The notes: a model not told the origin generated them from the letters alone. 64,000 nucleotides of DNA from SAR116 cluster alpha proteobacterium HIMB100 (GCA_000238815.2 AFXB01000010.1:248001-312000), one strand, 5' to 3'. Shown: positions 1-64,000, counted from the first letter of the stretch. Program-made: numbers and translations.

Positions 1-1
1 A

Positions 2-1120
2 GCGCAGGAAATTGAAGAAGAACAGGAAGAATGCCCGAAATGCCCCCCTGTGGGTGCACCGGCATGGATGGCCACTTTTGCGGATATGGCCACGCTGTTG
101 ATGGCGTTCTTCGTGCTGATTCTGTCATTTGCCGAATTTAATGTGCCGAAATTTAAACAAATCTCTGGCTCGCTGCGGAACGCTTTCGGGGTACAGAAAG
201 TCGTACCTATCGTTGAACAGCCAAAAGGCACAACTGTGCTGTCCTTGAATTTCAGCCCGTCGCCGAGCCGGTCTGTCACCAATGAGATGACCCAGCAAAC
301 CACGCAGGTCAACCAGCCTGAGCTGGAGGTCCAGAACAAGACCAAAGACAGTGATGGTGATGCCGAAGACAGTGCAGATAATGTGGTCAAAGCCCTGGAA
401 GAGGCCATTGCCAGAGGCGATATTGAGGTGCAGACCTTAGGGGAAAAGGTGGTGGTGAATTTCACCCCGACAGAAGCTGAAGAACAAGATTTGCCACAAT
501 TGCTGCAGAAAACCCTGAATGCGGTTGAACGGGCAAAATCAGCTGCCGGAAAATCAGATCAAGAAGTGATGTTTGGCGGGCTGGAAGGCACGCTGGCCCA
601 GCTGGCCCAGGCCACAGCTGAATTAACCCAGCAAGCCCAGGCCCAGGCCGAAAATCAGAAACAATCTGTGGATGAGGCGAAAAAGGCTGCAGATGAGCTG
701 AAAATTGCCCTGCGTCAGGAAATTGGCCAGGGGCTGGTCGCGGTTGAACAGGATGAAGATAAGGTGATTGTCACCGTTGGTGCAGGCGGGGCCTTTGCGT
801 CCGGATCTGCGGACCTGACCCCTGAGGCAATAGAGATTATGCAGCGCATCGCCGGTGTGAATGCCGAAAATGACAGCGAGATTACCGTATCCGGCCATAC
901 CGATAATGTGCCTTTGATCTTTGGCTCGCGCTACCGTGATAACTGGGATCTGGCCGCGGCACGATCTGCATCAGTGGTGCAGTCCCTTGCCGGTGACGGG
1001 GTGATCACAGATAACCGTCTGGAAGCCATCAGCTATGGCGAGAGCCGCCCTGTGGACAGTAATGATACAGCTGTCGGCCGTGCGAAAAACCGCCGGATTG
1101 AGATTGAGATCAATTACTAA
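2..1120 (+). CDS. motB: PomB/MotB-type flagellar stator protein (5' end outside window)
   Basis: The reading frame is open to the left edge, so the start codon is outside the window and the GTG at 50 is internal. A cysteine pair (CPKCP, codons 11-15) precedes one membrane helix at about codons 24-46. It carries the conserved ion-binding Asp (codon 28, in TFADMATLLM). The segment after the helix (FKQISGSLRNAFGVQ) resembles Vibrio PomB, which suggests a sodium-type stator. A long Ala/Gln-rich coiled-coil linker follows, then a C-terminal OmpA-like peptidoglycan-binding domain with SGHTDNVP and NRRIEIEI at the end. PomB/MotB pairs with PomA/MotA to form the torque-generating channel; the partner gene is presumably just upstream. 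Ion type is inference; family is firm. Confidence 0.93.
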   Translation, partial: AQEIEEEQEECPKCPPVGAPAWMATFADMATLLMAFFVLILSFAEFNVPKFKQISGSLRNAFGVQKVVPIVEQPKGTTVLSLNFSPSPSRSVTNEMTQQTTQVNQPELEVQNKTKDSDGDAEDSADNVVKALEEAIARGDIEVQTLGEKVVVNFTPTEAEEQDLPQLLQKTLNAVERAKSAAGKSDQEVMFGGLEGTLAQLAQATAELTQQAQAQAENQKQSVDEAKKAADELKIALRQEIGQGLVAVEQDEDKVIVTVGAGGAFASGSADLTPEAIEIMQRIAGVNAENDSEITVSGHTDNVPLIFGSRYRDNWDLAAARSASVVQSLAGDGVITDNRLEAISYGESRPVDSNDTAVGRAKNRRIEIEINY

Positions 1121-1233
1121 AGGCATGAGGTGGGGGGAATTTGTAAAAGCCCCCTCACCCGTTCTGATGCTGACAAGATAAAACAGAGTCAGCCCTCAGC
1201 TGATCCAAAAACACCTTTACGCTCTGTTAAAAA
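1121..1233. other. Convergent intergenic gap with a G-rich hairpin
   Basis: This gap lies between the stator gene and a minus-strand gene. About 1129-1160 can fold into a GC-rich stem (ggtggggg pairing with cccctcacc, one bulge), but no clear T-run follows. It may be a weak bidirectional terminator. Confidence 0.3.
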
Positions 1234-1560
1234 TCAGGGCTGGCGCATCAGTTTCATCTGGGCCTCCAAAATTTCTGTCTGCCGTTTTTGCTGGTTCACT
1301 ATCTGACGTAACATGACTGACTGAACTTGCGTCTGTGCCATAATCACATAACCCATCGCCACCAGCCCGCATAACAGCGCGGCAAAGACTACACCCACCG
1401 CCACCAGTCCCACGCCAGAAAGCAAGGCAAGCATGCCTGCTTCTGAAGCTGCGATGAGGGCGGCAACTCCGGCAAACGCTGCGCCCAATACAATCAGCCA
1501 GGCTATAATGGCGTTAATCCCGCCCAACAATCCGGCCAACATCTGACTGCTGCTCTGCAC
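1234..1560 (-). CDS. Small unknown membrane protein
   Basis: A 108-residue product with two hydrophobic segments (about residues 10-36 and 41-72) and a polar, Gln-rich C-terminus. No family is recognised. It is the last minus-strand gene downstream of the fliO-flhB group. The start is odd. A strong Shine-Dalgarno (GGAGGG) lies 5 bases before an ATG at 1587 in the same frame, but that frame meets TAG at 1563-1561, directly before the GTG at 1560. Either an 8-codon leader is coupled to the gene or the gene has an amber mutation near its start. Function unknown; its place in the flagellar operon is inference. Confidence 0.5.
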   Translation of the reverse strand: MQSSSQMLAGLLGGINAIIAWLIVLGAAFAGVAALIAASEAGMLALLSGVGLVAVGVVFAALLCGLVAMGYVIMAQTQVQSVMLRQIVNQQKRQTEILEAQMKLMRQP

Positions 1561-1801
1561 CTAGCCTGATATCTCAGTAGTTTGCATATCACCCTCCTGT
1601 GATGAATTATCAGCAAACAGGCTAGCACAGGCAGATTAATATTTGGTTAGTCAGAATAAGCTTTTCCACTCATTCTTACCTTGCAAAGGAAAACAGATAA
1701 TGACCACTATTTTCAACCGCGCTATCAGCTAAGCTGAGCAGCTGGTTGTTTCTGTTCAGGAGAGAAAATCGAAACTAGGGATGTGACAGCCTTAAGCCGT
1801 A
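1561..1801. other. Intergenic region with 8-codon leader ORF (1587-1561)
   Basis: Apart from the short ATG-to-TAG leader with its strong Shine-Dalgarno at 1587-1600 (minus strand), I see no clear promoter, repeat or RNA in this gap. Confidence 0.35.
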
Positions 1802-2629
1802 TTAAGCTGTTTTTGGCGCACCGCTATCGGTTTCAGCATCCAGATCAGCTTTGGCTTCTTTAATCAGGGCTGCCAGGCGTGCTTCTTCAGCCTCGTCAAT
1901 TTTGGGGTCCGGGACATGCGAGAAGGCAAACCGGCATTTTTCATCAAACCGGCGCAGGCGTTCCTGGGCTTCACGGGTAGACCGTTCAGCAAAGATAAAC
2001 CAGAAATAATGTTCCAGATACAAAGAATAGCCCCGCATCAGCGCGGTCTGGGCTTTATGAAAATACACACATAACAGCACATAAACCAGCCCGAACAAGG
2101 CCAGATTGATAAAGCCTGAGACAATATAGGTCGCCAGAACAACCCCTAATGGGGCCCACATACGGTGATAGAGCAGCCAGAACAGAGGTGCGACCGTTGC
2201 ATAAGGAGAATAGTCAGTGCGGTACAGTCGCACACGCCGGCGCATATCGCGCAGGGCTTCAAACGGGAAATATGTGTCTTTCGGACCAATTTCATGCTCA
2301 GGCTGTTTTTCCAAAATCTGCGCCACATCCTCATCAGAGGCATAACGATAGCCGCAGCCTATCGGCTGATCGACAAAGACTTCGAAAAATTCACCTTTGC
2401 GGAAAATCGTGAATAAAGCCGGCAAATCATTATATGAGGCAAGGGTTTGATCAAAACGGTCAATATCCCATGTGATCGGATTGCCATCCACAGCCACAAA
2501 TACATCGCCTGCCTTCAGCCGCAAATCGCGCCCGTGTGACAGCCGGCCGACAGCCTCAATCGCAATAAAGGACGGTCCTTTGTCGGTCTGGTCTGGATCT
2601 GTCTGGGGATTGGTGCCGGGTTCAGCCAT
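1802..2629 (-). CDS. Unknown membrane protein with a PDZ-like N-terminal domain
   Basis: A 275-residue product. After a Pro/Asp-rich start, residues about 30-95 resemble a PDZ fold (LKAGDVFVAVDGNPI, then FTIFRKGEFFEVFV). Residues about 145-205 contain one or two membrane helices and an aromatic-rich stretch. The C-terminus is charged and helical. It follows gene 2679 after 49 bases, so it probably shares the transcript running down from fliO-flhB. I do not recognise a named family. The PDZ-like reading is by eye only. A role at the flagellar pole or in the envelope would be a guess. Confidence 0.7.
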   Translation of the reverse strand: MAEPGTNPQTDPDQTDKGPSFIAIEAVGRLSHGRDLRLKAGDVFVAVDGNPITWDIDRFDQTLASYNDLPALFTIFRKGEFFEVFVDQPIGCGYRYASDEDVAQILEKQPEHEIGPKDTYFPFEALRDMRRRVRLYRTDYSPYATVAPLFWLLYHRMWAPLGVVLATYIVSGFINLALFGLVYVLLCVYFHKAQTALMRGYSLYLEHYFWFIFAERSTREAQERLRRFDEKCRFAFSHVPDPKIDEAEEARLAALIKEAKADLDAETDSGAPKTA

Positions 2630-2678
2630 AAATTCAGCCTGTTATTCTGCTTATGTGTCTGTCAGATTTCGGACGTAC

Positions 2679-3416
2679 TTATGGAAAGCTGATCTTATCC
2701 TGCTGAACCTCAAGCAGGCGCAGGATTTTCATATTCTGACCTGCCAGCATCTCGACCTGGGCAGAGGTGTTTTGTTGGGCAGCAGACAACGCGCCAATTT
2801 CAGCATTATTGACCAGCTTGCCTTCTACATTCTTAATTGATTTGCCCAACGCAGCTTCCATGCTGGCCAGCTTGACGGCCAGCTGATTATTCTGGCCCAT
2901 CGCCTTGGAGATCACCTCGGTTGACAGGCTTTCAGACAGAGCCTGATTAGAGGCTGCCATTGCTTCAGCTGAGGCCCGCATTTCAGTTGTCAGTGTCTGA
3001 GAGGTCATCTCAATCAGCTGCATCAATTGCGTCATTTTATCTGAAGATTCCTTGTTCAGCGCAACCAGTTCAGCCTGTTGTTCAAGAGCCACATTCAAGT
3101 CACCAAGAACAGAATTCAGCTCGTCAATATTTTCAGCAAATACCACCAGCCCTTCCCGGTTGGTCTTGGTCATCAGGCGCAGCTCGCCCAAGGTTTTGAA
3201 ATATAAAACCGCCGAAAAGCCAATTCCCGCCACAGCCGCTGCCATTGCGGTTACAAAGGTGATGGTGGTATATTTATGAATCTGAGACACTTTGCTCTCC
3301 AGCTTTTTATGTTCACGTTTGACCTGACTGTATTCAGAGGTGACGTCGGTTGCGGCATCTGCTGCATCCAGAGCCAGCTTTATGCTTTCCTGTACCGAAT
3401 TCAGTTCGCTAGACAT
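2679..3416 (-). CDS. Unknown single-pass membrane protein with long coiled coil
   Basis: A 245-residue product. A short cytoplasmic helical region is followed by one membrane helix (about residues 47-72). A long, Gln/Ser/Ala/Leu-rich coiled coil then runs to the end, similar in texture to a chemoreceptor stalk but without the methyl-accepting signalling tip. ATG at 3416 is preferred to the upstream TTG because AAGGA lies nine bases before it. It sits 52 bases downstream of gene 3469 in the flhB-distal run. Function unknown. Confidence 0.7.
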   Translation of the reverse strand: MSSELNSVQESIKLALDAADAATDVTSEYSQVKREHKKLESKVSQIHKYTTITFVTAMAAAVAGIGFSAVLYFKTLGELRLMTKTNREGLVVFAENIDELNSVLGDLNVALEQQAELVALNKESSDKMTQLMQLIEMTSQTLTTEMRASAEAMAASNQALSESLSTEVISKAMGQNNQLAVKLASMEAALGKSIKNVEGKLVNNAEIGALSAAQQNTSAQVEMLAGQNMKILRLLEVQQDKISFP

Positions 3417-3468
3417 TGATCTCAATCCTTATCCACGTGTTGTGAACAGCGCCTGTGCCCTGTCCCGT

Positions 3469-3711
3469 TTATCCCGTGATATCCACTTCACCCGGACGCT
3501 TTTTCCGCGGTTTTGCCCGCAACGCCTTCATAGACGGGTTTGGTGAATAATATGCACATTGTATGCCAGTTGCCTCATACACTGTCTGCGCAGGCAGGTT
3601 TTTGCCCTTAAAGCCAAATTTACGGCATCCCCACGGCCGGTTCGGGTCATAGGTGATGAAAAAATGCTGACACCCATGACAGCTGATACGGAATTTTGAC
3701 AGGCCTTTCAT
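3469..3711 (-). CDS. Small Cys-containing conserved-looking protein
   Basis: An 80-residue basic protein with four Cys (CHGCQ near residue 11, then C29 and C52) and aromatic residues between, which suggests a small metal-binding fold. Its start overlaps the stop of gene 3708 as ATGA, and GGAGG of that gene's last codons serves as ribosome site. This coupling ties it to the flhB operon. No named family recognised; the metal site is inference. Confidence 0.65.
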   Translation of the reverse strand: MKGLSKFRISCHGCQHFFITYDPNRPWGCRKFGFKGKNLPAQTVYEATGIQCAYYSPNPSMKALRAKPRKKRPGEVDITG

Positions 3712-3926
3712 GAACCGCCTCTCAGCTTTTCCACCAGATCATGGATCACATAGCGCAGACCGCCTGCAAAACAGGCCAGAGCACATACACCCAGTCCCCA
3801 GCCGCGCAAACCGTATCCCGCGTCAAGATAATCTGTTGCCTGAAGCGCAAAGAAGGCCGCCAGCACAAAATAACATACAGTGCTGATTAAGGTGCCAACT
3901 GTGCGTTCATGAGATTTACGCTTCAT
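3708..3926 (-). CDS. Small membrane protein after flhB
   Basis: A 72-residue protein with two predicted membrane helices (about residues 12-30 and 41-58) and charged ends. It overlaps the end of flhB by 11 bases and the next gene by 4, so it is probably co-translated with them. No family recognised. The overlaps on both sides make a spurious ORF unlikely. Confidence 0.68.
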   Translation of the reverse strand: MKRKSHERTVGTLISTVCYFVLAAFFALQATDYLDAGYGLRGWGLGVCALACFAGGLRYVIHDLVEKLRGGS

Positions 3927-5097
3927 ATCCGCCTCTCTGGTTGCGATCCTCTTTCATAGACTGACCATGTTCAGTGAAATGCAGATCTTCCGGGATGTCC
4001 ACATCAGGTTCAGCCAGCGCTTCTCCTTTGTCTATTCGATACAAATAAGCCAGCACAACCGCGACCGCCTGATAGAGCTGTTCGGTAATTTCTGCCCCAA
4101 TCTCGCCCGTATAATATAAGGCACGCGCCAGAAGCGGAGAACGGAATACAGTCACATCAGCCCCCTTCGCCCGGTCAATAATCTGGTGCGCCATATTTCC
4201 GCGGCCCATCGCCAGAATGCGCGGTGCTTCTGATGAGCCAACCTCATATTTCAAGGCCACAGCAAAATGAGTCGGGTTGGTGATCACAGCAGTTGCATTT
4301 GGCACATCATCCAACGCCGCCTGCTGACGGCCCGCATTGGCCGCTGTTTCCATCTGCATCCGCCGAATCTTGGCTTTGACCTCTGGTGAACCTTCGGTTT
4401 GCTTATATTCATCCTTGACCTCTTGCTTGGTCATCCGCAGTGATTGAATATGCACATGACGCTGCCAGAAATAATCGATCATCGCGATGATCGCCAGGAT
4501 CACCAGCAAGGCCCCAAGAACAACCGGAAAATTCAGCAAAGACGCTACCGTCGCTGTGACTAAGTCACGAGACGGCAATTCCAGAACGCCAGGCAAACGC
4601 GCATAAATCACAGCCGCGGCAATCCCAAACAGCAAAAACACCTTCAGAAGGGATTTCACAAGCTCCATCAGCCCTTTGGAGCCAAACATACGTTTGAACC
4701 CCTCGATTGGGCTCAACCGGTTACCTTTGAAGCTCATCGCTTTTGGAGCAAAATTCAGCCCCCCGACAGCCGCCTGTGTGCCAATCACAATCACCATCAT
4801 CGGAATGCCGACCACAAGGCTGGTGATCACCACCGCAAAAATCAGTTCAGAGAAGCGTTCAACCATCATCGTCATCAAATCATCCGGCCGGTTGAAATGA
4901 AACAGACGAGACCAGTAGGCCAGAGCCTTTTGCGCAAACATAGGCGTAACAAACATCATCACAAAGGCGGCAAACATCGTTGTGAAGACGAACATTTCCT
5001 TTGAGGAAAGGACTTTGCCGTCTTCAGCGGATTTCTCGAGTTTTCGTTGGGAGGGGTCTTCGGTCTTTTCCTGACCGTCTTGACTTTCTTCAGCCAT
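3916..5097 (-). CDS. flhB: Flagellar export apparatus protein FlhB
   Basis: Inner-membrane component of the flagellar type III export gate; it controls the switch of substrate class from rod/hook to filament. The 393-residue product has the acidic start typical of the family (KTEDPSQRKLEKS) and four membrane segments between about residues 30 and 215. The NPTH autocleavage site is at residues 274-277. A longer-than-minimal C-terminal tail follows. It overlaps fliR upstream by 8 bases and the small membrane gene downstream. All catalytic features are intact. Confidence 0.97.
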   Translation of the reverse strand: MAEESQDGQEKTEDPSQRKLEKSAEDGKVLSSKEMFVFTTMFAAFVMMFVTPMFAQKALAYWSRLFHFNRPDDLMTMMVERFSELIFAVVITSLVVGIPMMVIVIGTQAAVGGLNFAPKAMSFKGNRLSPIEGFKRMFGSKGLMELVKSLLKVFLLFGIAAAVIYARLPGVLELPSRDLVTATVASLLNFPVVLGALLVILAIIAMIDYFWQRHVHIQSLRMTKQEVKDEYKQTEGSPEVKAKIRRMQMETAANAGRQQAALDDVPNATAVITNPTHFAVALKYEVGSSEAPRILAMGRGNMAHQIIDRAKGADVTVFRSPLLARALYYTGEIGAEITEQLYQAVAVVLAYLYRIDKGEALAEPDVDIPEDLHFTEHGQSMKEDRNQRGGYEA

Positions 5098-5917
5098 AAG
5101 TCACTGCCCCCATCACAAGTTGAAGATTATCCATCGTAGAGATGACCACATCTTTCAGCGCAAGAGAAATCACCCCGACAGACATATATAACACCACAAA
5201 CACCGCCATCATGGAGATAGGAAAGCCAAAGGAGAACAGGTTCAGTTGAGGGGCAGAACGGGTGATAACCCCGATTGCCAGATTGATCAGCAACATCGTG
5301 ATTGCAATTGGCAGCATGATAATCGACGCTGCCACAAACATAGATCCGGCAGCCGAAATACCGCCTTTGATCAGCACCCCAAATGCAGGCATTGCACCGA
5401 TCGGCAGATAGCTGTAGCTTTCCAGCATGGTCCTGATCACCACCAAATGACCGTTCATGCCTAAAAACAACACTGTTAAAAACATCGACAGCATTTTTGA
5501 CACCACAGGTGTCTGGGCCCCGGTATTCGGGTCGACTTGCGCAGCAAAACCCAGACCAGCTGAAGAGGCAATTTTTTCACCGGCCAGAACCGCGGCGGAA
5601 AACCATATGGTGACAATCAGCCCTGCAGACAAGCCGACCACTAGTTCAACCACAACCACACCAAGAATGCGTAATTCACTGAAGCTTTCCACTGTGGGCA
5701 CCGGGACATACCCCATCACCACCACACCCAGCAGAGCTGCCAGAATAACACGAACCTGAAGCGGTACAGCTGCTGCGCCAAAAACAGGAACAGCAATCAA
5801 AAACGCGCCAATCCGCAAAGTGGCCAGAAAAAACTGGGCCAGCACAGACATCACCGACTGCAGCTCCAGCCCGGGCAGGCCGCCCATAGTGTCCAGTAAT
5901 GTAAGCGGAAGATGCAT
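5090..5917 (-). CDS. fliR: Flagellar export gate protein FliR
   Basis: Polytopic membrane protein of the export gate, assembling with FliP and FliQ. ATG at 5917 gives 275 residues, close to the family length (~255-265). The longer 293-residue reading would overlap fliQ, whereas 5917 leaves a 16-base gap containing an AGG ribosome site. Several hydrophobic helices are visible, with the family's central segment VDPNTGAQTPVVSKM. It overlaps flhB by 8 bases. Confidence 0.95.
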   Translation of the reverse strand: MHLPLTLLDTMGGLPGLELQSVMSVLAQFFLATLRIGAFLIAVPVFGAAAVPLQVRVILAALLGVVVMGYVPVPTVESFSELRILGVVVVELVVGLSAGLIVTIWFSAAVLAGEKIASSAGLGFAAQVDPNTGAQTPVVSKMLSMFLTVLFLGMNGHLVVIRTMLESYSYLPIGAMPAFGVLIKGGISAAGSMFVAASIIMLPIAITMLLINLAIGVITRSAPQLNLFSFGFPISMMAVFVVLYMSVGVISLALKDVVISTMDNLQLVMGAVTYG

Positions 5918-5933
5918 AAGCCCCGGACCTTTA

Positions 5934-6203
5934 CTAGCCAACCTGCGTGATCTGGTCAAAAATAAAGGCAAAATAATCAGTCAGACCGACCAACATGTAA
6001 TTGGCAGCCAGACCAAATGTCAGCAACACCAGCACCACTTTTGGCACAAAGCTGAGCGTCATCTCGTTAATAGAGGTGGCCGCCTGGATGATGCCGATCA
6101 GCAGACCAATCGCCAATGCCACACCCAAAATCGGACCGGAAATCATGACGATCTGCCACATGGCCATCCGCAGGAATTCAACATTCATATCAAAATCAAA
6201 CAT
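5934..6203 (-). CDS. fliQ: Flagellar export gate protein FliQ
   Basis: An 89-residue protein with the two long hydrophobic helices of FliQ (about residues 15-40 and 50-75) and the conserved loop QAATSINEMTLSFVPK. It is part of the FliP-Q-R gate through which flagellar subunits leave the cytoplasm. It lies between fliP and fliR in the standard order. Confidence 0.96.
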   Translation of the reverse strand: MFDFDMNVEFLRMAMWQIVMISGPILGVALAIGLLIGIIQAATSINEMTLSFVPKVVLVLLTFGLAANYMLVGLTDYFAFIFDQITQVG

Positions 6204-6239
6204 CAGATCGTCTTTCTCATTCAGGGCTGTTTAAAATCA

Positions 6240-7052
6240 TCACGCGGTATAGGTGGCCACCAGCGAGCCCACAGTCATCGCCCAACCATCAACAAGCACA
6301 AATAACAACAGCTTGAACGGCAGGGACACCAGCATCGGACTGAGCATCATCATCCCCAGAGACATCAGAACAGAGGCGATCACCATGTCGATCACCAAAA
6401 ATGGCAGAAACAACAGAAAACCAATCTGGAAAGCGGTTTTGAGCTCTGAAGTGATGAAGGCCGGCAACAAAATGGTCAGCGGCACATCTTCAGGCTTATC
6501 AAAGCCGGTTTCATTGGCCATATCGGCAAACATATTCAAGTCATCTTTGCGGGTATTCTTAACCAGGAAGCCTTTCATGGTATTGGATGCATTGGTCAAT
6601 GCAATATCTGCAGAAATATCACCATTCAGATAAGGGTCTGCTGCATCTTCATAAACCGTTGTCAGGGTCGGGGCCATGATGAACAACGACAAGAACAGAG
6701 CAATGGCAATCAGGACCTGGTTTGGCGGTGTCTGTTGTGTGCCCATAGCCTGGCGCAGAATAGACAGAACAATGATAATCCGCGTGAACGATGTCATCCC
6801 CAGAACCAGAGAAGGCAGCAGGGTCAGCGCGGTCATCAGCGCCAAAATCTGGAGAGACAGGCTGTAAGAGGTTGACCCATTCCCATATTCGGTTGAGGTC
6901 AGCGCCGGCAGCCCGCCTGTGAGCCCGGCCAGATTATCCGCCGCCAGCGCCGGGGCAGATGTGCCAACCAAACCCGCAAGGCTCAGCCCAAACAGGCCCA
7001 GCAAAACCGCCAGATTCATCATCAGTTTTGAGAGGTGCGACTGCTTGGTCAT
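6240..7052 (-). CDS. fliP: Flagellar export gate protein FliP
   Basis: A 270-residue protein with a cleavable signal peptide (about residues 1-37), then the FliP membrane domain. Family signatures visible are MTSFTRIIIVLSILRQAMGT-type sequence, QTPPNQVLI and the late MLSPMLVSLPFKLLLFVLVDGW-type helix. It forms the core of the export gate. The start codon overlaps the stop of fliO. Confidence 0.97.
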   Translation of the reverse strand: MTKQSHLSKLMMNLAVLLGLFGLSLAGLVGTSAPALAADNLAGLTGGLPALTSTEYGNGSTSYSLSLQILALMTALTLLPSLVLGMTSFTRIIIVLSILRQAMGTQQTPPNQVLIAIALFLSLFIMAPTLTTVYEDAADPYLNGDISADIALTNASNTMKGFLVKNTRKDDLNMFADMANETGFDKPEDVPLTILLPAFITSELKTAFQIGFLLFLPFLVIDMVIASVLMSLGMMMLSPMLVSLPFKLLLFVLVDGWAMTVGSLVATYTA

Positions 7053-7525
7053 CAGTTTTTTCTCCAGCCTTTAAACTTTGCGGCAAATGCGGCGACCTCT
7101 TGCGGGCCCATGGTCTGTGGTGCTGTCTGTTGAACAGATGGTGCAGCAACAGCGGGTGTTGTCAGCTCAAGCGGGGCGTCTTCTTCCGGCAACGCCTGTT
7201 GATACTGATCAGCGAATGCAGATGCAGATGAGACAGAGGACACAGCGGCCAGACCGCCGGTTGGCTGCGCATGTAACGGAACCAAAGAGGGCTGAATATT
7301 CTTGCCTGACAGCATCACAAAATCAAGATTATCAATCTTGATCAGGCGAAGCCGCTCAGACGGGCTGACGGCGGTTTCTTCGATTACTTTGATACGCTGA
7401 CCTTTTTGCAGATTGGCCCGGATAAACCCGCCCTTCATCCGCAAAAATACCAACAGGCCAAACAGGCAGGACAGAAACACAACAGTGATAATAACCTGCT
7501 GCATGCTGACAATTTCTGTGGCCAT
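7052..7525 (-). CDS. fliO: FliO-like flagellar biosynthesis protein
   Basis: A 157-residue protein with one N-terminal membrane helix (about residues 8-30). A small cytoplasmic beta domain of the FliO type follows (KGQRIKVIEETAVSPSERL, then DFVMLSG). It ends in a variable Ala/Pro tail. ATG at 7525 is preferred to GTG at 7534 because AAGGGTGG lies at the right distance. FliO assists FliP assembly. Position directly before fliP supports the call although FliO is poorly conserved. Confidence 0.85.
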   Translation of the reverse strand: MATEIVSMQQVIITVVFLSCLFGLLVFLRMKGGFIRANLQKGQRIKVIEETAVSPSERLRLIKIDNLDFVMLSGKNIQPSLVPLHAQPTGGLAAVSSVSSASAFADQYQQALPEEDAPLELTTPAVAAPSVQQTAPQTMGPQEVAAFAAKFKGWRKN

Positions 7526-7600
7526 TTTTACCACCCTTTTTGCTCATCTGGTTATTCTGGACCCGCAATATGATCTGCGGGGCGCTTACCAGAGAAGAAA

Positions 7601-7616
7601 GGCAAAAAGCGTGCCA
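7601..7616 (-). promoter_or_regulatory. Sigma-54 promoter of fliO-P-Q-R-flhB operon
   Basis: On the minus strand TGGCAC and TTGCC with exactly ten bases between the invariant GG and GC, near-perfect to the -24/-12 consensus. It lies 76 bases before fliO. The flank is shared with the site at 18946 (minus strand GCTTTTTGCCTTTCT). Confidence 0.88.
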
Positions 7617-7686
7617 GCCAAAAGGTCAGAACAGATTAAAAATTAACCTGTTGTTTATTCTGAATAAATTTGAAACTTCCGTCTTT

Positions 7687-7714
7687 CTGACACCAGCGGA
7701 AATGCTGTTGTCAG
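7687..7714. terminator. Possible hairpin after fliN
   Basis: An imperfect inverted repeat (CTGACA..CAGC and GCTG..TGTCAG, six-base loop) lies 28 bases past the fliN stop. The T-rich tail follows on the plus strand rather than on the strand of fliN, so termination is uncertain. Confidence 0.35.
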
Positions 7715-7742
7715 TTTCTTGACGGCGCAGGCAGATACCGCC

Positions 7743-8090
7743 TTACAGGCTTTCCACCCGTTTTTCAGGATCGACAATTTCAGTAAAGCGGACACCGAAC
7801 CGCTCGCCAACCATCACAATTTCGCCTTTGGCGATCATGGTCCCGTTCACTAGAATATCCAGCGGGTCGCCCGCCAGCCTGTCCAGTTCAATAACTGAAC
7901 CTTCATTCAGCCGCAAAAGGTCCCTGATTTTAATTTCTGTATTTCCGACCTCAACCGCCAGCTGGACTTCAATATTTTCCAGAACGCGCAGATTTTCAGC
8001 AGACGCACCGCCTGTGGCCGCGCTGAATTCAGTGCTGGTTTGGTCCTGCTGTTGTTCATTCATATCTTGTTCTTCAGCCATGATTGTCAT
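7743..8090 (-). CDS. fliN: Flagellar motor switch protein FliN
   Basis: A 115-residue protein with an acidic N-terminal extension (about 35 residues). The SpoA/FliN domain follows: VQLAVEVGNTEIKIRDLL, then GSVIELDRLAGDPLDILVNG and VGERFGVRFTEIV. It forms the base of the C-ring with FliM and docks the FliH-FliI ATPase. Last gene of the fliK-L-M-N unit. Confidence 0.96.
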   Translation of the reverse strand: MTIMAEEQDMNEQQQDQTSTEFSAATGGASAENLRVLENIEVQLAVEVGNTEIKIRDLLRLNEGSVIELDRLAGDPLDILVNGTMIAKGEIVMVGERFGVRFTEIVDPEKRVESL

Positions 8091-8130
8091 CCTTCATGCA
8101 TTAGAGGCGCGCTTGCCTGCTGGTCTGTCT

Positions 8131-9093
8131 TTACATCCGCTTTTGCAAACTGATTGCCGACTTTCCCGCCACTTCACCGATTTCACCAATGAAAAAGGGT
8201 CTGTCCTCAATTTTTACGGTTACCCCGTCATTAATCCTGATCGGCACCACATCACCCGATTTCAGGCGGGTCATATTGCCGACTGACATGACCGGCTCAC
8301 CTAAGAGGGCCGAAATATTGAGCGGAATATTCAAAATCGCTTTTTCCATCTGTTCCCGCCACGAAATATTATCATGGCTGGCATCTGTTTGCACCCGCGA
8401 GCGCAATTGCGAGGCAATCGGCTTGAGCGTCTGCAAAGGATAGACTACATCAATCGTGTCTGAGCCTGCTCCTGGCAGCTGTACCACAAATGAGCAGATG
8501 ATCACCAGTTCGGCACCATCCACAACAGAGGCAAATTGTGTATTGACCTCCCGGCCTTGTTCAACAAGCGTAATCGGCATCAAATCGCGCCATGAGGTCA
8601 TCAGCGCATCATTTAACCCATCTGAGACCAGCTCAATCACGCGTTCCTCGGTTGAGGTAAATTCAGATCGGTTGCCACCGCCAGAATTGATTGTGCCGCC
8701 ATAAAATGATGCGGTCAGAGTAGAAATAAATTTTGGCGGAATGGTCAATAATACCGGGCCGCGCAGCTCTTCTATGCGAGAGATATTCAAATTCATAAAG
8801 GCATCGATGCTGGCACAATATTCATCAAAGGTTTTCACCTCTGGTGCAAATGAGGTGATCCGGGGCTGTATCCGCAACATTGGCAGAAACACCGACCGTG
8901 CCTGGCGGGCAAAACGTTCATTCACCTGACGCAAGGCATAATAATCGCCCATCAGGCTGAGGTCATCCTCACCAAATGCGAACGGACGGACCTCTTCAGA
9001 ACTGGACACATCAATGCTGATGGCTTGCGGGCTGTCCTGCAGCCCTTCCATCAACGCATTCACCTCATCACTTGTCAGCTTTTTCGATGCCAT
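8131..9093 (-). CDS. fliM: Flagellar motor switch protein FliM
   Basis: A 320-residue C-ring protein. The N-terminal CheY-binding segment is present (LTSDEVNALMEGL), followed by the middle GG-containing domain and the C-terminal SpoA domain (LLGEPVMSVGNMTRLKSGDV). ATG at 9093 is preferred over GTG at 9111 because AGGTG stands eight bases before it. It binds CheY-P and changes rotation through FliG. Confidence 0.95.
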   Translation of the reverse strand: MASKKLTSDEVNALMEGLQDSPQAISIDVSSSEEVRPFAFGEDDLSLMGDYYALRQVNERFARQARSVFLPMLRIQPRITSFAPEVKTFDEYCASIDAFMNLNISRIEELRGPVLLTIPPKFISTLTASFYGGTINSGGGNRSEFTSTEERVIELVSDGLNDALMTSWRDLMPITLVEQGREVNTQFASVVDGAELVIICSFVVQLPGAGSDTIDVVYPLQTLKPIASQLRSRVQTDASHDNISWREQMEKAILNIPLNISALLGEPVMSVGNMTRLKSGDVVPIRINDGVTVKIEDRPFFIGEIGEVAGKSAISLQKRM

Positions 9094-9151
9094 CTGTTTT
9101 GCACCTATCACCTTCAGGTCTGTTGTTTACTTATCTCTGTCTTATAAAAGA

Positions 9152-9733
9152 TTACTGCAGAACAAAAGAGGTAAAGTGAACTTCTTCAATGCCGCCAAAA
9201 TCCTCAAGCTGCATCAGCTTCTGGTTAATGCCGTCCGCCAGCGCACGCGCCAGGGTTTCCCGGCCTTGCTTGCCCTGAATATCTTCTTCTGTAAACTCGC
9301 TCATCACATTCAGAATTTCGGACCGCAATGCCAGCTGGTGATCTTCCACATTTGTGATGACCTCATCATCATATTGTGTGGACACACCCAAGCCCAATTG
9401 CAGGAATTTACGAGACGCCTTCAGGTTTGTTGTGAAGGTCCCGGGAAATTCAAAATAGGTTGTGACAAAGGTTTCAATCTCTGGCAGCTCTTTGGCAACT
9501 TTCTCATTGCTGAGTGCTGCTTCCTGTTCAGCTTCGCGTTCAGCGTCAGCTTCAGCCATTTTCTTTTCAATGATAGATTCAATTTCATCAGACGGGTCTG
9601 GCTGGGTCCCCCCAAACAGAACATAACCGCCACCCAGCCCCAGCCCGATAAGGACCAGACCTGCGATAAAAAACATCAGAATACGCAGAATTAAGCCTTT
9701 TTTCTTTGGCTCATTATTTTCTTCATCTGCCAT
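9152..9733 (-). CDS. fliL: Flagellar basal body-associated protein FliL
   Basis: A 193-residue protein. A short Lys-rich cytoplasmic start precedes one membrane helix (about residues 14-38). An acidic helical linker and the periplasmic FliL domain follow (about 85-193), ending in the typical GIEEVHFTSFVLQ. ATG at 9733 has a strong AAGGAG. FliL surrounds the stator units and supports torque. It precedes fliM in the usual order. Confidence 0.92.
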   Translation of the reverse strand: MADEENNEPKKKGLILRILMFFIAGLVLIGLGLGGGYVLFGGTQPDPSDEIESIIEKKMAEADAEREAEQEAALSNEKVAKELPEIETFVTTYFEFPGTFTTNLKASRKFLQLGLGVSTQYDDEVITNVEDHQLALRSEILNVMSEFTEEDIQGKQGRETLARALADGINQKLMQLEDFGGIEEVHFTSFVLQ

Positions 9734-9827
9734 CTTTTCATCTCCTTGGCTTTGTTTGCCGGCGCTTTGCCACCAACATATCTTCAGCACCCATTACATC
9801 TGCATATCAGGCTTATGATTAGGCCTG

Positions 9828-11216
9828 TTATGCTGTCAGATTTACTAACCCATCTGATGCGGCTGTGTCACCTGTGTTACGCTCAGTTTCTGGCTCTGCG
9901 CCCGCAAGCTGGCCATGATTATCGCTTTGGCCCTGCTGACCTTTATGCTGGCCAAAGCTGCGATCCTGGCCACCAGAAAACGCATCAAACTGACCTAATT
10001 TCAATCCAGCCTGTTCCAGCATCTGGGACAGCCGGCCTTCAGCATCTGTGATCATCTGTGCAGCCGCCCCTGTTTCGGTCCGCAGCACAACATTTGTCTG
10101 GTCCTGAGCCACTGACAGATTCACCCGCAATCGTCCCAGATTCCGCGGGTTCAGCTCTAGATCAAGTCCGTTTCCACCAGATCGCATCTCTCGGTCAATC
10201 CGGCGCACCAGCTGGTCAGTCCAGTTTTCATCCTGCATATCCAGAATATCCAGCCATTGTTCAGCGCTATCCGCTGACAGCGTGCCGGTAAAGGCTGACC
10301 CTGTACCTGACTGCTGGCCACCGCCCTGGCTGAAACCGTTCTGTCCGCCCCCTGAAGTCAGGCCAGCCGGCAGCTCAGCCTGATGCGCAGGAGCAGATGT
10401 TGACGACCCAGACACAGTCCGCAAAGAGCTGTCAAAACCACGATCCGCTTTCAGCTTTGCAGCGTCAATCGCCAGCTCTTCAACACCGCCATCCAGACCT
10501 GCGTCAAGCTGGAAATCGGCTTCATCAGTTGTTGCGGCGTGAGATGCTGCCTGAGCTGCTGCCTGGGACGAGAGCTGGGATGAGGGCTGGGCTGCGGTCC
10601 TGAGACGTGCCATATCCTGTGCCAGCTCAGACCGTTGATTTGTTTGTGCAGCCATCTGCGTCGCTGAGGGGATTGTGGCACGCGGGGCAGGAGGGCCAAT
10701 AAATTCAGGGTCCTGATCAGACAGCCCGTCTGCCGGTCCTGTCTGTTGTGCATTTTTATGTGCACTGGCCTGTTTTAAGTCCTCAGCAATGGCCGCCAGC
10801 GCGGCGTTTTGTGCTGTTCCCTTGCCCGCCAGCCTCTGGTCTGAAGCAAGTGTTTGTGCAGATAACAGACCTGCCTCCGCAGCCTTGTCTTCGGGTTCGG
10901 TCAGACTGGATAGGCCTGCATCTTCTGCCTCATCATCTGCAGTTGTGCCCTTTGTCACTGCGTCAGCCTGCAGGCGGCCTTTACCTGCTGCCGCCAGCAT
11001 CTGCACCAGATGCGGGTCAATGGTCATTGCCGGGTCTGCATTTCCAGTTTCAGGCTGCATCTCATCAGGTTCAGCTGCGCCCTCGGCCAGCTTCATGCCG
11101 CCAAACAAGCTTGCAAACAATAGCGCTGATGCGCCATCGCCTGTCCCTTCACCAGCTGGCCCCGCCCCTTTCATCAAAGGAGGGTGTGCGCCTGATGTTG
11201 AGATAATTTTTGACAT
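9828..11216 (-). CDS. fliK: Flagellar hook-length control protein FliK
   Basis: A 462-residue protein, disordered and rich in Ala, Gln, Ser and Asp over about residues 1-330. The conserved C-terminal Flg_hook domain follows (LDLELNPRNLGRLRVNLS, then MLEQAGLKLGQFDAFSG). FliK is a secreted ruler that stops hook growth and triggers FlhB switching. ATG at 11216 is chosen over TTG at 11219. It heads the fliK-L-M-N unit and has its own sigma-54 site. Whether its length fits the giant hook protein is untested. Confidence 0.9.
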   Translation of the reverse strand: MSKIISTSGAHPPLMKGAGPAGEGTGDGASALLFASLFGGMKLAEGAAEPDEMQPETGNADPAMTIDPHLVQMLAAAGKGRLQADAVTKGTTADDEAEDAGLSSLTEPEDKAAEAGLLSAQTLASDQRLAGKGTAQNAALAAIAEDLKQASAHKNAQQTGPADGLSDQDPEFIGPPAPRATIPSATQMAAQTNQRSELAQDMARLRTAAQPSSQLSSQAAAQAASHAATTDEADFQLDAGLDGGVEELAIDAAKLKADRGFDSSLRTVSGSSTSAPAHQAELPAGLTSGGGQNGFSQGGGQQSGTGSAFTGTLSADSAEQWLDILDMQDENWTDQLVRRIDREMRSGGNGLDLELNPRNLGRLRVNLSVAQDQTNVVLRTETGAAAQMITDAEGRLSQMLEQAGLKLGQFDAFSGGQDRSFGQHKGQQGQSDNHGQLAGAEPETERNTGDTAASDGLVNLTA

Positions 11217-11268
11217 CAATCCAGACCTGTCTTTGTTACGTGCAGACGCAATTCGTCACACGCAAATG

Positions 11269-11284
11269 TGCAAGTAAGATGCCA
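11269..11284 (-). promoter_or_regulatory. Sigma-54 promoter of fliK-L-M-N operon
   Basis: Minus-strand TGGCAT and TTGCA with ten bases between GG and GC. It lies 53 bases before fliK, in the gap between fliJ and fliK, so fliK-L-M-N can start independently of the fliE-J operon. Confidence 0.85.
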
Positions 11285-11306
11285 AAAGCCATATTGTGAG
11301 GATGTG

Positions 11307-11744
11307 TCAGTGTTTTACCGGGCGCGCACGCAATTCAGCCAAGGTCTCGTCAGCCTTTTCCTGGACCGCTTTTTTGGCCTGGCTTGTCAGCTCGTCAGCA
11401 CGTTCCTGTTTTTTTGTCCGGCGTTGTTCAGCCCGGGCCAGATCAGTCTGCATAATCTGGACTTCTTTATCCAGATGTGTGCACCGATTGGTCACCAGCT
11501 CTAGCTGGTCGCGCAAACGCACACTATACCAAGATTGAGAATGAAGTGCCCTTCCGGTTTGCACCTTGTCAGCTGTACTGGCCTGATCTACCAGCCTTTC
11601 CAGCTGGCCGCGAACATCTTCATTTTTAGCCAGCTCATCTCGTAACAGGCCAAGAGACTGGCGCTTGCGAGAGGCTTCCAGCTTATCCCGAAGTGCCATC
11701 TTCCTGAAAATGGAGGCCCGCTTCATCTTGTCTTCGGGGCTCAT
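11307..11744 (-). CDS. fliJ: FliJ-like export chaperone
   Basis: A 145-residue, highly charged, almost entirely helical protein, as expected of FliJ, the stalk-like coiled coil inside the FliI hexamer. Its ATG overlaps the fliI stop as ATGA. FliJ sequences are poorly conserved; the call rests on coiled-coil composition, length and position. Confidence 0.8.
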   Translation of the reverse strand: MSPEDKMKRASIFRKMALRDKLEASRKRQSLGLLRDELAKNEDVRGQLERLVDQASTADKVQTGRALHSQSWYSVRLRDQLELVTNRCTHLDKEVQIMQTDLARAEQRRTKKQERADELTSQAKKAVQEKADETLAELRARPVKH

Positions 11745-13075
11745 TTTGCACCGCCCCCGAACAGGCCTTGAAGATTGGCAACAGATGCATCAAACGGCGA
11801 TTTTTCGTCATAACGCTGCTGAATATGCCCCATCAGTTGAGGCCAAAGCTGAACCGCCAGATCCAGATCCGGATCCTGACCCGGGCTGTATCCCCCCATC
11901 AAAATCAAATCACGGTTTTCAAGATAAAGAGAGACCAGACGCCGGAACATCACCGCACTTTCAGTTTGCTGAGACGTCACGATTTCATTCATAACCCGGC
12001 TGACTGAAGCGGGCACATCCACAGCCGGATAAATCCCCATCTGTGTTTGCTGGCGGGACAGTAAAATATGGCCATCCAAAATGGCCCTGGCCGTATCCAC
12101 CACCGGATCATTGGTATCATCACCATCCGCCAGAACGGTGTAAAACGACGTGATGGCCCCCTGCCCGTCAAGGCCTGTGCCAGAGCGTTCAATCAATGAG
12201 GGGATCAGCGAGACAACAGATGGTGGATAGCCTTTCGAGGTTGGCTGCTCCCCCAAAGCCAGACCAATTTCACGGCGGGCATGTGCCACCCTGGTCAGCG
12301 AGTCCATAATCAGCAGAACATTTTTGCCTTTATCCCGAAAATATTCGGCAATCGCCGTTGCCCGGTTTGCTGCCCGTATCCGCAGCAAAGGTGATCTGTC
12401 CGCAGGTTCAGCCACCACGACTGTCCGGCCTCTGGTCTCTGCACTAAATACGGTCTTTACAAAATCACCCACCTCACGGCCACGCTCGCCAATCAGCCCA
12501 ACCACAACCACATCAGCTTCGGTGTAGCGCGTCATCATACTAAGCAAAACAGACTTCCCAACACCAGAACCGGCAATGATCCCCAGACGCTGGCCCTGCC
12601 CGACTGTCAGCAATGAGTTAATGACCCGCACCCCCACATCAAGACAGGTATCCACAGGTTTACGGGCCAACGGGTTGATTTTTACCCCATCCAGAGGCCA
12701 GCTTTCCGCCATCTGTGGGACGGGACGGCCATCAAGGCTGTTGCCTAAGCTGTCAAATACCCGGCCAAGCAGCCCGTCACCAACAGCGATCATATAACCA
12801 TCATCATGGACAGTTACTCTGGCCCCGACACTGATCCGTGCTCCGGTTTCATGGACACATAATAAATTGTTATTATTCTGGAAGCCGATTACCTCAGCAA
12901 TAATATGTCCGCCATCCTGTGTTTCAATCTGGCATAATGTGCCAATGGTCGCCGGAAAGCCGTCACATTCGATCATATGCCCGTCAAATCTGCTGACGCG
13001 GCCAGAAAAGCTGGGCTGAGCTGGTGTTGCTGTTTGTTGCGCAGCAGTGACGAGATGTTGGGTTAACAGGCTCAT
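11741..13075 (-). CDS. fliI: Flagellar export ATPase FliI
   Basis: A 444-residue F1-beta-like ATPase that energises loading of export substrates. The Walker A loop GSGVGKS is near residue 168, GERGREV near 198 and the Walker B strand VLLIMDSLTR near 248. The FliI signature SYTEADVV-like region and GGYSPGQDPDLD are also visible. It overlaps fliH and fliJ by 4 bases each (ATGA), showing tight translational coupling. Confidence 0.97.
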   Translation of the reverse strand: MSLLTQHLVTAAQQTATPAQPSFSGRVSRFDGHMIECDGFPATIGTLCQIETQDGGHIIAEVIGFQNNNNLLCVHETGARISVGARVTVHDDGYMIAVGDGLLGRVFDSLGNSLDGRPVPQMAESWPLDGVKINPLARKPVDTCLDVGVRVINSLLTVGQGQRLGIIAGSGVGKSVLLSMMTRYTEADVVVVGLIGERGREVGDFVKTVFSAETRGRTVVVAEPADRSPLLRIRAANRATAIAEYFRDKGKNVLLIMDSLTRVAHARREIGLALGEQPTSKGYPPSVVSLIPSLIERSGTGLDGQGAITSFYTVLADGDDTNDPVVDTARAILDGHILLSRQQTQMGIYPAVDVPASVSRVMNEIVTSQQTESAVMFRRLVSLYLENRDLILMGGYSPGQDPDLDLAVQLWPQLMGHIQQRYDEKSPFDASVANLQGLFGGGAK

Positions 13076-14385
13076 TCGCTGTCTCGCTCCAGGCTTTGAT
13101 CATCTGTCTGTTCACCAGCACTGTCTGAAGCCGCTTCAGCAGCAGGCGCAGATATCTGTTCTGAGAGAGGAGCATCAGCCTTATCCATATCAGCTTCAGC
13201 GGTGAGCTGTTCGGCTTCACTGCTTTTGTCACTCTCAGCCTCTGGCTGAATCTTATCCTCTGACGGGATATCGGCTGATTCAGGTTCAGATACAGATGTA
13301 TCTTCCTGTTTATCAACCAGCGCCTCAGCAGCAGCGTCAGCCACTGGTGCGGACGGGTTTTCTTCAGGCGTGACTGAGACCGGATTCAGAATATCGGTAA
13401 TTTCAATCCCGCCCAGCAGCAAGCGGATATCACCATGGTCCAGCTGGGCATCAGCTGTAAACTGCCAGCCAGACGGGACGGTGTGATCCTGCATCCATCT
13501 GTTCAACACATCCAGGTCTGCATGATTCACAAACACCTCAACCTGTTGGGAGGCAGATTTAACGCGGTCAACCAGCTGCCGGATACGGCGCAGGAACCCT
13601 TCCGGATTTTCCTGTATCACCTGGCCCGCCCGTTCAGCAGCCAGCTGAAGCACGGCATCATTTATTGCTTTGCTTAAGGCTGAGCTGTCCAAGGCCTGCG
13701 GGCTGGCCAAAGCCGCGATGGCATCATGAAATTTGGCCACGATTGCCTGTTTTTCTGCTTCTTTTTCAGCTTGCAGCGCCAATTCTTCTGCGGTCGGTTC
13801 TGCGGTCCGCGCAGCCTCAAGCCCAGCTTCAAATCCGCGCTTATACCCTTGTTCTTCAGCTTCCTGACGCAATGCCTGATCGTCTAATTCGCGCTGACGA
13901 CGGGCCTCTTCCTCGGCTTGTTGCGCCTTGGCCTGCATCAGCTCTGCTTCGATATCCGCGGTTGCAGCAGCGGCTGGCTCAAACGCCGCTTGTGCGTCTG
14001 TCTGTTGTGGCGGAATATCCTGTGGGATGGGGCCAGTACTGTCAGGCTGAACATTATCGGCAGGACCAGCTGGCAGATGTTCAGAAAGGCCAGCTTCAGC
14101 TGCTGCTGTTGTTGCCGCCTGTTCAGCTGCCGCCGCCGCGGCAGCCTGCTCAGCGGCTCGCGCCGCCTGCTCTTCTTGCTGGCGTTTCTGCTCAGCGGCA
14201 AAGGCAATTTCAACCAGAGAACGCGGCTTGAAAGCGGTATCTTCTGCAGTAAAGGTTTCAGATTTTTTGAACTGAGCGGCCTGGACGGTTTTCAGAATAC
14301 GCGTGATTTCGCCTTCACCAAGGGCCTGACCATAGTCATCCCCGGCGATGGTATCTTCCAGCCTGTCTGCGGTTGCGGTTGCCAT
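13072..14385 (-). CDS. fliH: FliH-like export ATPase regulator with acidic C-terminal extension
   Basis: A 437-residue protein, far longer than the usual ~230-260. A short conserved start is followed by an Ala/Gln/Glu-rich coiled coil (about residues 60-200). The FliH C-terminal domain then spans about 205-330 (LQLAAERAGQVIQENPEGF, then HGDIRLLLGGIEI). Beyond it an acidic Ser/Glu/Asp/Ala tail of about 105 residues has no counterpart in typical FliH. FliH holds FliI inactive and links it to FliN. It is coupled to fliI by ATGA. Confidence 0.85.
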   Translation of the reverse strand: MATATADRLEDTIAGDDYGQALGEGEITRILKTVQAAQFKKSETFTAEDTAFKPRSLVEIAFAAEQKRQQEEQAARAAEQAAAAAAAEQAATTAAAEAGLSEHLPAGPADNVQPDSTGPIPQDIPPQQTDAQAAFEPAAAATADIEAELMQAKAQQAEEEARRQRELDDQALRQEAEEQGYKRGFEAGLEAARTAEPTAEELALQAEKEAEKQAIVAKFHDAIAALASPQALDSSALSKAINDAVLQLAAERAGQVIQENPEGFLRRIRQLVDRVKSASQQVEVFVNHADLDVLNRWMQDHTVPSGWQFTADAQLDHGDIRLLLGGIEITDILNPVSVTPEENPSAPVADAAAEALVDKQEDTSVSEPESADIPSEDKIQPEAESDKSSEAEQLTAEADMDKADAPLSEQISAPAAEAASDSAGEQTDDQSLERDSE

Positions 14386-14431
14386 ATTCTGATTATCCCT
14401 GCATCAATCCTGTTCTGTTCAGGCGGGTTTG

Positions 14432-15475
14432 TTACACAAAATCATCGCCGCCACGGCCAGCCAGAACGATGGTTCCTTCATCAGACATGCGGCGCGCCAC
14501 ATTGATGATTTCTTTCTGCGCTGTCTGCACCTCTGTCAGGCGCACCGGACCAAGGGCTTCCATTTCATCCATGATATTGGCCGCTGCCCGCTTTGACATA
14601 CACGAGAACAGCTTTTCGCGAAGCGGCTCATCTGCACCTTTGAGCGCCAGAACCAGCAGCTCGTTATCCACAGACCGCAGCAGGGTCTGCAACGAACGGT
14701 CATCAGACATTATCAGATTATCAAACACAAACATGCTTTCCTGAATGGCCTGCATCAATTCGCGATCATTACGCGAAATATCCTTCATGATGCGCTGTTC
14801 CATATTCTGTTTGGTGAAGTTCATAATCCGCGCCGCCGCATCCACACCGCCAACTTTCGCTGCTCGCAGTGAGGTGTTCGCCTTGAATTTGGACTGCATA
14901 ACTGTTTCCAGCTCGACCAGCGCATCTGGGCCAACGGTCTGAAGGGTTGCTATCCGGCGGACAATTTCGGGCTGCATCCCATCTGGCAGCAGACCCAGAA
15001 CATCAGCAGCCTGACCTGAATCCAGATAAGAGATGATCAGCGCAATAATCTGGGGATGTTCGTCAATAATCAGCTCAGCGATTGAGCGGGCATCCATCCA
15101 GTCCAGAATTTCAATCGGCCGTGCAGACGTAGAGGGTGCAATCCGGCTTAATACAGACTGGGCTTTATCTTCACCAAGCGCCTTGTTCATCACATTGCGG
15201 ATATAATTGCCTGCACCCATTCCCAGGCTGGTCTGGGCTTTGATAATCGCCAGAAATTCATCCAGAACCGCATTGACTGTTTCCTGATCCAAGCCTTGCA
15301 CAGAATACATGGCTGTACCCAAATGCTGAACCTCTTTCGGCGATAGGTTACGGATGATCTCAGATGCTTCATCCTCACCTAACAGCATCATCAGAATAGC
15401 TGATTTCTGTGTTCCCGTCAGACGTTCAAACTGCGTTCTGTTATCTTCGCTCATCGCTTCTGCTGCCACTGCCAT
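14432..15475 (-). CDS. fliG: Flagellar motor switch protein FliG
   Basis: A 347-residue rotor protein. It has the N-terminal FliF-binding domain (LTGTQKSAILMMLLGEDEA), the middle FliM-binding part (EHPQIIALIISYL) and the C-terminal torque helix with charged residues (DDRSLQTLLRSVDNELLVLA). It couples ion flow through the stator to rotation. It sits between fliF and fliH as usual. Confidence 0.97.
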   Translation of the reverse strand: MAVAAEAMSEDNRTQFERLTGTQKSAILMMLLGEDEASEIIRNLSPKEVQHLGTAMYSVQGLDQETVNAVLDEFLAIIKAQTSLGMGAGNYIRNVMNKALGEDKAQSVLSRIAPSTSARPIEILDWMDARSIAELIIDEHPQIIALIISYLDSGQAADVLGLLPDGMQPEIVRRIATLQTVGPDALVELETVMQSKFKANTSLRAAKVGGVDAAARIMNFTKQNMEQRIMKDISRNDRELMQAIQESMFVFDNLIMSDDRSLQTLLRSVDNELLVLALKGADEPLREKLFSCMSKRAAANIMDEMEALGPVRLTEVQTAQKEIINVARRMSDEGTIVLAGRGGDDFV

Positions 15476-15544
15476 TTTTCACTTTCCCTTTAAAAATAGT
15501 AGTCTTTGCCACATCGATTGTTAAGTCTGCAGATAGGTTTCTGC

Positions 15545-17257
15545 CTACAGTTCCATATCGCGCTGCATCATGCTCTTGAACACGTTAGAGACACGGCCAG
15601 CTTCATCAGAGACAATCATCCGAATAACAGCCACCTTGTCATCATAGGTGTTTGCAGTATCCAGCATTTCTGCAGAGATTGCCTGTTTCTTTGGCTTCAG
15701 CTTGGCCTTGATATCTTCAAGGCTCTCTCCCTCACCAACCTCAATCTGGTCAAGATCGACGTCCTCGTCACCAGCACCCATACCAGAGGAGGCAACAGCA
15801 GCAGGAACCAGGATACGGTTCAGCAATGGACGGATAATCCCCAGAATAACAATGCCCAGGATAAGAATAATGGCAAACTGGTTAATGGCTGAGCGGAACC
15901 ATGGCTCTTCATACCAGGGGGCCTGAACACCTTCAAGCTGGTTGATGAAAGCAGAGCTGGACACAGTCAGGCTGTCCCCACGGTTCACATCAATCCCGAT
16001 CGCATCGCTGACCAGAGCTTCAATTTTACGCATCATATCCTCAGACAGCGGCACAGATGTTTCCGCACCTGTTTCCGGGTCAATGATGATCTGTTCACGC
16101 ACCAGAACAGCAGCGTTAATTTTCTGAATCCGATGAGACGGCTTCATTGTATTTGATACGGTCCGGCTCACCTCGTAATTCTTCACTTCGCTGGAAGATT
16201 TTGACCGCAGGTTTTCTTCACCGGCAATTGTGGTATTTGTGGTTGAAATATCCGGGGACTGTGGCGGTGTGTTTGACACCGCACCAGGAATCCCTTTGGC
16301 CGGCGTTTCACGGGTCAGATCTTCTGTATTCTGTTCAGACCGCAGCGCATTGCCATCAGGGTCAACAATTTCTTCAGTAACCTCAGACCGGGTGAAATCA
16401 ATATCCAAATTGACCTGAGCATTGATGTTGCCAGGGCCGACAATAGGGGTCAGCAAAGAGATAATCCGGTTACGATACGTTTCTTCCATCCGCACACGAT
16501 GTTCAAATTCAGCATCATTAATGCGGCCATTTGGTGTGGTTGGGTTAGACAACAAGCTGCCATTATGATCAATAACAGACACATCCTCTTTCGCCAGCTT
16601 CGGCACAGAAGAGGAGACCAGATGAATAATCGCTTCAACTTGTGAGCGGCCCAGAACACGCCCTGAGGCCAGCTGAACAAAAACAGAGGCTGTAGGCTGG
16701 CTTTCCTGCCGGATAAACACTTCACGTTCAGGCAAGGCCAAATGAACCCGCGCTGAAAGCACATGTTCGATTTCTGCAACCGAACGTGCCAGTTCTAGTT
16801 CCTGAGCCTGTTTCAGGCGCATTGATTCAACTGACCGGCTGGACCCCATTTGAATGGAATCAAGATTTTCATAACCGGTTGGCACCACAGAAGGCAGGCC
16901 TTGTGCGGCCAGCATAATCCGTGAGGAATGATAATCAGAAGCGGGCACCATGACATCGCCTGTGGTCGGATCAAGAACCACATCCACACCCGCATTTTTC
17001 AGCGCGTCCAGTACCCGTGATTTTTCAGTTTCCGGCAAAGAGGCATATAAGGTCGTGCGGGAGGGCTGTTGCATCAGGAAATAGGCCGCCATCCCAATAA
17101 GGGTGACAATGACAGCAACAATTGTGGGTAAGGCCCGCCGGAAGGCAGGCTGTTCAGATACTGTCCGGAACTGGCTGAGCATATCCCCGGCTTTGGGCAG
17201 AAGCCCGCCACGGTCACCAGTTAAATCTGTGGGTCTGCTTGCTGCAAGATCGGCCAT
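15545..17257 (-). CDS. fliF: Flagellar MS-ring protein FliF
   Basis: A 570-residue MS-ring subunit with two membrane helices (about residues 45-66 and 455-476). The YscJ-type ring domains lie between them (LYASLPETEKSRVLDALKNA, ARVHLALPEREVFIR) together with the beta-collar region. The C-terminal FliG-binding tail contains VAVIRMIVSDEAGRVSNV. ATG at 17257 is preferred to GTG at 17272 because GGAG lies before it. It is the assembly base of the flagellum. Confidence 0.97.
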   Translation of the reverse strand: MADLAASRPTDLTGDRGGLLPKAGDMLSQFRTVSEQPAFRRALPTIVAVIVTLIGMAAYFLMQQPSRTTLYASLPETEKSRVLDALKNAGVDVVLDPTTGDVMVPASDYHSSRIMLAAQGLPSVVPTGYENLDSIQMGSSRSVESMRLKQAQELELARSVAEIEHVLSARVHLALPEREVFIRQESQPTASVFVQLASGRVLGRSQVEAIIHLVSSSVPKLAKEDVSVIDHNGSLLSNPTTPNGRINDAEFEHRVRMEETYRNRIISLLTPIVGPGNINAQVNLDIDFTRSEVTEEIVDPDGNALRSEQNTEDLTRETPAKGIPGAVSNTPPQSPDISTTNTTIAGEENLRSKSSSEVKNYEVSRTVSNTMKPSHRIQKINAAVLVREQIIIDPETGAETSVPLSEDMMRKIEALVSDAIGIDVNRGDSLTVSSSAFINQLEGVQAPWYEEPWFRSAINQFAIILILGIVILGIIRPLLNRILVPAAVASSGMGAGDEDVDLDQIEVGEGESLEDIKAKLKPKKQAISAEMLDTANTYDDKVAVIRMIVSDEAGRVSNVFKSMMQRDMEL

Positions 17258-17304
17258 CTTCTGTTTCTCCACACTTCAGCTAAATTCGGTCACGCTTTCA
17301 AGCG

Positions 17305-17685
17305 TCAAACCGGCATATTCATAATATCTTTGTAGGCGGTCATAACCTTATTGCGGATGTTCAACGTCAGCTGGAATCCCAATGAGGAAACTTGCTGATT
17401 GATCATCACTTTCGACAGGTCCTGTTCGCGCCCTAATTCATAATCCCGTGTGATCCGCGCAGCTTGGTTCTGTGCATCAGCAACAGAATTCAGCGCATCG
17501 ACCATCCGGCCTGGAAAGCTGGTCTGCACCCGATCAGGGGTAAACGTCGTATCCGCTTTTTCCAGCAGCTGTGCCCGCAAAGAAGCCTGTGTTGGCTGGT
17601 TTGCCAGACCTGTTGCCAGGCTGGATTTAGCCTCGGTGTTCATAAAGGGAACCCGGGTTGACATCATGGACACTTTATCGATCAT
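17305..17685 (-). CDS. fliE: Flagellar rod-MS-ring adaptor FliE
   Basis: A 126-residue protein with the FliE C-terminal signature (DLSKVMINQQVSSLGFQLTL, ending NKVMTAYKDIMNMPV). It joins the MS-ring to the rod. AGGA lies seven bases before ATG. It sits directly upstream of fliF and downstream of the activator gene in one transcript. Confidence 0.95.
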   Translation of the reverse strand: MIDKVSMMSTRVPFMNTEAKSSLATGLANQPTQASLRAQLLEKADTTFTPDRVQTSFPGRMVDALNSVADAQNQAARITRDYELGREQDLSKVMINQQVSSLGFQLTLNIRNKVMTAYKDIMNMPV

Positions 17686-17719
17686 GGTTCAATCCTGCTC
17701 TTTGCTGCTGACCAGCTGG

Positions 17720-18910
17720 TTAAATGCGCAATTCCGGCTGCTGTTCTGCTGTCGTCAGGCTGCGCCCGGACAGCTGGCTGTCGACCACGCCGTCAACCAT
17801 AATATCTTCAGCTGTGATCTGGTTATCTACGCATAAGACCAGCGCGCGCTGCAGAACATTTTCAAGTTCACGCACATTACCCGGCCAGCCATAAGCCATC
17901 AGCGTTTCAGCTGCGCTGGCATGCAAGGCCGGAAGATTTCTTGTGTCCATACAGTGACGGTTCAACAAGATTGTGCTGATCGCGATGATGTCATCTTTTC
18001 GTTCATACAGATTACGTGTAGTCAGCGGGAACACATTCAGACGATAGAATAAATCTTCACGGAACCGACCTTCACGCACCTCGGCAATCATATTTCTGTT
18101 GGTAGTTGCAACCACCCGCACATCAACATCAACTTCTCGCTGGCTACCCAGAGGGGTGACCTTTTTTTCCTGCAGCGCCCGCAGCAATTTTGCCTGCAGA
18201 CCCAGCGGCATTTCCGAGATTTCATCAAGCAGCAAGGTACCGCCATCAGCTGCGCGGAAAATTCCTTTATTGGCTGTTGACGCCCCTGTGAACGCGCCTT
18301 TTTCATGACCAAACAAAATCGCTTCAAGCATGTTTTCTGGGATCGCTGCACAATTCACAGCCACAAATGGCGCATCACGCCGGCCTGATTGGTTATGAAT
18401 AAAACGCGCCAGAACCTCTTTACCTGTTCCGGTCGGACCATTGATAAATACAGTCACATCTGTCCTGCTGACCCGGCGGGCCAGCGCCATCAGCTCAAGG
18501 CTCTTATTGTCCGCAACCGCAACATATTCACTATCCAGCAACAATGTACAGGCCATCTGCAAAGAATAGTTTGACGGACATTCAGCGCTGAGTGCTGCAG
18601 CTGTTGTATCTGCTGCCGCCATATTTAAATGGATCAGATTTCCGCGCATTTCAGTTGTGACGGAAAAGGTCTCATCCTGATCCTGGCCGATGATCAGCAC
18701 CCGCCCTGCTTTCAGGCCCTTTGCGATATCCACCACCGCAGATACCCCGCCTGATTTATCGGCAAAGCTGCGGCTGCAGACAAAAGCGTCAACCTGAGAG
18801 GTTGCAGCGGCGGCCTCATTCCATATGACCTGTGCCATACGACAATCCAGAAAGGTTGCCAGCTGATCGGCACCAACAAGGTCAGTTTTTTCAATTACTA
18901 TTGTTGCCAC
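17720..18910 (-). CDS. Sigma-54-dependent flagellar activator lacking a DNA-binding domain (FlbD/FlrC-like)
   Basis: A 396-residue AAA+ enhancer-binding protein. The N-terminal ~135 residues look like a degenerate receiver: Rossmann-like strands but no recognisable phospho-acceptor Asp. Then come Walker A GPTGTGKE (158-165), the sigma-54-contacting loop GAFTGA (205-210), LLLDE (226-230), the arginine-finger region FREDLFYR and GWPGNVRELENVLQRAL. Only ~36 residues follow, with no Fis-type HTH. It starts at GTG with GGGAG nine bases upstream, and heads the fliE-F-G-H-I-J operon. H. pylori FlgR is a known family precedent for acting without DNA binding. Confidence 0.88.
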   Translation of the reverse strand: MATIVIEKTDLVGADQLATFLDCRMAQVIWNEAAAATSQVDAFVCSRSFADKSGGVSAVVDIAKGLKAGRVLIIGQDQDETFSVTTEMRGNLIHLNMAAADTTAAALSAECPSNYSLQMACTLLLDSEYVAVADNKSLELMALARRVSRTDVTVFINGPTGTGKEVLARFIHNQSGRRDAPFVAVNCAAIPENMLEAILFGHEKGAFTGASTANKGIFRAADGGTLLLDEISEMPLGLQAKLLRALQEKKVTPLGSQREVDVDVRVVATTNRNMIAEVREGRFREDLFYRLNVFPLTTRNLYERKDDIIAISTILLNRHCMDTRNLPALHASAAETLMAYGWPGNVRELENVLQRALVLCVDNQITAEDIMVDGVVDSQLSGRSLTTAEQQPELRI

Positions 18911-18945
18911 GGTTCTAACTCCCGAAAAATGTGCTACCGGAGAAA

Positions 18946-18961
18946 GGCAAAAAGCGGGCCA
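18946..18961 (-). promoter_or_regulatory. Sigma-54 promoter of activator-fliE-F-G-H-I-J operon
   Basis: Minus-strand TGGCCC and TTGCC with ten bases between GG and GC, 36 bases before the GTG start. The spacer and downstream bases match the fliO promoter at 7601. The activator may thus amplify its own expression. Confidence 0.82.
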
Positions 18962-19041
18962 ATTTGAAATTTTTTCTCAAAAATGCTTTATAGTACTGTT
19001 TTTCTTGAATTTTTTAAAATTAAATTTTTGCATTCATTTTT

Positions 19042-19069
19042 TTGACATTTCTAAATTAGACTTTAGTAT
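19042..19069 (+). promoter_or_regulatory. Sigma-70-like promoter of the plus-strand activator
   Basis: TTGACA (19042-19047), a 16-base spacer and TAGTAT (19064-19069), in an AT-rich stretch 73 bases before the start at 19142. No GG-N10-GC site faces this gene. This fits a top-of-hierarchy regulator. Confidence 0.6.
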
Positions 19070-19141
19070 TAGAGCCAGAATTTTGACTCTCTTTTGGTTT
19101 ACCCCTATTGGCAGACCCGTATTTTAAGAGGCCAGAGGCTG

Positions 19142-20242
19142 ATGAGCGGACTTGATGAACTTCTGGTTGGGCAGTCTGCACCAATGCGAGAGGTTAAGCG
19201 GCTGATTGAATTAGCTGCCCCGTCTGCAAGCACTATTCTTGTTCAAGGTGAAACCGGAACCGGCAAAGAGCTTGTCGCCCGTGCAATACACAAATTATCC
19301 GGGCGAAAAGGCAAGCTGATTTCCGTAAATTGCTCGGCCATTCCGTCAGAATTGCTGGAAAGCGAGTTGTTCGGCCATGAAAAAGGGGCCTTTACAGGTG
19401 CAGATAAGACCCGGGCAGGCCGTTTCGAAATGGCATCTGGCGGCACGTTATTTCTGGATGAAATTGGGGATATGCCGCTTGCCCTGCAGGCGAAGCTGTT
19501 ACGGGCGTTGGAAAACCGCACCATCCAGCGTGTCGGTGGCGGCACAGATGTTGAGGTAGACTTCCGGCTGGTCTGTGCCACGCATCAGAATATCGAAGCT
19601 GATATCGATGCGGGCAAATTCAGGGCAGATTTATTTTACCGGATTAATGTGTTTCCGGTCACAATGCCCGCTCTGGCAGGGCGCGCGGTGGATATCCCGG
19701 CCCTGATTGAAGCGATGATGGCCAATGGTCACACCACAGACAAGGTCGCCTTGCCTATCTTTACCCAAGGGGCGTTTGCCGAAATGATGCGCTATCCCTG
19801 GCCAGGCAATGTGCGCGAATTACGTAATGTTCTGGAACGGGCCTGTCTGTTGTTCCCGGGGCGGCAAATTGAACAGGCAGATGTGAAAAATAATCTGTTG
19901 CGGATCAAGGTTCCTGATCCTGTTGAGGAACAAGATGCCTTATGGGCGATCACTTCTGACCTGGATCCGGTCACTCATGAGACAGATAAAGCGTCTGAGG
20001 GAAGCGATATGCCGCTGCCCCATCCATCGCATTATCAGGATTGGTTTTCATTCTTTGACAATATTGATTTGCGCCGTCATCTGCAGGATGTGGAAATCGT
20101 GCTGATCGAAGCAGCCTTGCAAAAATCAGATGGGATGATTTCAGCTGCCGCAGACTGCCTGAAGCTGCGCCGAACCACTTTGATCGAAAAAATGAAAAAA
20201 TTTATGATCGAAAAGCCGGTCAGCCAAACTTCCGCAGACTAA
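19142..20242 (+). CDS. Sigma-54-dependent flagellar master activator (FleQ/FlrA-like), no sensory domain
   Basis: A 366-residue protein that starts almost directly at the AAA+ domain. Walker A GETGTGKE is at about 36-43, GAFTGA at 82-87 and LFLDEIGD at about 103-110; PWPGNVRELRNVLERA follows. A C-terminal Fis-type HTH lies at about 315-355 (AADCLKLRRTTLIEKMKKF). The N-terminal FleQ or receiver domain of usual family members is absent. ATG at 19142 has AGAGG upstream and is preferred over 19094. It is divergent from the other activator and sigma-70 driven, so it probably starts the flagellar cascade. Confidence 0.88.
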   Translation: MSGLDELLVGQSAPMREVKRLIELAAPSASTILVQGETGTGKELVARAIHKLSGRKGKLISVNCSAIPSELLESELFGHEKGAFTGADKTRAGRFEMASGGTLFLDEIGDMPLALQAKLLRALENRTIQRVGGGTDVEVDFRLVCATHQNIEADIDAGKFRADLFYRINVFPVTMPALAGRAVDIPALIEAMMANGHTTDKVALPIFTQGAFAEMMRYPWPGNVRELRNVLERACLLFPGRQIEQADVKNNLLRIKVPDPVEEQDALWAITSDLDPVTHETDKASEGSDMPLPHPSHYQDWFSFFDNIDLRRHLQDVEIVLIEAALQKSDGMISAAADCLKLRRTTLIEKMKKFMIEKPVSQTSAD

Positions 20243-20270
20243 GCCGCCAGCTAAAACAAAAAAACAGTCA

Positions 20271-20564
20271 TTAATGGCTGTAAGCAACCTGGGCCTTACG
20301 CGTGCGGCTCTGGCGGAAGGTCATTTCTTCCATCTCTTTTTCAATCGTTTTGATCAGCTCTGCATTATCTTTGGCGCATTGCTCAATAAAGGCAAAGAAG
20401 CTTTCATCAATGCCGGATGTATCCATCAGGCACAGATCGCGCAAGATATCCTGGCGAGCTCGGTCAAGTGTTACAGCGCGATTAAAATCTTTGTTAGAAA
20501 TCGCTGTCGCAATATGGCCGTTGAGCTCAGAGAATTGATCTCTGATTTCAGCCATGTCCAACAT
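20271..20564 (-). CDS. fliT: FliT-like small helical protein
   Basis: A 97-residue, wholly helical, charged protein directly downstream of fliS and overlapping its end by 17 bases (ATG at 20564; ATG at 20555 is also possible). Size, helix content and the fliD/fliS neighbourhood suggest FliT, the FliD export chaperone. Sequence conservation in FliT is low, so this is mainly positional inference. Confidence 0.6.
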   Translation of the reverse strand: MLDMAEIRDQFSELNGHIATAISNKDFNRAVTLDRARQDILRDLCLMDTSGIDESFFAFIEQCAKDNAELIKTIEKEMEEMTFRQSRTRKAQVAYSH

Positions 20565-20955
20565 TCTGCTTACCCATTTCTTCCCATGAGTCACGGATTT
20601 CAGCGATAAATTTTATCGCGTCATTGGTCCCTTTTGCCTTGCCGGCCTTCAGATCAGCCAGCAACTGCTGGCGCGCAAATTCATACAGCTGAAACAGATT
20701 GTTCGCTATATCGCCACCTTTTTCAAAATCTATACTGGTTTGCAGAGCATAGATAATCGACAACGACCTTGCGAAATGCTTTGATTTTACCTCCAGCTCT
20801 CCGCCAGCCTTCAAATCAGCATTCTTCGCGAATAAATTCATTGATTTGATCAGCTCATTAAACATGGTGAGAATAATGAGATGCGGGTCGTCTGTCTCCT
20901 GGATGGCCTGCTTTTCGGCTTCTTGATAGGCTTGTGTAATCTTACCGTAATTCAT
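20548..20955 (-). CDS. fliS: Flagellin export chaperone FliS
   Basis: A 135-residue helical protein with the FliS signature near the start (AYQEAEKQAIQETDDPHLI, then MFNELIKSMNLF) and LYEFARQQLLADLKAG. FliS binds the C-terminal D0 helix of flagellin and keeps it unpolymerised before export. AAGGTGG precedes ATG. Clients here would be the three giant flagellins. I see no clear promoter upstream. Confidence 0.92.
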   Translation of the reverse strand: MNYGKITQAYQEAEKQAIQETDDPHLIILTMFNELIKSMNLFAKNADLKAGGELEVKSKHFARSLSIIYALQTSIDFEKGGDIANNLFQLYEFARQQLLADLKAGKAKGTNDAIKFIAEIRDSWEEMGKQNVGHG

Positions 20956-21013
20956 AATTCCACCTTCGGGACCAAAACTTGAATTCAGACACTGACGTTG
21001 CTACACTTTAGTT

Positions 21014-21391
21014 ATGACGCTACCCATGGTTCACGACACACCGATTACACGGCTGACACGGTCAATCGACTCTCAGCCCCATAACGTGTCGCCACAGGCA
21101 ACCTCAGCTGTCACTGCAAGTGGTGTGCCAACAGATAGACAAACGTCACTAGGGGTAGAAGCTTTAATGTCTGCCCCGCATATTTCTGCAGCAATGTCGG
21201 GCATGCAGCTGAGCCAGATCCGCTCAGCACGACAGGCCCCCTCAGCCGTCGTTACAGAGAGTTTTCTTGCTGCACGCGCAGCCTCTGCGCCGATTTACAT
21301 ACAAAATCAGGCCGCGCTTAAAGCAGAGCGGATTTCAAACATGTTTTCCGAAGCACCTCGCTTTCGTAATCAGGTCGATATTCTGGCCTGA
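21014..21391 (+). CDS. Hypothetical small protein
   Basis: A 125-residue product rich in Ser, Ala and Thr, without membrane helix, signal peptide or recognisable motif. The last 30 residues are the most protein-like (helical, charged). It is divergent from fliS and ends six bases before the stop of the convergent ClC gene. No good ribosome site is visible before ATG. It may be real because it fills its interval well, but support is limited. Confidence 0.4.
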   Translation: MTLPMVHDTPITRLTRSIDSQPHNVSPQATSAVTASGVPTDRQTSLGVEALMSAPHISAAMSGMQLSQIRSARQAPSAVVTESFLAARAASAPIYIQNQAALKAERISNMFSEAPRFRNQVDILA

Positions 21392-21396
21392 ACGCT

Positions 21397-23100
21397 TCAG
21401 CCATGTTCGATGGCAGTGATATTTTTTTGTGTCTGCAAAAATGCGGCAAATAAATCAGCTTCTGTCACCACCCCGGCGAGAATACCGTCTGATGTGACTA
21501 CAGGAATGCTTTCACCAACAAAATCAGCAGCCTGTTCAATTGCTGTCAACAAAGACAGGTCAGGTGTGAAACTGAGCCTGTTCTTGTCAATCAAAGCACT
21601 AGCAGGGGCCGTAGTTTGGTCATCCAGCTGAATGCCCAGAACCTTGCCCCTATATCGTCGGTCCTTATTGACGAGATAAATTTCGGATTTGTGATGTTTC
21701 TGCAGGCACGCAAGCGCCTGTTGGGCTGAACAATCCGGTGCTGCAAACGCAAAACCCTGATGCATGATATCGCTGACTTTCTGGGCAGACAAACTTAACG
21801 CCACTCGGCCTGCAGACAAATCTATATCGCGGTTTTGCAGCTGTTTATCAAACAGGGAATGCCCATAGCTTAGATGGGCAATAAAGCTTGCGGTAACGAT
21901 GCAAATCATGGCCCCTACAGCAAAATCATATGACATGGTCAGCTCCAGAACCAGAACGACAACAGCAACAGGTGCACCGATGACACAAGCTGATACCGCT
22001 GCCATGCCGCTGATGATCAGAAGTGGGCCAGCTATACCCATACCAATGGCGGCATACACCCCATTCAACAAGCTTCCGGCCGCAGCCCCCAGGTAAAGAG
22101 CCGGAGAAAAATACCCACCAACAAATCCGCCATATACAGACAATAGCACCGCAACAAACTTGAAACAGAACAACAGCAGAACAGCTGTTACGATAAGGTC
22201 CTGAGCGATCAGCTGTTTTAGGGTATCAAGGCCAAGGCCAAGCACATCAGGCAGAGCTGTCCCCAGCAACGCCAACAGCACAACCACAACCGCCCCGCGC
22301 GACACAGGCCCAAGCCTATCTTGATGAGCGATACATAAAAAATTCATCTTCATGATTGAAATGGCCACCAGTGCAAATATCACCCCGCCTAAGAGCAGTA
22401 ACGGCAAATGAGGCAGAATATCCACAGATTCAGCAGACATCACCAGCAGGCGGTCACCACCAAACAGCCAGGCTGAAAGTGCAGAAGCCGAAATCGCAGA
22501 AATGGATATGGGTGCAGCTGCCTTTGCTGAAAAATGCCTGAGTATCGCCTCATGCGCAAAAATTATGCCTGCAATCGGTGCATGAAACGCTGCGGAAATA
22601 GCCGCAGCAACACCGCAGCCCAGCCAGATATCGGCACCCCATTTTGGGGCAAACCGGGTCTGTCTTGCCCAACTGCCCACCACACCACCAAGATGAACGA
22701 TAGGACCATATTGCCCCAGTGACGCCCCAGAAGACAAAGATAAAAAGCTGGCGATACTTGCCACCACCCCTTTTTTAAGGTCAACCGCCGCATGATCTGT
22801 ATGGCTGGCAAGAATAATATCAGCCGGACCTTGCCAGCTGTCTCCTCTGAGCAGCGCTTTGAGCTTGGTTACACCCACCAAGGCAAGACCCAGAACACAG
22901 ATGTTAATGCTGAACTGAACAAACCAGTTATGCCCTGCCACCTCCTCAGACATCTTCGTCTGGTGAAGTTCAAACAAGAGACTAATGCCATTCACAAACC
23001 CATTGGCCAGCACCGCGATAACAGCCCCAATGAAAAGAGAGCTGGCAATCGTGATGCCAATTGACGTGATGAAGTTTGCGTTACCAGTTCCTGCCCGCAT
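21397..23100 (-). CDS. ClC-family anion channel with two CBS domains
   Basis: A 567-residue membrane protein with about ten hydrophobic segments. ClC signatures are GPADIILASHTDHAA, the selectivity region SLSSGASLGQYGPIVHLGG and GGFVGGYFSPALYLGAA. A C-terminal CBS pair spans about 430-560. In the normally GREGP motif the gating glutamate is replaced by Tyr (GQYGP). In ClC transporters loss of that Glu abolishes proton coupling, so a passive channel is plausible. It is the one gene here with no obvious flagellar role. Confidence 0.9.
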   Translation of the reverse strand: MRAGTGNANFITSIGITIASSLFIGAVIAVLANGFVNGISLLFELHQTKMSEEVAGHNWFVQFSINICVLGLALVGVTKLKALLRGDSWQGPADIILASHTDHAAVDLKKGVVASIASFLSLSSGASLGQYGPIVHLGGVVGSWARQTRFAPKWGADIWLGCGVAAAISAAFHAPIAGIIFAHEAILRHFSAKAAAPISISAISASALSAWLFGGDRLLVMSAESVDILPHLPLLLLGGVIFALVAISIMKMNFLCIAHQDRLGPVSRGAVVVVLLALLGTALPDVLGLGLDTLKQLIAQDLIVTAVLLLFCFKFVAVLLSVYGGFVGGYFSPALYLGAAAGSLLNGVYAAIGMGIAGPLLIISGMAAVSACVIGAPVAVVVLVLELTMSYDFAVGAMICIVTASFIAHLSYGHSLFDKQLQNRDIDLSAGRVALSLSAQKVSDIMHQGFAFAAPDCSAQQALACLQKHHKSEIYLVNKDRRYRGKVLGIQLDDQTTAPASALIDKNRLSFTPDLSLLTAIEQAADFVGESIPVVTSDGILAGVVTEADLFAAFLQTQKNITAIEHG

Positions 23101-23304
23101 TTTTCACTTTATTTATGATTTATGACTAAATTAACACTATCAAATATTACGAAAGAGTAAAATCCACACCAGCAGACGGTAAAAGGATGCGCAAACCATA
23201 CGTTTACTCACCATATATCCAAGCTTCGCATTTGGTATGATATTTGCAGGGTTAGGGGGAATGAAACCCTTTGGTGGCTGATTAGGAAGACCCGGTAGAA
23301 CGTT
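23101..23304. other. Divergent regulatory gap ClC / fliD
   Basis: AT-rich on the ClC side. It contains the sigma-54 site of fliD on the plus strand. No promoter for the ClC gene could be singled out. Confidence 0.5.
23233..23248 (+). promoter_or_regulatory. Sigma-54 promoter of fliD
   Basis: TGGTAT and TTGCA with ten bases between GG and GC, 57 bases before the fliD ATG. Confidence 0.85.
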
Positions 23305-25320
23305 ATGGCTGTTGATTATCTCAGCGCTCTCAATGTGGGAAGCGGTCTAAATGTGACACAAATCGTCGACGCAATCGTCGATGCTGAACGTGTGCCGCGT
23401 GAAACCTTCCTGAATGAAAAAATTGATGAGAAAACAGTTTCGATTTCATCACTTGGGGAAATCAAGAGCGACGTCAAAACATTTGACAATAACCTTGATC
23501 TTCTGGCCGGAAATACAGGCCTGGCCGTTGGATCAACTGACGATGATGTCATTTCTATAGAAGATAATGGCAAAATCGCTGTCCAGCCCTTTACACACAA
23601 GATGGAAGTGAGCCAGCTGGCAGCTTCACATACCGTATCTTTTCAGGGATTTACATCTGCCTCTCAGGTGTTGGCCTCAGACAGTTTTGATTTTGATTTC
23701 GGCACCTGGGCCACAAACCCCTCTCCGCCCCCTGCGCAAACATTTACAGCGCGGACCGGCAATACAACAACCAATATTACGTTAACCCCGCCAGCGAACA
23801 CACTCGCTGATCTGGCTTCGGCGATCAATAATGAAGATATGGGGGTTACCGCCAATATTGTCCGGCTGGCAGATAATAATTATGCCATGACGCTGGTAAG
23901 CAAAACTGGTGAAGACAACCAGATGCGGATTAGCGCGACAGGCGATGTGGCGCGGGTGGATTATTATGCCCCTGGCACAGGTGCAGGCACATTAGGCGAT
24001 GCGCTGAGCACAGCTGTGAGCGGAGACAAGTTCAAATTCAGTAATGGCACGTCAGATATTGAAGTTACGCTTCCTGCTGGCATTACTGCCGGAAGCTACA
24101 CAATCGATGATTTGGCAGCGGCCTTTGAGGCCGAAGCGCCCGCAAACAGCTATAAGATTGAAGTTGTGTCAGGTGAATTAAAAGTCACTGACGAAACAGC
24201 CGGAGCGAATACAGAAAGCTGGTCCCTCAGCCATGGCCCTGGCGGGACCTATGGTGCTGCGCTTACCTTTGGGGTCGCGTCTGGCACCAATGTGACCGGT
24301 GTGGACAGCCAAAGAGATGCCAGTCTGAATTTTGATCCAGAAAACTATGCTGCAGATGCCGCCTATCAGGTGATCTCAGGACAGGATGCGGAATTTACGC
24401 TTGATGGTGTCGACATCAGCCGAGACACAAACGAGATTGAGGATCTGCTGAATGGTGTGTCCTTGACGCTTAATAAAGTGACAACAAGCCCAGTAACCGT
24501 ATCGGCTGATTATAATGCCACAACTGCGCTGACAGCCCTTGAGTTATTCGTCGCTGAGCTAAATTTCCTGATCCAGAAGTTTAAGGATGTGACGTTCAGA
24601 GGAACAGCTGGCGAGGATAATGCTGGTCCTCTAGCTGGTGACCCGCTGATAAAATCCTATCTGAATACGCTGAAATCAATGACCACAAAGCCGATACCCG
24701 GCTTTCAGGCTGATGATATCTTTATGTCCAATTTTGGTGTGATGACCGAACTTGACGGGACATTGAGCATCAATGAGCTGACCTTCAATTCATTCTTTGA
24801 AGCCAATCCAGATGCATTTTCTGCTCTGATGAACACGCGTGCGGTGACCGACAGTAACCTGGTCCAGGCTGAAATTTCAGGGTCACTGTGGCAAGCCGGA
24901 AATTATACCTTCAACATTAATCCGGATACAACCGCCGATCTGGATGGTGATGCGATGTCACTTGAGGGTGGTAAATATAAAATCACTACCGGTGATGCAC
25001 GTGGCTTGGCGCTGACCCTTCTGGGTAACGGCGAAGACACCACTGTGCATATCGGCAAAAGCCTGCTTGATATATTAAAAGACTTTTCAAATGACTTGCT
25101 GGTTTCAAATAACCAGATTGACACCAAAATCAGCTCTTACAACGATGACATCACAGATTATAACGATAAGCTGGAGGAGTTGACTGAGCGGATGGAAGGT
25201 GAACGCACCCGCTATACAGAGCAATTCGCATCGATGGAATCGTCTGTTACCAGCTTTAAGAAGACAGGCGAGCTTCTGGATAATTTCATGGAATCCTGGA
25301 AAGCCGGACTGAATGGCTAA
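23305..25320 (+). CDS. fliD: Flagellar filament cap protein FliD (enlarged)
   Basis: A 671-residue cap protein; typical FliD is ~450-500. The N-terminal domain is typical (LNVGSGLNVTQIVDAIVDAE), followed by two IN-like motifs. An inserted module lies at about residues 216-333 and has a clear relative in FlgK of this window. A C-terminal FliD_C domain and long terminal coiled coil (from ~600) complete it. FliD caps the growing filament and folds flagellin subunits. It has its own sigma-54 promoter and is separated from fliS/fliT by the ClC gene. Confidence 0.93.
   Translation: MAVDYLSALNVGSGLNVTQIVDAIVDAERVPRETFLNEKIDEKTVSISSLGEIKSDVKTFDNNLDLLAGNTGLAVGSTDDDVISIEDNGKIAVQPFTHKMEVSQLAASHTVSFQGFTSASQVLASDSFDFDFGTWATNPSPPPAQTFTARTGNTTTNITLTPPANTLADLASAINNEDMGVTANIVRLADNNYAMTLVSKTGEDNQMRISATGDVARVDYYAPGTGAGTLGDALSTAVSGDKFKFSNGTSDIEVTLPAGITAGSYTIDDLAAAFEAEAPANSYKIEVVSGELKVTDETAGANTESWSLSHGPGGTYGAALTFGVASGTNVTGVDSQRDASLNFDPENYAADAAYQVISGQDAEFTLDGVDISRDTNEIEDLLNGVSLTLNKVTTSPVTVSADYNATTALTALELFVAELNFLIQKFKDVTFRGTAGEDNAGPLAGDPLIKSYLNTLKSMTTKPIPGFQADDIFMSNFGVMTELDGTLSINELTFNSFFEANPDAFSALMNTRAVTDSNLVQAEISGSLWQAGNYTFNINPDTTADLDGDAMSLEGGKYKITTGDARGLALTLLGNGEDTTVHIGKSLLDILKDFSNDLLVSNNQIDTKISSYNDDITDYNDKLEELTERMEGERTRYTEQFASMESSVTSFKKTGELLDNFMESWKAGLNG
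23950..24303 (+). repeat. FliD copy of the FliD/FlgK shared module
   Basis: About 118 codons running from ARVDYYAPGTGAGTLGDA to GTNVTGV. They match FlgK 39957-39602 (minus) in protein and clearly also in DNA (the ARVDY-APGTGAGTLGDAL stretch is nearly identical). Confidence 0.85.
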
Positions 25321-25354
25321 CAGCCTTTATAACGCAATCCAAATTCTAAGGCGC

Positions 25355-25840
25355 TTACAACAAATCCAGCACATTGACCGGTTTAGCAGCAAGCTCGCTT
25401 AACACAGGCACTTGTGAGACCTGCCCCAGCTGCCATCCGGTTTCTGCCACAACCGCCGCACCTGAACGCCATGCAAACAAATAGGCTTTGAACCGCTTTA
25501 CCGCAGACCCGCTCGAATAATTCTGTGTCTTATCACCATTTTCAACATTGCCAAATAATGGCTTTAAGTTGCGTTTTGTCAGTTGGGTGTCATGCATCAC
25601 CCTGAAATAACAAAAGCCGCGAAGCAGCTCGCTTGCCTCTGCACCAGCATCAACCTCATCCAGTGTCCTGATAAAGGCCTCAGCAGAGACAGCGAGTTCA
25701 TCTGCTGACACTTCATTATATTTTTCAGACAGACCTTTGGCGTATTTCGCTGCGATCGGGTTGATATGAATATCACCCTTCAGAAATTCATGTGCTGTTT
25801 GTGAGACAGCCGCATCAAATATCCACGCTGGACAAAACAA
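25355..25840 (-). CDS. Hypothetical protein between fliD and flagellin
   Basis: A 161-residue product, mixed alpha/beta in composition, no membrane helix or signal. The only usable start is a TTG at 25840 with GGAG seven bases upstream; the frame stays open about 28 codons further but without ATG or GTG. It may be a TTG-started gene or the remains of a longer one. No family recognised. It converges with fliD and diverges from flagellin 1. Confidence 0.5.
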   Translation of the reverse strand: MFCPAWIFDAAVSQTAHEFLKGDIHINPIAAKYAKGLSEKYNEVSADELAVSAEAFIRTLDEVDAGAEASELLRGFCYFRVMHDTQLTKRNLKPLFGNVENGDKTQNYSSGSAVKRFKAYLFAWRSGAAVVAETGWQLGQVSQVPVLSELAAKPVNVLDLL

Positions 25841-26123
25841 TTTTCCACTCCATCGCTCAGGCCAAGCGAGCCTGGTCTGCCGGGCACCCGTCTGACGACG
25901 TTGTTTAATCTGTTTGCCTCAAAAATACAAGTGCTCGAAAATAACACGGCTGATCTGATGCCTAACACAACGCAAAAATGGGCGTGTATTACGACCAGAG
26001 TTTGGAAAGTTTTAATAAATTTATTTTTAATTTTTGAGTTTAAATTTACAATGTGCTGTCGTTCATTCCTCTCGGATAGTGGCATGGTGGATGAAAAATT
26101 CTCATGTTCGGTAAGAGGATTAA
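25841..26123. other. Leader region of flagellin gene 1
   Basis: AT-rich upstream region. No sigma-54 site with the right spacing is present. A GTGGCATGG at about 26077 lacks a -12 GC. No convincing sigma-28 site was seen either. The ribosome site GTAAGAGG lies just before ATG. Confidence 0.4.
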
Positions 26124-29100
26124 ATGACTGTAATCAACACGAACGTGGGTGCAATTACCGCACGGACGTACGCAACAAATAGCAGTTCGGAGATCGAAGG
26201 CAGTTTAGAGAAATTGTCTTCAGGAAAGCGCGTGAACTCAGGATCGGACGACGCTGCTGGCTTAGCCGTCGCATACAAACTCGAGGCTCAACTTCGCTCG
26301 ACAAATATGGCGATACAGAATGCTTCCAACGGGGTTTCGCTCATCCAAACAGCCGGGTCAGGCATGAATAAAGTTAACTCGATGCTGGTGCGTATTCGTG
26401 AAGTGTCAGTGCAAATGGCAAACGGCATCTACACTGACCAGGACAGAAACAACGCTCAAGCAGAAGTCCAATTGTTGAAAGAAGAAATTGATAAAATTTC
26501 AGAAAACTTGCAGTTCAACCAAGTCTATCTTCTTGACGGGTCTTACGAACAATCCTTTCGTACTGGCGTTTCTAACGAAGAAGTTTTTGGATTATCTATC
26601 ATCTCACAAAGAGCAGAAGAGTTGGGCAAAGAGGCTGGTCTGAAAGCCTTTGGTACAAAAATAAACTCCAGTCAACATTCGCAAAGCCAGGAAACCATTT
26701 CAGTTTCTGTAATTGAAGCTCCAGCTATCGAGATTAATCTGAACCAGATGGGCCCCAGCTTTCAGAACTTTGTCGCAAATAACAACAATGTGTCTTTTCA
26801 GGTAACACAAGACGTCTCGTCTAAATTCACCATAGACCAGGCTGGAACAGTGAGTGCTAGCACCTTTATTTTTGATGCGTCAAATCCAAATAGCAATAAT
26901 TATAACTTCTCCGTAAGAGCTACGGCTGGCTCAGAGTTTTTTGAGACAAAAATAAATCTTGATGTGAAACAAAATGAAACTGCAGCTGTTTCAAAAACCT
27001 CTCAATCAACACTATCAGTTTCTGAAAGCGCAAATGTTTCGTTTAGATCAGTTGACTCCTTAAATGTTACAGACGGCGCGCTCTCAAACGCTCTTCAGTC
27101 TTTTGCGTCTGGTGATAGTTATGGAGGCACATGGTCTTTAGGGGGCGCTGACGCTTCTGACCTTAACATTGATGCGAATGGTGTTGTGACTGCAGCTCTC
27201 AGCTTTGAAGCTGATGGCAACGCAAGCACAGTTGATGCTAGTGGTTCCGGTACAACAGGAAACCAGTATACGTTCGATGTTATTTACACATCATCAACCG
27301 GCGACAAGTTCACTGAGAGTGTAACGCTTGATGTTTCTAACCAGAATGAGGAAATCGACAACCTGACAAGGGATACGACTAACATTGTTCTTGCCGACCT
27401 TGATTACGGTTCAGAATACCAGGTAACAGTCGATGGCGTTACATTAACTGCAACCAAAACATCCACCACAGCTGGTGACACAATTGCAAGCATTGCTGAT
27501 GCGTTGAATTCAAAGAACGCACTCGAAGCTACACCTGCCCGTGGACGTTTCGTGGCAGACGGTGCAAACCTTGATTTCGTTTATGACGATGCAGTTGGTA
27601 ACCATACCGGCACTGAAATCAGCGATATCAGAGTTCGTAAAGCTGAGGTGACTGCTGCAGGCGAAACAGCAATGGCCACAGGTGTTACAGGTACTGTTGC
27701 AGTAGCAGCCGAAGACCGTGTAAATCAGATTTCGGAAGTAAGTGGTATCTCAGGCATTTTGAACTCGGCCGCAAATGGTGACCAGTTCAGAATCACTGTA
27801 GATTCAAATGTGATTACAACAGCTGCAATCACTGGTGTTTCAGGTTCAAACAACTTCTCCTTCGCTGACCTGGCCGCTGCTTTGAATACAGCAAACGCAG
27901 GTGCAGCTGATGTAACCTTCGGCACAAACAACGATAAGCTGACAATCACCACTGACTCTACAAAAACAACAGCTGCTCATACAATAACAGCTAACAGCTT
28001 TCAGTGGATAGATGACAGCACGTCAACAACTACTCCTGTAGGTTCGATTGGCACTGCTACAGCAGCTAACGACTCAGTTGCTGAGACCGTTGTCATCGGC
28101 GGTGATACTGGTGAAGCTGCTGCTGCGGCTACGTTTACAAAAGACTCGTTCGTAGGCATAACCATCAATGATGTAGACTATACAGCCGACATAAACGGCG
28201 GCACTGACGGCGTTGTAGGTATGGCCGCTGCGTTGAATGCAAATACTGACTTCTTTAGTTTGTATACCGCCACCGTAGTTAATGTTCGTGATCTAGAAAT
28301 TGCAGCAAAAAATGAGGGTGAAGAATATGCATTTACTGTCACCCAATTAAGAGCGCTACAGGACACCGTAGTAGGGTCAAGCGCTGACCAAGCAAAGGGC
28401 TTCATGGGCGGCACCTCCCTCGACAACACTGCTGCAACTCAGCAAGAGGGTGAAAACACAAACGCCTTCGATGGTGCGATAAACTCTTCAGCTAGTGGAA
28501 GAGATAATTCAGCAAACGGAAATAATACAGATGGGGCGAAAACATCTGCCGTTACCCTCTCAAAAGCCACTAACAACCAAAGTGAGTTATCTGCGGTCCA
28601 TTCTTCAATCAACTTTCAAGATAATTTCACTATTTCTTTGAAAGTTGACGATTACGCTCCTGAATTCAAAACGTTCACGAGTACGAACCCATTCGGTGCT
28701 TTTGAAATTTCCGGTGAAGATAAAGGTTTCTTCAAAATTGACAGCTTTGACGGTACGTTGAGAACAACTGCCTTATTTAAGTCGACTCCAAAAGATGATT
28801 ATACAATAGATATTCATTATACCGGAAAAAACGGTAAAACATTTTCCAATCAGTTAACGCTCAATCGAGATCCACTGCAGAATACAGTGAAGGATTCAGT
28901 TGCAGACGTGGATATAAGCACAGCCGAAGGAGCTACAAACGCCATAACAATCCTAGATAGAGCGATTAATCAGATGGCAGCGCAGGAGGCCGAAATGGGC
29001 GCAGCGCAAAACAGGCTGGAGCATGCAATCGATTACTTAGGGATGGCTGGATTGAATACAGCTGCTTCCAAAAGCAGAATTGTAGATGCAGATTTCGCAG

Positions 29101-29207
29101 ATATATCGAGTAAATTGGCCAAACACCAAATTCTCAACCAAGCATCAACATCCATGCTGGCGCAAGCAAACTCCTCAAAGCAAATGCTGATGCAGCTTTT
29201 AAGATAG
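26124..29207 (+). CDS. fliC: Giant flagellin 1
   Basis: A 1027-residue flagellin; usual length is 270-500. The N-terminal D0/D1 runs to about residue 150 (MTVINTNVGAITARTYAT, SSGKRVNSGSDDAAGLAVA). The C-terminal D1/D0 is about 930-1027 (AAQNRLEHAIDYLG, STSMLAQANSSKQMLMQLL). Between them ~780 residues hold beta modules: cadherin-like ones at about 225-285, 325-410 and 830-915, and three 'VTVDG...ALN' modules at about 430-760. DNA of about 27094-28060 is nearly identical to flagellin 2. D0/D1 differ from flagellin 2 at many sites. Confidence 0.93.
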   Translation: MTVINTNVGAITARTYATNSSSEIEGSLEKLSSGKRVNSGSDDAAGLAVAYKLEAQLRSTNMAIQNASNGVSLIQTAGSGMNKVNSMLVRIREVSVQMANGIYTDQDRNNAQAEVQLLKEEIDKISENLQFNQVYLLDGSYEQSFRTGVSNEEVFGLSIISQRAEELGKEAGLKAFGTKINSSQHSQSQETISVSVIEAPAIEINLNQMGPSFQNFVANNNNVSFQVTQDVSSKFTIDQAGTVSASTFIFDASNPNSNNYNFSVRATAGSEFFETKINLDVKQNETAAVSKTSQSTLSVSESANVSFRSVDSLNVTDGALSNALQSFASGDSYGGTWSLGGADASDLNIDANGVVTAALSFEADGNASTVDASGSGTTGNQYTFDVIYTSSTGDKFTESVTLDVSNQNEEIDNLTRDTTNIVLADLDYGSEYQVTVDGVTLTATKTSTTAGDTIASIADALNSKNALEATPARGRFVADGANLDFVYDDAVGNHTGTEISDIRVRKAEVTAAGETAMATGVTGTVAVAAEDRVNQISEVSGISGILNSAANGDQFRITVDSNVITTAAITGVSGSNNFSFADLAAALNTANAGAADVTFGTNNDKLTITTDSTKTTAAHTITANSFQWIDDSTSTTTPVGSIGTATAANDSVAETVVIGGDTGEAAAAATFTKDSFVGITINDVDYTADINGGTDGVVGMAAALNANTDFFSLYTATVVNVRDLEIAAKNEGEEYAFTVTQLRALQDTVVGSSADQAKGFMGGTSLDNTAATQQEGENTNAFDGAINSSASGRDNSANGNNTDGAKTSAVTLSKATNNQSELSAVHSSINFQDNFTISLKVDDYAPEFKTFTSTNPFGAFEISGEDKGFFKIDSFDGTLRTTALFKSTPKDDYTIDIHYTGKNGKTFSNQLTLNRDPLQNTVKDSVADVDISTAEGATNAITILDRAINQMAAQEAEMGAAQNRLEHAIDYLGMAGLNTAASKSRIVDADFADISSKLAKHQILNQASTSMLAQANSSKQMLMQLLR
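27094..28060 (+). repeat. Flagellin variable-region tract shared with flagellin 2
   Basis: Nearly identical to 30386-31350. By direct reading 27504-27652 has no mismatch (149 bases) and 27730-28021 has one. Flanking regions coding for D0/D1 differ heavily, including at silent sites. A less similar continuation runs to about 28490. Confidence 0.92.
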
Positions 29208-29397
29208 AGTTTCAATTGAGAGACGAAACTTTACAGCAATCTCCAGATTTTTGATTGCATTATATCGAAATCAGTTAACTGACCAGATTTTGATCAAAAA
29301 ATTTTAAAAAAAATTAACAATATTTTTTTCATGACGTTGTTCTTAGTGGGTTCAGGCGAAAGTCTGGCGTGTCAGAACAGCATTATGGAGTTTTAAG
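29208..29397. other. Gap between flagellins 1 and 2
   Basis: Strongly AT-rich (29280-29340). A weak inverted repeat (AGTTTC/GAAACT, 29210-29232) lies just after the first stop. No sigma-54 site with correct spacing. A GGAG ribosome site precedes flagellin 2. Confidence 0.4.
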
Positions 29398-32300
29398 ATG
29401 ACTGTTATTAATACTAACGTAGGTGCTTTGACAGCGCGGACTTACGCAGTTAAAGCTACAGCAAGCACAGAAACAGCGATGGAAAGACTTTCGTCTGGTC
29501 TGCGGATTAACTCTGCAGCGGACGACGCAGCTGGTCTAGCTGTTGCAAACAAAATGGAAAGCCAGCTTCGCGGTATGAACATGGCTATTCGGAACTCGCA
29601 AGACGGCATTTCACTTGTACAGACTGCTGAAGCAGCCATGGGTGAAGTCAACAACATGGCCATCCGCATGCGCGAACTGGCAGTTCAAATGAATAACGGC
29701 GTTTACACTGACTCAGACCGTGCAAACGCTCAATTGGAAGTTACTGCTTTGTTGGCCGAAATTGACAAGATTGCCAACAATGCGGCATTCAACGAAGTAA
29801 AAATCCTGGATGGCACATATTCTCAAGACATTCGTGCAGGTAACACAAATCCAGAGATTATCAATGTTGCTATCGATCGGATGAATACTGATTCTCTTGG
29901 TGGAGCAAACCTTGCGGGAACTTCATCAGTTGCCACAAACAACCAGTCAGCCGATGTTAATTCGAAGTCGCGCACAACAATCAACCTGAAGGACGCAGAT
30001 ACTGTTACTATCAAATCTAGTGCGCTTAGCACCGGGTTAACTGCTTTTGCAGCCGCTAACTCTGGGGGAACTTACACACTTGACAGCACATCAACTGCAG
30101 ATGGCTTTCAAATCGATTCTTCTGGTCAAATTACAAACAACTCAGGTGTTTCATACTCTACAACAAACAGTGACCTTAACACTAAGAGCATGACTGTGAC
30201 GTACACCCAAGGGTCAAACGTTTATGTTGAAGATGTGACGCTTAATATCCAGGCAGAGGGTACAAACCAACAGATTAAATCGGCTGCCTCTACATTGACC
30301 GTCAACGAATCTGCTAATGTCTCATTCAGAGCTGTAAACACTCATCAAGCGGTAGTCGCTACCGATGGAGCGCTTTCAACAAACCTTCAGTCTTTTGTGT
30401 CTGGTGATAGTTATGGAGGCACATGGTCTTTAGGGGGCGCTGACGCTTCTGACCTTAACATTGATGCGAATGGTGTTGTGACTGCAGCTCTCAGCTTTGA
30501 AGCTGATGGCAACGCAAGCACAGTTGATGCTGGTGGTTCTGGTACAACAGGAAACCAGTATACATTCGATGTTATTTACACATCATCAACTGGCGACAAG
30601 TTCACTGAGAGTGTAACGCTTGATGTTTCTAACCAGAATGAAGAAATTGATAATCTCGCGAGAGACACAACACACATTGTTCTTGCTGACCTTGATTACG
30701 GTTCAGAATACCAGGTAACAGTTGACGGCGTTACATTAACTGCGACCAAAACATCCACCACAGCCGGTGATACAATCGCGGGCATTGCTGATGCTTTGAA
30801 TTCAAAGAACGCACTCGAAGCTACACCTGCCCGTGGACGTTTCGTGGCAGACGGTGCAAACCTTGATTTCGTTTATGACGATGCAGTTGGTAACCATACC
30901 GGCACTGAAATCAGCGATATCAGAGTTCGTAAAGCTGAGGTGACAGGTGCAGACGAAACAGCAATGGCTGTCGGTACTGCGACAGCTGCTGTGGCTGCGG
31001 AAGACCGTGTAAATCAGGTTTCGGAAGTAAGTGGTATCTCAGGCATTTTGAACTCGGCCGCAAATGGTGACCAGTTCAGAATCACTGTAGATTCAAATGT
31101 GATTACAACAGCTGCAATCACTGGTGTTTCAGGTTCAAACAACTTCTCCGTCGCTGACCTGGCCGCTGCTTTGAATACAGCAAACGCAGGTGCAGCTGAT
31201 GTAACCTTCGGCACAAACAACGATAAGCTGACAATCACCACTGACTCTACAAAAACAACAGCTGCTCATACAATAACAGCTAACAGCTTTCAGTGGATAG
31301 ATGACAGCACATCAACAACTACTTCTGTAGGTTCAATTGGAACAACTACCGCTGCTAACGATGCGGTTGCCGAGACAATTGTAATCGGTGGTGCTGCTGG
31401 TGAAACAGCTGCTGCGGCTACGTTTACTACCAATTCACATGTCGGTATCACCATTAATGACGTCGATTATGTCGCTGATATAAACGGTGGTACAGCTGGT
31501 GCGGCAGGCATCGTGGCAGCTTTGAACAACAATACCGCGTTTTCCAACCTGTTCACAGCGACAGTGATTAACACTACCGACATCCAAATTGAAGCGGACA
31601 ATGCCGGCACGGACTACGCCTTTACAGCTACCAATTTCCGTCATCTCCGCGATACTGTGGTAGGTACTGGTGCTGACCAAGCTAGAGGCTTCATGGGTGG
31701 TACCTCCCTCGATAATGCTGCTGCAACTCAGCAAGAGGGTGAAAATACAAACGCCTTTGATGGTGCGGTAAACTCCTCGTCAACACGCACAGCTACATCA
31801 ACCGGCACTGCTACAACACAGCTAAATGGGAACTTTGGCGTACAGGCATCATCTGAAGTGTCAGAAGCCAAAAACACCATTACTGTGGCAGAGGCGGCTG
31901 TAGTAAAGTTCGGAACAGATGCTATGTCATCGTCAATGAACAACTACATGACAACTACCGGTCAAACTGGCGGCACTTTCTCGCTAGCTGGGGCTGATAA
32001 AGAGAGCTTCGAAATCAACGCAAACTCTGGCCTTGTTGAAAACAAAGTCAACATGGATGCTGATGGAACTAAGACCTCTTACACCTTCGACGTAGTTTAC
32101 ACAGACAAGAACGGTGAAACATTTACTGATAAGGTAACTCTAAACCTTACCAATAACACTACCGATGATGTCCAGCATATTGCTGATGTGAACTTGTCAA
32201 CTCAAGGCGGCGCGTCATCTGCCATCGGCATTCTGGATAGCGCGATTAACCAGATTTCAGCTTCACAAGCGAAACTGGGCGCGATTCAGAACCGACTGGA

Positions 32301-32487
32301 GCACAACATTGACAACCTGTCCATGGCTTCGATGCTGACCGAAACATCAAAAGGTCGTATCATTGACGCAGACTTTGCAGCAGAAACAAGCGAATTGTCC
32401 AAGCAGCAAATTCTGGCTCAGGCAGCAACATCAATGCTGGCGCAAGCCAACCAGTCAAAGCAGGGCGTTCTGGCGCTGCTGCAGTAA
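29398..32487 (+). CDS. fliC: Giant flagellin 2
   Basis: A 1029-residue flagellin. D0/D1 start MTVINTNVGALTARTYAV, with LSSGLRINSAADDAAGLAVA; the C-terminal part (GAIQNRLEHNIDNLS, SMLAQANQSKQGVLALLQ) is closer to the family consensus than in flagellin 1. The ~770-residue centre has cadherin-like modules at about 215-280, 330-415 and 855-920 and three 'VDG...ALN' modules. It probably is a major filament subunit, by its more canonical ends. Its mRNA ends at the shared terminator at 32507. Confidence 0.94.
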   Translation: MTVINTNVGALTARTYAVKATASTETAMERLSSGLRINSAADDAAGLAVANKMESQLRGMNMAIRNSQDGISLVQTAEAAMGEVNNMAIRMRELAVQMNNGVYTDSDRANAQLEVTALLAEIDKIANNAAFNEVKILDGTYSQDIRAGNTNPEIINVAIDRMNTDSLGGANLAGTSSVATNNQSADVNSKSRTTINLKDADTVTIKSSALSTGLTAFAAANSGGTYTLDSTSTADGFQIDSSGQITNNSGVSYSTTNSDLNTKSMTVTYTQGSNVYVEDVTLNIQAEGTNQQIKSAASTLTVNESANVSFRAVNTHQAVVATDGALSTNLQSFVSGDSYGGTWSLGGADASDLNIDANGVVTAALSFEADGNASTVDAGGSGTTGNQYTFDVIYTSSTGDKFTESVTLDVSNQNEEIDNLARDTTHIVLADLDYGSEYQVTVDGVTLTATKTSTTAGDTIAGIADALNSKNALEATPARGRFVADGANLDFVYDDAVGNHTGTEISDIRVRKAEVTGADETAMAVGTATAAVAAEDRVNQVSEVSGISGILNSAANGDQFRITVDSNVITTAAITGVSGSNNFSVADLAAALNTANAGAADVTFGTNNDKLTITTDSTKTTAAHTITANSFQWIDDSTSTTTSVGSIGTTTAANDAVAETIVIGGAAGETAAAATFTTNSHVGITINDVDYVADINGGTAGAAGIVAALNNNTAFSNLFTATVINTTDIQIEADNAGTDYAFTATNFRHLRDTVVGTGADQARGFMGGTSLDNAAATQQEGENTNAFDGAVNSSSTRTATSTGTATTQLNGNFGVQASSEVSEAKNTITVAEAAVVKFGTDAMSSSMNNYMTTTGQTGGTFSLAGADKESFEINANSGLVENKVNMDADGTKTSYTFDVVYTDKNGETFTDKVTLNLTNNTTDDVQHIADVNLSTQGGASSAIGILDSAINQISASQAKLGAIQNRLEHNIDNLSMASMLTETSKGRIIDADFAAETSELSKQQILAQAATSMLAQANQSKQGVLALLQ
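30386..31350 (+). repeat. Flagellin variable-region tract shared with flagellin 1
   Basis: Partner of 27094-28060 at an offset of about 3.29 kb. Blocks of near-identity are broken by short divergent patches (for example 30946-31005), a mosaic typical of gene conversion. Confidence 0.92.
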
Positions 32488-32506
32488 GACTGAACAGAAA
32501 CAAAAG

Positions 32507-32537
32507 AAAAGGGCGCTCAACCGAGCGCCCTTTTTTA
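32507..32537. terminator. Bidirectional terminator between convergent flagellins
   Basis: A perfect 8-bp GC-rich stem (gggcgctc / gagcgccc, loop aacc) with A-run on the left and six Ts on the right. It works as a rho-independent terminator on both strands, for flagellin 2 (plus) and flagellin 3 (minus). Confidence 0.93.
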
Positions 32538-32554
32538 TTTGTCTAATCCAGTTT

Positions 32555-35500
32555 TTAGCCCTGTAGCAGAGACAGGATGGACTGAGAGGTTCTATTTGCC
32601 TGAGCAAGCATCGCCTGAGCTGCCTGAGAGAGAACCTGAGCTTTTGTCATCTCAGTTGTTTCTTCAGCAATATCTGCATCCTGAATACGTGAACGTGCTG
32701 CTTTGGTGTTCACAACGATGTTCGACAGGTTATTGATGGTATGTTCCATCCGGGACATTGTCGCACCAAGATCTGAACGTTCAAGGTCAATTCTGACCAG
32801 TGCCGCATCAACAGCTGTCAGCATCTTCTTGGAATTCTCAACGGTGAGAACGTCAAGCTCTGACACAGAGACCAGGTCTGCCGCACCAGGCGTCAGCTGG
32901 AACAAGCCGCCGCCGTCAATACCGGTTCTGCCTGCCTCTACTGAGAACACATAAGGTGAATGGAATGTAATCTCACCTGTTGATCTGAAGGTGTCTGTCT
33001 CATTCGTACCTTTTCTGAGTAGCTGCATATCACCCACGGATTCCAGCTTATCATTGGTTGCCGAAACCTGCATCGGGATATTCACCACCGACATGGTGAA
33101 ATTCTCGACAACAATGTCATAACCGTCATTTGAGAACATATGGATCATGGCCCCGTTCGACGATACCTTGGCCGTGATGCCTGTTTTACCAGACACACCG
33201 TTGATGGCATCAGCAAGAGCGCGAACATTTGCATCCCGTCCGCCGTCAACACCGAAGCTAACTGAACCTGAGACCAGGATAGGGTCTTCATTGACGCCTT
33301 TCAGCTTGAACGAGACCGCATCTGAAACAGCCTCAAACTGATCCGGGAAGCTGAGGTTTACACGTGTTTGTGCGTTCGCATACACCCCTGTTTCACCCTG
33401 TGCCGCATTGATGGACTGAACAATGTCATAAGCTGACTCGCCGCCATTCACATCAATCACAGCCGTGCCGACGTTACCATAGATGGTGAGGTCTTCTTCT
33501 TCACTCACCAGGCTGGCAGCATCAATCGCGCTTTGCCCGACAAGAGGACGGCCCGCGGCCTGGGTGACGACGTCATCACGATCGTCATTTGTGATTGTCA
33601 GGCTGACTTTGTCGGTAAAGGAATTGTTCCCTTGGGTATATATGATGTTGAAATCATATACATTTCCTGCACCGTCATCAGTCGGATTTTCGTTATCCAG
33701 ATATGAGCGTGAAGTCACTTCACCTGTCTCATCATCAATCCGGAACAACTCAGCGTCTGTTCCTGACAGAGAGAATGTTCCGCCTGTGAAATTCTCTTTA
33801 AATGAGGCCAAAGCTTCAGAATGTCTATTTACCGGGATTTTTGTCTTTCCGCCTTCAACAGCAGTCATAGCGATATCAATTTCACCATTTGTCTGCTCAT
33901 TTCCTGAAGTCTTTGTGACGTGACCTTTCATATCGACCATGGTCATCGTGTAAGTTTCGGTGAACACCACGGTTGTTGGAGCCGTGCTGTTAAACACTTC
34001 GATAGTGAAAGACGTTAAATCTATCGGGACAAACTCGCCATTGTTATCAACAGCCATTGACACATCAAACGTACCATCGAGATTATCCGTCAATGTAATT
34101 CCCTCTGGCGGCGTTCCACCAATAGCAAATCTACGGTTAGCAGCTGGAATAGTACTTACAGCACTGGCCGAAGTCATATTTGTCCGCGTTTCATCAAAGG
34201 TAAACGCAGCAGTCCCGGTGGGCTGGTTGGTCCGCAGAGTAATATTTGACGCCGCGGCAATGTCGCCAGATGCAACAGAGGAATCCTCGTTCAGAACGTT
34301 TGCAGGCGTCACATTATCATTATCAGTCTTAGAGACAACGTCGACTTCACCATCTACCGCACCTTCACCAGTACCGTCTGTAGCAATGATATTTGCTGTA
34401 AACGTGTGCTGAACAAATGGGTTGACCGTCAGTGTGACTGTTTCGGTATATAAAACTGTTGAAGTTGAGTTATCAAGGTACTCGATTTCAATAACTTGTG
34501 TTCCAAGGTTAATACCTGCCGGAGTTCTTGTTATTGTTGTTGTAAAATCAAACGAGTTTGCAACCGGAGCAAGGGATGCACCTGTTATACCGGGCGCCTT
34601 TATCCTCGTTAATCTATCACCTGCAGCCACAGCAGAGAGTGCTGAGATGGCACTGGTATTTGAGGTATCTGCTTGTGTGAACGTAAAGTTCGCGCCGCCA
34701 CTCTCTTGGGCAGTGATAACACCTGTTGAAGTACCAGTCGTCGCGGTTGAACCTGCGATTGGCCCAGCTGTTACGCTGTTTGTTGTCGTGTCTCTAGCCT
34801 CAATCGTAACAGATGTTGTACCTACAACAACATTCGTCCCGGTATTGTCGGTTGTAATCTCCAGGTCGAATGTGCCATCCAAGTTATCCTGAAGAGCGAC
34901 ACCGGTTGTAGACGCCATGAAGAATGTAGTGTCTCCATCGAAACCAAGTGATGACCCCGCTGTACCAGCTGGCAATAAATCCGATTCTTCGACAAGAGCG
35001 ACAGCTGTAGAGGCTGCTGTATTTGTTCTCAAAGACACATTTGTTGTATTCGCCCGTGCTGTAACTGCTGTAGGGTCGCCTACTGAAAGCTGGTCAGTTG
35101 TTGCAAATTCAGTACTGGCGTCAGTTACAGTCAGGTTCACTGTTTCTTCATATACCTGGTCGCCATCAGCATCACGTAGCTCAAACTCAACCTGCTGTGT
35201 TGGTGTACCTTCAGCAATACGTGGTGTTCTGTTGCCTGCTGTCCGCAGGATCAAATCACCAGTTTCTGTATTTACACTTGCACCGGTCAGTGCTGTTGTC
35301 ACAGAAAATGAACCTGTGAAATTATCAGCATTCATCGTGCCGTCAGCATTGACAGTCATGCCCAAAGCTTTCGCCTGGTTCAGCAGATCTGGTGACAAAT
35401 CTGAAATCTTCAGGACCGTGTTTGGAGAGTTGTCTGCTGTAGCAGATTTAATTGTGATATTGGAGATGCCGGTTTCATTCATCTGGTTCTTGACCGAAAT

Positions 35501-36466
35501 AGTCATGTTTTCAGAGAATTTCACACCATCAGAGTTTGTGTAGACCACCTTGAATTGGAAATTATTATTTCCTGCCGCACTGGCGTTATCTTCAAAATCC
35601 AGTTCAGTCACGGTTGACGGAAGACGGATCTCGCCTGTTGCGCTGTTGATGTCAAATTTATCTACATCAACCGTCGAGCCAGTCTGACCATCAGCAGCTT
35701 CGAGGCTGAATGCGCCCGTTGTGCCTGTATCAGCTGTTACAAACGCTTTCAGAAGGTCAGTCGCAATACCAGTAACTGGGTTGTCAGACACAGTCTGGTT
35801 GATTGTATGGATTGAGATGACTTCATTTTCAAAGATGTCCACACTGACATGCGAGCCATTATTTTCAATATGGCTGGTCGCTGTACCAACAGCTTCCGGG
35901 GACGTTTCGTCAATAAGATAGTTCTCAGCATTCTGAACAGATGTCTTCAAGATGTATTCGCCAAGGCCGGTGGGCTTAACATCTTCAATAGACAAGGTTG
36001 CCGTATCATTTGGCTGGAACCCAACCTGGAATGTGGTGTCCAGGAAGCTACCATTGAGCATCTTCACGCCATTAAAGGTCGAACTTTCCGCGATTCTGTG
36101 GAGTTCTTCCTGAAGCGCACCTACCTCATTTTGGATAGCTTGTCGGTCTTGCCCCGTATAGACGCCGTTTGCAGATTGAACAGACAACTCACGCATCCTG
36201 TGCAGGATTTGTGTCACCTCTTCAATTGCACCTTCTGCCGTCTGTGTCAGCGAGATGGCATCCGCAGCATTTCGTATCGCTGCTTCCAGACCTTTAATCT
36301 GGGATGTCATCCGGTTGACAATAGACGCACCAGCTGCATCGTCTACCGCATGATTCAAACGTAATCCTGACGAAATACGTTCGAGTGCTTTGTTCATACC
36401 TTCTTCTTTATTCTTAAGATGGTATAGGGTCGTAACCCCGGCCATATTTGTATTAATCTTGCTCAT
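32555..36466 (-). CDS. Giant flagellin 3
   Basis: A 1303-residue flagellin of a different lineage from flagellins 1 and 2. It starts MSKINTNMAGVTTLYHLKN with ERISSGLRLNHAVDDAAGAS, and ends SQAAQAMLAQANRTSQSIL. The ~1000-residue centre has repeated ~100-residue beta modules containing 'DNLDGTFDL/V..' and 'TETVTLTV' and one cadherin-like module (GGTFSLSGTDAELFRIDDE). A flagellin-IN segment (GKTGITAKVSSNG) lies near the C-terminal side. ATG at 36466 overlaps the stop of a 62-codon upstream ORF. Two sigma-54 sites precede it, unlike the other flagellins. Confidence 0.93.
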   Translation of the reverse strand: MSKINTNMAGVTTLYHLKNKEEGMNKALERISSGLRLNHAVDDAAGASIVNRMTSQIKGLEAAIRNAADAISLTQTAEGAIEEVTQILHRMRELSVQSANGVYTGQDRQAIQNEVGALQEELHRIAESSTFNGVKMLNGSFLDTTFQVGFQPNDTATLSIEDVKPTGLGEYILKTSVQNAENYLIDETSPEAVGTATSHIENNGSHVSVDIFENEVISIHTINQTVSDNPVTGIATDLLKAFVTADTGTTGAFSLEAADGQTGSTVDVDKFDINSATGEIRLPSTVTELDFEDNASAAGNNNFQFKVVYTNSDGVKFSENMTISVKNQMNETGISNITIKSATADNSPNTVLKISDLSPDLLNQAKALGMTVNADGTMNADNFTGSFSVTTALTGASVNTETGDLILRTAGNRTPRIAEGTPTQQVEFELRDADGDQVYEETVNLTVTDASTEFATTDQLSVGDPTAVTARANTTNVSLRTNTAASTAVALVEESDLLPAGTAGSSLGFDGDTTFFMASTTGVALQDNLDGTFDLEITTDNTGTNVVVGTTSVTIEARDTTTNSVTAGPIAGSTATTGTSTGVITAQESGGANFTFTQADTSNTSAISALSAVAAGDRLTRIKAPGITGASLAPVANSFDFTTTITRTPAGINLGTQVIEIEYLDNSTSTVLYTETVTLTVNPFVQHTFTANIIATDGTGEGAVDGEVDVVSKTDNDNVTPANVLNEDSSVASGDIAAASNITLRTNQPTGTAAFTFDETRTNMTSASAVSTIPAANRRFAIGGTPPEGITLTDNLDGTFDVSMAVDNNGEFVPIDLTSFTIEVFNSTAPTTVVFTETYTMTMVDMKGHVTKTSGNEQTNGEIDIAMTAVEGGKTKIPVNRHSEALASFKENFTGGTFSLSGTDAELFRIDDETGEVTSRSYLDNENPTDDGAGNVYDFNIIYTQGNNSFTDKVSLTITNDDRDDVVTQAAGRPLVGQSAIDAASLVSEEEDLTIYGNVGTAVIDVNGGESAYDIVQSINAAQGETGVYANAQTRVNLSFPDQFEAVSDAVSFKLKGVNEDPILVSGSVSFGVDGGRDANVRALADAINGVSGKTGITAKVSSNGAMIHMFSNDGYDIVVENFTMSVVNIPMQVSATNDKLESVGDMQLLRKGTNETDTFRSTGEITFHSPYVFSVEAGRTGIDGGGLFQLTPGAADLVSVSELDVLTVENSKKMLTAVDAALVRIDLERSDLGATMSRMEHTINNLSNIVVNTKAARSRIQDADIAEETTEMTKAQVLSQAAQAMLAQANRTSQSILSLLQG

Positions 36467-36654
36467 ATCGCTCGCCAATCCACAAAAGTTGGACACCCTG
36501 CGTTGTTGCAAATGCCGTGCCAACCGCACGCCGCTTCGCCAATTAATCTAGTCATATCGTCAAAACCTAAGCTAGCTGGTGGGCCGGCCTTAGCCTTTCT
36601 GACTGACACTCCCGGGTCTTTACCCCAGGCCGTTTCGAAGAACAGGTTTTGCAT
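36463..36654 (-). CDS. Possible 63-aa leader ORF coupled to flagellin 3
   Basis: It starts at ATG 36654 with GGAAG upstream and ends in TGA overlapping the flagellin 3 ATG (ATGA). It lies downstream of the distal sigma-54 promoter and contains the proximal one. The product has no recognisable motif. It may be a translated leader or an accidental frame. Confidence 0.35.
   Translation of the reverse strand: MQNLFFETAWGKDPGVSVRKAKAGPPASLGFDDMTRLIGEAACGWHGICNNAGCPTFVDWRAI
36507..36522 (-). promoter_or_regulatory. Proximal sigma-54 promoter of flagellin 3
   Basis: Minus-strand TGGCAC and TTGCA, ten bases between GG and GC: the best consensus match in the window, 41 bases before the flagellin 3 start. 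Confidence 0.9.
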
Positions 36655-36694
36655 TGTGCTTTCTTCCACAATTAGTTTGACACAAGGGAGATGT

Positions 36695-36710
36695 TGCAAT
36701 TGCCATGCCA
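36695..36710 (-). promoter_or_regulatory. Distal sigma-54 promoter upstream of flagellin 3
   Basis: Minus-strand TGGCAT and TTGCA with ten bases between GG and GC, 188 bases upstream of the proximal site. It would give a transcript with a ~220-base leader containing the small ORF. Confidence 0.82.
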
Positions 36711-36846
36711 AACTGCAGATGATGACTCAGAAACCGCCAGCAGCCATATGAATTTATTGATTTTTTGACAGATCGCCTATTCAGGCTGCTCAGCACGGCC
36801 AAATCCTGTCAGTTTTCTGACAATTTTTTGACAAACAGCGAGCTGT

Positions 36847-36887
36847 ATAAAAAAAGAACGGACAGAGACTGAACCCTGCCCGTTCTG
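36847..36887 (-). terminator. Rho-independent terminator of the flgB-L cluster
   Basis: On the minus strand AGAACGG pairs with CCGTTCT and is followed by a run of Ts, 34 bases past the flgL stop. Confidence 0.9.
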
Positions 36888-36920
36888 CTGTGGATATCCA
36901 CAAAGAAAAAGTAGAAGAAA

Positions 36921-38207
36921 TTACCGGATGTAATCAAACAAACTCTGCTGACCGATTTTGGCGAAGGCTTGCTGAGCGGCATCACGGTTTGTCAGTTGCG
37001 CCTGCAGCTCTGTCACCAGTTTCGCCAAATCCGCATCCCCCATCGCAGATATGTCCTTTGTCACCGCCAGCTTGCGAGACTGAATCACATCTGCCTGAAT
37101 ATCTGCTTTTGTCATCTGCGCCCCAACAACCGCCTGCTGGATAGATAAATGATCGATTGACGCCAGCAGATTTTCAATACCGCTGCCCAGAAGCTGATCT
37201 TCATCTGTCAGAATTCGGGTCCCGCCGACCTTCTTGCCATATTCATCAATAGTGGTGAATTCCAGATGATAATCAGCATCCTTATTTGCGATCTCCTGGC
37301 CTTCAATATGAATATCCTGCACCACAATGGTAGACGAACTTTCTTCAACAAGTGTGATCTTGCTGGTTTTCGGATCAAATTCAGCTGTAATACCGGTCTG
37401 ATCTGATTTCGCGTTAATCGCTTCAGCCAGTTTTTCTTCTGAACCTTCGGCCAATGTTGCTTCTATTTGAACAGAGCCGAGGCTGCCGGTCAGGCTGAAC
37501 GACCAGTCCTGATTCTGGCGCGGAAGTTTCAGGGCAATTTCTGCCCTGCGGTCAGCAGTGGCAATTTCATTAATTTCCCTGAGCGGATCGATGGATGCCA
37601 TAACGCCATCGACAATTTCAAAGACACTTCTGCGCCCGTTCTGGGTTTCCACACGGCCAAAGACAGTCTCGCCATCAAGGCCTGTTGCCACATTCACATT
37701 TTCAGAAACCTGAACTGTATGCACACCGCGATCACCATTATAATGAACGCTGCCATCAGGGCTACGGACATAGGCTTGTTTATCTGTCTTATATCCAGAA
37801 AACAGACTTTCACCGTTTGCATCTTTGGTATTGGCCAAATCAACCAGCGTTTCGCGAAGGGCTTGCACCTCAGTCAAAATGGCTTTTCGGCTGAAACCGT
37901 CAAACACAGGGCTGCGGGCCTGTGTGGCCAATTCAGCGATTCTTGTCATTACTGACATCGCTTCATTAATGGTTTTATCACTGGCATCCAGGCGCAGCTG
38001 CGCTTTATAAGAATTTTCTTCAAACCTGCTTAACAGCTGTTCCTGTTCTTTGGCAGCAGACAGATTGGCCGCTACAACCGGATCATCTGATGCCCGCAAA
38101 ATAGCTTTGCCAGAAGATATTTTTTCCTGCTTTTGCTGGATATCTTCGGTGAGCTTGCCAAACTGGCGCACCTGCTGGTCATTGAATAATTTTGTACTTA
38201 CCTGCAT
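36921..38207 (-). CDS. flgL: Hook-filament junction protein FlgL
   Basis: A 428-residue flagellin-like protein. The N-terminal helix region is typical (LTEDIQQKQEKISSGK, LRASDDPVVAANLSAA). It carries a central IN-like segment (SDQTGITAEFDPKTSKITL) and a C-terminal coil (LAKLVTELQAQLTNRDAAQQ). ATG at 38207 has GGAGG five bases before it. It is the second junction protein between hook and filament, directly downstream of flgK. Modestly longer than usual (~300-400). Confidence 0.93.
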   Translation of the reverse strand: MQVSTKLFNDQQVRQFGKLTEDIQQKQEKISSGKAILRASDDPVVAANLSAAKEQEQLLSRFEENSYKAQLRLDASDKTINEAMSVMTRIAELATQARSPVFDGFSRKAILTEVQALRETLVDLANTKDANGESLFSGYKTDKQAYVRSPDGSVHYNGDRGVHTVQVSENVNVATGLDGETVFGRVETQNGRRSVFEIVDGVMASIDPLREINEIATADRRAEIALKLPRQNQDWSFSLTGSLGSVQIEATLAEGSEEKLAEAINAKSDQTGITAEFDPKTSKITLVEESSSTIVVQDIHIEGQEIANKDADYHLEFTTIDEYGKKVGGTRILTDEDQLLGSGIENLLASIDHLSIQQAVVGAQMTKADIQADVIQSRKLAVTKDISAMGDADLAKLVTELQAQLTNRDAAQQAFAKIGQQSLFDYIR

Positions 38208-38218
38208 CACCACCTCCG

Positions 38219-41200
38219 TTAGACGACATCAATCAAGGTCTGGAACAGCTCTCTTGCTGTTGACAGCACCCGTGCTGACGCCTGATAGGCTTGTTGGAAT
38301 TCAATCAGGGCAGCAGCTTCACTATCCAGATTCACCCCGGAAAATTCAGCTTCAGATTCGATCGCTGCTTCTTTTGTGGCCTCCGCCCCGTCCAAAGCCT
38401 GTTCATTTGACCTGACTGAAGCGCCAACTGTTGCCACTATGGTTGAAAAAATCGACGAAAACCCGCCTGACGCTGTCCCGTTCATATCTTTTGATTGCTG
38501 GGCAATCATGGCATTCAGATTACGGGCATCCCCTGCCCCATTTTCAGTCCGCTGCAAGGTGAACTGATCATTCAAGGCTGTTTTGCCTTTAAGGTTCATC
38601 TGATACCCATCAAAGATGAAGCCATTTTCGTCATCCACAACACGTGTGGCAATCGAATGACCTGTCTGGCTGTCCAGGATTTCATACCGCATGGCATCAT
38701 CCGACACCGCTTTGACCGTCAGCCCGCCCCGGTCAAGAACAGAGGCGATAAAGCTATCTGATTCTGTTGCAATCTGGTCATAGACAGCATTTACCGCCCT
38801 TGCCCCACTGCCTGTTGTGAAGACAAGCAAATCTTCTGCGGCAACATCCATTATACTGATGGTCTGGCTGGCCAGGCTGCTGGCTGTTGCGTTCACATCA
38901 ACAACATCGCCTGTCAAACTTTCAACAGAGATACCTTGCCCATCCAATGTCAAGCGCAGGTCCGCTGTCTTCATCCCCAACGCGTTCTGAGGTTTATCAA
39001 AGGTCAGGGTGTGAACGGCCGGATCATATTCGATCACCACACGGCCTTCGGTTGTTGACGTAACAGTTGATGTCACAGACACGCCGGTTGGCAGAGACGG
39101 TGACGGGGTCACCCCGCCGGACGGGCCCATAGATATGGTATAATTCACATCATTGATGGTCAGGTTCAGATCATCCATTGATGATCCAGACATCAGCGCT
39201 GTGCTGGCGAACCGCATTTTTGTTGTGGCCAGGCCAAATAAAGCAGCGTTATCACTATTGCCTGAGATTTGACTGTCGCTTGTGACTTTGATCTTATCAC
39301 CAGATAAGGTACCGCCGCCAATAATCTGCAGCTTTTTCTGGTCGTCAAAATAAGCAGTCAAACGCCCCTGTTCACCCCCGCTTATCTGCAGCTCGCCATC
39401 CTGCATTGTGATGTGATACGTCTCACCGGCAAAATCGACATACACCCCCTGCCCATCTGCGGGCATGGATTTCGCGGTTACAGAGTCAGACAATGCCAAG
39501 GTCGATTGCGCGCTGGCATCAACGAAATTAACCGCCCCCATTGCAAAGCTCTGACCATCCGTATTGGCTTCAATCTTCAGCTTATAAACCGGTGCGGCTG
39601 TTACACCTGTCACATTTGTTCCTGTTGCAACGCCAAAAGTTAAGGCTGGACCATAGCTGCCCCCTACACGATGGGCCAATGTATAGGTTTCGGTATTCGC
39701 GCCGGGGGTTTCATCCGTTATCTTTAACTCGCCGCCTTCGACTTCAAATTTATAACTATCTGCGGGCGCTCTTGATTCAAATTCCTGAACCAGATCAGCA
39801 AGCGAGAAATCACCAGCATTCACCCCAGCTGGGATCGTCATTTCAATATCAATGGTTCCATTATCGAATTTAAATTTGTCCCCAGACACAGCCGCAGCAA
39901 GAGCATCGCCCAATGTGCCCGCACCGGTACCTGGCGCAAAATAATCAACCCGCGCAATATCCACCGGATCAGAATAGGCTGTTGCAGTAACGCCTAAATC
40001 AGCGTTATTCACCAGACGGGCGGCTGCCTCAGTCAAGAGCTGGGCGGTTGTGACAGCAGTACCCAGACCATCACCGTCTGACATATCCACGGTAAGGTTC
40101 GTGCCTGCAACTGTCAGGCTGAGCGAATCCCCTGTTCCAGGTGTAGGATCAATAACTGTTGGCCCGGAAAAGCTGTAGATAACACTTTGTGGCTTAGCAG
40201 CGGCATCACCGCCAGACAAGCTGGCCAGAGGGGCTTGTTGGCGCAGCGCATCGACAAGGTTTTTCTGAATGGACGCTTGGGTAAGCTGATTTGCGCTGCC
40301 AGATGTCACCTCAGCTGAAAAAGAAACTGAGCTGTCACTGGTTGGCAAGGTGAGACCATAACGGCCTGCGGCTGCAACTGCGCGTTGACCATCATAGGAT
40401 GAGTCATTCATATCAGCCGCGCTATTCACACTATATTGAATGGTCTTTTTGTCTGCCGCCTGATTTGAAGAAATGCTGATCAAGCCATTACGGGTTGTAT
40501 CAGACATACTGTTTGATACAACACCAGCACCAGTAGTCAGCGAAAAGCTGTTTGCTGAATCAATTTCAACCAGACCAGAAAAACGTGCATGATCTTTGGT
40601 ATTTCCTTCTCCGCCAAGCCTCAGGGCTGGTGCAGCCTCTCTGCCTTTCGCATCGACAATCTTGCTGGTTATCTGTGGAGCGGTTGAGGCATAGTCAGAC
40701 AGGAAAATATCTTTACCATCAGCCTTTTCCAAAATAACGCGTTTCTTATTGCTGGATAAATGCGCTGTAATGCCGGTCCGGCTTGACTGGTCATTCAGAG
40801 CCGTCACCAAATTGGTCAGATCAGACGGCACAACACTTGCCGAAATGGCAATAGGGGTATCGTTATCCCCTTCAATTTTGAAGGCGACCGTTCCTGTGGC
40901 TGTCAGATCTGATAATTCCACACGCATATTGGCCCGGGCTGTGATACCCAGATGCTGGAGCTTGTCATTTAACAGCTCGGCCACGTCACTTGCTGCATCA
41001 CCTGATTTCAGATCGACCGACGCGCTGACCCCGTTACTTAATGATATATTCACCGTCTGATCAGCTGCAGGGCTGAGGGGCATACCACCAAATTTGCCAA
41101 CTGCAGATGCGCCTGTACCATCTGCCCCGATGGTCAGGCTGTGCATCCCGGATGCCCGATCAATGTCTATCTTCATCCCCCGGTAGGCAGGTTCAGTCTG

Positions 41201-43219
41201 ATTCAGATAATTGCCTGTATACACCGCCTGTTCAGCAAAGCCATTTTCCGCTGTCATCAGCTCTGCCAGCTGTGTGTTGGTCAGAACGGTTCCGGCAATA
41301 TGGCGCCCTTCTCGGGTGAAAATCTGTAAATCAGATGCCGCAACTGAATCCTTTACCGTCGCCCTGATTGTCCCGCTTCCAAAGGACAGTTTGGGGACAA
41401 AGGCGTCTGAATTATCAAAATCCCCTTTTGATGAGGTAAGTGTCAAAGACCCGTTTGCCCCACTGGCATATAAGCCATAATCCACCAAGGAGTTATTGCT
41501 GGCATCTGTTAGAACGCCTTTATTGAGCATGTCTGCCAGCTCTTTTGTATCTGCCCAGCGGCTGTCTGCTGTTGCTGAAGGAAAGGCTGTATTATAATTT
41601 ACATTGAACGTAAACGGCCCGGCTGGCGTGGTATTGTCCAGCTTGAAACTGAGTTGCGTGAGATTAGGTAATTCTAGGCTGGACACCTGGAATTTTGCTG
41701 TCGCCTGCCGGGTAAGAGAGGTCAGTGACACTGGCCCAGAGCCGGCAGGGATTTCCGCAACAAGACCGTCCCGCATAAATTCAGAAGCTTCGATCGGAGA
41801 AGATGAGTTTTTCAGAACCTGATCAAGCTTTGGCAGCGATAGTTTGGCCTGAGGCGTAACAACCTCAACATCAATTTCTGCCTCAGATAAATTATCAGCA
41901 TCTGAGATCACCAACAAATCTGACGCTGCGGCCAGTTGCTGGGGCTTATCAATAATAAACCGCATTGCTGAGGCCGCCCCTGTGACAGCAGATAAATGCA
42001 GTGTGTCACCAGCAGCAGCTTCGCCATTTACAGTTAATGTAAAACCGGGGCCAGCTATTTGACGTGATCCCCGTATCGGTCTGTCAAGTCCCTCACCAGA
42101 CAGGGTCCAGATATCATCATCTTTTGAATAGGTCGCGGTGAGAGACGATAGAGGTAATTTTTCTGGGTTTGTGACCAGAACCTCACCACTTACATCACTT
42201 CTGTTTGCTACCCCTGTAGATAAGCTCAGGGTTTTATTAGCAAACATGTTTCCACCCGGCTCACCATCAAGGGTGATGCCCTGGCGATGCTGGTTGTTCA
42301 TTTCCTGACTCATCAGCGCAGCCAGATGATCAATTTCTGTTAACGCCTCTGATACCGCTTTGTGCGCATCAATCAGCCCACCTGCCATACCAGCTGTAAT
42401 TTGGTTGGTAGCAATATCATCACCACCTGATCTCACCACAGGCTGCAAGCTGCTACCTGTATTGCGGACCCCGACTTGCATGGCGTTTTTGCCCTCTACA
42501 ATTGTCGGGCCTACACCAGACGAGCCAAGCTTGACCGTGACAATACCGCGGCCACTGTAACTGACTGTCAAATCTGTCAATTTTGCCAGATCAGTCACAG
42601 CTTTATCCCGCAGATCATAAATTGAATTGGGAGACTGGCCTGACTGGCCAGCAGCCATAATCCGGCCATTGATATCCGCCAGCTGGGTGCTGAGCAGATT
42701 AACCGTATCAATGGTCTCGCCCATCACAGATTCAGTATTCGACAGCAGCTGATTCAGCTGGGTCGCATAATTATTAAAGCCAGCAGCAAGTGACTTTCCC
42801 TGTTCAACCGCAACCGCCCGTGGGGCAATGTCACTTGGTGAGGCAGCGACTTCGCGCAGACTGTCAAAGAAGCTGGCAATTTGCGCGCCGAGATTTCCTT
42901 TATCCGGCAACAGCATATTTTCAAGTTCTTTGAGCTGATCAACAAACACATCCAGCTTTTGGAAACTTGATGTTGCTGTGCGTGCCCGATCCAAAAGATA
43001 CTGATCAAACGAGCGGTTAATATCTGTTACACGAACGCCAAGGCCGGTTTGGTCAGGCAGGCTTGTAACACCGCCTTGTGAGCCGGTAACCTCTTCCAGG
43101 TTGGCCTCGCGACGCTTATATCCTTCGGTATTGATATTGGCGATATTCTGCCCGGTTACCGCCAGTGACTGGCGGTAAGAATTCAGTGCAGATTTGCCGA
43201 CATCAAACAGGCTGCTCAT
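38219..43219 (-). CDS. flgK: Giant hook-filament junction protein FlgK
   Basis: A 1666-residue HAP1; usual length ~450-650. The N-terminal D0/D1 is canonical (MSSLFDVGKSALNSYRQSLA, NIANINTEGYKRRE, then DQLKELENML). The C-terminus is canonical too (SEAEFSGVNLDSEAAALIEF, YQASARVLSTARELFQTLID). About 1000 central residues are extra. They hold several flagellin-IN-like segments (HLGITARANMRVEL, RTGITAHLSSNKK) and, at about 1088-1206, the module shared with FliD. It connects hook to filament. GGAG lies before ATG. No frameshift or internal stop, so the size is real. Confidence 0.94.
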   Translation of the reverse strand: MSSLFDVGKSALNSYRQSLAVTGQNIANINTEGYKRREANLEEVTGSQGGVTSLPDQTGLGVRVTDINRSFDQYLLDRARTATSSFQKLDVFVDQLKELENMLLPDKGNLGAQIASFFDSLREVAASPSDIAPRAVAVEQGKSLAAGFNNYATQLNQLLSNTESVMGETIDTVNLLSTQLADINGRIMAAGQSGQSPNSIYDLRDKAVTDLAKLTDLTVSYSGRGIVTVKLGSSGVGPTIVEGKNAMQVGVRNTGSSLQPVVRSGGDDIATNQITAGMAGGLIDAHKAVSEALTEIDHLAALMSQEMNNQHRQGITLDGEPGGNMFANKTLSLSTGVANRSDVSGEVLVTNPEKLPLSSLTATYSKDDDIWTLSGEGLDRPIRGSRQIAGPGFTLTVNGEAAAGDTLHLSAVTGAASAMRFIIDKPQQLAAASDLLVISDADNLSEAEIDVEVVTPQAKLSLPKLDQVLKNSSSPIEASEFMRDGLVAEIPAGSGPVSLTSLTRQATAKFQVSSLELPNLTQLSFKLDNTTPAGPFTFNVNYNTAFPSATADSRWADTKELADMLNKGVLTDASNNSLVDYGLYASGANGSLTLTSSKGDFDNSDAFVPKLSFGSGTIRATVKDSVAASDLQIFTREGRHIAGTVLTNTQLAELMTAENGFAEQAVYTGNYLNQTEPAYRGMKIDIDRASGMHSLTIGADGTGASAVGKFGGMPLSPAADQTVNISLSNGVSASVDLKSGDAASDVAELLNDKLQHLGITARANMRVELSDLTATGTVAFKIEGDNDTPIAISASVVPSDLTNLVTALNDQSSRTGITAHLSSNKKRVILEKADGKDIFLSDYASTAPQITSKIVDAKGREAAPALRLGGEGNTKDHARFSGLVEIDSANSFSLTTGAGVVSNSMSDTTRNGLISISSNQAADKKTIQYSVNSAADMNDSSYDGQRAVAAAGRYGLTLPTSDSSVSFSAEVTSGSANQLTQASIQKNLVDALRQQAPLASLSGGDAAAKPQSVIYSFSGPTVIDPTPGTGDSLSLTVAGTNLTVDMSDGDGLGTAVTTAQLLTEAAARLVNNADLGVTATAYSDPVDIARVDYFAPGTGAGTLGDALAAAVSGDKFKFDNGTIDIEMTIPAGVNAGDFSLADLVQEFESRAPADSYKFEVEGGELKITDETPGANTETYTLAHRVGGSYGPALTFGVATGTNVTGVTAAPVYKLKIEANTDGQSFAMGAVNFVDASAQSTLALSDSVTAKSMPADGQGVYVDFAGETYHITMQDGELQISGGEQGRLTAYFDDQKKLQIIGGGTLSGDKIKVTSDSQISGNSDNAALFGLATTKMRFASTALMSGSSMDDLNLTINDVNYTISMGPSGGVTPSPSLPTGVSVTSTVTSTTEGRVVIEYDPAVHTLTFDKPQNALGMKTADLRLTLDGQGISVESLTGDVVDVNATASSLASQTISIMDVAAEDLLVFTTGSGARAVNAVYDQIATESDSFIASVLDRGGLTVKAVSDDAMRYEILDSQTGHSIATRVVDDENGFIFDGYQMNLKGKTALNDQFTLQRTENGAGDARNLNAMIAQQSKDMNGTASGGFSSIFSTIVATVGASVRSNEQALDGAEATKEAAIESEAEFSGVNLDSEAAALIEFQQAYQASARVLSTARELFQTLIDVV
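39602..39957 (-). repeat. FlgK copy of the FliD/FlgK shared module
   Basis: About 118 codons from ARVDYFAPGTGAGTLGDA to GTNVTGV, partner of FliD 23950-24303. In both proteins it follows directly on an IN-like 'NN.D.GVTA' segment. Confidence 0.85.
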
Positions 43220-43222
43220 CTT

Positions 43223-43516
43223 TTACTCCGCACCCTGATTGCCGCCAAGCTGGCGAACCAGCGCATCAGCAATCCCCAGATCCACAGAATTTGCCAATTG
43301 CTGGGCACGTTCCTGATCCAGAAGCGAGTTATATGTTTCTGTCCCTTTGTTGCCGAACAAGTCATCAGCCAGTTTGGTCTTGCGTGACTGTGCCAGAAAC
43401 TGATTGATGAAAATCGCCTCAAACTGCTCAGCGACCTCGCGCAGATCGGCGCTCGTATCTGGCGTCTTGGTCAGATTCGCGGCCAGAAGCGGGTCAATTT
43501 TATGCATGATTTCCAT
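43223..43516 (-). CDS. flgJ: FlgJ rod-binding protein (no muramidase domain)
   Basis: A 97-residue protein matching only the N-terminal rod-cap half of FlgJ (LREVAEQFEAIFINQFLAQS, then FGNKGTETYNSLLDQERAQQ). The C-terminal glucosaminidase domain of enteric FlgJ is absent, as is normal in alphaproteobacteria. It caps the growing rod. It lies between flgI and flgK. Confidence 0.9.
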   Translation of the reverse strand: MEIMHKIDPLLAANLTKTPDTSADLREVAEQFEAIFINQFLAQSRKTKLADDLFGNKGTETYNSLLDQERAQQLANSVDLGIADALVRQLGGNQGAE

Positions 43517-43543
43517 AGCTATATTTCCTCCTCTTCTTCTGCT

Positions 43544-44683
43544 TTAAATGATCACCAGTTCAGCTCGCAAAGAGCCAGCTTCACGAAGGGCTTCCAGAAT
43601 GGCGACCAAATCTGCCGGGCTGGTCCCTACAGCATTAATCGCCTCTACAATTTCAGACAGCTCGACACCTGGGTCGAACATGAAGGCCCGGGCAGGCTCC
43701 TGGTCAACCGTGATATCTGTATCTGGCGTTTCCACAGCTTCACCAGGAGCAGCAACAACAGCCCCATCTGCAGCAGCAACAGCGTTCTGCTGGGTCACGG
43801 TTGGGTTTTCATCTACCCTTACAGTCAATGAGCCATGCGTGACAGCAGCAGGCGTAACGCGCACATCTCCGCCGATCACAACCGTACCTGTACGCGCATT
43901 CACGACCACCTTGGCTGACTGGCGTTCTGGTTCAATTTCGATATTTTCGAGCATGGAAATGAACGATACTTTCTGCGATGGGTCCATAGGTGCGCGCACC
44001 TTTACAGACCGCGAATCCAGAGGCACAGCGATACCGCCGCCAAACACATCATTAATGGCTTCGGCCACCTGATTCGTGATCGAAAAGTCGCCCTGATGCA
44101 GGTTTAAGATCAAATTATCTGTATCCAGAAAACCTGTTTCAATCAGACGTTCCACGGTACCCCCGCCAGGGATCCGGCCAACTGTCGGTACATTTACAAT
44201 CAGCGAAGAGCCGTCTGCACCCTCAACACCAAGCCCGCCAACCAAAAGATTGCCTTGTGCAACTGCATAGGTTTCGCCGTCTGCGCCAAGTAACGGGGTC
44301 ATTAACAAGGTACCGCCACGTAAAGATTTTGACTGGCCGACAGTCGATACGGTGACATCAAGCCGCTGGCCAGGCTTTGCAAAGGCAGGCAGTTCAGCTG
44401 TCACAATCACAGCAGCTGAATTTTTGCCGTTCAAATCAAGAACTGACCCTGTGGTCACGCCAAACTGGCTGATGAGGGACTTCATGGACTGCAGCGTCAA
44501 GGTGGAGCTGCCGTCGCCTGTTCCCGGCAGACCAACAACAAGACCATATCCAACCAGCTGGTTTGCCCGCACACCAGCGATTGAGGTTAAGTCCTTCAGC
44601 CTGTCTGCCTGCGCTATATGCGTTGAGAGCAGCATCAGCATCACAGCTGTCAGCTTAGCTAAAAATATGGAAACCGGTTTCAT
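43544..44683 (-). CDS. flgI: Flagellar P-ring protein FlgI
   Basis: A 379-residue secreted protein with signal peptide (about residues 1-26). FlgI signatures follow: [51 protein letters not shown] and the C-terminal [20 protein letters not shown]. It forms the periplasmic bushing in the peptidoglycan layer and needs FlgA for assembly. Confidence 0.97.
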
Positions 44684-44710
44684 TGTTCTGGTTATCCTTT
44701 ATCTGCCGCC

Positions 44711-45409
44711 CTAGAAGGGTGAAATGGTCCGTATAGCCCGGCTGAGCCAGCCTGGCTTGGATGAATCTGCAACTGTGCCTGCGCCGGTATAGCTGATTTG
44801 CGCATCTGCCAGACGGTTGGACGGCACGGTATTGCCTGCTGAAATATCCTCTGGACGGACAATGCCGCTGACCCGGATATATTCCTTGCCATTATTCAAG
44901 GTCAGTTCTTTCTGCCCCAAAATACCCATATTCCCGTTTTCAAAAATGCGAACCACAGTTACAGACAAACGACCCGTCAGTGAATTTGACTGGGCCGCAT
45001 TTCCAGATCCGCTAAATGATTGTTCTGTACTGCTGGTCAGGCTGTTGCCGGCAGCACCATTTGCCAGGCCGCCGGTAAGCAGATTAGGCAGCCCAACAGG
45101 CAGGCCAAGCTCAAAGGAATCTGATTTTGACGCTGCTGCTGATTGGGCCTTTGTTGCGGCAAATACCTCGTTAAAATCAACGGTCAGAATATCACCAACC
45201 TTGCGCGCACGCCGGTCTGCTGAAAACAAACCAGACTGGCCCTGTTGATAAATCGCACCTGATTTATCGGTATTTTCAGAGGCCAATTCAACAGTCGGAA
45301 ACACTGGCTCAAATGCCGCACTCGCCGTATCCTCAACATATGTTGAGCAGGCAGACAAACCACAGCACAGGCCAAGGGCCAAAACAGAAGAAGACATGCG
45401 TGTAAACAT
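44711..45409 (-). CDS. flgH: Flagellar L-ring lipoprotein FlgH
   Basis: A 232-residue lipoprotein with lipobox LSAC (Cys at about 21). The FlgH core includes LFSADRRARKVGDILTVDF and MGILGQKELTLNNGKEYIRV, ending near ISYTGAGTVADSSKPGWL. It forms the outer-membrane ring. It confirms a diderm host. Confidence 0.96.
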   Translation of the reverse strand: MFTRMSSSVLALGLCCGLSACSTYVEDTASAAFEPVFPTVELASENTDKSGAIYQQGQSGLFSADRRARKVGDILTVDFNEVFAATKAQSAAASKSDSFELGLPVGLPNLLTGGLANGAAGNSLTSSTEQSFSGSGNAAQSNSLTGRLSVTVVRIFENGNMGILGQKELTLNNGKEYIRVSGIVRPEDISAGNTVPSNRLADAQISYTGAGTVADSSKPGWLSRAIRTISPF

Positions 45410-45440
45410 CAGATAGCAGCGTCCCTATCAGAAGAGAAAA

Positions 45441-46229
45441 TTACAGATTCTGTGCGATGAAACGCATCATCTCATCAACAGATGTGATCGATTTTGAGCT
45501 CACCTCATAGGCGCGCTGGGTTTCGATCATATCAACCAGCTGCTGGACCACATTTACATTTGAACCTTCTAATGAGCCTTGCAAAAGCTTGCCGAACCCT
45601 TCTTCAAAGGGGTTGGCGACCACAGGCGGACCACTGGAAGGGGTTTCAACAAGGAAACTCTCGCCAATCGGCTCTAAGCCCTGGCGATTGGCAAAGTCAG
45701 CCAAAGTGAGCTGACCAATCTCATCAGCCTCAACAGCCCCGGCAACCTGAACCGAGACAAGACCATCCTGAGAGATGTTAATTTGGGTAACCCCTTCAGG
45801 AATTTGAATCTCAGGCTGGACAACATAACCTGACTGGGTAGTCAGCGTGCCGTCTGCAGAACGTGCAAAGGTCCCGTTACGGGTATAACCAATACGGCCA
45901 TCCGGCATCAAAACCTGAAAAAAACCTGACCCTTCAATCGCAATATCAAGCGCATTATCTGTTGCAATGATGCTGCCTTGGGAATGTTGTTTGCTGGTAT
46001 TCAGCAGCCGGGTACCGGCACCAATTGAAAAGCCAGACGCTAAATTGGTATCTTCAGATGTCTGTTCACCAGAGGGACGAATAATCTGATAAAGCAGGGT
46101 TTCGAAATTCGCCCGATCGCTTTTAAAGCCTGTAGTGTTCACGTTCGCCAGATTATTGGCGATAACCTGCATTTTCGTCTGCTGTGAATTCAGGCCGGTT
46201 TTGGCCACATGCATCGCATAGGTTGACAT
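45441..46229 (-). CDS. flgG: Distal rod protein FlgG
   Basis: A 262-residue rod protein at standard length. N-terminal TGLNSQQTKMQVIANNLANV and NTTGFKSDRANFETLLYQ are present, and the C-terminus has LEGSNVNVVQQLVDMIETQR. It starts its own sigma-54 transcript (promoter at 46284). Confidence 0.96.
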   Translation of the reverse strand: MSTYAMHVAKTGLNSQQTKMQVIANNLANVNTTGFKSDRANFETLLYQIIRPSGEQTSEDTNLASGFSIGAGTRLLNTSKQHSQGSIIATDNALDIAIEGSGFFQVLMPDGRIGYTRNGTFARSADGTLTTQSGYVVQPEIQIPEGVTQINISQDGLVSVQVAGAVEADEIGQLTLADFANRQGLEPIGESFLVETPSSGPPVVANPFEEGFGKLLQGSLEGSNVNVVQQLVDMIETQRAYEVSSKSITSVDEMMRFIAQNL

Positions 46230-46283
46230 CGAAAGACCTCATATACTGTGTTAGGCGCGGGAAATTGCCCGCCACAGAGGTCA

Positions 46284-46299
46284 TGCAAGCCTTGTGCCA
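46284..46299 (-). promoter_or_regulatory. Sigma-54 promoter of flgG-H-I-J-K-L
   Basis: Minus-strand TGGCAC and TTGCA, ten bases between GG and GC, 54 bases before flgG in the flgF-flgG gap. Confidence 0.87.
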
Positions 46300-46378
46300 G
46301 TTCACAAACGTCAGATTTCTGACGGTGTTCAGAACAAAATATATACGGATAAAAGTAAGACTTTGCCGCCAAACTGAA

Positions 46379-47137
46379 TTAACTGTTTGGCATCCTCAAT
46401 AAGGAGGCTGTTCCTTGATCAAGGTCAGAAGCCATTTTGATCAGCTTCATATTCATCTCATAACTGCGCTGATAACCCATAGAGGCAACAAGCTCGTCAA
46501 TCACATTGACGTTACTTTCTTCAATATAGCCTTGTTTCACATTCACATTCTGATCAGTGACAATTCCAGACCCGTCTGCCGGGCGGATTTCACCATCATC
46601 ATCTTTGCGCAGCTGAACCCCTTCACCAGACACAAGGCCGATAGACCCAACCAGCTGGGTGACGCCTGGCTCACCATTCATCGGCTCGATCAATAATTTG
46701 CCATCTTCAGCCACAATCAGCTTGCGGAAGGGGGGCACCTGAATAGGCTGCAGCGTTTCTGACAGAATAACCGCCCCGTTCCCATTCACCAGATTGCCTT
46801 CCATAGATACAGACATATCCCCCCGGCGTGTCAGTGATACATCCATGCCCTCACGTTTTGTCACGAAATAGCCCGGACCATCGATCGCCAAATCGGTCTG
46901 CAATTGGGTTGACCGCATACGGCCTTGTTTTTCATCAAAAGTGCCACTGCCTGTGGTGATCGCAAATACACGCGAGTCCAGCTGATCTTCAGCCTGAAGA
47001 TAAAGTGATCCAAAGCTGTCATACACATCACGCCGGAAGCCTGTCACATTCATATTAGACATATTCTGCGCGCTGATCGCCTGCTTGCGCAGAGCGATAT
47101 CCAGCGTGTGCAGTGACATGTGGATCATCTTATCCAT
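46379..47137 (-). CDS. flgF: Proximal rod protein FlgF
   Basis: A 252-residue rod protein. The N-terminus has ALRKQAISAQNMSNMNVTGF, the middle GRMRSTQLQTDLAIDGPGYF and the C-terminus YIEESNVNVIDELVASMGYQ. Standard length. It lies between flgE and flgG; several in-frame ATGs at the start (47137, 47128, 47119) leave the exact start open. Confidence 0.94.
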   Translation of the reverse strand: MDKMIHMSLHTLDIALRKQAISAQNMSNMNVTGFRRDVYDSFGSLYLQAEDQLDSRVFAITTGSGTFDEKQGRMRSTQLQTDLAIDGPGYFVTKREGMDVSLTRRGDMSVSMEGNLVNGNGAVILSETLQPIQVPPFRKLIVAEDGKLLIEPMNGEPGVTQLVGSIGLVSGEGVQLRKDDDGEIRPADGSGIVTDQNVNVKQGYIEESNVNVIDELVASMGYQRSYEMNMKLIKMASDLDQGTASLLRMPNS

Positions 47138-47191
47138 ATCTGAGGTATCCTTTGTCCGGCCTGTTCATCTGATCCCAAAACTCAGTTCAGC

Positions 47192-50100
47192 TTAGCCTCT
47201 GATCTGAATAATTGTCTGAGTCAGCGTTGTTGTGGTCTCAATCGCTTTTGCTGAGGCCTGGAAGTTCCGCTGAGCGGTAATCAGATTCACAAGCTCTTCA
47301 GTAATATCGACGTTGGACCGTTCAAGAGACCCTGACAGGACAGTACCAAAGCCCTCAGCCCCAGCTTCACCAACCTGGGCGTTACCAGAAACCGCGGTCG
47401 CTACATATGTCGCGTTACCAATTTGCTTCAGGCCGTTCTGGTTATTAAAGTTGGCCAGAACAATTTTACCCAAAGGATTATTTTGACCATTTGTATAGTT
47501 CGCCCGCACCGTACCAGACGCATCAATTTCAAGCCCGTCAAGGCGACCGGATGTGAATCCATCTTGGTCAATAGACAGCACTGAGAAGGGCTGAGCAAAT
47601 TGCGTTGAGGCACTGAAATTAATATCGATGTCTACGGACACCCCTTCGGTTGACTCATAGCTGACCACATTTTTCGGGCTGAGCAGCTTACCTGTTTTAT
47701 CAAAGGTCAGCTCGCCTTCATCAATATATAATGGATAATAATCATCAACCATCGGGTCTGGAGCTGTGGTGACAACTTCACCTTGTGCATTCACAAAAAG
47801 CTTTGCGCCATCTTCATTTTCAGCCTGAACAATATTGTAAATTTCAGGCACAGAACCCACACCCAAAGGCACTTCATCCAAGCCAAGACGCGCCGCGCCT
47901 TTCACCTTGATGGTTGAATCACTTCCTGTTGTTCCTGTTGTGAAAACAAAATTATTATTTTCACTTGAATAACGGACAGTTACCCCGCCAACAGTCGCGC
48001 CTGTATTTGGATCCATAATCTGATTGATACGCTTTTCAAGAGCTTCAGCAAGGGTCGAGCCGACATAAAAGCCTGAAGGCACCTCAACAACACCATTGAT
48101 GCCGTTCACAGATACGTTGAACCGGTTGTCACCATCAACACTGGACAGACGGAAGACTTCGGTCAAATCGTCATTAGCAATGCCGCCAACAGCTTGCGCT
48201 GCTGATGACGCCAGGCCTTTGGCAGCGGTAAAGTTTGTATCTGCCTTTGTCCCGCCAACACCCATCAGATGGTTATCGCCTGTATCCAGTGCGGTTGTGT
48301 CTGTGACTGAACCATCTGTTGTGCTCAGTGTGTAGCGGCCAACCTGAATATTTGAAGCCGACTGATCAGTGGTGACGCCCAACGCTTTGTTGGCGTCAAT
48401 CCGCTCACCAGTTGTGCCGCTGGCAAAGGTGAAGGAACGGGTATCAGAATTATAATTCACCTTGACCCCATAACGTTTGTCATTCAGCTGAATTTCTTCA
48501 CCATCTGCAACAAACGCTTCTGCAGAAAGGACCTCACCCCCGCGGATCAGGACTTCTTCGGCATCCCCTTTTGCAGGAATGCCAAGGTTATTCGTATCTT
48601 CAGCTGAATCAGCACCATAGATGTTGAAAGAATTGAAGTTTGAATTTGTACCTGTGCCGAGAATGTTTCGCTCAACAGTGAATTGCAGACGCTGATTCAC
48701 CGCATCATATTTTACCTGGATAGGCGGATCTTTTTCATCCACCCAGTCTGTAGTTGTATTAACCACAGCGTTGGTGCCGTCTGTGATCCCTAAAACTTCT
48801 AATGAATCCATTGTTGGATCAGTACCAACAGCCTGTGTAAGCGTAAATTCAGCAGAATAGTCTGAGAAAATGCCTTTATTGGATGCTGAGACCGTATCAA
48901 TTGTCAGCGTTAGATCGTTCGCTGGTGACGCGCCGCCAAAGGCAGAGAATATGTTACCGGACAGTGTCAGTGTATCGGTAGCCGCATAGCCTCTTCCCGC
49001 ATTTGTGATCGTGACACCGGTGATTACGCCAGCAGCTACGGTTAACTCAACAGTGGCGTCTACTCCGGTACCTGAAGTTGAAATGCTGCTCGCCGGAACT
49101 GTGATTGTTCCGTTGGCTGTTGCCGGAACCACGCCAGCTGGCAGCGGCGGATTGAAGGTCGTGATTTCGTTCAGGTCATTGATGTTTTTGTTGGTGTAAA
49201 AATGCTTTCCGTCAGCACTTTTTTCACGCAGGACAATATGCTGGCTGTTAAAATTATCTTTGGCGCCGTCATAGACATTCTCAGAACCTTCAAAGAATGC
49301 TTCAACTGTCTCAGATTCATCACTCATAACATAGAGGTCTGTTTCTGCCAGCGTGAAGTCATCATCAGGGAAATCAAGGCCTGTTGTGTTGATTTCAATA
49401 TAGTTTGCCCCGGCTGTTTCGCCTGAAGCGACATTATTGATGGTAAATTCACGGCCATTGATGATGTCTGAATCTGCCAATTCACCAGCAATCGTGAAAT
49501 CACCGGCAAGGCGAATCTTATTATTTGCCGCAAAGCCGCCCATCAATGCTGATGTATCAGCTGGTGTTGCTGTGTCCGCAAAATACACCCGCAAGGTATT
49601 CTGGTTAGAGTTGTAAACCACAGAATTTGTGCCCGCCCCTGTGGTTGCTACCTGCTGCTGGTTGTCATACACGCTCAGAGACGGCCGGTTTGCATACATG
49701 GAATAGACCATGTATTTCTCGCTGTTTGTCAGTGAGGTACCGGTAATTCCTGCCGTATTTGTTGCATTTGACGTTGTATGGTCAAATTTCACAATCTGGG
49801 TCTTTTCAAAAACCGCTTCCATCTCATCGCCTCTTGCGCGGGCGAACAAATCTGTGGACACGCCAAGTGCACTGGCATTGTCGACCGTGTCAGTGGCATC
49901 AACAGCGTATCGGTTCAAGGATTCGTTAATTCTGGCTTGCGTGTGAGCCAGGAACTGTTCTCTGGTGAAGTCAGGTGAGGCGCCAGATAGCGTAATATTC
50001 TCTACATCAGACACAAAGCTGTCTGCCAGAAGGTCAACTTCAATTGGTGTTGTCAGACCTGTTGATGAGCCATCCTGATTCAGTTTGAACAGATTGATGT

Positions 50101-51301
50101 TCAATGTGTCGTCCACATTCTGGACAATCTGGACTTTACTGTCATCGCCATAAGCTTCGTTAATGGCCCGTTCAACTTCAGCTGCCAATTGTGTGGCGTT
50201 ATATTTGCCTGGACGGATATCGATATTCACAGGCTGATCCCCGTTATCGACATTTACAGTCAGGAAATTTTTTCCCCAATAAACCCGGCTGTTGCCATCA
50301 CCACTCTCGCGTGTAGCTTTGAACTGCGTCGGGTCGGTGACAATCTCAACCAACCGGTCACCTTCCTCACCAAAATCAAATTCGGCTTGCTCACCTCTCA
50401 ATTTCGCCGGCTGTGAGGGGATCAGCTCTTGCTGATCATCAAGCTTATACAGCTTTGAGCCCTTACCTTCTAAGAAATAGTTATCATCAGGCACATCTGT
50501 TGTTTGACGGCCGAACCGGTCAATGTAAAGCTGGCGGCCATTATCGTCCACAGCAGAGACCAGATCAGGTTCAATAACCGTATCATTGATCACCAGACGG
50601 GTATCATATTTGTTGGTCGCATCTGTTGCGGATGCTGACTGGGTCTTAATGAAATACATTGTCGCGATCGTTGGGTTACCCAAATCATCAAAGATCGTGA
50701 TTGATGTCGAATTGGTAAAGGTATTGGGGTCTGCAGGATCAAAGGTATAGCCATTTTCGAATTCAGGCCTGTCGGTGACCACATCAGCACCCGCCGGGAC
50801 ATTGACCCCAAGAGAGATATTGCTGGTTGCCCGCGGATCACCAGAGGTGACAGGCAATTGCAGCGGAACCGCGCTCTGCAGGTCTTTTGCTGTCACCGAA
50901 CCATCATCGTTAACAGGATAGGTTAACAGATACTGGCCAGCTGAATCCACTACATAGCGATCATTATCCACATTCAGCGAACCATTTCGGGTATAGACGG
51001 TCTGTGCTGAAGTCAGTGACGGCTTCAGTGCAAAAAAGCCCTGACCGGAAATCGCCAGGTCAAGTGCGTTCAGTGATGACGAGATGTTACCTTGGGTGAA
51101 CTGCTGCTTAATCCCCTTCAAAATCGTCCCAGAGCCGATTGATGATGACGAATTCTGCAAAGGTGATGTTGCAAAAATATCGCCGAATTCAGCCACACTT
51201 CTTTTAAAGCCTGTGGTGCCAACGTTAGCGATATTATTAGAGGTTGCAGAGATATCAGCCTGTGAACCATTCAATCCGGTAAGTGCGGTATAAAATGACA
51301 T
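47192..51301 (-). CDS. flgE: Giant flagellar hook protein FlgE
   Basis: A 1369-residue hook protein; usual length is 400-600. Canonical ends: MSFYTALTGLNGSQADISAT, NNIANVGTTGFKRSVAEFGD at the start and SLERSNVDITEELVNLITAQ to ETTTTLTQTIIQIRG at the end. The FlgE/FlaE core is visible at about 85-240 and 1230-1330. About 900 central residues are extra beta-rich domains. One piece at about 757-790 (GVTITNAGRGYAATDTLTL) resembles a motif common in phage structural proteins. Intact frame. It has its own sigma-54 promoter. Confidence 0.95.
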   Translation of the reverse strand: MSFYTALTGLNGSQADISATSNNIANVGTTGFKRSVAEFGDIFATSPLQNSSSSIGSGTILKGIKQQFTQGNISSSLNALDLAISGQGFFALKPSLTSAQTVYTRNGSLNVDNDRYVVDSAGQYLLTYPVNDDGSVTAKDLQSAVPLQLPVTSGDPRATSNISLGVNVPAGADVVTDRPEFENGYTFDPADPNTFTNSTSITIFDDLGNPTIATMYFIKTQSASATDATNKYDTRLVINDTVIEPDLVSAVDDNGRQLYIDRFGRQTTDVPDDNYFLEGKGSKLYKLDDQQELIPSQPAKLRGEQAEFDFGEEGDRLVEIVTDPTQFKATRESGDGNSRVYWGKNFLTVNVDNGDQPVNIDIRPGKYNATQLAAEVERAINEAYGDDSKVQIVQNVDDTLNINLFKLNQDGSSTGLTTPIEVDLLADSFVSDVENITLSGASPDFTREQFLAHTQARINESLNRYAVDATDTVDNASALGVSTDLFARARGDEMEAVFEKTQIVKFDHTTSNATNTAGITGTSLTNSEKYMVYSMYANRPSLSVYDNQQQVATTGAGTNSVVYNSNQNTLRVYFADTATPADTSALMGGFAANNKIRLAGDFTIAGELADSDIINGREFTINNVASGETAGANYIEINTTGLDFPDDDFTLAETDLYVMSDESETVEAFFEGSENVYDGAKDNFNSQHIVLREKSADGKHFYTNKNINDLNEITTFNPPLPAGVVPATANGTITVPASSISTSGTGVDATVELTVAAGVITGVTITNAGRGYAATDTLTLSGNIFSAFGGASPANDLTLTIDTVSASNKGIFSDYSAEFTLTQAVGTDPTMDSLEVLGITDGTNAVVNTTTDWVDEKDPPIQVKYDAVNQRLQFTVERNILGTGTNSNFNSFNIYGADSAEDTNNLGIPAKGDAEEVLIRGGEVLSAEAFVADGEEIQLNDKRYGVKVNYNSDTRSFTFASGTTGERIDANKALGVTTDQSASNIQVGRYTLSTTDGSVTDTTALDTGDNHLMGVGGTKADTNFTAAKGLASSAAQAVGGIANDDLTEVFRLSSVDGDNRFNVSVNGINGVVEVPSGFYVGSTLAEALEKRINQIMDPNTGATVGGVTVRYSSENNNFVFTTGTTGSDSTIKVKGAARLGLDEVPLGVGSVPEIYNIVQAENEDGAKLFVNAQGEVVTTAPDPMVDDYYPLYIDEGELTFDKTGKLLSPKNVVSYESTEGVSVDIDINFSASTQFAQPFSVLSIDQDGFTSGRLDGLEIDASGTVRANYTNGQNNPLGKIVLANFNNQNGLKQIGNATYVATAVSGNAQVGEAGAEGFGTVLSGSLERSNVDITEELVNLITAQRNFQASAKAIETTTTLTQTIIQIRG

Positions 51302-51397
51302 GTTTTAGTTCTCCAAGAGACGCTCGGGTCTTTTTTTGTTTGCTGTCCTAAAGCCGGTTCAGTTCAGGACATATGCATCATCATCAGGGGTAGATAG

Positions 51398-51413
51398 AGC
51401 AACTTATGTGCCA
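51398..51413 (-). promoter_or_regulatory. Sigma-54 promoter of flgE
   Basis: Minus-strand TGGCAC and TTGCT, ten bases between GG and GC, 97 bases before flgE in the flgD-flgE gap. Confidence 0.86.
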
Positions 51414-51428
51414 GAAGTTTTAACAACC

Positions 51429-52118
51429 TTAATTATGACGGAAGCGCACAACTTCATTCACATTAATGTCGCCATAACCTTTCACATCCAGCATGACGCC
51501 GTCTGCTGAACTGGTCGAAGCGGCCAACACCTCGCCAAAGACAGATGTGGACACCCCTTCAAGCCCCGCGCCCTGATCAGCAAAAGCTTCAACATTGATG
51601 TATTCATTATTGTCCAGAACATCCTGCGGAATATCATCCCACGCAAAGCCAGCCAGGCCAGCCGGTTGTGCGCCTAATTCTTCAACATGCAGGATATCCC
51701 CGTTCTGAGACGTGAACACTACATTCGTCGTGCCAGACGCCGCGGGCAGGTCAATCACCCCATGCACGCTGCCATCCCCGTCAGGATGAGCTTGCGTACC
51801 TGGTACCAGAACCGAATTCCCCAGCATATTCGTCGCAGTGGCAATCCGGAATTCAGACAGCTGGTTAGAGATTCCTTTTAAGGACTGACCCATATCAGTG
51901 ATCCCTGTCACAGTTGAAAACTGTGCCATCTGGGCAATGAAATCCGCATTTTCCATTGGTGCAAACGGATCTTGGTTCTGCAGCTGTGTCGTCATCAGCT
52001 TCAGGAAATCCTCTTGTCCCAGCGCGCCGCCATCAGCACGTTTTTTCTCTTCCTGCTGCTGAATGCCCAGCTTGTCGAGAATGCTGTTCAAAGATTGGTT
52101 ACTGTTAACCGTACTCAT
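51429..52118 (-). CDS. flgD: Hook cap protein FlgD
   Basis: A 229-residue scaffolding protein for hook assembly. The family start GALGQEDFLKLMTTQLQNQD and PFAPMENADFIAQMAQFSTV is present, followed by the FLG/tudor-like beta domain. The C-terminus ends in VNEVVRFRHN. It lies between flgC and flgE. Confidence 0.95.
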   Translation of the reverse strand: MSTVNSNQSLNSILDKLGIQQQEEKKRADGGALGQEDFLKLMTTQLQNQDPFAPMENADFIAQMAQFSTVTGITDMGQSLKGISNQLSEFRIATATNMLGNSVLVPGTQAHPDGDGSVHGVIDLPAASGTTNVVFTSQNGDILHVEELGAQPAGLAGFAWDDIPQDVLDNNEYINVEAFADQGAGLEGVSTSVFGEVLAASTSSADGVMLDVKGYGDINVNEVVRFRHN

Positions 52119-52140
52119 GATTTTCTCCGCTTACAGGGCC

Positions 52141-52557
52141 TTATTTACCCATCGTTATTGTGCGCATCATCAAGCTACGCAGCGTTGAGACAACCTCAAC
52201 ATTATTTTGGTATTGGCGAGACGCTTCCAGCATTTCCACCATCTCTTCATTTTCATCCACAGCTGCGCGGAACACATACCCTTCTTCATCAGATTCAGGA
52301 TGTTGAGGCATGTAAACGCGTTCCGGCTCACGCAGCACCGGTTTCACATCAACCACATCGACGGTTGAAACCCCTGTGCGCTTCAGCTGGTCAGCAAACT
52401 GTGTTTCGAATACAGGCTTTAATGCGCGAAACGCATTATCCTTATCACCCGTCACTGCGCCCGCATTGGCCAGATTACTGGCGACTGTATTCAGGCGGAT
52501 CATCTGTGAGGCCATAGAGCGGCCAGCAATATCAAATATATTTTTCACATCAGGCAT
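52141..52557 (-). CDS. flgC: Proximal rod protein FlgC
   Basis: A 138-residue rod protein with RSMASQMIRLNTVASNLANA near the N-terminus, the mid VYMPQHPESDEEGYVF and the C-terminal MVEMLEASRQYQNNVEVVST. Standard length and position after flgB. Confidence 0.96.
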   Translation of the reverse strand: MPDVKNIFDIAGRSMASQMIRLNTVASNLANAGAVTGDKDNAFRALKPVFETQFADQLKRTGVSTVDVVDVKPVLREPERVYMPQHPESDEEGYVFRAAVDENEEMVEMLEASRQYQNNVEVVSTLRSLMMRTITMGK

Positions 52558-52571
52558 GCTGGTCGTCCTTC

Positions 52572-52958
52572 CTATTCCCCTTTGATCGCAGACATCAGCC
52601 CGCTGATCCGGTTATTCAGAAACTGTAACGTGGTCTGATACCGCACGACGTTTTCAGAAAATTCCATCTGCTCGACCGCCATTTCAACTGTATTGCCATC
52701 CAAAGATGGGTTGATGGGGTCACGAAACATCATTTGTTCACGTAAAGGATGGGTGTTGGTCGGGAAATGCACATCATTGGTGACCTGCAAAGGCCCGTGT
52801 TTGATGTTGCGCTGCATTTCGCGCTCAAAATCCATGTCGCGCGCTTTAAAATGAGGTGTGGCCGCATTTGCGATATTGGAGGCAAGGATTTCATTGCGGC
52901 GCGAGCGCAATTGCAGCGCCTGGCCATGAAAATCCAAATAATTTCCAATTTTATTCAT
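52572..52958 (-). CDS. flgB: Proximal rod protein FlgB
   Basis: A 128-residue rod protein with [20 protein letters not shown], then [11 protein letters not shown] and C-terminal [20 protein letters not shown]. First gene of the flgB-L cluster, transcribed from the sigma-54 site at 53034. The ribosome site before ATG is weak. Confidence 0.96.
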
Positions 52959-53021
52959 TTGCGAACCACTTGTTCATCTAATTCAAAAAACATGTTTTTT
53001 TCAGGTGCGACACACCCGATT

Positions 53022-53037
53022 TGGTGTAGAATTTGCA
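53022..53037 (+). promoter_or_regulatory. Sigma-54 promoter of gene 53073 (plus)
   Basis: TGGTGT and TTGCA with ten bases between GG (53023-53024) and GC (53035-53036). It shares this GC with the opposing flgB promoter. Confidence 0.83.
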
Positions 53038-53049
53038 AATAGGGTGCCA
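53034..53049 (-). promoter_or_regulatory. Sigma-54 promoter of flgB-C-D (minus), overlapping
   Basis: Minus-strand TGGCAC and TTGCA, GG at 53048-53047, GC at 53036-53035, ten bases between. Both promoters use the palindrome TTTGCAAA and the same GC. Each -24 element lies at the predicted start region of the other. Confidence 0.87.
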
Positions 53050-53072
53050 AGTTGTTCTGGCGGAGAAAAAAG

Positions 53073-53828
53073 ATGAAATCAGCAGCCCTCACCTACGGGT
53101 CCGGTCCCGGCTCAGCGATTGCCCTGTCTGCCACCTCTATTCGGGTGCGTGATGCCATCATTGAAAAATTCATTGACAAGTCGTTGGACGAGCTGAACAG
53201 CTTTCTTGCCTCTGCATTGGACAGCGAGAAAGATGAGAGTAAACGTATCGGTATTCTGGCAGCCCGGGTCTATATCCTGCGCACCCGGATCAGTAAAATC
53301 GGCGAATTTAACGAAAACCCGCTGATGAGTAAGGTAGAAGAAGTCAGCCCGCATGAGCTGGTAAACCATTTTGAAGACGATGAACCCGAGATCACTTTTG
53401 CGCATCCTGAGGCTGAAGGCGAGCCAGAATTGGAAGAGTGGAACGAGCTGATCACAATCGAAGATGGTGAGGTGAACGGCGTGCGCATTCCAAGTGGTGT
53501 GACCATTACTGTTGGTAAAGAGGATGCCGCCCGCTTGCTGGAAACAGGAAAAGCCGTGCGGGTAGCTGAGGATGGTACTGTTCTGGACACCACAGACAGC
53601 CTATCATCTGAGGAGAGTGATGAGATAAGTGCAGCAGCGCTAGATGATACAATGCGCGCGGATAACACGCCTGATGCATCAGTTGTGATCGCCGAGGATG
53701 CGGGTCTGCCCGGTGAAGATATCGCCGGAACAGAACCAGATACAGATGCTAGCACAGCAGAAGATCTATCTGCGCAACCTGGTCTGGCTGAAGAGGAAAG
53801 CGATGAACGCGACCAGACGCAAAGTTAA
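53073..53828 (+). CDS. Unknown acidic cytoplasmic protein in flagellar cluster
   Basis: A 251-residue product. The first ~90 residues are compact and helical (VRDAIIEKFIDKSLDELNSF, IGILAARVYILRTRISKIGE). The rest is highly acidic and low in complexity (Glu/Asp/Ala/Ser), probably disordered. It contains a Gly-rich strand segment at about 130-170. No membrane helix or signal. ATG at 53073 has GGAG before it; the TTG at 53052 is less likely. It is driven by its own sigma-54 promoter back to back with flgB, so a flagellar function is likely but unknown. Confidence 0.78.
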   Translation: MKSAALTYGSGPGSAIALSATSIRVRDAIIEKFIDKSLDELNSFLASALDSEKDESKRIGILAARVYILRTRISKIGEFNENPLMSKVEEVSPHELVNHFEDDEPEITFAHPEAEGEPELEEWNELITIEDGEVNGVRIPSGVTITVGKEDAARLLETGKAVRVAEDGTVLDTTDSLSSEESDEISAAALDDTMRADNTPDASVVIAEDAGLPGEDIAGTEPDTDASTAEDLSAQPGLAEEESDERDQTQS

Positions 53829-54168
53829 TCCGCCTTTTCTGGCAACAGGTCTTGTTCTCTGCCTTGGCCTGACTGCCTTGAGCAGCTGTAACCTTGAGCG
53901 GTTCAGGCATGAAAAATATGCCTGCAATCATCCTCGTCTTGATATTTATGACATCATTGTACGCCATGCGAAGACAGGCAGTGAGGTAAAAATCACCGGA
54001 GCTGCATCTGACCGGACAGCAGTAATCACGTCAGCCAGCGACAGGCTGCTGATTGTTGAAGCAGACGACCTGGCCCTGCAGATTAACCGCAAAAGCGGTC
54101 AGGTTACCGCCCAGAAACGCAATAAATATTACAGCCTGAACTGTACACAAAGCGTGTTTACTCTGTAG
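53803..54168 (+). CDS. Small lipoprotein of unknown function
   Basis: A 121-residue product with a basic start, a hydrophobic segment and lipobox LSSC at about residue 28. A small beta-rich mature domain with further Cys follows. ATG at 53803 has AGAGG upstream and lies inside the 3' end of gene 53073 (26-base overlap), so the two are co-translated. No family recognised. Being outer-membrane or periplasmic, it may act near the L/P-ring, which is inference. Confidence 0.75.
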   Translation: MNATRRKVNPPFLATGLVLCLGLTALSSCNLERFRHEKYACNHPRLDIYDIIVRHAKTGSEVKITGAASDRTAVITSASDRLLIVEADDLALQINRKSGQVTAQKRNKYYSLNCTQSVFTL

Positions 54169-54183
54169 CCGCTATAACGGGAT

Positions 54184-54603
54184 TCAGCTGTTCTGCGCGG
54201 AATGAAACCGGGCAATTGCTTCAGCTTCTTCTTTTGGCAGATTTGTAGAGAGCATAATCTCAGAAGCAGACGCCCCGTCTCTTGCCAGCTCAATGGCTTT
54301 TGACACCTGGCCCTGAGCTGTTGTCCCATCTGCCAAACGCGTTAATTCGCGCTGCATTTGTGCCTGCGCATCTTGTATCGTGCCAAGCTGTTTTTCCAAT
54401 GCGCTGATCTGTGTGTTCATCAGATCGATAGAATTGGTAATCCGCACCAAAAGCGTTTCAATGTCATTATAGGTGGCAGATAAGCGGGAGAGAATATTTA
54501 AGGTTTTTTTCTGAAAATTATTGAGGATCAGAATTACCCCCAAAAGCAGCAAAAAAATGACGGCGGCAAAGCCAAAATTCGACATAAAAACAGCTACCGA
54601 CAC
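54184..54603 (-). CDS. Membrane-anchored coiled-coil protein (DUF2802-like)
   Basis: A 139-residue protein: N-terminal membrane helix (about residues 10-30), then a coiled coil to about 95. A C-terminal helix-turn-helix-like segment (AIELARDGASASEIMLSTNL) resembles DUF2802 proteins seen near polar-flagellum chemotaxis genes. GTG at 54603 has AAGG upstream; ATG at 54585 is the alternative. Last gene of the flgP-to-flgN run. Family assignment is by resemblance only. Confidence 0.65.
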   Translation of the reverse strand: MSVAVFMSNFGFAAVIFLLLLGVILILNNFQKKTLNILSRLSATYNDIETLLVRITNSIDLMNTQISALEKQLGTIQDAQAQMQRELTRLADGTTAQGQVSKAIELARDGASASEIMLSTNLPKEEAEAIARFHSAQNS

Positions 54604-54666
54604 AGCACTGACCTTCTGATTGAAACCTCAATCTCACTATCATACAGAAGGGCTGTTTTTGTCAAT

Positions 54667-54993
54667 TCACAGTGAGCGGTGATAAGGGGTCGGCGGTATC
54701 GGCGCCGTATCCAATTGCCCCCGAATATAGCCTTGCATGTCTGATACAAGAGAGATGTTGTACCGGGCTTGCATTTCCAGCCGGGTTAATTCGCGGATCA
54801 GCTGTTCAATTTGCTGGCGGCTATCTGCCTGATCAGTGGTGCGCGCGATCCGCTCTTTATGCTCCGAAAGCCAGTCGTCAAACGCATTCACAGCCGCAGC
54901 AAAGGCAGCTGAATCATTCAGACACGCAGAAACGCTGCCGAGCTTCTGCTTGGCAGTGTCAAGAACTTCAGACAGAGGAAGTTGTTCAGTCAT
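54667..54993 (-). CDS. flgN: FlgN-like export chaperone
   Basis: A 108-residue, helical, charged protein downstream of flgM. FlgN is the chaperone of FlgK and FlgL and usually lies beside flgM. Length, helix content and the Tyr-containing C-terminal segment fit (ARYNISLVSDMQGYIRGQ). Sequence conservation is low, so position carries much of the call. Confidence 0.72.
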   Translation of the reverse strand: MTEQLPLSEVLDTAKQKLGSVSACLNDSAAFAAAVNAFDDWLSEHKERIARTTDQADSRQQIEQLIRELTRLEMQARYNISLVSDMQGYIRGQLDTAPIPPTPYHRSL

Positions 54994-55022
54994 AATCTTG
55001 TCACTCGGTTAAGATGATTTAA

Positions 55023-55334
55023 TTACGACTTTAACTCCCGATATGCATCCATCAGCGCATCAGAGATTTTGTCAATATCAATTGGGTATCTACCCTCTTT
55101 TATTGCGCTCTTGATGCGATTGACATTTTCCATGTCTACAGGCGCAGCAGAGGCCATTTCTTTAGCTGTAGCCGCAATTTCAGCAGATTTCAGCTGAACT
55201 GAATCGCTTGCAGCAGCCGCAGACTTTGCCTGTGCTGTTTTTGACCCTTGAGCATTTTGAGCTGACGGCGCGTCAGCTTTGCGTGCCTTTGGTGTCTCAA
55301 TTCGACTGATGGCGCTTTTGACACTATCAACCAT
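55023..55334 (-). CDS. flgM: Anti-sigma-28 factor FlgM
   Basis: A 103-residue protein. The N-terminal half is disordered, Ala/Ser/Lys-rich, and the C-terminal FlgM domain is clear (VNRIKSAIKEGRYPIDIDKI, then SDALMDAYREL). FlgM holds FliA inactive until it is exported through the finished hook. AGGAGG stands five bases before ATG. Partner fliA is at 62851 in this window. Confidence 0.93.
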   Translation of the reverse strand: MVDSVKSAISRIETPKARKADAPSAQNAQGSKTAQAKSAAAASDSVQLKSAEIAATAKEMASAAPVDMENVNRIKSAIKEGRYPIDIDKISDALMDAYRELKS

Positions 55335-55363
55335 TCTTACCTCCTAATGTCACTTTTAACGAC

Positions 55364-56110
55364 TTACTTTTGAGAAGTTTTAGTCCGGATGACAACTTTT
55401 TTTTCTGACATGACCGTACCAAACACTTCTTTATCTGATCTGATGTTCAAGAACCGTGCCAATTCGCCCCACTGGGCGTTATGAAGCGCAATTCCTTCAC
55501 TTAAAACCTGAACCGCGCCAATCCGGCTTTCCAGAATGACCGGCTGTCCTTTTTCAATCAGCCAGTCTGTCTGCAAATGCCGGGCCTGAATGACTTGTTG
55601 TGTGCGCAGGCTCCTCTTTACCCGGCGACCAACAACATCTTCCAGCCGCGTGAAATAATCTGTTCCGGCTGTTGTCGGCACAATTTCCAGACTGACATCG
55701 GACGGAGAGATAATACTGTTCTTTGATAACCGTTTATTGACAACCACCGCCGTTTGACCCGCAACAGATGGCATGGTTTGAGCAGTTTTCCGGGCAGATG
55801 TTATGCGGTCTGTCAGCTTGGACCGAACCGCAATTTTCCAGCCATCCTTATCCGGACAACGGATTTGAATGGTCTGAAAGCTGCCAAATAAGGGGGTGAA
55901 AACCAGCGCATCACTGCAGGCTCTGAACTGGCGCGCATCATCGATTGCCGGTGCAGCGTTCAGCCCTTGTGAAGCTAAAAATGCGTTAAGCTGTGTGCGC
56001 ACCTCTGCGCCTGAAATAAACCCACCAGCATAGAGGGAAGATATGCTCAGGCCGAACAGGCCAATAGCAGCAAACAGCCGCTTAGCTGCCAAAGAAAAAG
56101 ATATGTTCAC
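55364..56110 (-). CDS. flgA: P-ring assembly chaperone FlgA
   Basis: A 248-residue periplasmic protein with a signal peptide (cut about residue 28) and a C-terminal SAF domain (VVNKRLSKNSIISPSDVSLE, then DVVGRRVKRSLRTQQVIQ). It assists FlgI ring assembly. It starts at GTG and overlaps the LysM gene upstream by 29 bases. Confidence 0.93.
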   Translation of the reverse strand: MNISFSLAAKRLFAAIGLFGLSISSLYAGGFISGAEVRTQLNAFLASQGLNAAPAIDDARQFRACSDALVFTPLFGSFQTIQIRCPDKDGWKIAVRSKLTDRITSARKTAQTMPSVAGQTAVVVNKRLSKNSIISPSDVSLEIVPTTAGTDYFTRLEDVVGRRVKRSLRTQQVIQARHLQTDWLIEKGQPVILESRIGAVQVLSEGIALHNAQWGELARFLNIRSDKEVFGTVMSEKKVVIRTKTSQK

Positions 56111-56570
56111 GATTGTCTCTCGAGGTATCGGTGTTTTTTGGCGCTTTGGTCTGCTTCACCAGCATTGCTCTGATTTCATTCAAAGACGGCAGGTGAAGTG
56201 ATTTACCTGCAAACAGATAATGCGGGTTGCTGCGCACGAATGCAGACCGGTTTTTCTTGATGATGGCCATCTGGACAAACGCTTTATCCAGCCCGCTGCC
56301 CCCATAGTAATTTGCAATTATGTGGCTGAGGGTTTCATCCTGGCGCACAGTATGATGGGCAGAATAATCAGGGTCCATTCGAAACGGATGTGTGCTGCCT
56401 TGTCCGTCCATCATCTGTTCAGATGACCGATATTCAAGAACCACAATCGGTTCTGCGCCGACAGGCAGGCTTATGCTGGCCAATGTCAGGCCAACCACAG
56501 TCAGCGCGGTTTGCATGACAGCATGCGCATATCCCGTGCGGAGGGCTGTTTTGACTGATCTGTTTAGCAT
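56082..56570 (-). CDS. LysM-domain secreted protein (FimV/HubP-like fragment)
   Basis: A 162-residue protein with an N-terminal export signal and a LysM-like domain at about residues 73-130 (HHTVRQDETLSHIIANYYGG, then NPHYLFAGKSLHLPS). It resembles the short LysM part of FimV/HubP-type polar landmark proteins but lacks their long acidic C-terminus. TGATG overlap with flgT shows coupling. Peptidoglycan binding near the flagellar base is plausible. Confidence 0.75.
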   Translation of the reverse strand: MLNRSVKTALRTGYAHAVMQTALTVVGLTLASISLPVGAEPIVVLEYRSSEQMMDGQGSTHPFRMDPDYSAHHTVRQDETLSHIIANYYGGSGLDKAFVQMAIIKKNRSAFVRSNPHYLFAGKSLHLPSLNEIRAMLVKQTKAPKNTDTSRDNREHIFFFGS

Positions 56571-57724
56571 CAATTGAACTCCAGAAACGTTACCTCTGCC
56601 CCGGCAAGCTCGCCAATATTTCGGCTGGCATCCAGCGGCATAAGAAAGACAGCATTGTCACTTGCTTCAGCCACACGCAGAATAGTCCACGGGGTCTGCT
56701 GACCTTCAGCGACGGCCAGATGATTACGGCTCAGGCCCTGACGTCTGCCTAATTTGGCCCGCAATTTCCCGTCTGTCATTTCCAGCTGGGCAGTCATCGG
56801 CAAACAGGTCAGTGTTTCTGCAATTTTTTCGGCATGCACGTCAGCTGCCATCACCACAAGGGACTTAATCGCCTCGCGGGTTTCCTGACTGAATACGGTC
56901 AGGCTGCGCAGCGGCAGATGTTTACCAAGCTGTAATTTGAATTCGTCTGTGACCTTTTGCGGGGCATGATGAGACATACCACCTGACAAGGTGCTTTCAA
57001 TCGTCATCACCGCATATTCGGTTTTGGACAGCAATTTTGATTTGCTCTCTGAGCGGAATGAAATTTTCGTTTCAACAGCAAAATCCCCTGCCCGCATCAC
57101 CACCCGGCCAGATGTTAATTGTTTATAATCATATGCGTTCAACGGGTTTTCTGGTGTTGTTGCGGCTGAAAGTTTTGTGGTTCGGGCATCGCGCAGGCGC
57201 AAAGTTGGCTGTTCAGATAACCGGATGGCCAGCAGTTGCGAAAGGCTGGCTGGCAGCTGAGACATCCAATGCGGCAGGTCGCTGGCCATATGTAACGCAG
57301 GCTGGAATAACGTCAGATGACTGACCGGCCGGTTCTGACATCCTGATGTCGCCATATCCCCAACCACAGCTTCGATGGTCACAGCATAATGTGTTTCATC
57401 CTGAATCTCATTGGTGATGCTGTAATCCAGAATTTGCGATGCCGGGCGCACCACAAACATGTCATTCAGGTTTGTCTGGGCATCAACTGAGCTGAACCCG
57501 TCAATCTTTGCCCCGCCTTTCAACGCTGCATAATAGAGGGCATCTTCAAGCGCCATATCCCGTGCTTCACCGATAGCATCCTGATGCTGGATTGCCGCCC
57601 GACCAGTCACCGTCACCAACCGCAGACCGTCATCACTCAAGGCTGAGGCACCTTGTGATAACGCTGCCTGAGGCATGAAAATCGCTGCCGCGATAGTCCA
57701 AATTACCAGCAAAATGAAGCCCAT
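56570..57724 (-). CDS. flgT: FlgT-like flagellar H-ring protein
   Basis: A 384-residue secreted protein with a signal peptide (about 1-24). The FlgT N-terminal pattern follows (VTVTGRAAIQHQDAIGEARD, then ALEDALYYAALKGGAKIDGF), with a central domain and a C-terminal beta domain. In Vibrio FlgT builds the H-ring around the LP-ring and supports the sodium motor. ATG at 57724 has AGGAG seven bases upstream and is preferred to GTG at 57739. It follows flgP. Confidence 0.85.
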   Translation of the reverse strand: MGFILLVIWTIAAAIFMPQAALSQGASALSDDGLRLVTVTGRAAIQHQDAIGEARDMALEDALYYAALKGGAKIDGFSSVDAQTNLNDMFVVRPASQILDYSITNEIQDETHYAVTIEAVVGDMATSGCQNRPVSHLTLFQPALHMASDLPHWMSQLPASLSQLLAIRLSEQPTLRLRDARTTKLSAATTPENPLNAYDYKQLTSGRVVMRAGDFAVETKISFRSESKSKLLSKTEYAVMTIESTLSGGMSHHAPQKVTDEFKLQLGKHLPLRSLTVFSQETREAIKSLVVMAADVHAEKIAETLTCLPMTAQLEMTDGKLRAKLGRRQGLSRNHLAVAEGQQTPWTILRVAEASDNAVFLMPLDASRNIGELAGAEVTFLEFN

Positions 57725-57776
57725 TATACAGCTCCTCACTTATTACAAACCCAAAAGGCCTGCCTGCCCTGCCCGC

Positions 57777-58301
57777 TCAGACAGTCTGACGGGCTGTTGA
57801 CAGCAGATAGCCGATCATCTCGCGATCAATTTCCAACACCACTTCATAAGTGTCTGAACCGGTCGGGTTAATCCGCACTGTGCGTGCACCGCGAATTGTG
57901 CCAGACACGACGCCGCGGAAGGTATCGTTCTGCACCATGAGATCAATCACTGTAGTGCTTGAATCGACCTGCAGACCATGAATCTGCTCAGCCAAATCCC
58001 GCATCGCCGCCATCCGCGCTGAACGGATGGCCATCAAACGTTTCTGGGCTTCACTGCGGCCTGGCTGTGATGACGTCACCGCATAACCGATAGCTGTAAG
58101 GGTCGGGATATCATCTGTATCCGCATCCAGGACATCTTTCAGCGTCACAACAGATTGTGTCTGCGATGCCTCTACCATAGCCATGTCTTGGCCAGATGAT
58201 GTCATCGGCTGGGTCATCGCTGTGGTCATCATATGATTACAGCCGGTTAACATGCCTGTGCCAAGCACAGCAATCAGACTGGTTTTGAAAAGGTGTTTCA
58301 T
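57777..58301 (-). CDS. flgP: FlgP-like outer-membrane lipoprotein
   Basis: A 174-residue lipoprotein with lipobox LTGC (Cys at about 21). An LPP20-type domain follows (AIGYAVTSSQPGRSEAQKRL, then AIRSARMAAMRDLAEQIHGL and IRGARTV). FlgP forms an outer-membrane disk or H-ring part in Vibrio and Campylobacter. ATG at 58301 has GGAG six bases before it; the ATG at 58313 lacks a site. First gene of the flgP-flgT-LysM-flgA-flgM-flgN run. Confidence 0.85.
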   Translation of the reverse strand: MKHLFKTSLIAVLGTGMLTGCNHMMTTAMTQPMTSSGQDMAMVEASQTQSVVTLKDVLDADTDDIPTLTAIGYAVTSSQPGRSEAQKRLMAIRSARMAAMRDLAEQIHGLQVDSSTTVIDLMVQNDTFRGVVSGTIRGARTVRINPTGSDTYEVVLEIDREMIGYLLSTARQTV

Positions 58302-58406
58302 CATGAGCTCCATGGCCTTCTCTGTTTGGTTGCTGCTCTTTATCTTTCTTCACGGGCTCTGGCCCACGCACAACCGAACAGCATTCAGATATCTCGGGTA
58401 AGGCGA

Positions 58407-58422
58407 TGCATCATTTATGCCA
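58407..58422 (-). promoter_or_regulatory. Sigma-54 promoter of flgP-flgT operon
   Basis: Minus-strand TGGCAT and ATGCA with ten bases between GG and GC. The -12 part is one base off the usual TTGC. It lies 106 bases before flgP. Confidence 0.68.
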
Positions 58423-58464
58423 AAGCTGCCAATCCGCAGATAAAAAGATCTGTACAGCATAAGT

Positions 58465-58480
58465 TGGCATATATTTTGCC
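58465..58480 (+). promoter_or_regulatory. Sigma-54 promoter of flhA-flhF-flhG-fliA operon
   Basis: TGGCAT and TTGCC with ten bases between GG and GC, 152 bases before flhA. Confidence 0.85.
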
Positions 58481-58631
58481 TCTTCTGTTGAGTGCAGGCG
58501 CAGATATGCTGTACCTCACATCACGATACACTTTTATAAATTAATGAATTCAATGAGTTAACATAAGATCAGATGATGAGCATCCAGCAGATACCAACAC
58601 CCCGTCTGATATTTGACACAAGGAGACCGTC

Positions 58632-60779
58632 ATGGAAATGACGTTGTCCCGCCTCGGGATCACAAATGTGAAATCACTGCTTGGCGGCTTTGTCATGCCG
58701 GTCGGCATCCTGATATTGGTCGCCATGATGGTCTTGCCATTGCCAGCCTACATGCTGGATACGTTTTTTGTAACAAACATTTTATTGTCTCTACTGATCC
58801 TTATGGTGGCCATGCATACACACCGGCCGCTTGAATTTTCCAGCTTTCCGACACTCTTGCTGATTGCCACTGTTCTGCGCCTGGGGCTGAATGTGGCCTC
58901 TACCCGGATCATCCTGGGCAAAGGGCATGAAGGCTCGACAGCTGCCGGAAAGGTGATCGAAGCATTTGGTCAATTTGTTATTGCCGGAAACTTTGCTGTC
59001 GGAATGTTCGTCTTTGTCATCCTTGTGATCATCAATCTGGTCGTGATTACCAAAGGTGCGGGGCGTGTCTCAGAAGTCTCCGCTCGCTTCACCCTGGACG
59101 CCATGCCCGGCAAACAGATGGCCATTGATGCTGATCTGAACGCTGGTGTGCTGACCAATGAAGAGGCCAAGATACGCCGTGAGGAAATCACGCAGGAAGC
59201 TGATTTTTATGGGGCGATGGATGGTGCCTCTAAATTTGTCAAAGGTGATGCCATCGCTGGTATTTTGATTTTGGCAATCAATATTATCGGCGGGCTGATC
59301 ATCGGGCTAGCCCAACATGGGCTCAGCCTTCAATCTGCTGCTGAATCCTATATTCTTTTGTCGATTGGTGACGGTCTTGTTGCCCAGATCCCCTCTTTAC
59401 TTCTGGCCATCGCCACAGCGATTATCGTTACCCGTGTGTCCACCACACAGGATATGGCCAAACATATTGGCCGCCAGGTCAGTATGTTTCGTGCCTGGGT
59501 GCCGGTTGCAGGCGTTTTGCTGTTGATCGGCTTTGTGCCCGGCATGCCGAACTTTCTGTTCTTATTCGCCGCAACTGCAGCAGGGCTGACAGCGTGGTTC
59601 CTGCGGAATTACACCCCAGAGGATGACGAAACCGTTGCCGGAGCAGCAGGCGGCGCTAGCGTGGCTAGCGGCCAAGGTCCGGGCGGCGCTGCTGATGAAA
59701 ATGCAGAGCCATCTGCGCCTGACCGGATTGAGCTGTCTGACGTAACAGATAATTCACCTGTGTCTATCCAGCTCGGCTATGGGCTGATTGAAATGGTGGA
59801 TGAACAGACAGGCGGCCCGTTGATCAACAGGATCACTGGTATCCGCAAGCAAATCTCGCGTAATCTGGGCTTTGTCATCCCGGCGGTGCGGGTGCGCGAT
59901 GATATGAGCCTGACCGCCAACCAGTACCGGTTGCGGATTGGCCAGACCATTGTTGGTGAAGATGAAGTCTATCCTGACAGAAAGCTGGCTATTCCAGGTG
60001 AGCAGTCAAATCTGAAGCTGCCTGGAATTGAGGTCAAAGAGCCGACTTTTGGTATTGATGCGATCTGGATTGAAGCACATAAGCAGACCGAGGCAGAGTC
60101 GCAAGGCTATGTGGTGGTTGAACCTGAAACAGTCCTGACAACTCATGTCAGCCATATGATGACCAAATATGCTGGCGAGCTGCTTGGGCAGGATGATGTT
60201 CAGGCCCTGCTGGACAATCTGTCCAACAGCGCGCCAAGCCTGGTCCAGTCTGTTGTGCCTAAGCTGATCCCGTTACATTCTTTAACAGGTATCCTGCGCG
60301 AATTACTGGCAGAACGTATGCCGATCAGCGACCTGCGGCGGATTTTGGAAACGCTGGCCAATCTCGCGGGCAAGAATCTGAGCATTACGGAATCTGCAGA
60401 AGCACTGCGTCCTGGGCTGGCTGGCTTGCTGGTTCAGCAAATCGCTCCGCTCAGCCAGCCACTACCTGTAATCACACTCAGCTCAGAGCTTGAGCATATG
60501 TTGATCCAGATGGTGCGGCAATCAGGCGAAGCGGGCTTGATGCTGGATAACGCCCTTGCAGAAAAAATGATCAAATCAGTGAATACCGCTTCTGAACGTG
60601 CCTCAGCTGAAGGCCGCCAGGCTGTCATGGTGGTTTCGCCAGCAATCAGAAAACAGCTCTCCGCCATCATCCGCCATCATATTGATGACATGATTGTGCT
60701 GGGCTTCACCGAACTGCCTGATAGCAGAAAAATTAACGTGATCGCCACAATCAGCGGCGAGGATGAGCAGCAGTCTTAA
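58632..60779 (+). CDS. flhA: Flagellar export gate protein FlhA
   Basis: A 715-residue protein: about eight membrane helices in the first 330 residues, then a cytoplasmic domain that docks chaperone-substrate complexes. The FHIPEP signature region is intact (VSARFTLDAMPGKQMAIDAD, EEAKIRREEITQEADFYGAM). AAGGAG precedes ATG. It is the nonamer of the export gate, working with FlhB and FliPQR encoded 50 kb away in this window. It heads the flhA-F-G-fliA operon. Confidence 0.97.
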   Translation: MEMTLSRLGITNVKSLLGGFVMPVGILILVAMMVLPLPAYMLDTFFVTNILLSLLILMVAMHTHRPLEFSSFPTLLLIATVLRLGLNVASTRIILGKGHEGSTAAGKVIEAFGQFVIAGNFAVGMFVFVILVIINLVVITKGAGRVSEVSARFTLDAMPGKQMAIDADLNAGVLTNEEAKIRREEITQEADFYGAMDGASKFVKGDAIAGILILAINIIGGLIIGLAQHGLSLQSAAESYILLSIGDGLVAQIPSLLLAIATAIIVTRVSTTQDMAKHIGRQVSMFRAWVPVAGVLLLIGFVPGMPNFLFLFAATAAGLTAWFLRNYTPEDDETVAGAAGGASVASGQGPGGAADENAEPSAPDRIELSDVTDNSPVSIQLGYGLIEMVDEQTGGPLINRITGIRKQISRNLGFVIPAVRVRDDMSLTANQYRLRIGQTIVGEDEVYPDRKLAIPGEQSNLKLPGIEVKEPTFGIDAIWIEAHKQTEAESQGYVVVEPETVLTTHVSHMMTKYAGELLGQDDVQALLDNLSNSAPSLVQSVVPKLIPLHSLTGILRELLAERMPISDLRRILETLANLAGKNLSITESAEALRPGLAGLLVQQIAPLSQPLPVITLSSELEHMLIQMVRQSGEAGLMLDNALAEKMIKSVNTASERASAEGRQAVMVVSPAIRKQLSAIIRHHIDDMIVLGFTELPDSRKINVIATISGEDEQQS

Positions 60780-60823
60780 GATTGAGCAGATGCGGGCCAC
60801 CCGTATCATAAAGGAGAACCGAG

Positions 60824-62023
60824 ATGACAACATTGACCATTCAGGCCGCAGATACAGCATCGGCAATGGAAGAAATCGCAGAACGTCTTGGCGAAGATGC
60901 TCTGATCCTGTCGACCTCAAAAAAAGATGGCAAGGTCATCATGCGAGCCACAAATGGCGCGGATTTGCCTGCCCCGGCTACCCCGTCCAGACCATCTGAA
61001 GATTTTAATCAGATGTATAATGCCGGACTGTCCGGGTCTCTGCCTGGCAAGCCGCGCCTGTCACCAGAACCAAAGGCGCGGCCAGCCGCAGCGACCGCAG
61101 CTACGTCAGCAGCGCAAGCTGAACTGCCTGATACAGCCCAGCGGGCAATGATGCAGGCTATGGGGCTGATGGCTGACCGCATTGACCAGCTTGACCGCAA
61201 ACTGGCTGGTATGATGCTGACGGGTCCAGCCGGACTGAACGCGGATTTACAGGAAAGCACGCCCCTGCAATTAAGCCGCGCAGGCTACAGCCAGAAAACC
61301 ATTCTGCGTCTGCAGCCTTCTTACGCTGGGCTGGGTTATGAAACAGGGGTAAGTTCCTTTCTGGATTGCCTGGCCGAAGATTTAACAGATCTGAAAAGTG
61401 AGAGCTTACTGCAGAAACGGGTGATATTTGTTGTCGGCGCAACCGGTTCCGGACGCACCACACTGGCCTCTAAACTGGCGGCCAGCTTGAAAGATGCCCA
61501 TCCTGGCAAAGAAGTTGCCCTGGCCAGCCTGTCTGCGACATTGAATGAGACGGACACAAAGCTGCGAAGCTATGCGCGTCTGTTAAATATTCCGGTCAGC
61601 CAATTGACCCAGGATGTGCCTGACCAACATTTTGATAAAATGACTGATTTTGACATGATGGTGGTTGATGTCACCCTTCATGCTGACGAAGCTGTCGAGC
61701 GCGTCAGCCGGTTGAAACAACATCTGGGTGAACAGAACGCGGCTGTGGTCATGTCGCTGTCAGGGGGAAGTTCAGCAAAGATGATTTCGCTGACTGTTGC
61801 CCAATTCGCCGCATTGGCCCCTACTATCGGGCTGACAAAGCTGGATGAATGCGAGACCACATCTACTGAATTTTCGGCACTTGCCGAAGCCGGAGCACGC
61901 ATCAGCCTGTTGTCCGGCACCAAATCTGTTGTTGGGGCCATCGCATTTGCCTCAGCGAAAATTCTGGCGCAGTATCTGAAGGAAAATTTCCAGGCAGATA
62001 CGTCAGACAACCTTGTGGTTTAG
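60824..62023 (+). CDS. flhF: FlhF-like SRP-type GTPase with degenerate active site
   Basis: A 399-residue protein laid out like FlhF: N-terminal B domain (about 1-45), Pro/Ala linker, helical N domain, then the G domain (about 198-399). The P-loop reads GATGSGRTT, with Arg211 in place of the invariant Lys. The DTYRIGA-type G2 and the DTAGR G3 motifs are not recognisable (LSATLNETDTKL and VDVTLHADEA stand there). TKLDE (338-342) is kept. FlhF fixes flagellar position at the pole and recruits early parts. Here GTP hydrolysis is probably lost or altered. Confidence 0.9.
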   Translation: MTTLTIQAADTASAMEEIAERLGEDALILSTSKKDGKVIMRATNGADLPAPATPSRPSEDFNQMYNAGLSGSLPGKPRLSPEPKARPAAATAATSAAQAELPDTAQRAMMQAMGLMADRIDQLDRKLAGMMLTGPAGLNADLQESTPLQLSRAGYSQKTILRLQPSYAGLGYETGVSSFLDCLAEDLTDLKSESLLQKRVIFVVGATGSGRTTLASKLAASLKDAHPGKEVALASLSATLNETDTKLRSYARLLNIPVSQLTQDVPDQHFDKMTDFDMMVVDVTLHADEAVERVSRLKQHLGEQNAAVVMSLSGGSSAKMISLTVAQFAALAPTIGLTKLDECETTSTEFSALAEAGARISLLSGTKSVVGAIAFASAKILAQYLKENFQADTSDNLVV

Positions 62024-62056
62024 TTAACCCGCCCATCAGAAGGGAAGTTGTAAGAT

Positions 62057-62851
62057 ATGACAGTTTCAATTGCAGTCACGAGTGGCAAAGGCGGCGTAGG
62101 CAAGACCAACTGTGCGGTTAATCTGTCGCTCAGCCTGACGAAAATGGGGAAAAGAGTGGTGCTGTTTGATACCGATTTCGGTATGGCGAACGCCCATATT
62201 CTGTTGGGTACTAACCCCAAACATACTGCCGCTGACTTTCTGCGCGGCAATACAGATCTGGACAGCATCCTGACAGATGGGCCCTCTGGCTTGCGGTTTA
62301 TCGCCGGGGGCAGCGGGCTGCTTGAGTTATTAAATCTGGATAACCATGCGCGTTATCAGATGCTGCAATCGCTGGCTAATTTGGAAGATGATATTGATTA
62401 TCTGGTAGTCGACACGCCTGCCGGAGCCTCTGAGAGTGCGCTGTTTTTTGCCAGTGCAGCAACTGTACCTCTGGTTGTTCTGGTCGCTGAGCCAACAAGT
62501 TTTCTGGATGCCTATGCGTTAATCAAGGCCGCACATATTGAAAAAAATATAAATAATTTCAGCGTTTTAGTTAATATGTCTGATGGTTCCGCCGCGGCAA
62601 AAAAGAATTTTGACAAATTTTTTGAGATCTGCAGACGCTTTCTGGATGTAAATTTGCATTACGCAGGGATGATACCTCTGTCGAATGCGATCCGCAGGTC
62701 GATTGTCAAACGGGCACCGATTTCAATTGGTCAGCCCGGAAGCCCGGAAGCCAAAGCTTTTTTGGAACTGGCCAAACAAATGACAAACGCACCGGTCAAT
62801 ACGCATGATGGTATCAGGTTTTTTCACAGTGATGTGGAGGCAAAACGCTGA
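62057..62851 (+). CDS. flhG: FlhG/FleN-like MinD-family ATPase
   Basis: A 264-residue ATPase that controls flagellar number. Deviant Walker A SGKGGVGKT (residues 9-17), DTDFGMANAHILLG and the VVDTPAGASESALFF switch region are intact. The protein begins directly at the first beta strand. The usual N-terminal extension with a DQAxxLR motif, which stimulates FlhF GTPase, is missing. The C-terminal membrane-binding segment is also not obvious. It overlaps fliA by one base (TGATG). Confidence 0.92.
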   Translation: MTVSIAVTSGKGGVGKTNCAVNLSLSLTKMGKRVVLFDTDFGMANAHILLGTNPKHTAADFLRGNTDLDSILTDGPSGLRFIAGGSGLLELLNLDNHARYQMLQSLANLEDDIDYLVVDTPAGASESALFFASAATVPLVVLVAEPTSFLDAYALIKAAHIEKNINNFSVLVNMSDGSAAAKKNFDKFFEICRRFLDVNLHYAGMIPLSNAIRRSIVKRAPISIGQPGSPEAKAFLELAKQMTNAPVNTHDGIRFFHSDVEAKR

Positions 62852-63564
62852 TGAAACATTCCTATGCAGAGCAACAGCCTGATGTTGAAGAGCTGATTGC
62901 ATCTCATTCCGAATTGGTGCGCAAAATCGCCTGGCAAATCCACGGCCGCGCCCGCCATATCACGGAAATCGAAGATATTATGCAAATCGGGTATACCGGG
63001 CTGATTGTTGCGGCCCAGAATTATACCCCTCTGGATGGGGCTAGTTTTGCATCCTATGCCAGCATCCGTATCCGCGGCGCAATTGTTGATTACCTGCGCA
63101 AAAGTTCTAATCTTTGCCGCACAACTATCCAGATAAAGAAAAAATATAATCAGGCAGTTGAAAAGCTGGAACGCCGGTTATTGCGGCAGCCAAACCGGCT
63201 TGAAATCGCAGATGAGCTGGATATGAGCGAAGATCAGCTGATCGAATGGGAGGCCGCGTTTCAGGCCAACACCCCACAATCAATTGATTCTGTCTATGAC
63301 CAGTTTTCTATCTGGTTCACCTCTCCTGACAATAACCCTGAAGAAGAGGTAAATGAGGTTGAGCTACAAGAGCTATTGAAAGAAGCCTTGCGGCACTTGC
63401 CAGAAAGAGAAGCTCTGGTTATTCAACTATATTACGTTGAAGAGTTGAACGTTTTTGAAATTGCTGAGGTTCTGGAAGTGTCAACTGGCCGGGTATCACA
63501 AATCAAAAAGTCTGCTGTTGGCCAGCTTCGCCAATTCATTGAGAAAGCCAATCAGGTCGATTAA
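62851..63564 (+). CDS. fliA: Flagellar sigma factor FliA (sigma-28)
   Basis: A 237-residue sigma factor with region 2 (DIMQIGYTGLIVAAQNYTPL, ASYASIRIRGAIVDYLRKSS), region 3 and region 4 (HLPEREALVIQLYY, then VSTGRVSQIKKSAVGQL). It directs late genes once FlgM (55023) is exported. It sits in the sigma-54-driven flhA operon. I could not identify its target promoters upstream of flagellins 1 and 2. Confidence 0.95.
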   Translation: MKHSYAEQQPDVEELIASHSELVRKIAWQIHGRARHITEIEDIMQIGYTGLIVAAQNYTPLDGASFASYASIRIRGAIVDYLRKSSNLCRTTIQIKKKYNQAVEKLERRLLRQPNRLEIADELDMSEDQLIEWEAAFQANTPQSIDSVYDQFSIWFTSPDNNPEEEVNEVELQELLKEALRHLPEREALVIQLYYVEELNVFEIAEVLEVSTGRVSQIKKSAVGQLRQFIEKANQVD

Positions 63565-63572
63565 GCAACGCC

Positions 63573-63983
63573 ATGTCACAACAGTGGGAAAACACCGATC
63601 TCATCCAGATGTCTGTACAGACAGCAGAGATGCGGTTTGAGCCTCACCTAGACGACCCGATATTGTTTTTATCCTGTTCTTTGGTCAATATCGCCAGAGG
63701 CAGCTGCCATCTCACCCTCACCTCTGCACTACCCGCAACAGCTGATGCCTGTGGCGAGCTTGTCATTTCAGCAGACCGGCCGGTTATGTCCGGAAGCATC
63801 ACGGTAGGGGAAAAACAGTTTGAAAGAATGTTCCAGGCGTTAAGTGTCTCGCCTGCCCGCCCGGTCACATTAGCTGTGCAGCTGGGCGACAAGCTTCCTG
63901 TTTCGCTGGAAGGATTTTTATTTATAGATGATGACCGCACATCACAGATTGTCAGCCTTCAGGTGAATATCCCTATAAAATAA
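63573..63983 (+). CDS. Unknown protein after fliA
   Basis: A 136-residue soluble product, beta-rich in pattern (alternating hydrophobic residues through about 35-130), without Cys-rich, membrane or signal features. It resembles a small beta-barrel or PilZ-like size class but the RxxxR and DxSxxG motifs of PilZ are absent. It starts eight bases after fliA with a weak ribosome site and probably shares its transcript. No family recognised. Confidence 0.6.
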   Translation: MSQQWENTDLIQMSVQTAEMRFEPHLDDPILFLSCSLVNIARGSCHLTLTSALPATADACGELVISADRPVMSGSITVGEKQFERMFQALSVSPARPVTLAVQLGDKLPVSLEGFLFIDDDRTSQIVSLQVNIPIK

Positions 63984-64000
63984 TCACCCTGATTTATCAG

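What the first reader, a model, noticed from the sequence alone, without database searches (positions are those of the whole stretch)
26124..32487. Flagellins 1 and 2: variable centre conserved, conserved ends diverged
Seen: DNA of about 27094-28060 and 30386-31350 is nearly identical (149 bases with no mismatch, then 292 with one), while the D0/D1 ends differ heavily, including at silent sites. Normally flagellin ends are conserved and the centre varies. Inference: recent gene conversion or recombination confined to the surface-exposed region keeps the two surfaces alike, or exchanges surface cassettes between subunits.
Basis: seen in the sequence. Interest (0 to 1): 0.72.

Follow-up and report, generated by a model that had tools for sequence, protein, structure and literature searches.

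The report
Paired giant flagellins sharing their surface
Two neighbouring genes for giant flagellar filament proteins in a marine SAR116 bacterium have anciently diverged ends but keep overwriting each other's outer-surface part by DNA recombination, a process known from Campylobacter flagellins; a close relative swaps whole surface parts between its flagellin genes.

Summary
The genome matches SAR116 strain HIMB100. Flagellins f1 (26124-29207) and f2 (29398-32487) are saturated at silent sites in their D0/D1 ends (61% aa identity, pS about 0.76), yet nearly identical over 27107-28021 / 30399-31310 (149-nt exact run; 292 nt with one mismatch). f2 is the genus orthologue and f1 an older paralogue, but the centre is shared only by f1 and f2 of this genome. 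A tree of the shared domain groups f1+f2, whereas a tree of the ends groups f2 with other species. This is concerted evolution by gene conversion, in patches of different age, inside a larger surface cassette shared earlier (f2 aa about 297-800). Assembly collapse is unlikely: the longest exact match (160 nt) is far below the 415-nt reads. Four of 27 adjacent same-strand pairs in the order, including this one, show the reversed pattern. The closed relative LSUCC0396 shows a perfect two-by-two chessboard of flagellin ends and centres. HIMB100 FliD and FlgK also share a genome-specific inserted domain. The kind is known (Campylobacter flaA/flaB); extreme end divergence, chessboard and cap/junction sharing make it a variant. 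Whether matched surfaces are selected for is open.

The parts
26124..29207 (+). flagellin f1, 1027 aa; paralogue outside the clade of f2 orthologues
   Evidence: PF00669 at 4-140 and PF00700 at 941-1026; groups with the contig-C3 flagellin of the same genome, not with f2 orthologues
29398..32487 (+). flagellin f2, 1029 aa; orthologue of the single flagellin at this place in congeners
   Evidence: N-terminal 144 aa 73-88% identical to f2 of G001, G004, G005, G006, against 61% to f1
27107..28021 (+). recent conversion tract in f1, patchy (exact runs 27107-27239, 27504-27652, 27730-27860, 27862-28021)
30399..31310 (+). recent conversion tract in f2
27000..28510 (+). whole shared surface cassette in f1 (Ig-like domain 2 and modules m1-m3); edges approximate, outer parts saturated at silent sites
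30286..31800 (+). whole shared surface cassette in f2 (aa about 297-800); edges approximate
26124..26555 (+). f1 N-terminal D0/D1 end (diverged)
29398..29829 (+). f2 N-terminal D0/D1 end (diverged)
28944..29204 (+). f1 C-terminal D1/D0 end (diverged)
32227..32484 (+). f2 C-terminal D1/D0 end (diverged)
32555..36529 (-). third flagellin f3 (1324 aa), orthologous across the genus; not part of the exchange
23944..24303 (+). 120-aa domain inserted in FliD (cap), 71% identical to a FlgK insert
39602..39961 (-). 120-aa domain inserted in FlgK (hook-filament junction), clean in-frame insertion relative to congeners

Best explanation
f1 and f2 are old flagellin paralogues whose D0/D1 ends have long evolved separately. 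At some point one exposed cassette (second Ig-like domain plus modules m1-m3, f2 aa about 297-800) came to be in both genes, by homologous recombination between them or descent from one inserted copy. Since then ordinary homologous recombination between the adjacent genes (presumably RecA-dependent, non-reciprocal gene conversion) has repeatedly overwritten the core of the cassette (27107-28021 / 30399-31310) in several tracts of different age, while regions already too diverged (ends, flanking Ig-like domains, most of the 3' part of the cassette) no longer recombine. Both copies stay open and under purifying selection. Shown: tract, saturation outside it, patchiness, conflicting gene trees, and the same process elsewhere in the order. 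Inferred: RecA dependence, direction (f2 to f1 more likely), and any benefit. A possible benefit is that subunits mixed in one filament present matching outer domains.
For: Silent-site contrast 40/318 inside against 81/129 and 59/95 in the flanks; 52-codon identical run against at most 16 in shuffles; clustered islands of difference, so more than one event. Ends tree: f2 with congeners' f2, f1 with the C3 flagellin (support 98; similar). Ig2 tree: f1+f2 together (99), 99% identity against 30-38% to orthologues. Centre DNA occurs nowhere else in the genome, and in 40 relatives only as 26-38% aa matches. Congeners G004-G006 have only f2 at this place. Same pattern in the G106 and G116 tandem pairs (all differing codons in the end regions) and in G001 C29 from codon 810 on. 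LSUCC0396: 92 sites AB|DE all in the ends, 190 sites AD|BE all in the centre, none AE|BD. No inverted repeats of 40 nt or more around the pair.
Against: Only one strain of this species is available, so neither ongoing conversion nor its direction was seen. Islands of difference inside the tract could also come from import of alleles from other strains rather than from several rounds between f1 and f2. 23 of 27 adjacent flagellin pairs in the order do not show the pattern, so it is not a general property. G106 and G116 are drafts whose assembly could not be checked.
Confidence: 0.88

Rival explanations
1. Selection for matching surfaces: f1 and f2 build one mixed filament whose outer domains must pair, or be glycosylated or recognised alike, so converted variants are favoured while ends are kept distinct for separate assembly roles. 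(Compatible with the conversion mechanism; adds a cause.)
For: Tract lies in the outermost modules by chain position; outer-domain dimerisation in filaments is reported (PMC8931119, title and abstract). FliD and FlgK of this genome share another genome-specific domain. A FlmG-like TPR protein is present.
Against: Other exposed domains (Ig1 20%, Ig3 29% identity) and m3 (67%) are not kept alike. Expression and assembly were not testable.
Confidence: 0.35
2. Surface-cassette exchange for variation (as proposed for Campylobacter flaA/flaB): paralogues act as a reservoir that reshuffles exposed cassettes, for example against flagellotropic phages or grazers.
For: LSUCC0396 chessboard of two centres on two end types in a closed genome. 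Centres turn over between species: f2 m1-m2 region about 20% identical to congeners, against 74-78% in the N end.
Against: In the window both genes carry the same cassette, which lowers rather than raises diversity; no invertible repeats and no further copies of the cassette in the genome.
Confidence: 0.3
3. Assembly artefact: repeat collapse made two diverged centres look alike.
For: Draft 454 assembly with 10 contigs.
Against: Longest exact match 160 nt and longest stretch with one mismatch 292 nt, both below the 415-nt mean read length at 132x; both copies keep private differences; the same phenomenon occurs in a closed genome from a study that used hybrid assembly.
Confidence: 0.03
4. Recent whole-gene duplication with accelerated evolution of the ends.
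For: f1 and f2 are adjacent, on one strand and of equal length.
Against: Ends are saturated at silent sites, which selection on the protein would not cause, and trees place f1 outside the f2 clade shared with other species.
Confidence: 0.02

Closest known systems
Campylobacter jejuni flaA/flaB tandem flagellins (concerted evolution, Meinersmann and Hiett 2000; Harrington 1997; cited in PMC5126078)
   Same: Adjacent flagellin paralogues; in strain PT14 FlaA/FlaB differences lie mostly in the terminal regions (26 residues) with 4 in the central exposed region (PMC5126078); intragenomic recombination reported.
   Different: FlaA/FlaB are 95% identical overall; here ends are only 61% identical with saturated silent sites, the proteins are over 1000 aa, and only part of the exposed region is converted.
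Flagellin hypervariable-region replacement by recombination in conserved ends (E. coli / Salmonella H antigens, PMC7018530)
   Same: Recombination with ends in conserved regions swaps whole central regions, as in the LSUCC0396 chessboard.
   Different: There it is between strains at one locus; here between paralogues in one genome.
Giant flagellins (PMC6248924)
   Same: Flagellins over 1000 aa with large exposed domains in marine bacteria.
   Different: No recombination between paralogues is described in that paper (term not found).
Caulobacter FlmG TPR-glycosyltransferase with several flagellins (PMC7591256)
   Same: TPR proteins of this type lie beside flagellin arrays in LSUCC0396; one distant homologue in HIMB100.
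   Different: Five paralogues with near-identical C-terminal parts and different TPR parts in LSUCC0396; function not tested.

Membership tests
Bacterial flagellin | Flagellin_N and Flagellin_C helical ends | tested here: met
   PF00669 and PF00700 well above cut-off in both proteins
Concerted evolution by gene conversion | Paralogues in one genome more alike than either is to its orthologue in the converted part, orthologous grouping elsewhere | tested here: met
   Ig2 and ends trees conflict with support 99 and 98
Concerted evolution by gene conversion | Silent divergence drops sharply inside the tract | tested here: met
   40/318 against 81/129 and 59/95
Concerted evolution by gene conversion | Conversion seen between strains or in culture | not testable with these tools
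   one strain of the species held
Campylobacter flaA/flaB type flagellin locus | Adjacent paralogues with centre more alike than termini | tested here: met
Campylobacter flaA/flaB type flagellin locus | Different promoters (sigma-28 and sigma-54) and major/minor subunit roles | not tested
   upstream sequence read but promoters not tested; sigma-54 activators lie nearby
Site-specific invertible surface cassette | Inverted repeats flanking the switching segment | tested here: not met
   no inverted repeat of 40 nt or more in 24000-36000; shorter ones were not searched
Giant flagellin | More than 1000 aa with solvent-exposed insertion | tested here: met
   1027 and 1029 aa; beta-rich domains between the D1 halves in a model of mean pLDDT 61

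The most novel reading that the evidence does not exclude
In SAR116 bacteria the exposed domains of the filament are a genome-wide shared coat: cassettes move by recombination among flagellin paralogues (f1/f2; LSUCC0396 chessboard) and also among the other filament-surface proteins FliD and FlgK (a 120-aa insert found only in this genome's FliD and FlgK among 136 genomes; a 97-aa shared stretch in G013). Cap, junction and shaft thus tend to carry related outer domains while their assembly ends evolve independently, because the outer layer is under joint selection.
Probability: 0.2. Interest if true: 0.75.

Novelty: new variant of a known kind. Interest (0 to 1): 0.5.

Why it matters
Flagellin surfaces are targets of phages, grazers and immune systems, yet how surface domains move between genes is mostly known from pathogens. 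Here an abundant free-living marine group shows the process at several stages: fresh identical pairs (G106, G116), a patchy half-decayed pair (HIMB100), an older pair (G001), and full end/centre reassortment in a closed genome (LSUCC0396). That makes it possible to date conversion, test whether it is limited by homology or by selection, and ask whether the whole filament shares one coat.

Tried and rejected
Centre DNA against plasmids: no match. Protein scan of named genomes with f1: none confirmed, so the strain name rests on the exact size and contig match with PMC3368413. Centre against PDB sequences: no match. AlphaFold model: ends and three Ig-like domains mostly confident, aa 413-814 mostly below 50, so the fold of most of the recent tract is unknown; Foldseek hits are flagellins, driven mainly by the ends. 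Considered and rejected: invertible cassette (no inverted repeats of 40 nt or more); recent whole-gene duplication (silent saturation of ends). Homology of the FliD/FlgK domain to flagellin module m2: hhalign probability 21%, not claimed. FliD against f3 similarity in G004-G006 is not higher within than between genomes, so it is ancestral rather than concerted.

Full report
OBSERVATION. The two genes are ORFs 26124-29207 (f1, 1027 aa) and 29398-32487 (f2, 1029 aa), both with complete Flagellin_N and Flagellin_C ends. In a codon alignment, pS per 25-codon bin is mostly 0.55-1.0 in the ends and in most of codons 675-1040. It falls to 0-0.17 in most bins of codons 325-650, with islands of 0.26-0.59. 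The longest run of identical codons is 52, against at most 16 in 10,000 shuffles. Among codons for the same residue, silent differences are 81/129, 40/318, 49/93 and 59/95 in codons 0-325, 325-665, 665-800 and 800-1040. Differences inside the tract are clustered (0 of 5,000 shuffles as uneven), so it is a mosaic of tracts of different age or source.

WHERE IT COMES FROM. The genome has 10 contigs and 2,458,945 bases, with window contig 1,167,490. That is exactly SAR116 strain HIMB100: one 454 Titanium library, mean read 415 bp, 132x, Newbler (PMC3368413). Exact matches of at most 160 nt, and 292 nt with one mismatch, are within one read, and each copy keeps private differences, so collapse is unlikely. 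It is not excluded without the reads.

WHICH COPY IS WHICH. In congeners G004, G005 and G006 the cluster is FliD, a 161-aa conserved unknown, one flagellin (f2), an opposed flagellin (f3), FlgL, FlgK; f1 is missing. The f2 N end is 73-88% identical to its orthologues but 61% to f1. f1 groups with another flagellin of this genome on contig C3. The duplication of the ends is therefore older than the species.

THE CENTRE TELLS A DIFFERENT STORY. The centre DNA exists only in f1 and f2 of this genome; 40 relatives have only 26-38% aa matches. Domain by domain, f1-f2 identity is: N end 61%, Ig1 20%, Ig2 edge 67%, Ig2 core 99%, m1-m2 95%, m3 67%, Ig3 29%, C end 61% (domains from the model and the module search; Ig1-Ig3 and m1-m3 are names given here). 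The once-shared cassette therefore runs from about aa 297 to 800, and only its core has been converted recently. Ig2 also exists in the orthologues, so trees can be compared: Ig2 groups f1+f2 (99), while the ends separate f1+C3 flagellin from f2+orthologues (98). That is the standard signature of concerted evolution.

HOW GENERAL. Flagellins were taken from genomes of the same order. Of 27 adjacent same-strand pairs, four show centre identity above the ends: this one; G001 C29 (codons 810-1320, pS mostly 0.2-0.5 against about 0.8 before, running on into the C end); G106 C45 (17 differing codons, in codons 3-46 and 661); and G116 C5 (7, all in the end regions). The others do not show it. The strongest case is G020, whose single contig of 2,592,803 bp equals closed strain LSUCC0396 (PMC12262181). 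Four of its flagellins form a two-by-two table of two end types and two centres: 92 informative sites support the end grouping, all in codons 2-166 and 326-400; 190 support the centre grouping, all in codons 168-311; none supports the third grouping. The matching centres are base-identical over 540-944 of the alignment although the genes lie on opposite strands, about 5 and 37 kb apart. Exchange of the exposed part between paralogues (or, equivalently, of the ends) is thus shown directly there.

OTHER FILAMENT PROTEINS. HIMB100 FliD and FlgK share a 120-aa domain (71% aa) that is a clean in-frame insertion relative to congeners in both genes and is absent from all other 135 genomes searched in the order. 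Silent sites are diverged (45/85), so the event is old. G013 FlgK and FliD share a 97-aa stretch at 55%. This suggests, but does not prove, that surface domains spread among all filament-surface proteins of a genome.

MECHANISM AND LIMITS. Homologous gene conversion explains everything seen. Breakpoints in the window lie inside coding domains, not at repeats, and no inverted repeats of 40 nt or more occur. A neutral version suffices: once ends have diverged, only still-similar parts can recombine, and the similar zone shrinks inward. A selective version (matching outer domains in a mixed filament) is possible; outer-domain dimerisation is reported in other bacteria (PMC8931119 abstract). Against strict matching, Ig1, Ig3 and m3 have diverged. 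Expression, co-assembly and direction were not testable.

COMPARISON. Campylobacter flaA/flaB is the closest known case: adjacent paralogues, differences mainly in the termini, recombination proposed (PMC5126078). The window fits that kind. New here are saturated ends, partial conversion of a multi-domain giant flagellin, the chessboard in a relative, and the FliD/FlgK sharing. No description in SAR116 was found in the library searched.

Noticed in passing
23944-24303 (+) and 39602-39961 (-): FliD and FlgK carry the same 120-aa domain (71% aa), a clean insertion in both relative to congeners and found nowhere else in 136 genomes of the order.
   Followed up: yes
G020 C1 2231642-2286039 (loci L083-L085, L102): LSUCC0396 has at least ten flagellins; four form a perfect end/centre chessboard.
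   Followed up: yes
L083, L084, L102, L085 (G020 C1 2247821-2276919): Five FlmG-like TPR proteins beside the flagellins with near-identical C-terminal (presumed glycosyltransferase) parts and different TPR parts, around what looks like a sugar-biosynthesis cluster; possibly one enzyme per flagellin.
   Followed up: partly
L126:1452-4403 (-) (G000 C10 about 347451-350402): 983-aa protein with an M10 serralysin-type protease domain, RTX repeats and a C-terminal flagellin helical region but no Flagellin_N match; possibly a protease delivered by or attached to the flagellum, convergent with a giant flagellin.
   Followed up: partly
38219-43219 (-) and 47192-51301 (-): FlgK (1666 aa) and FlgE (1369 aa) are giant too, so hook, junction and filament proteins are all enlarged.
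   Followed up: partly
25355-25840 (-): 161-aa protein conserved between FliD and the first flagellin in all relatives examined, without a Pfam or NCBIfam match; a candidate flagellin chaperone or regulator.
   Followed up: partly
G000 C3 22430-27475 (L067): A 1684-aa flagellin elsewhere in the genome, nearest to f1 in its ends.
   Followed up: partly
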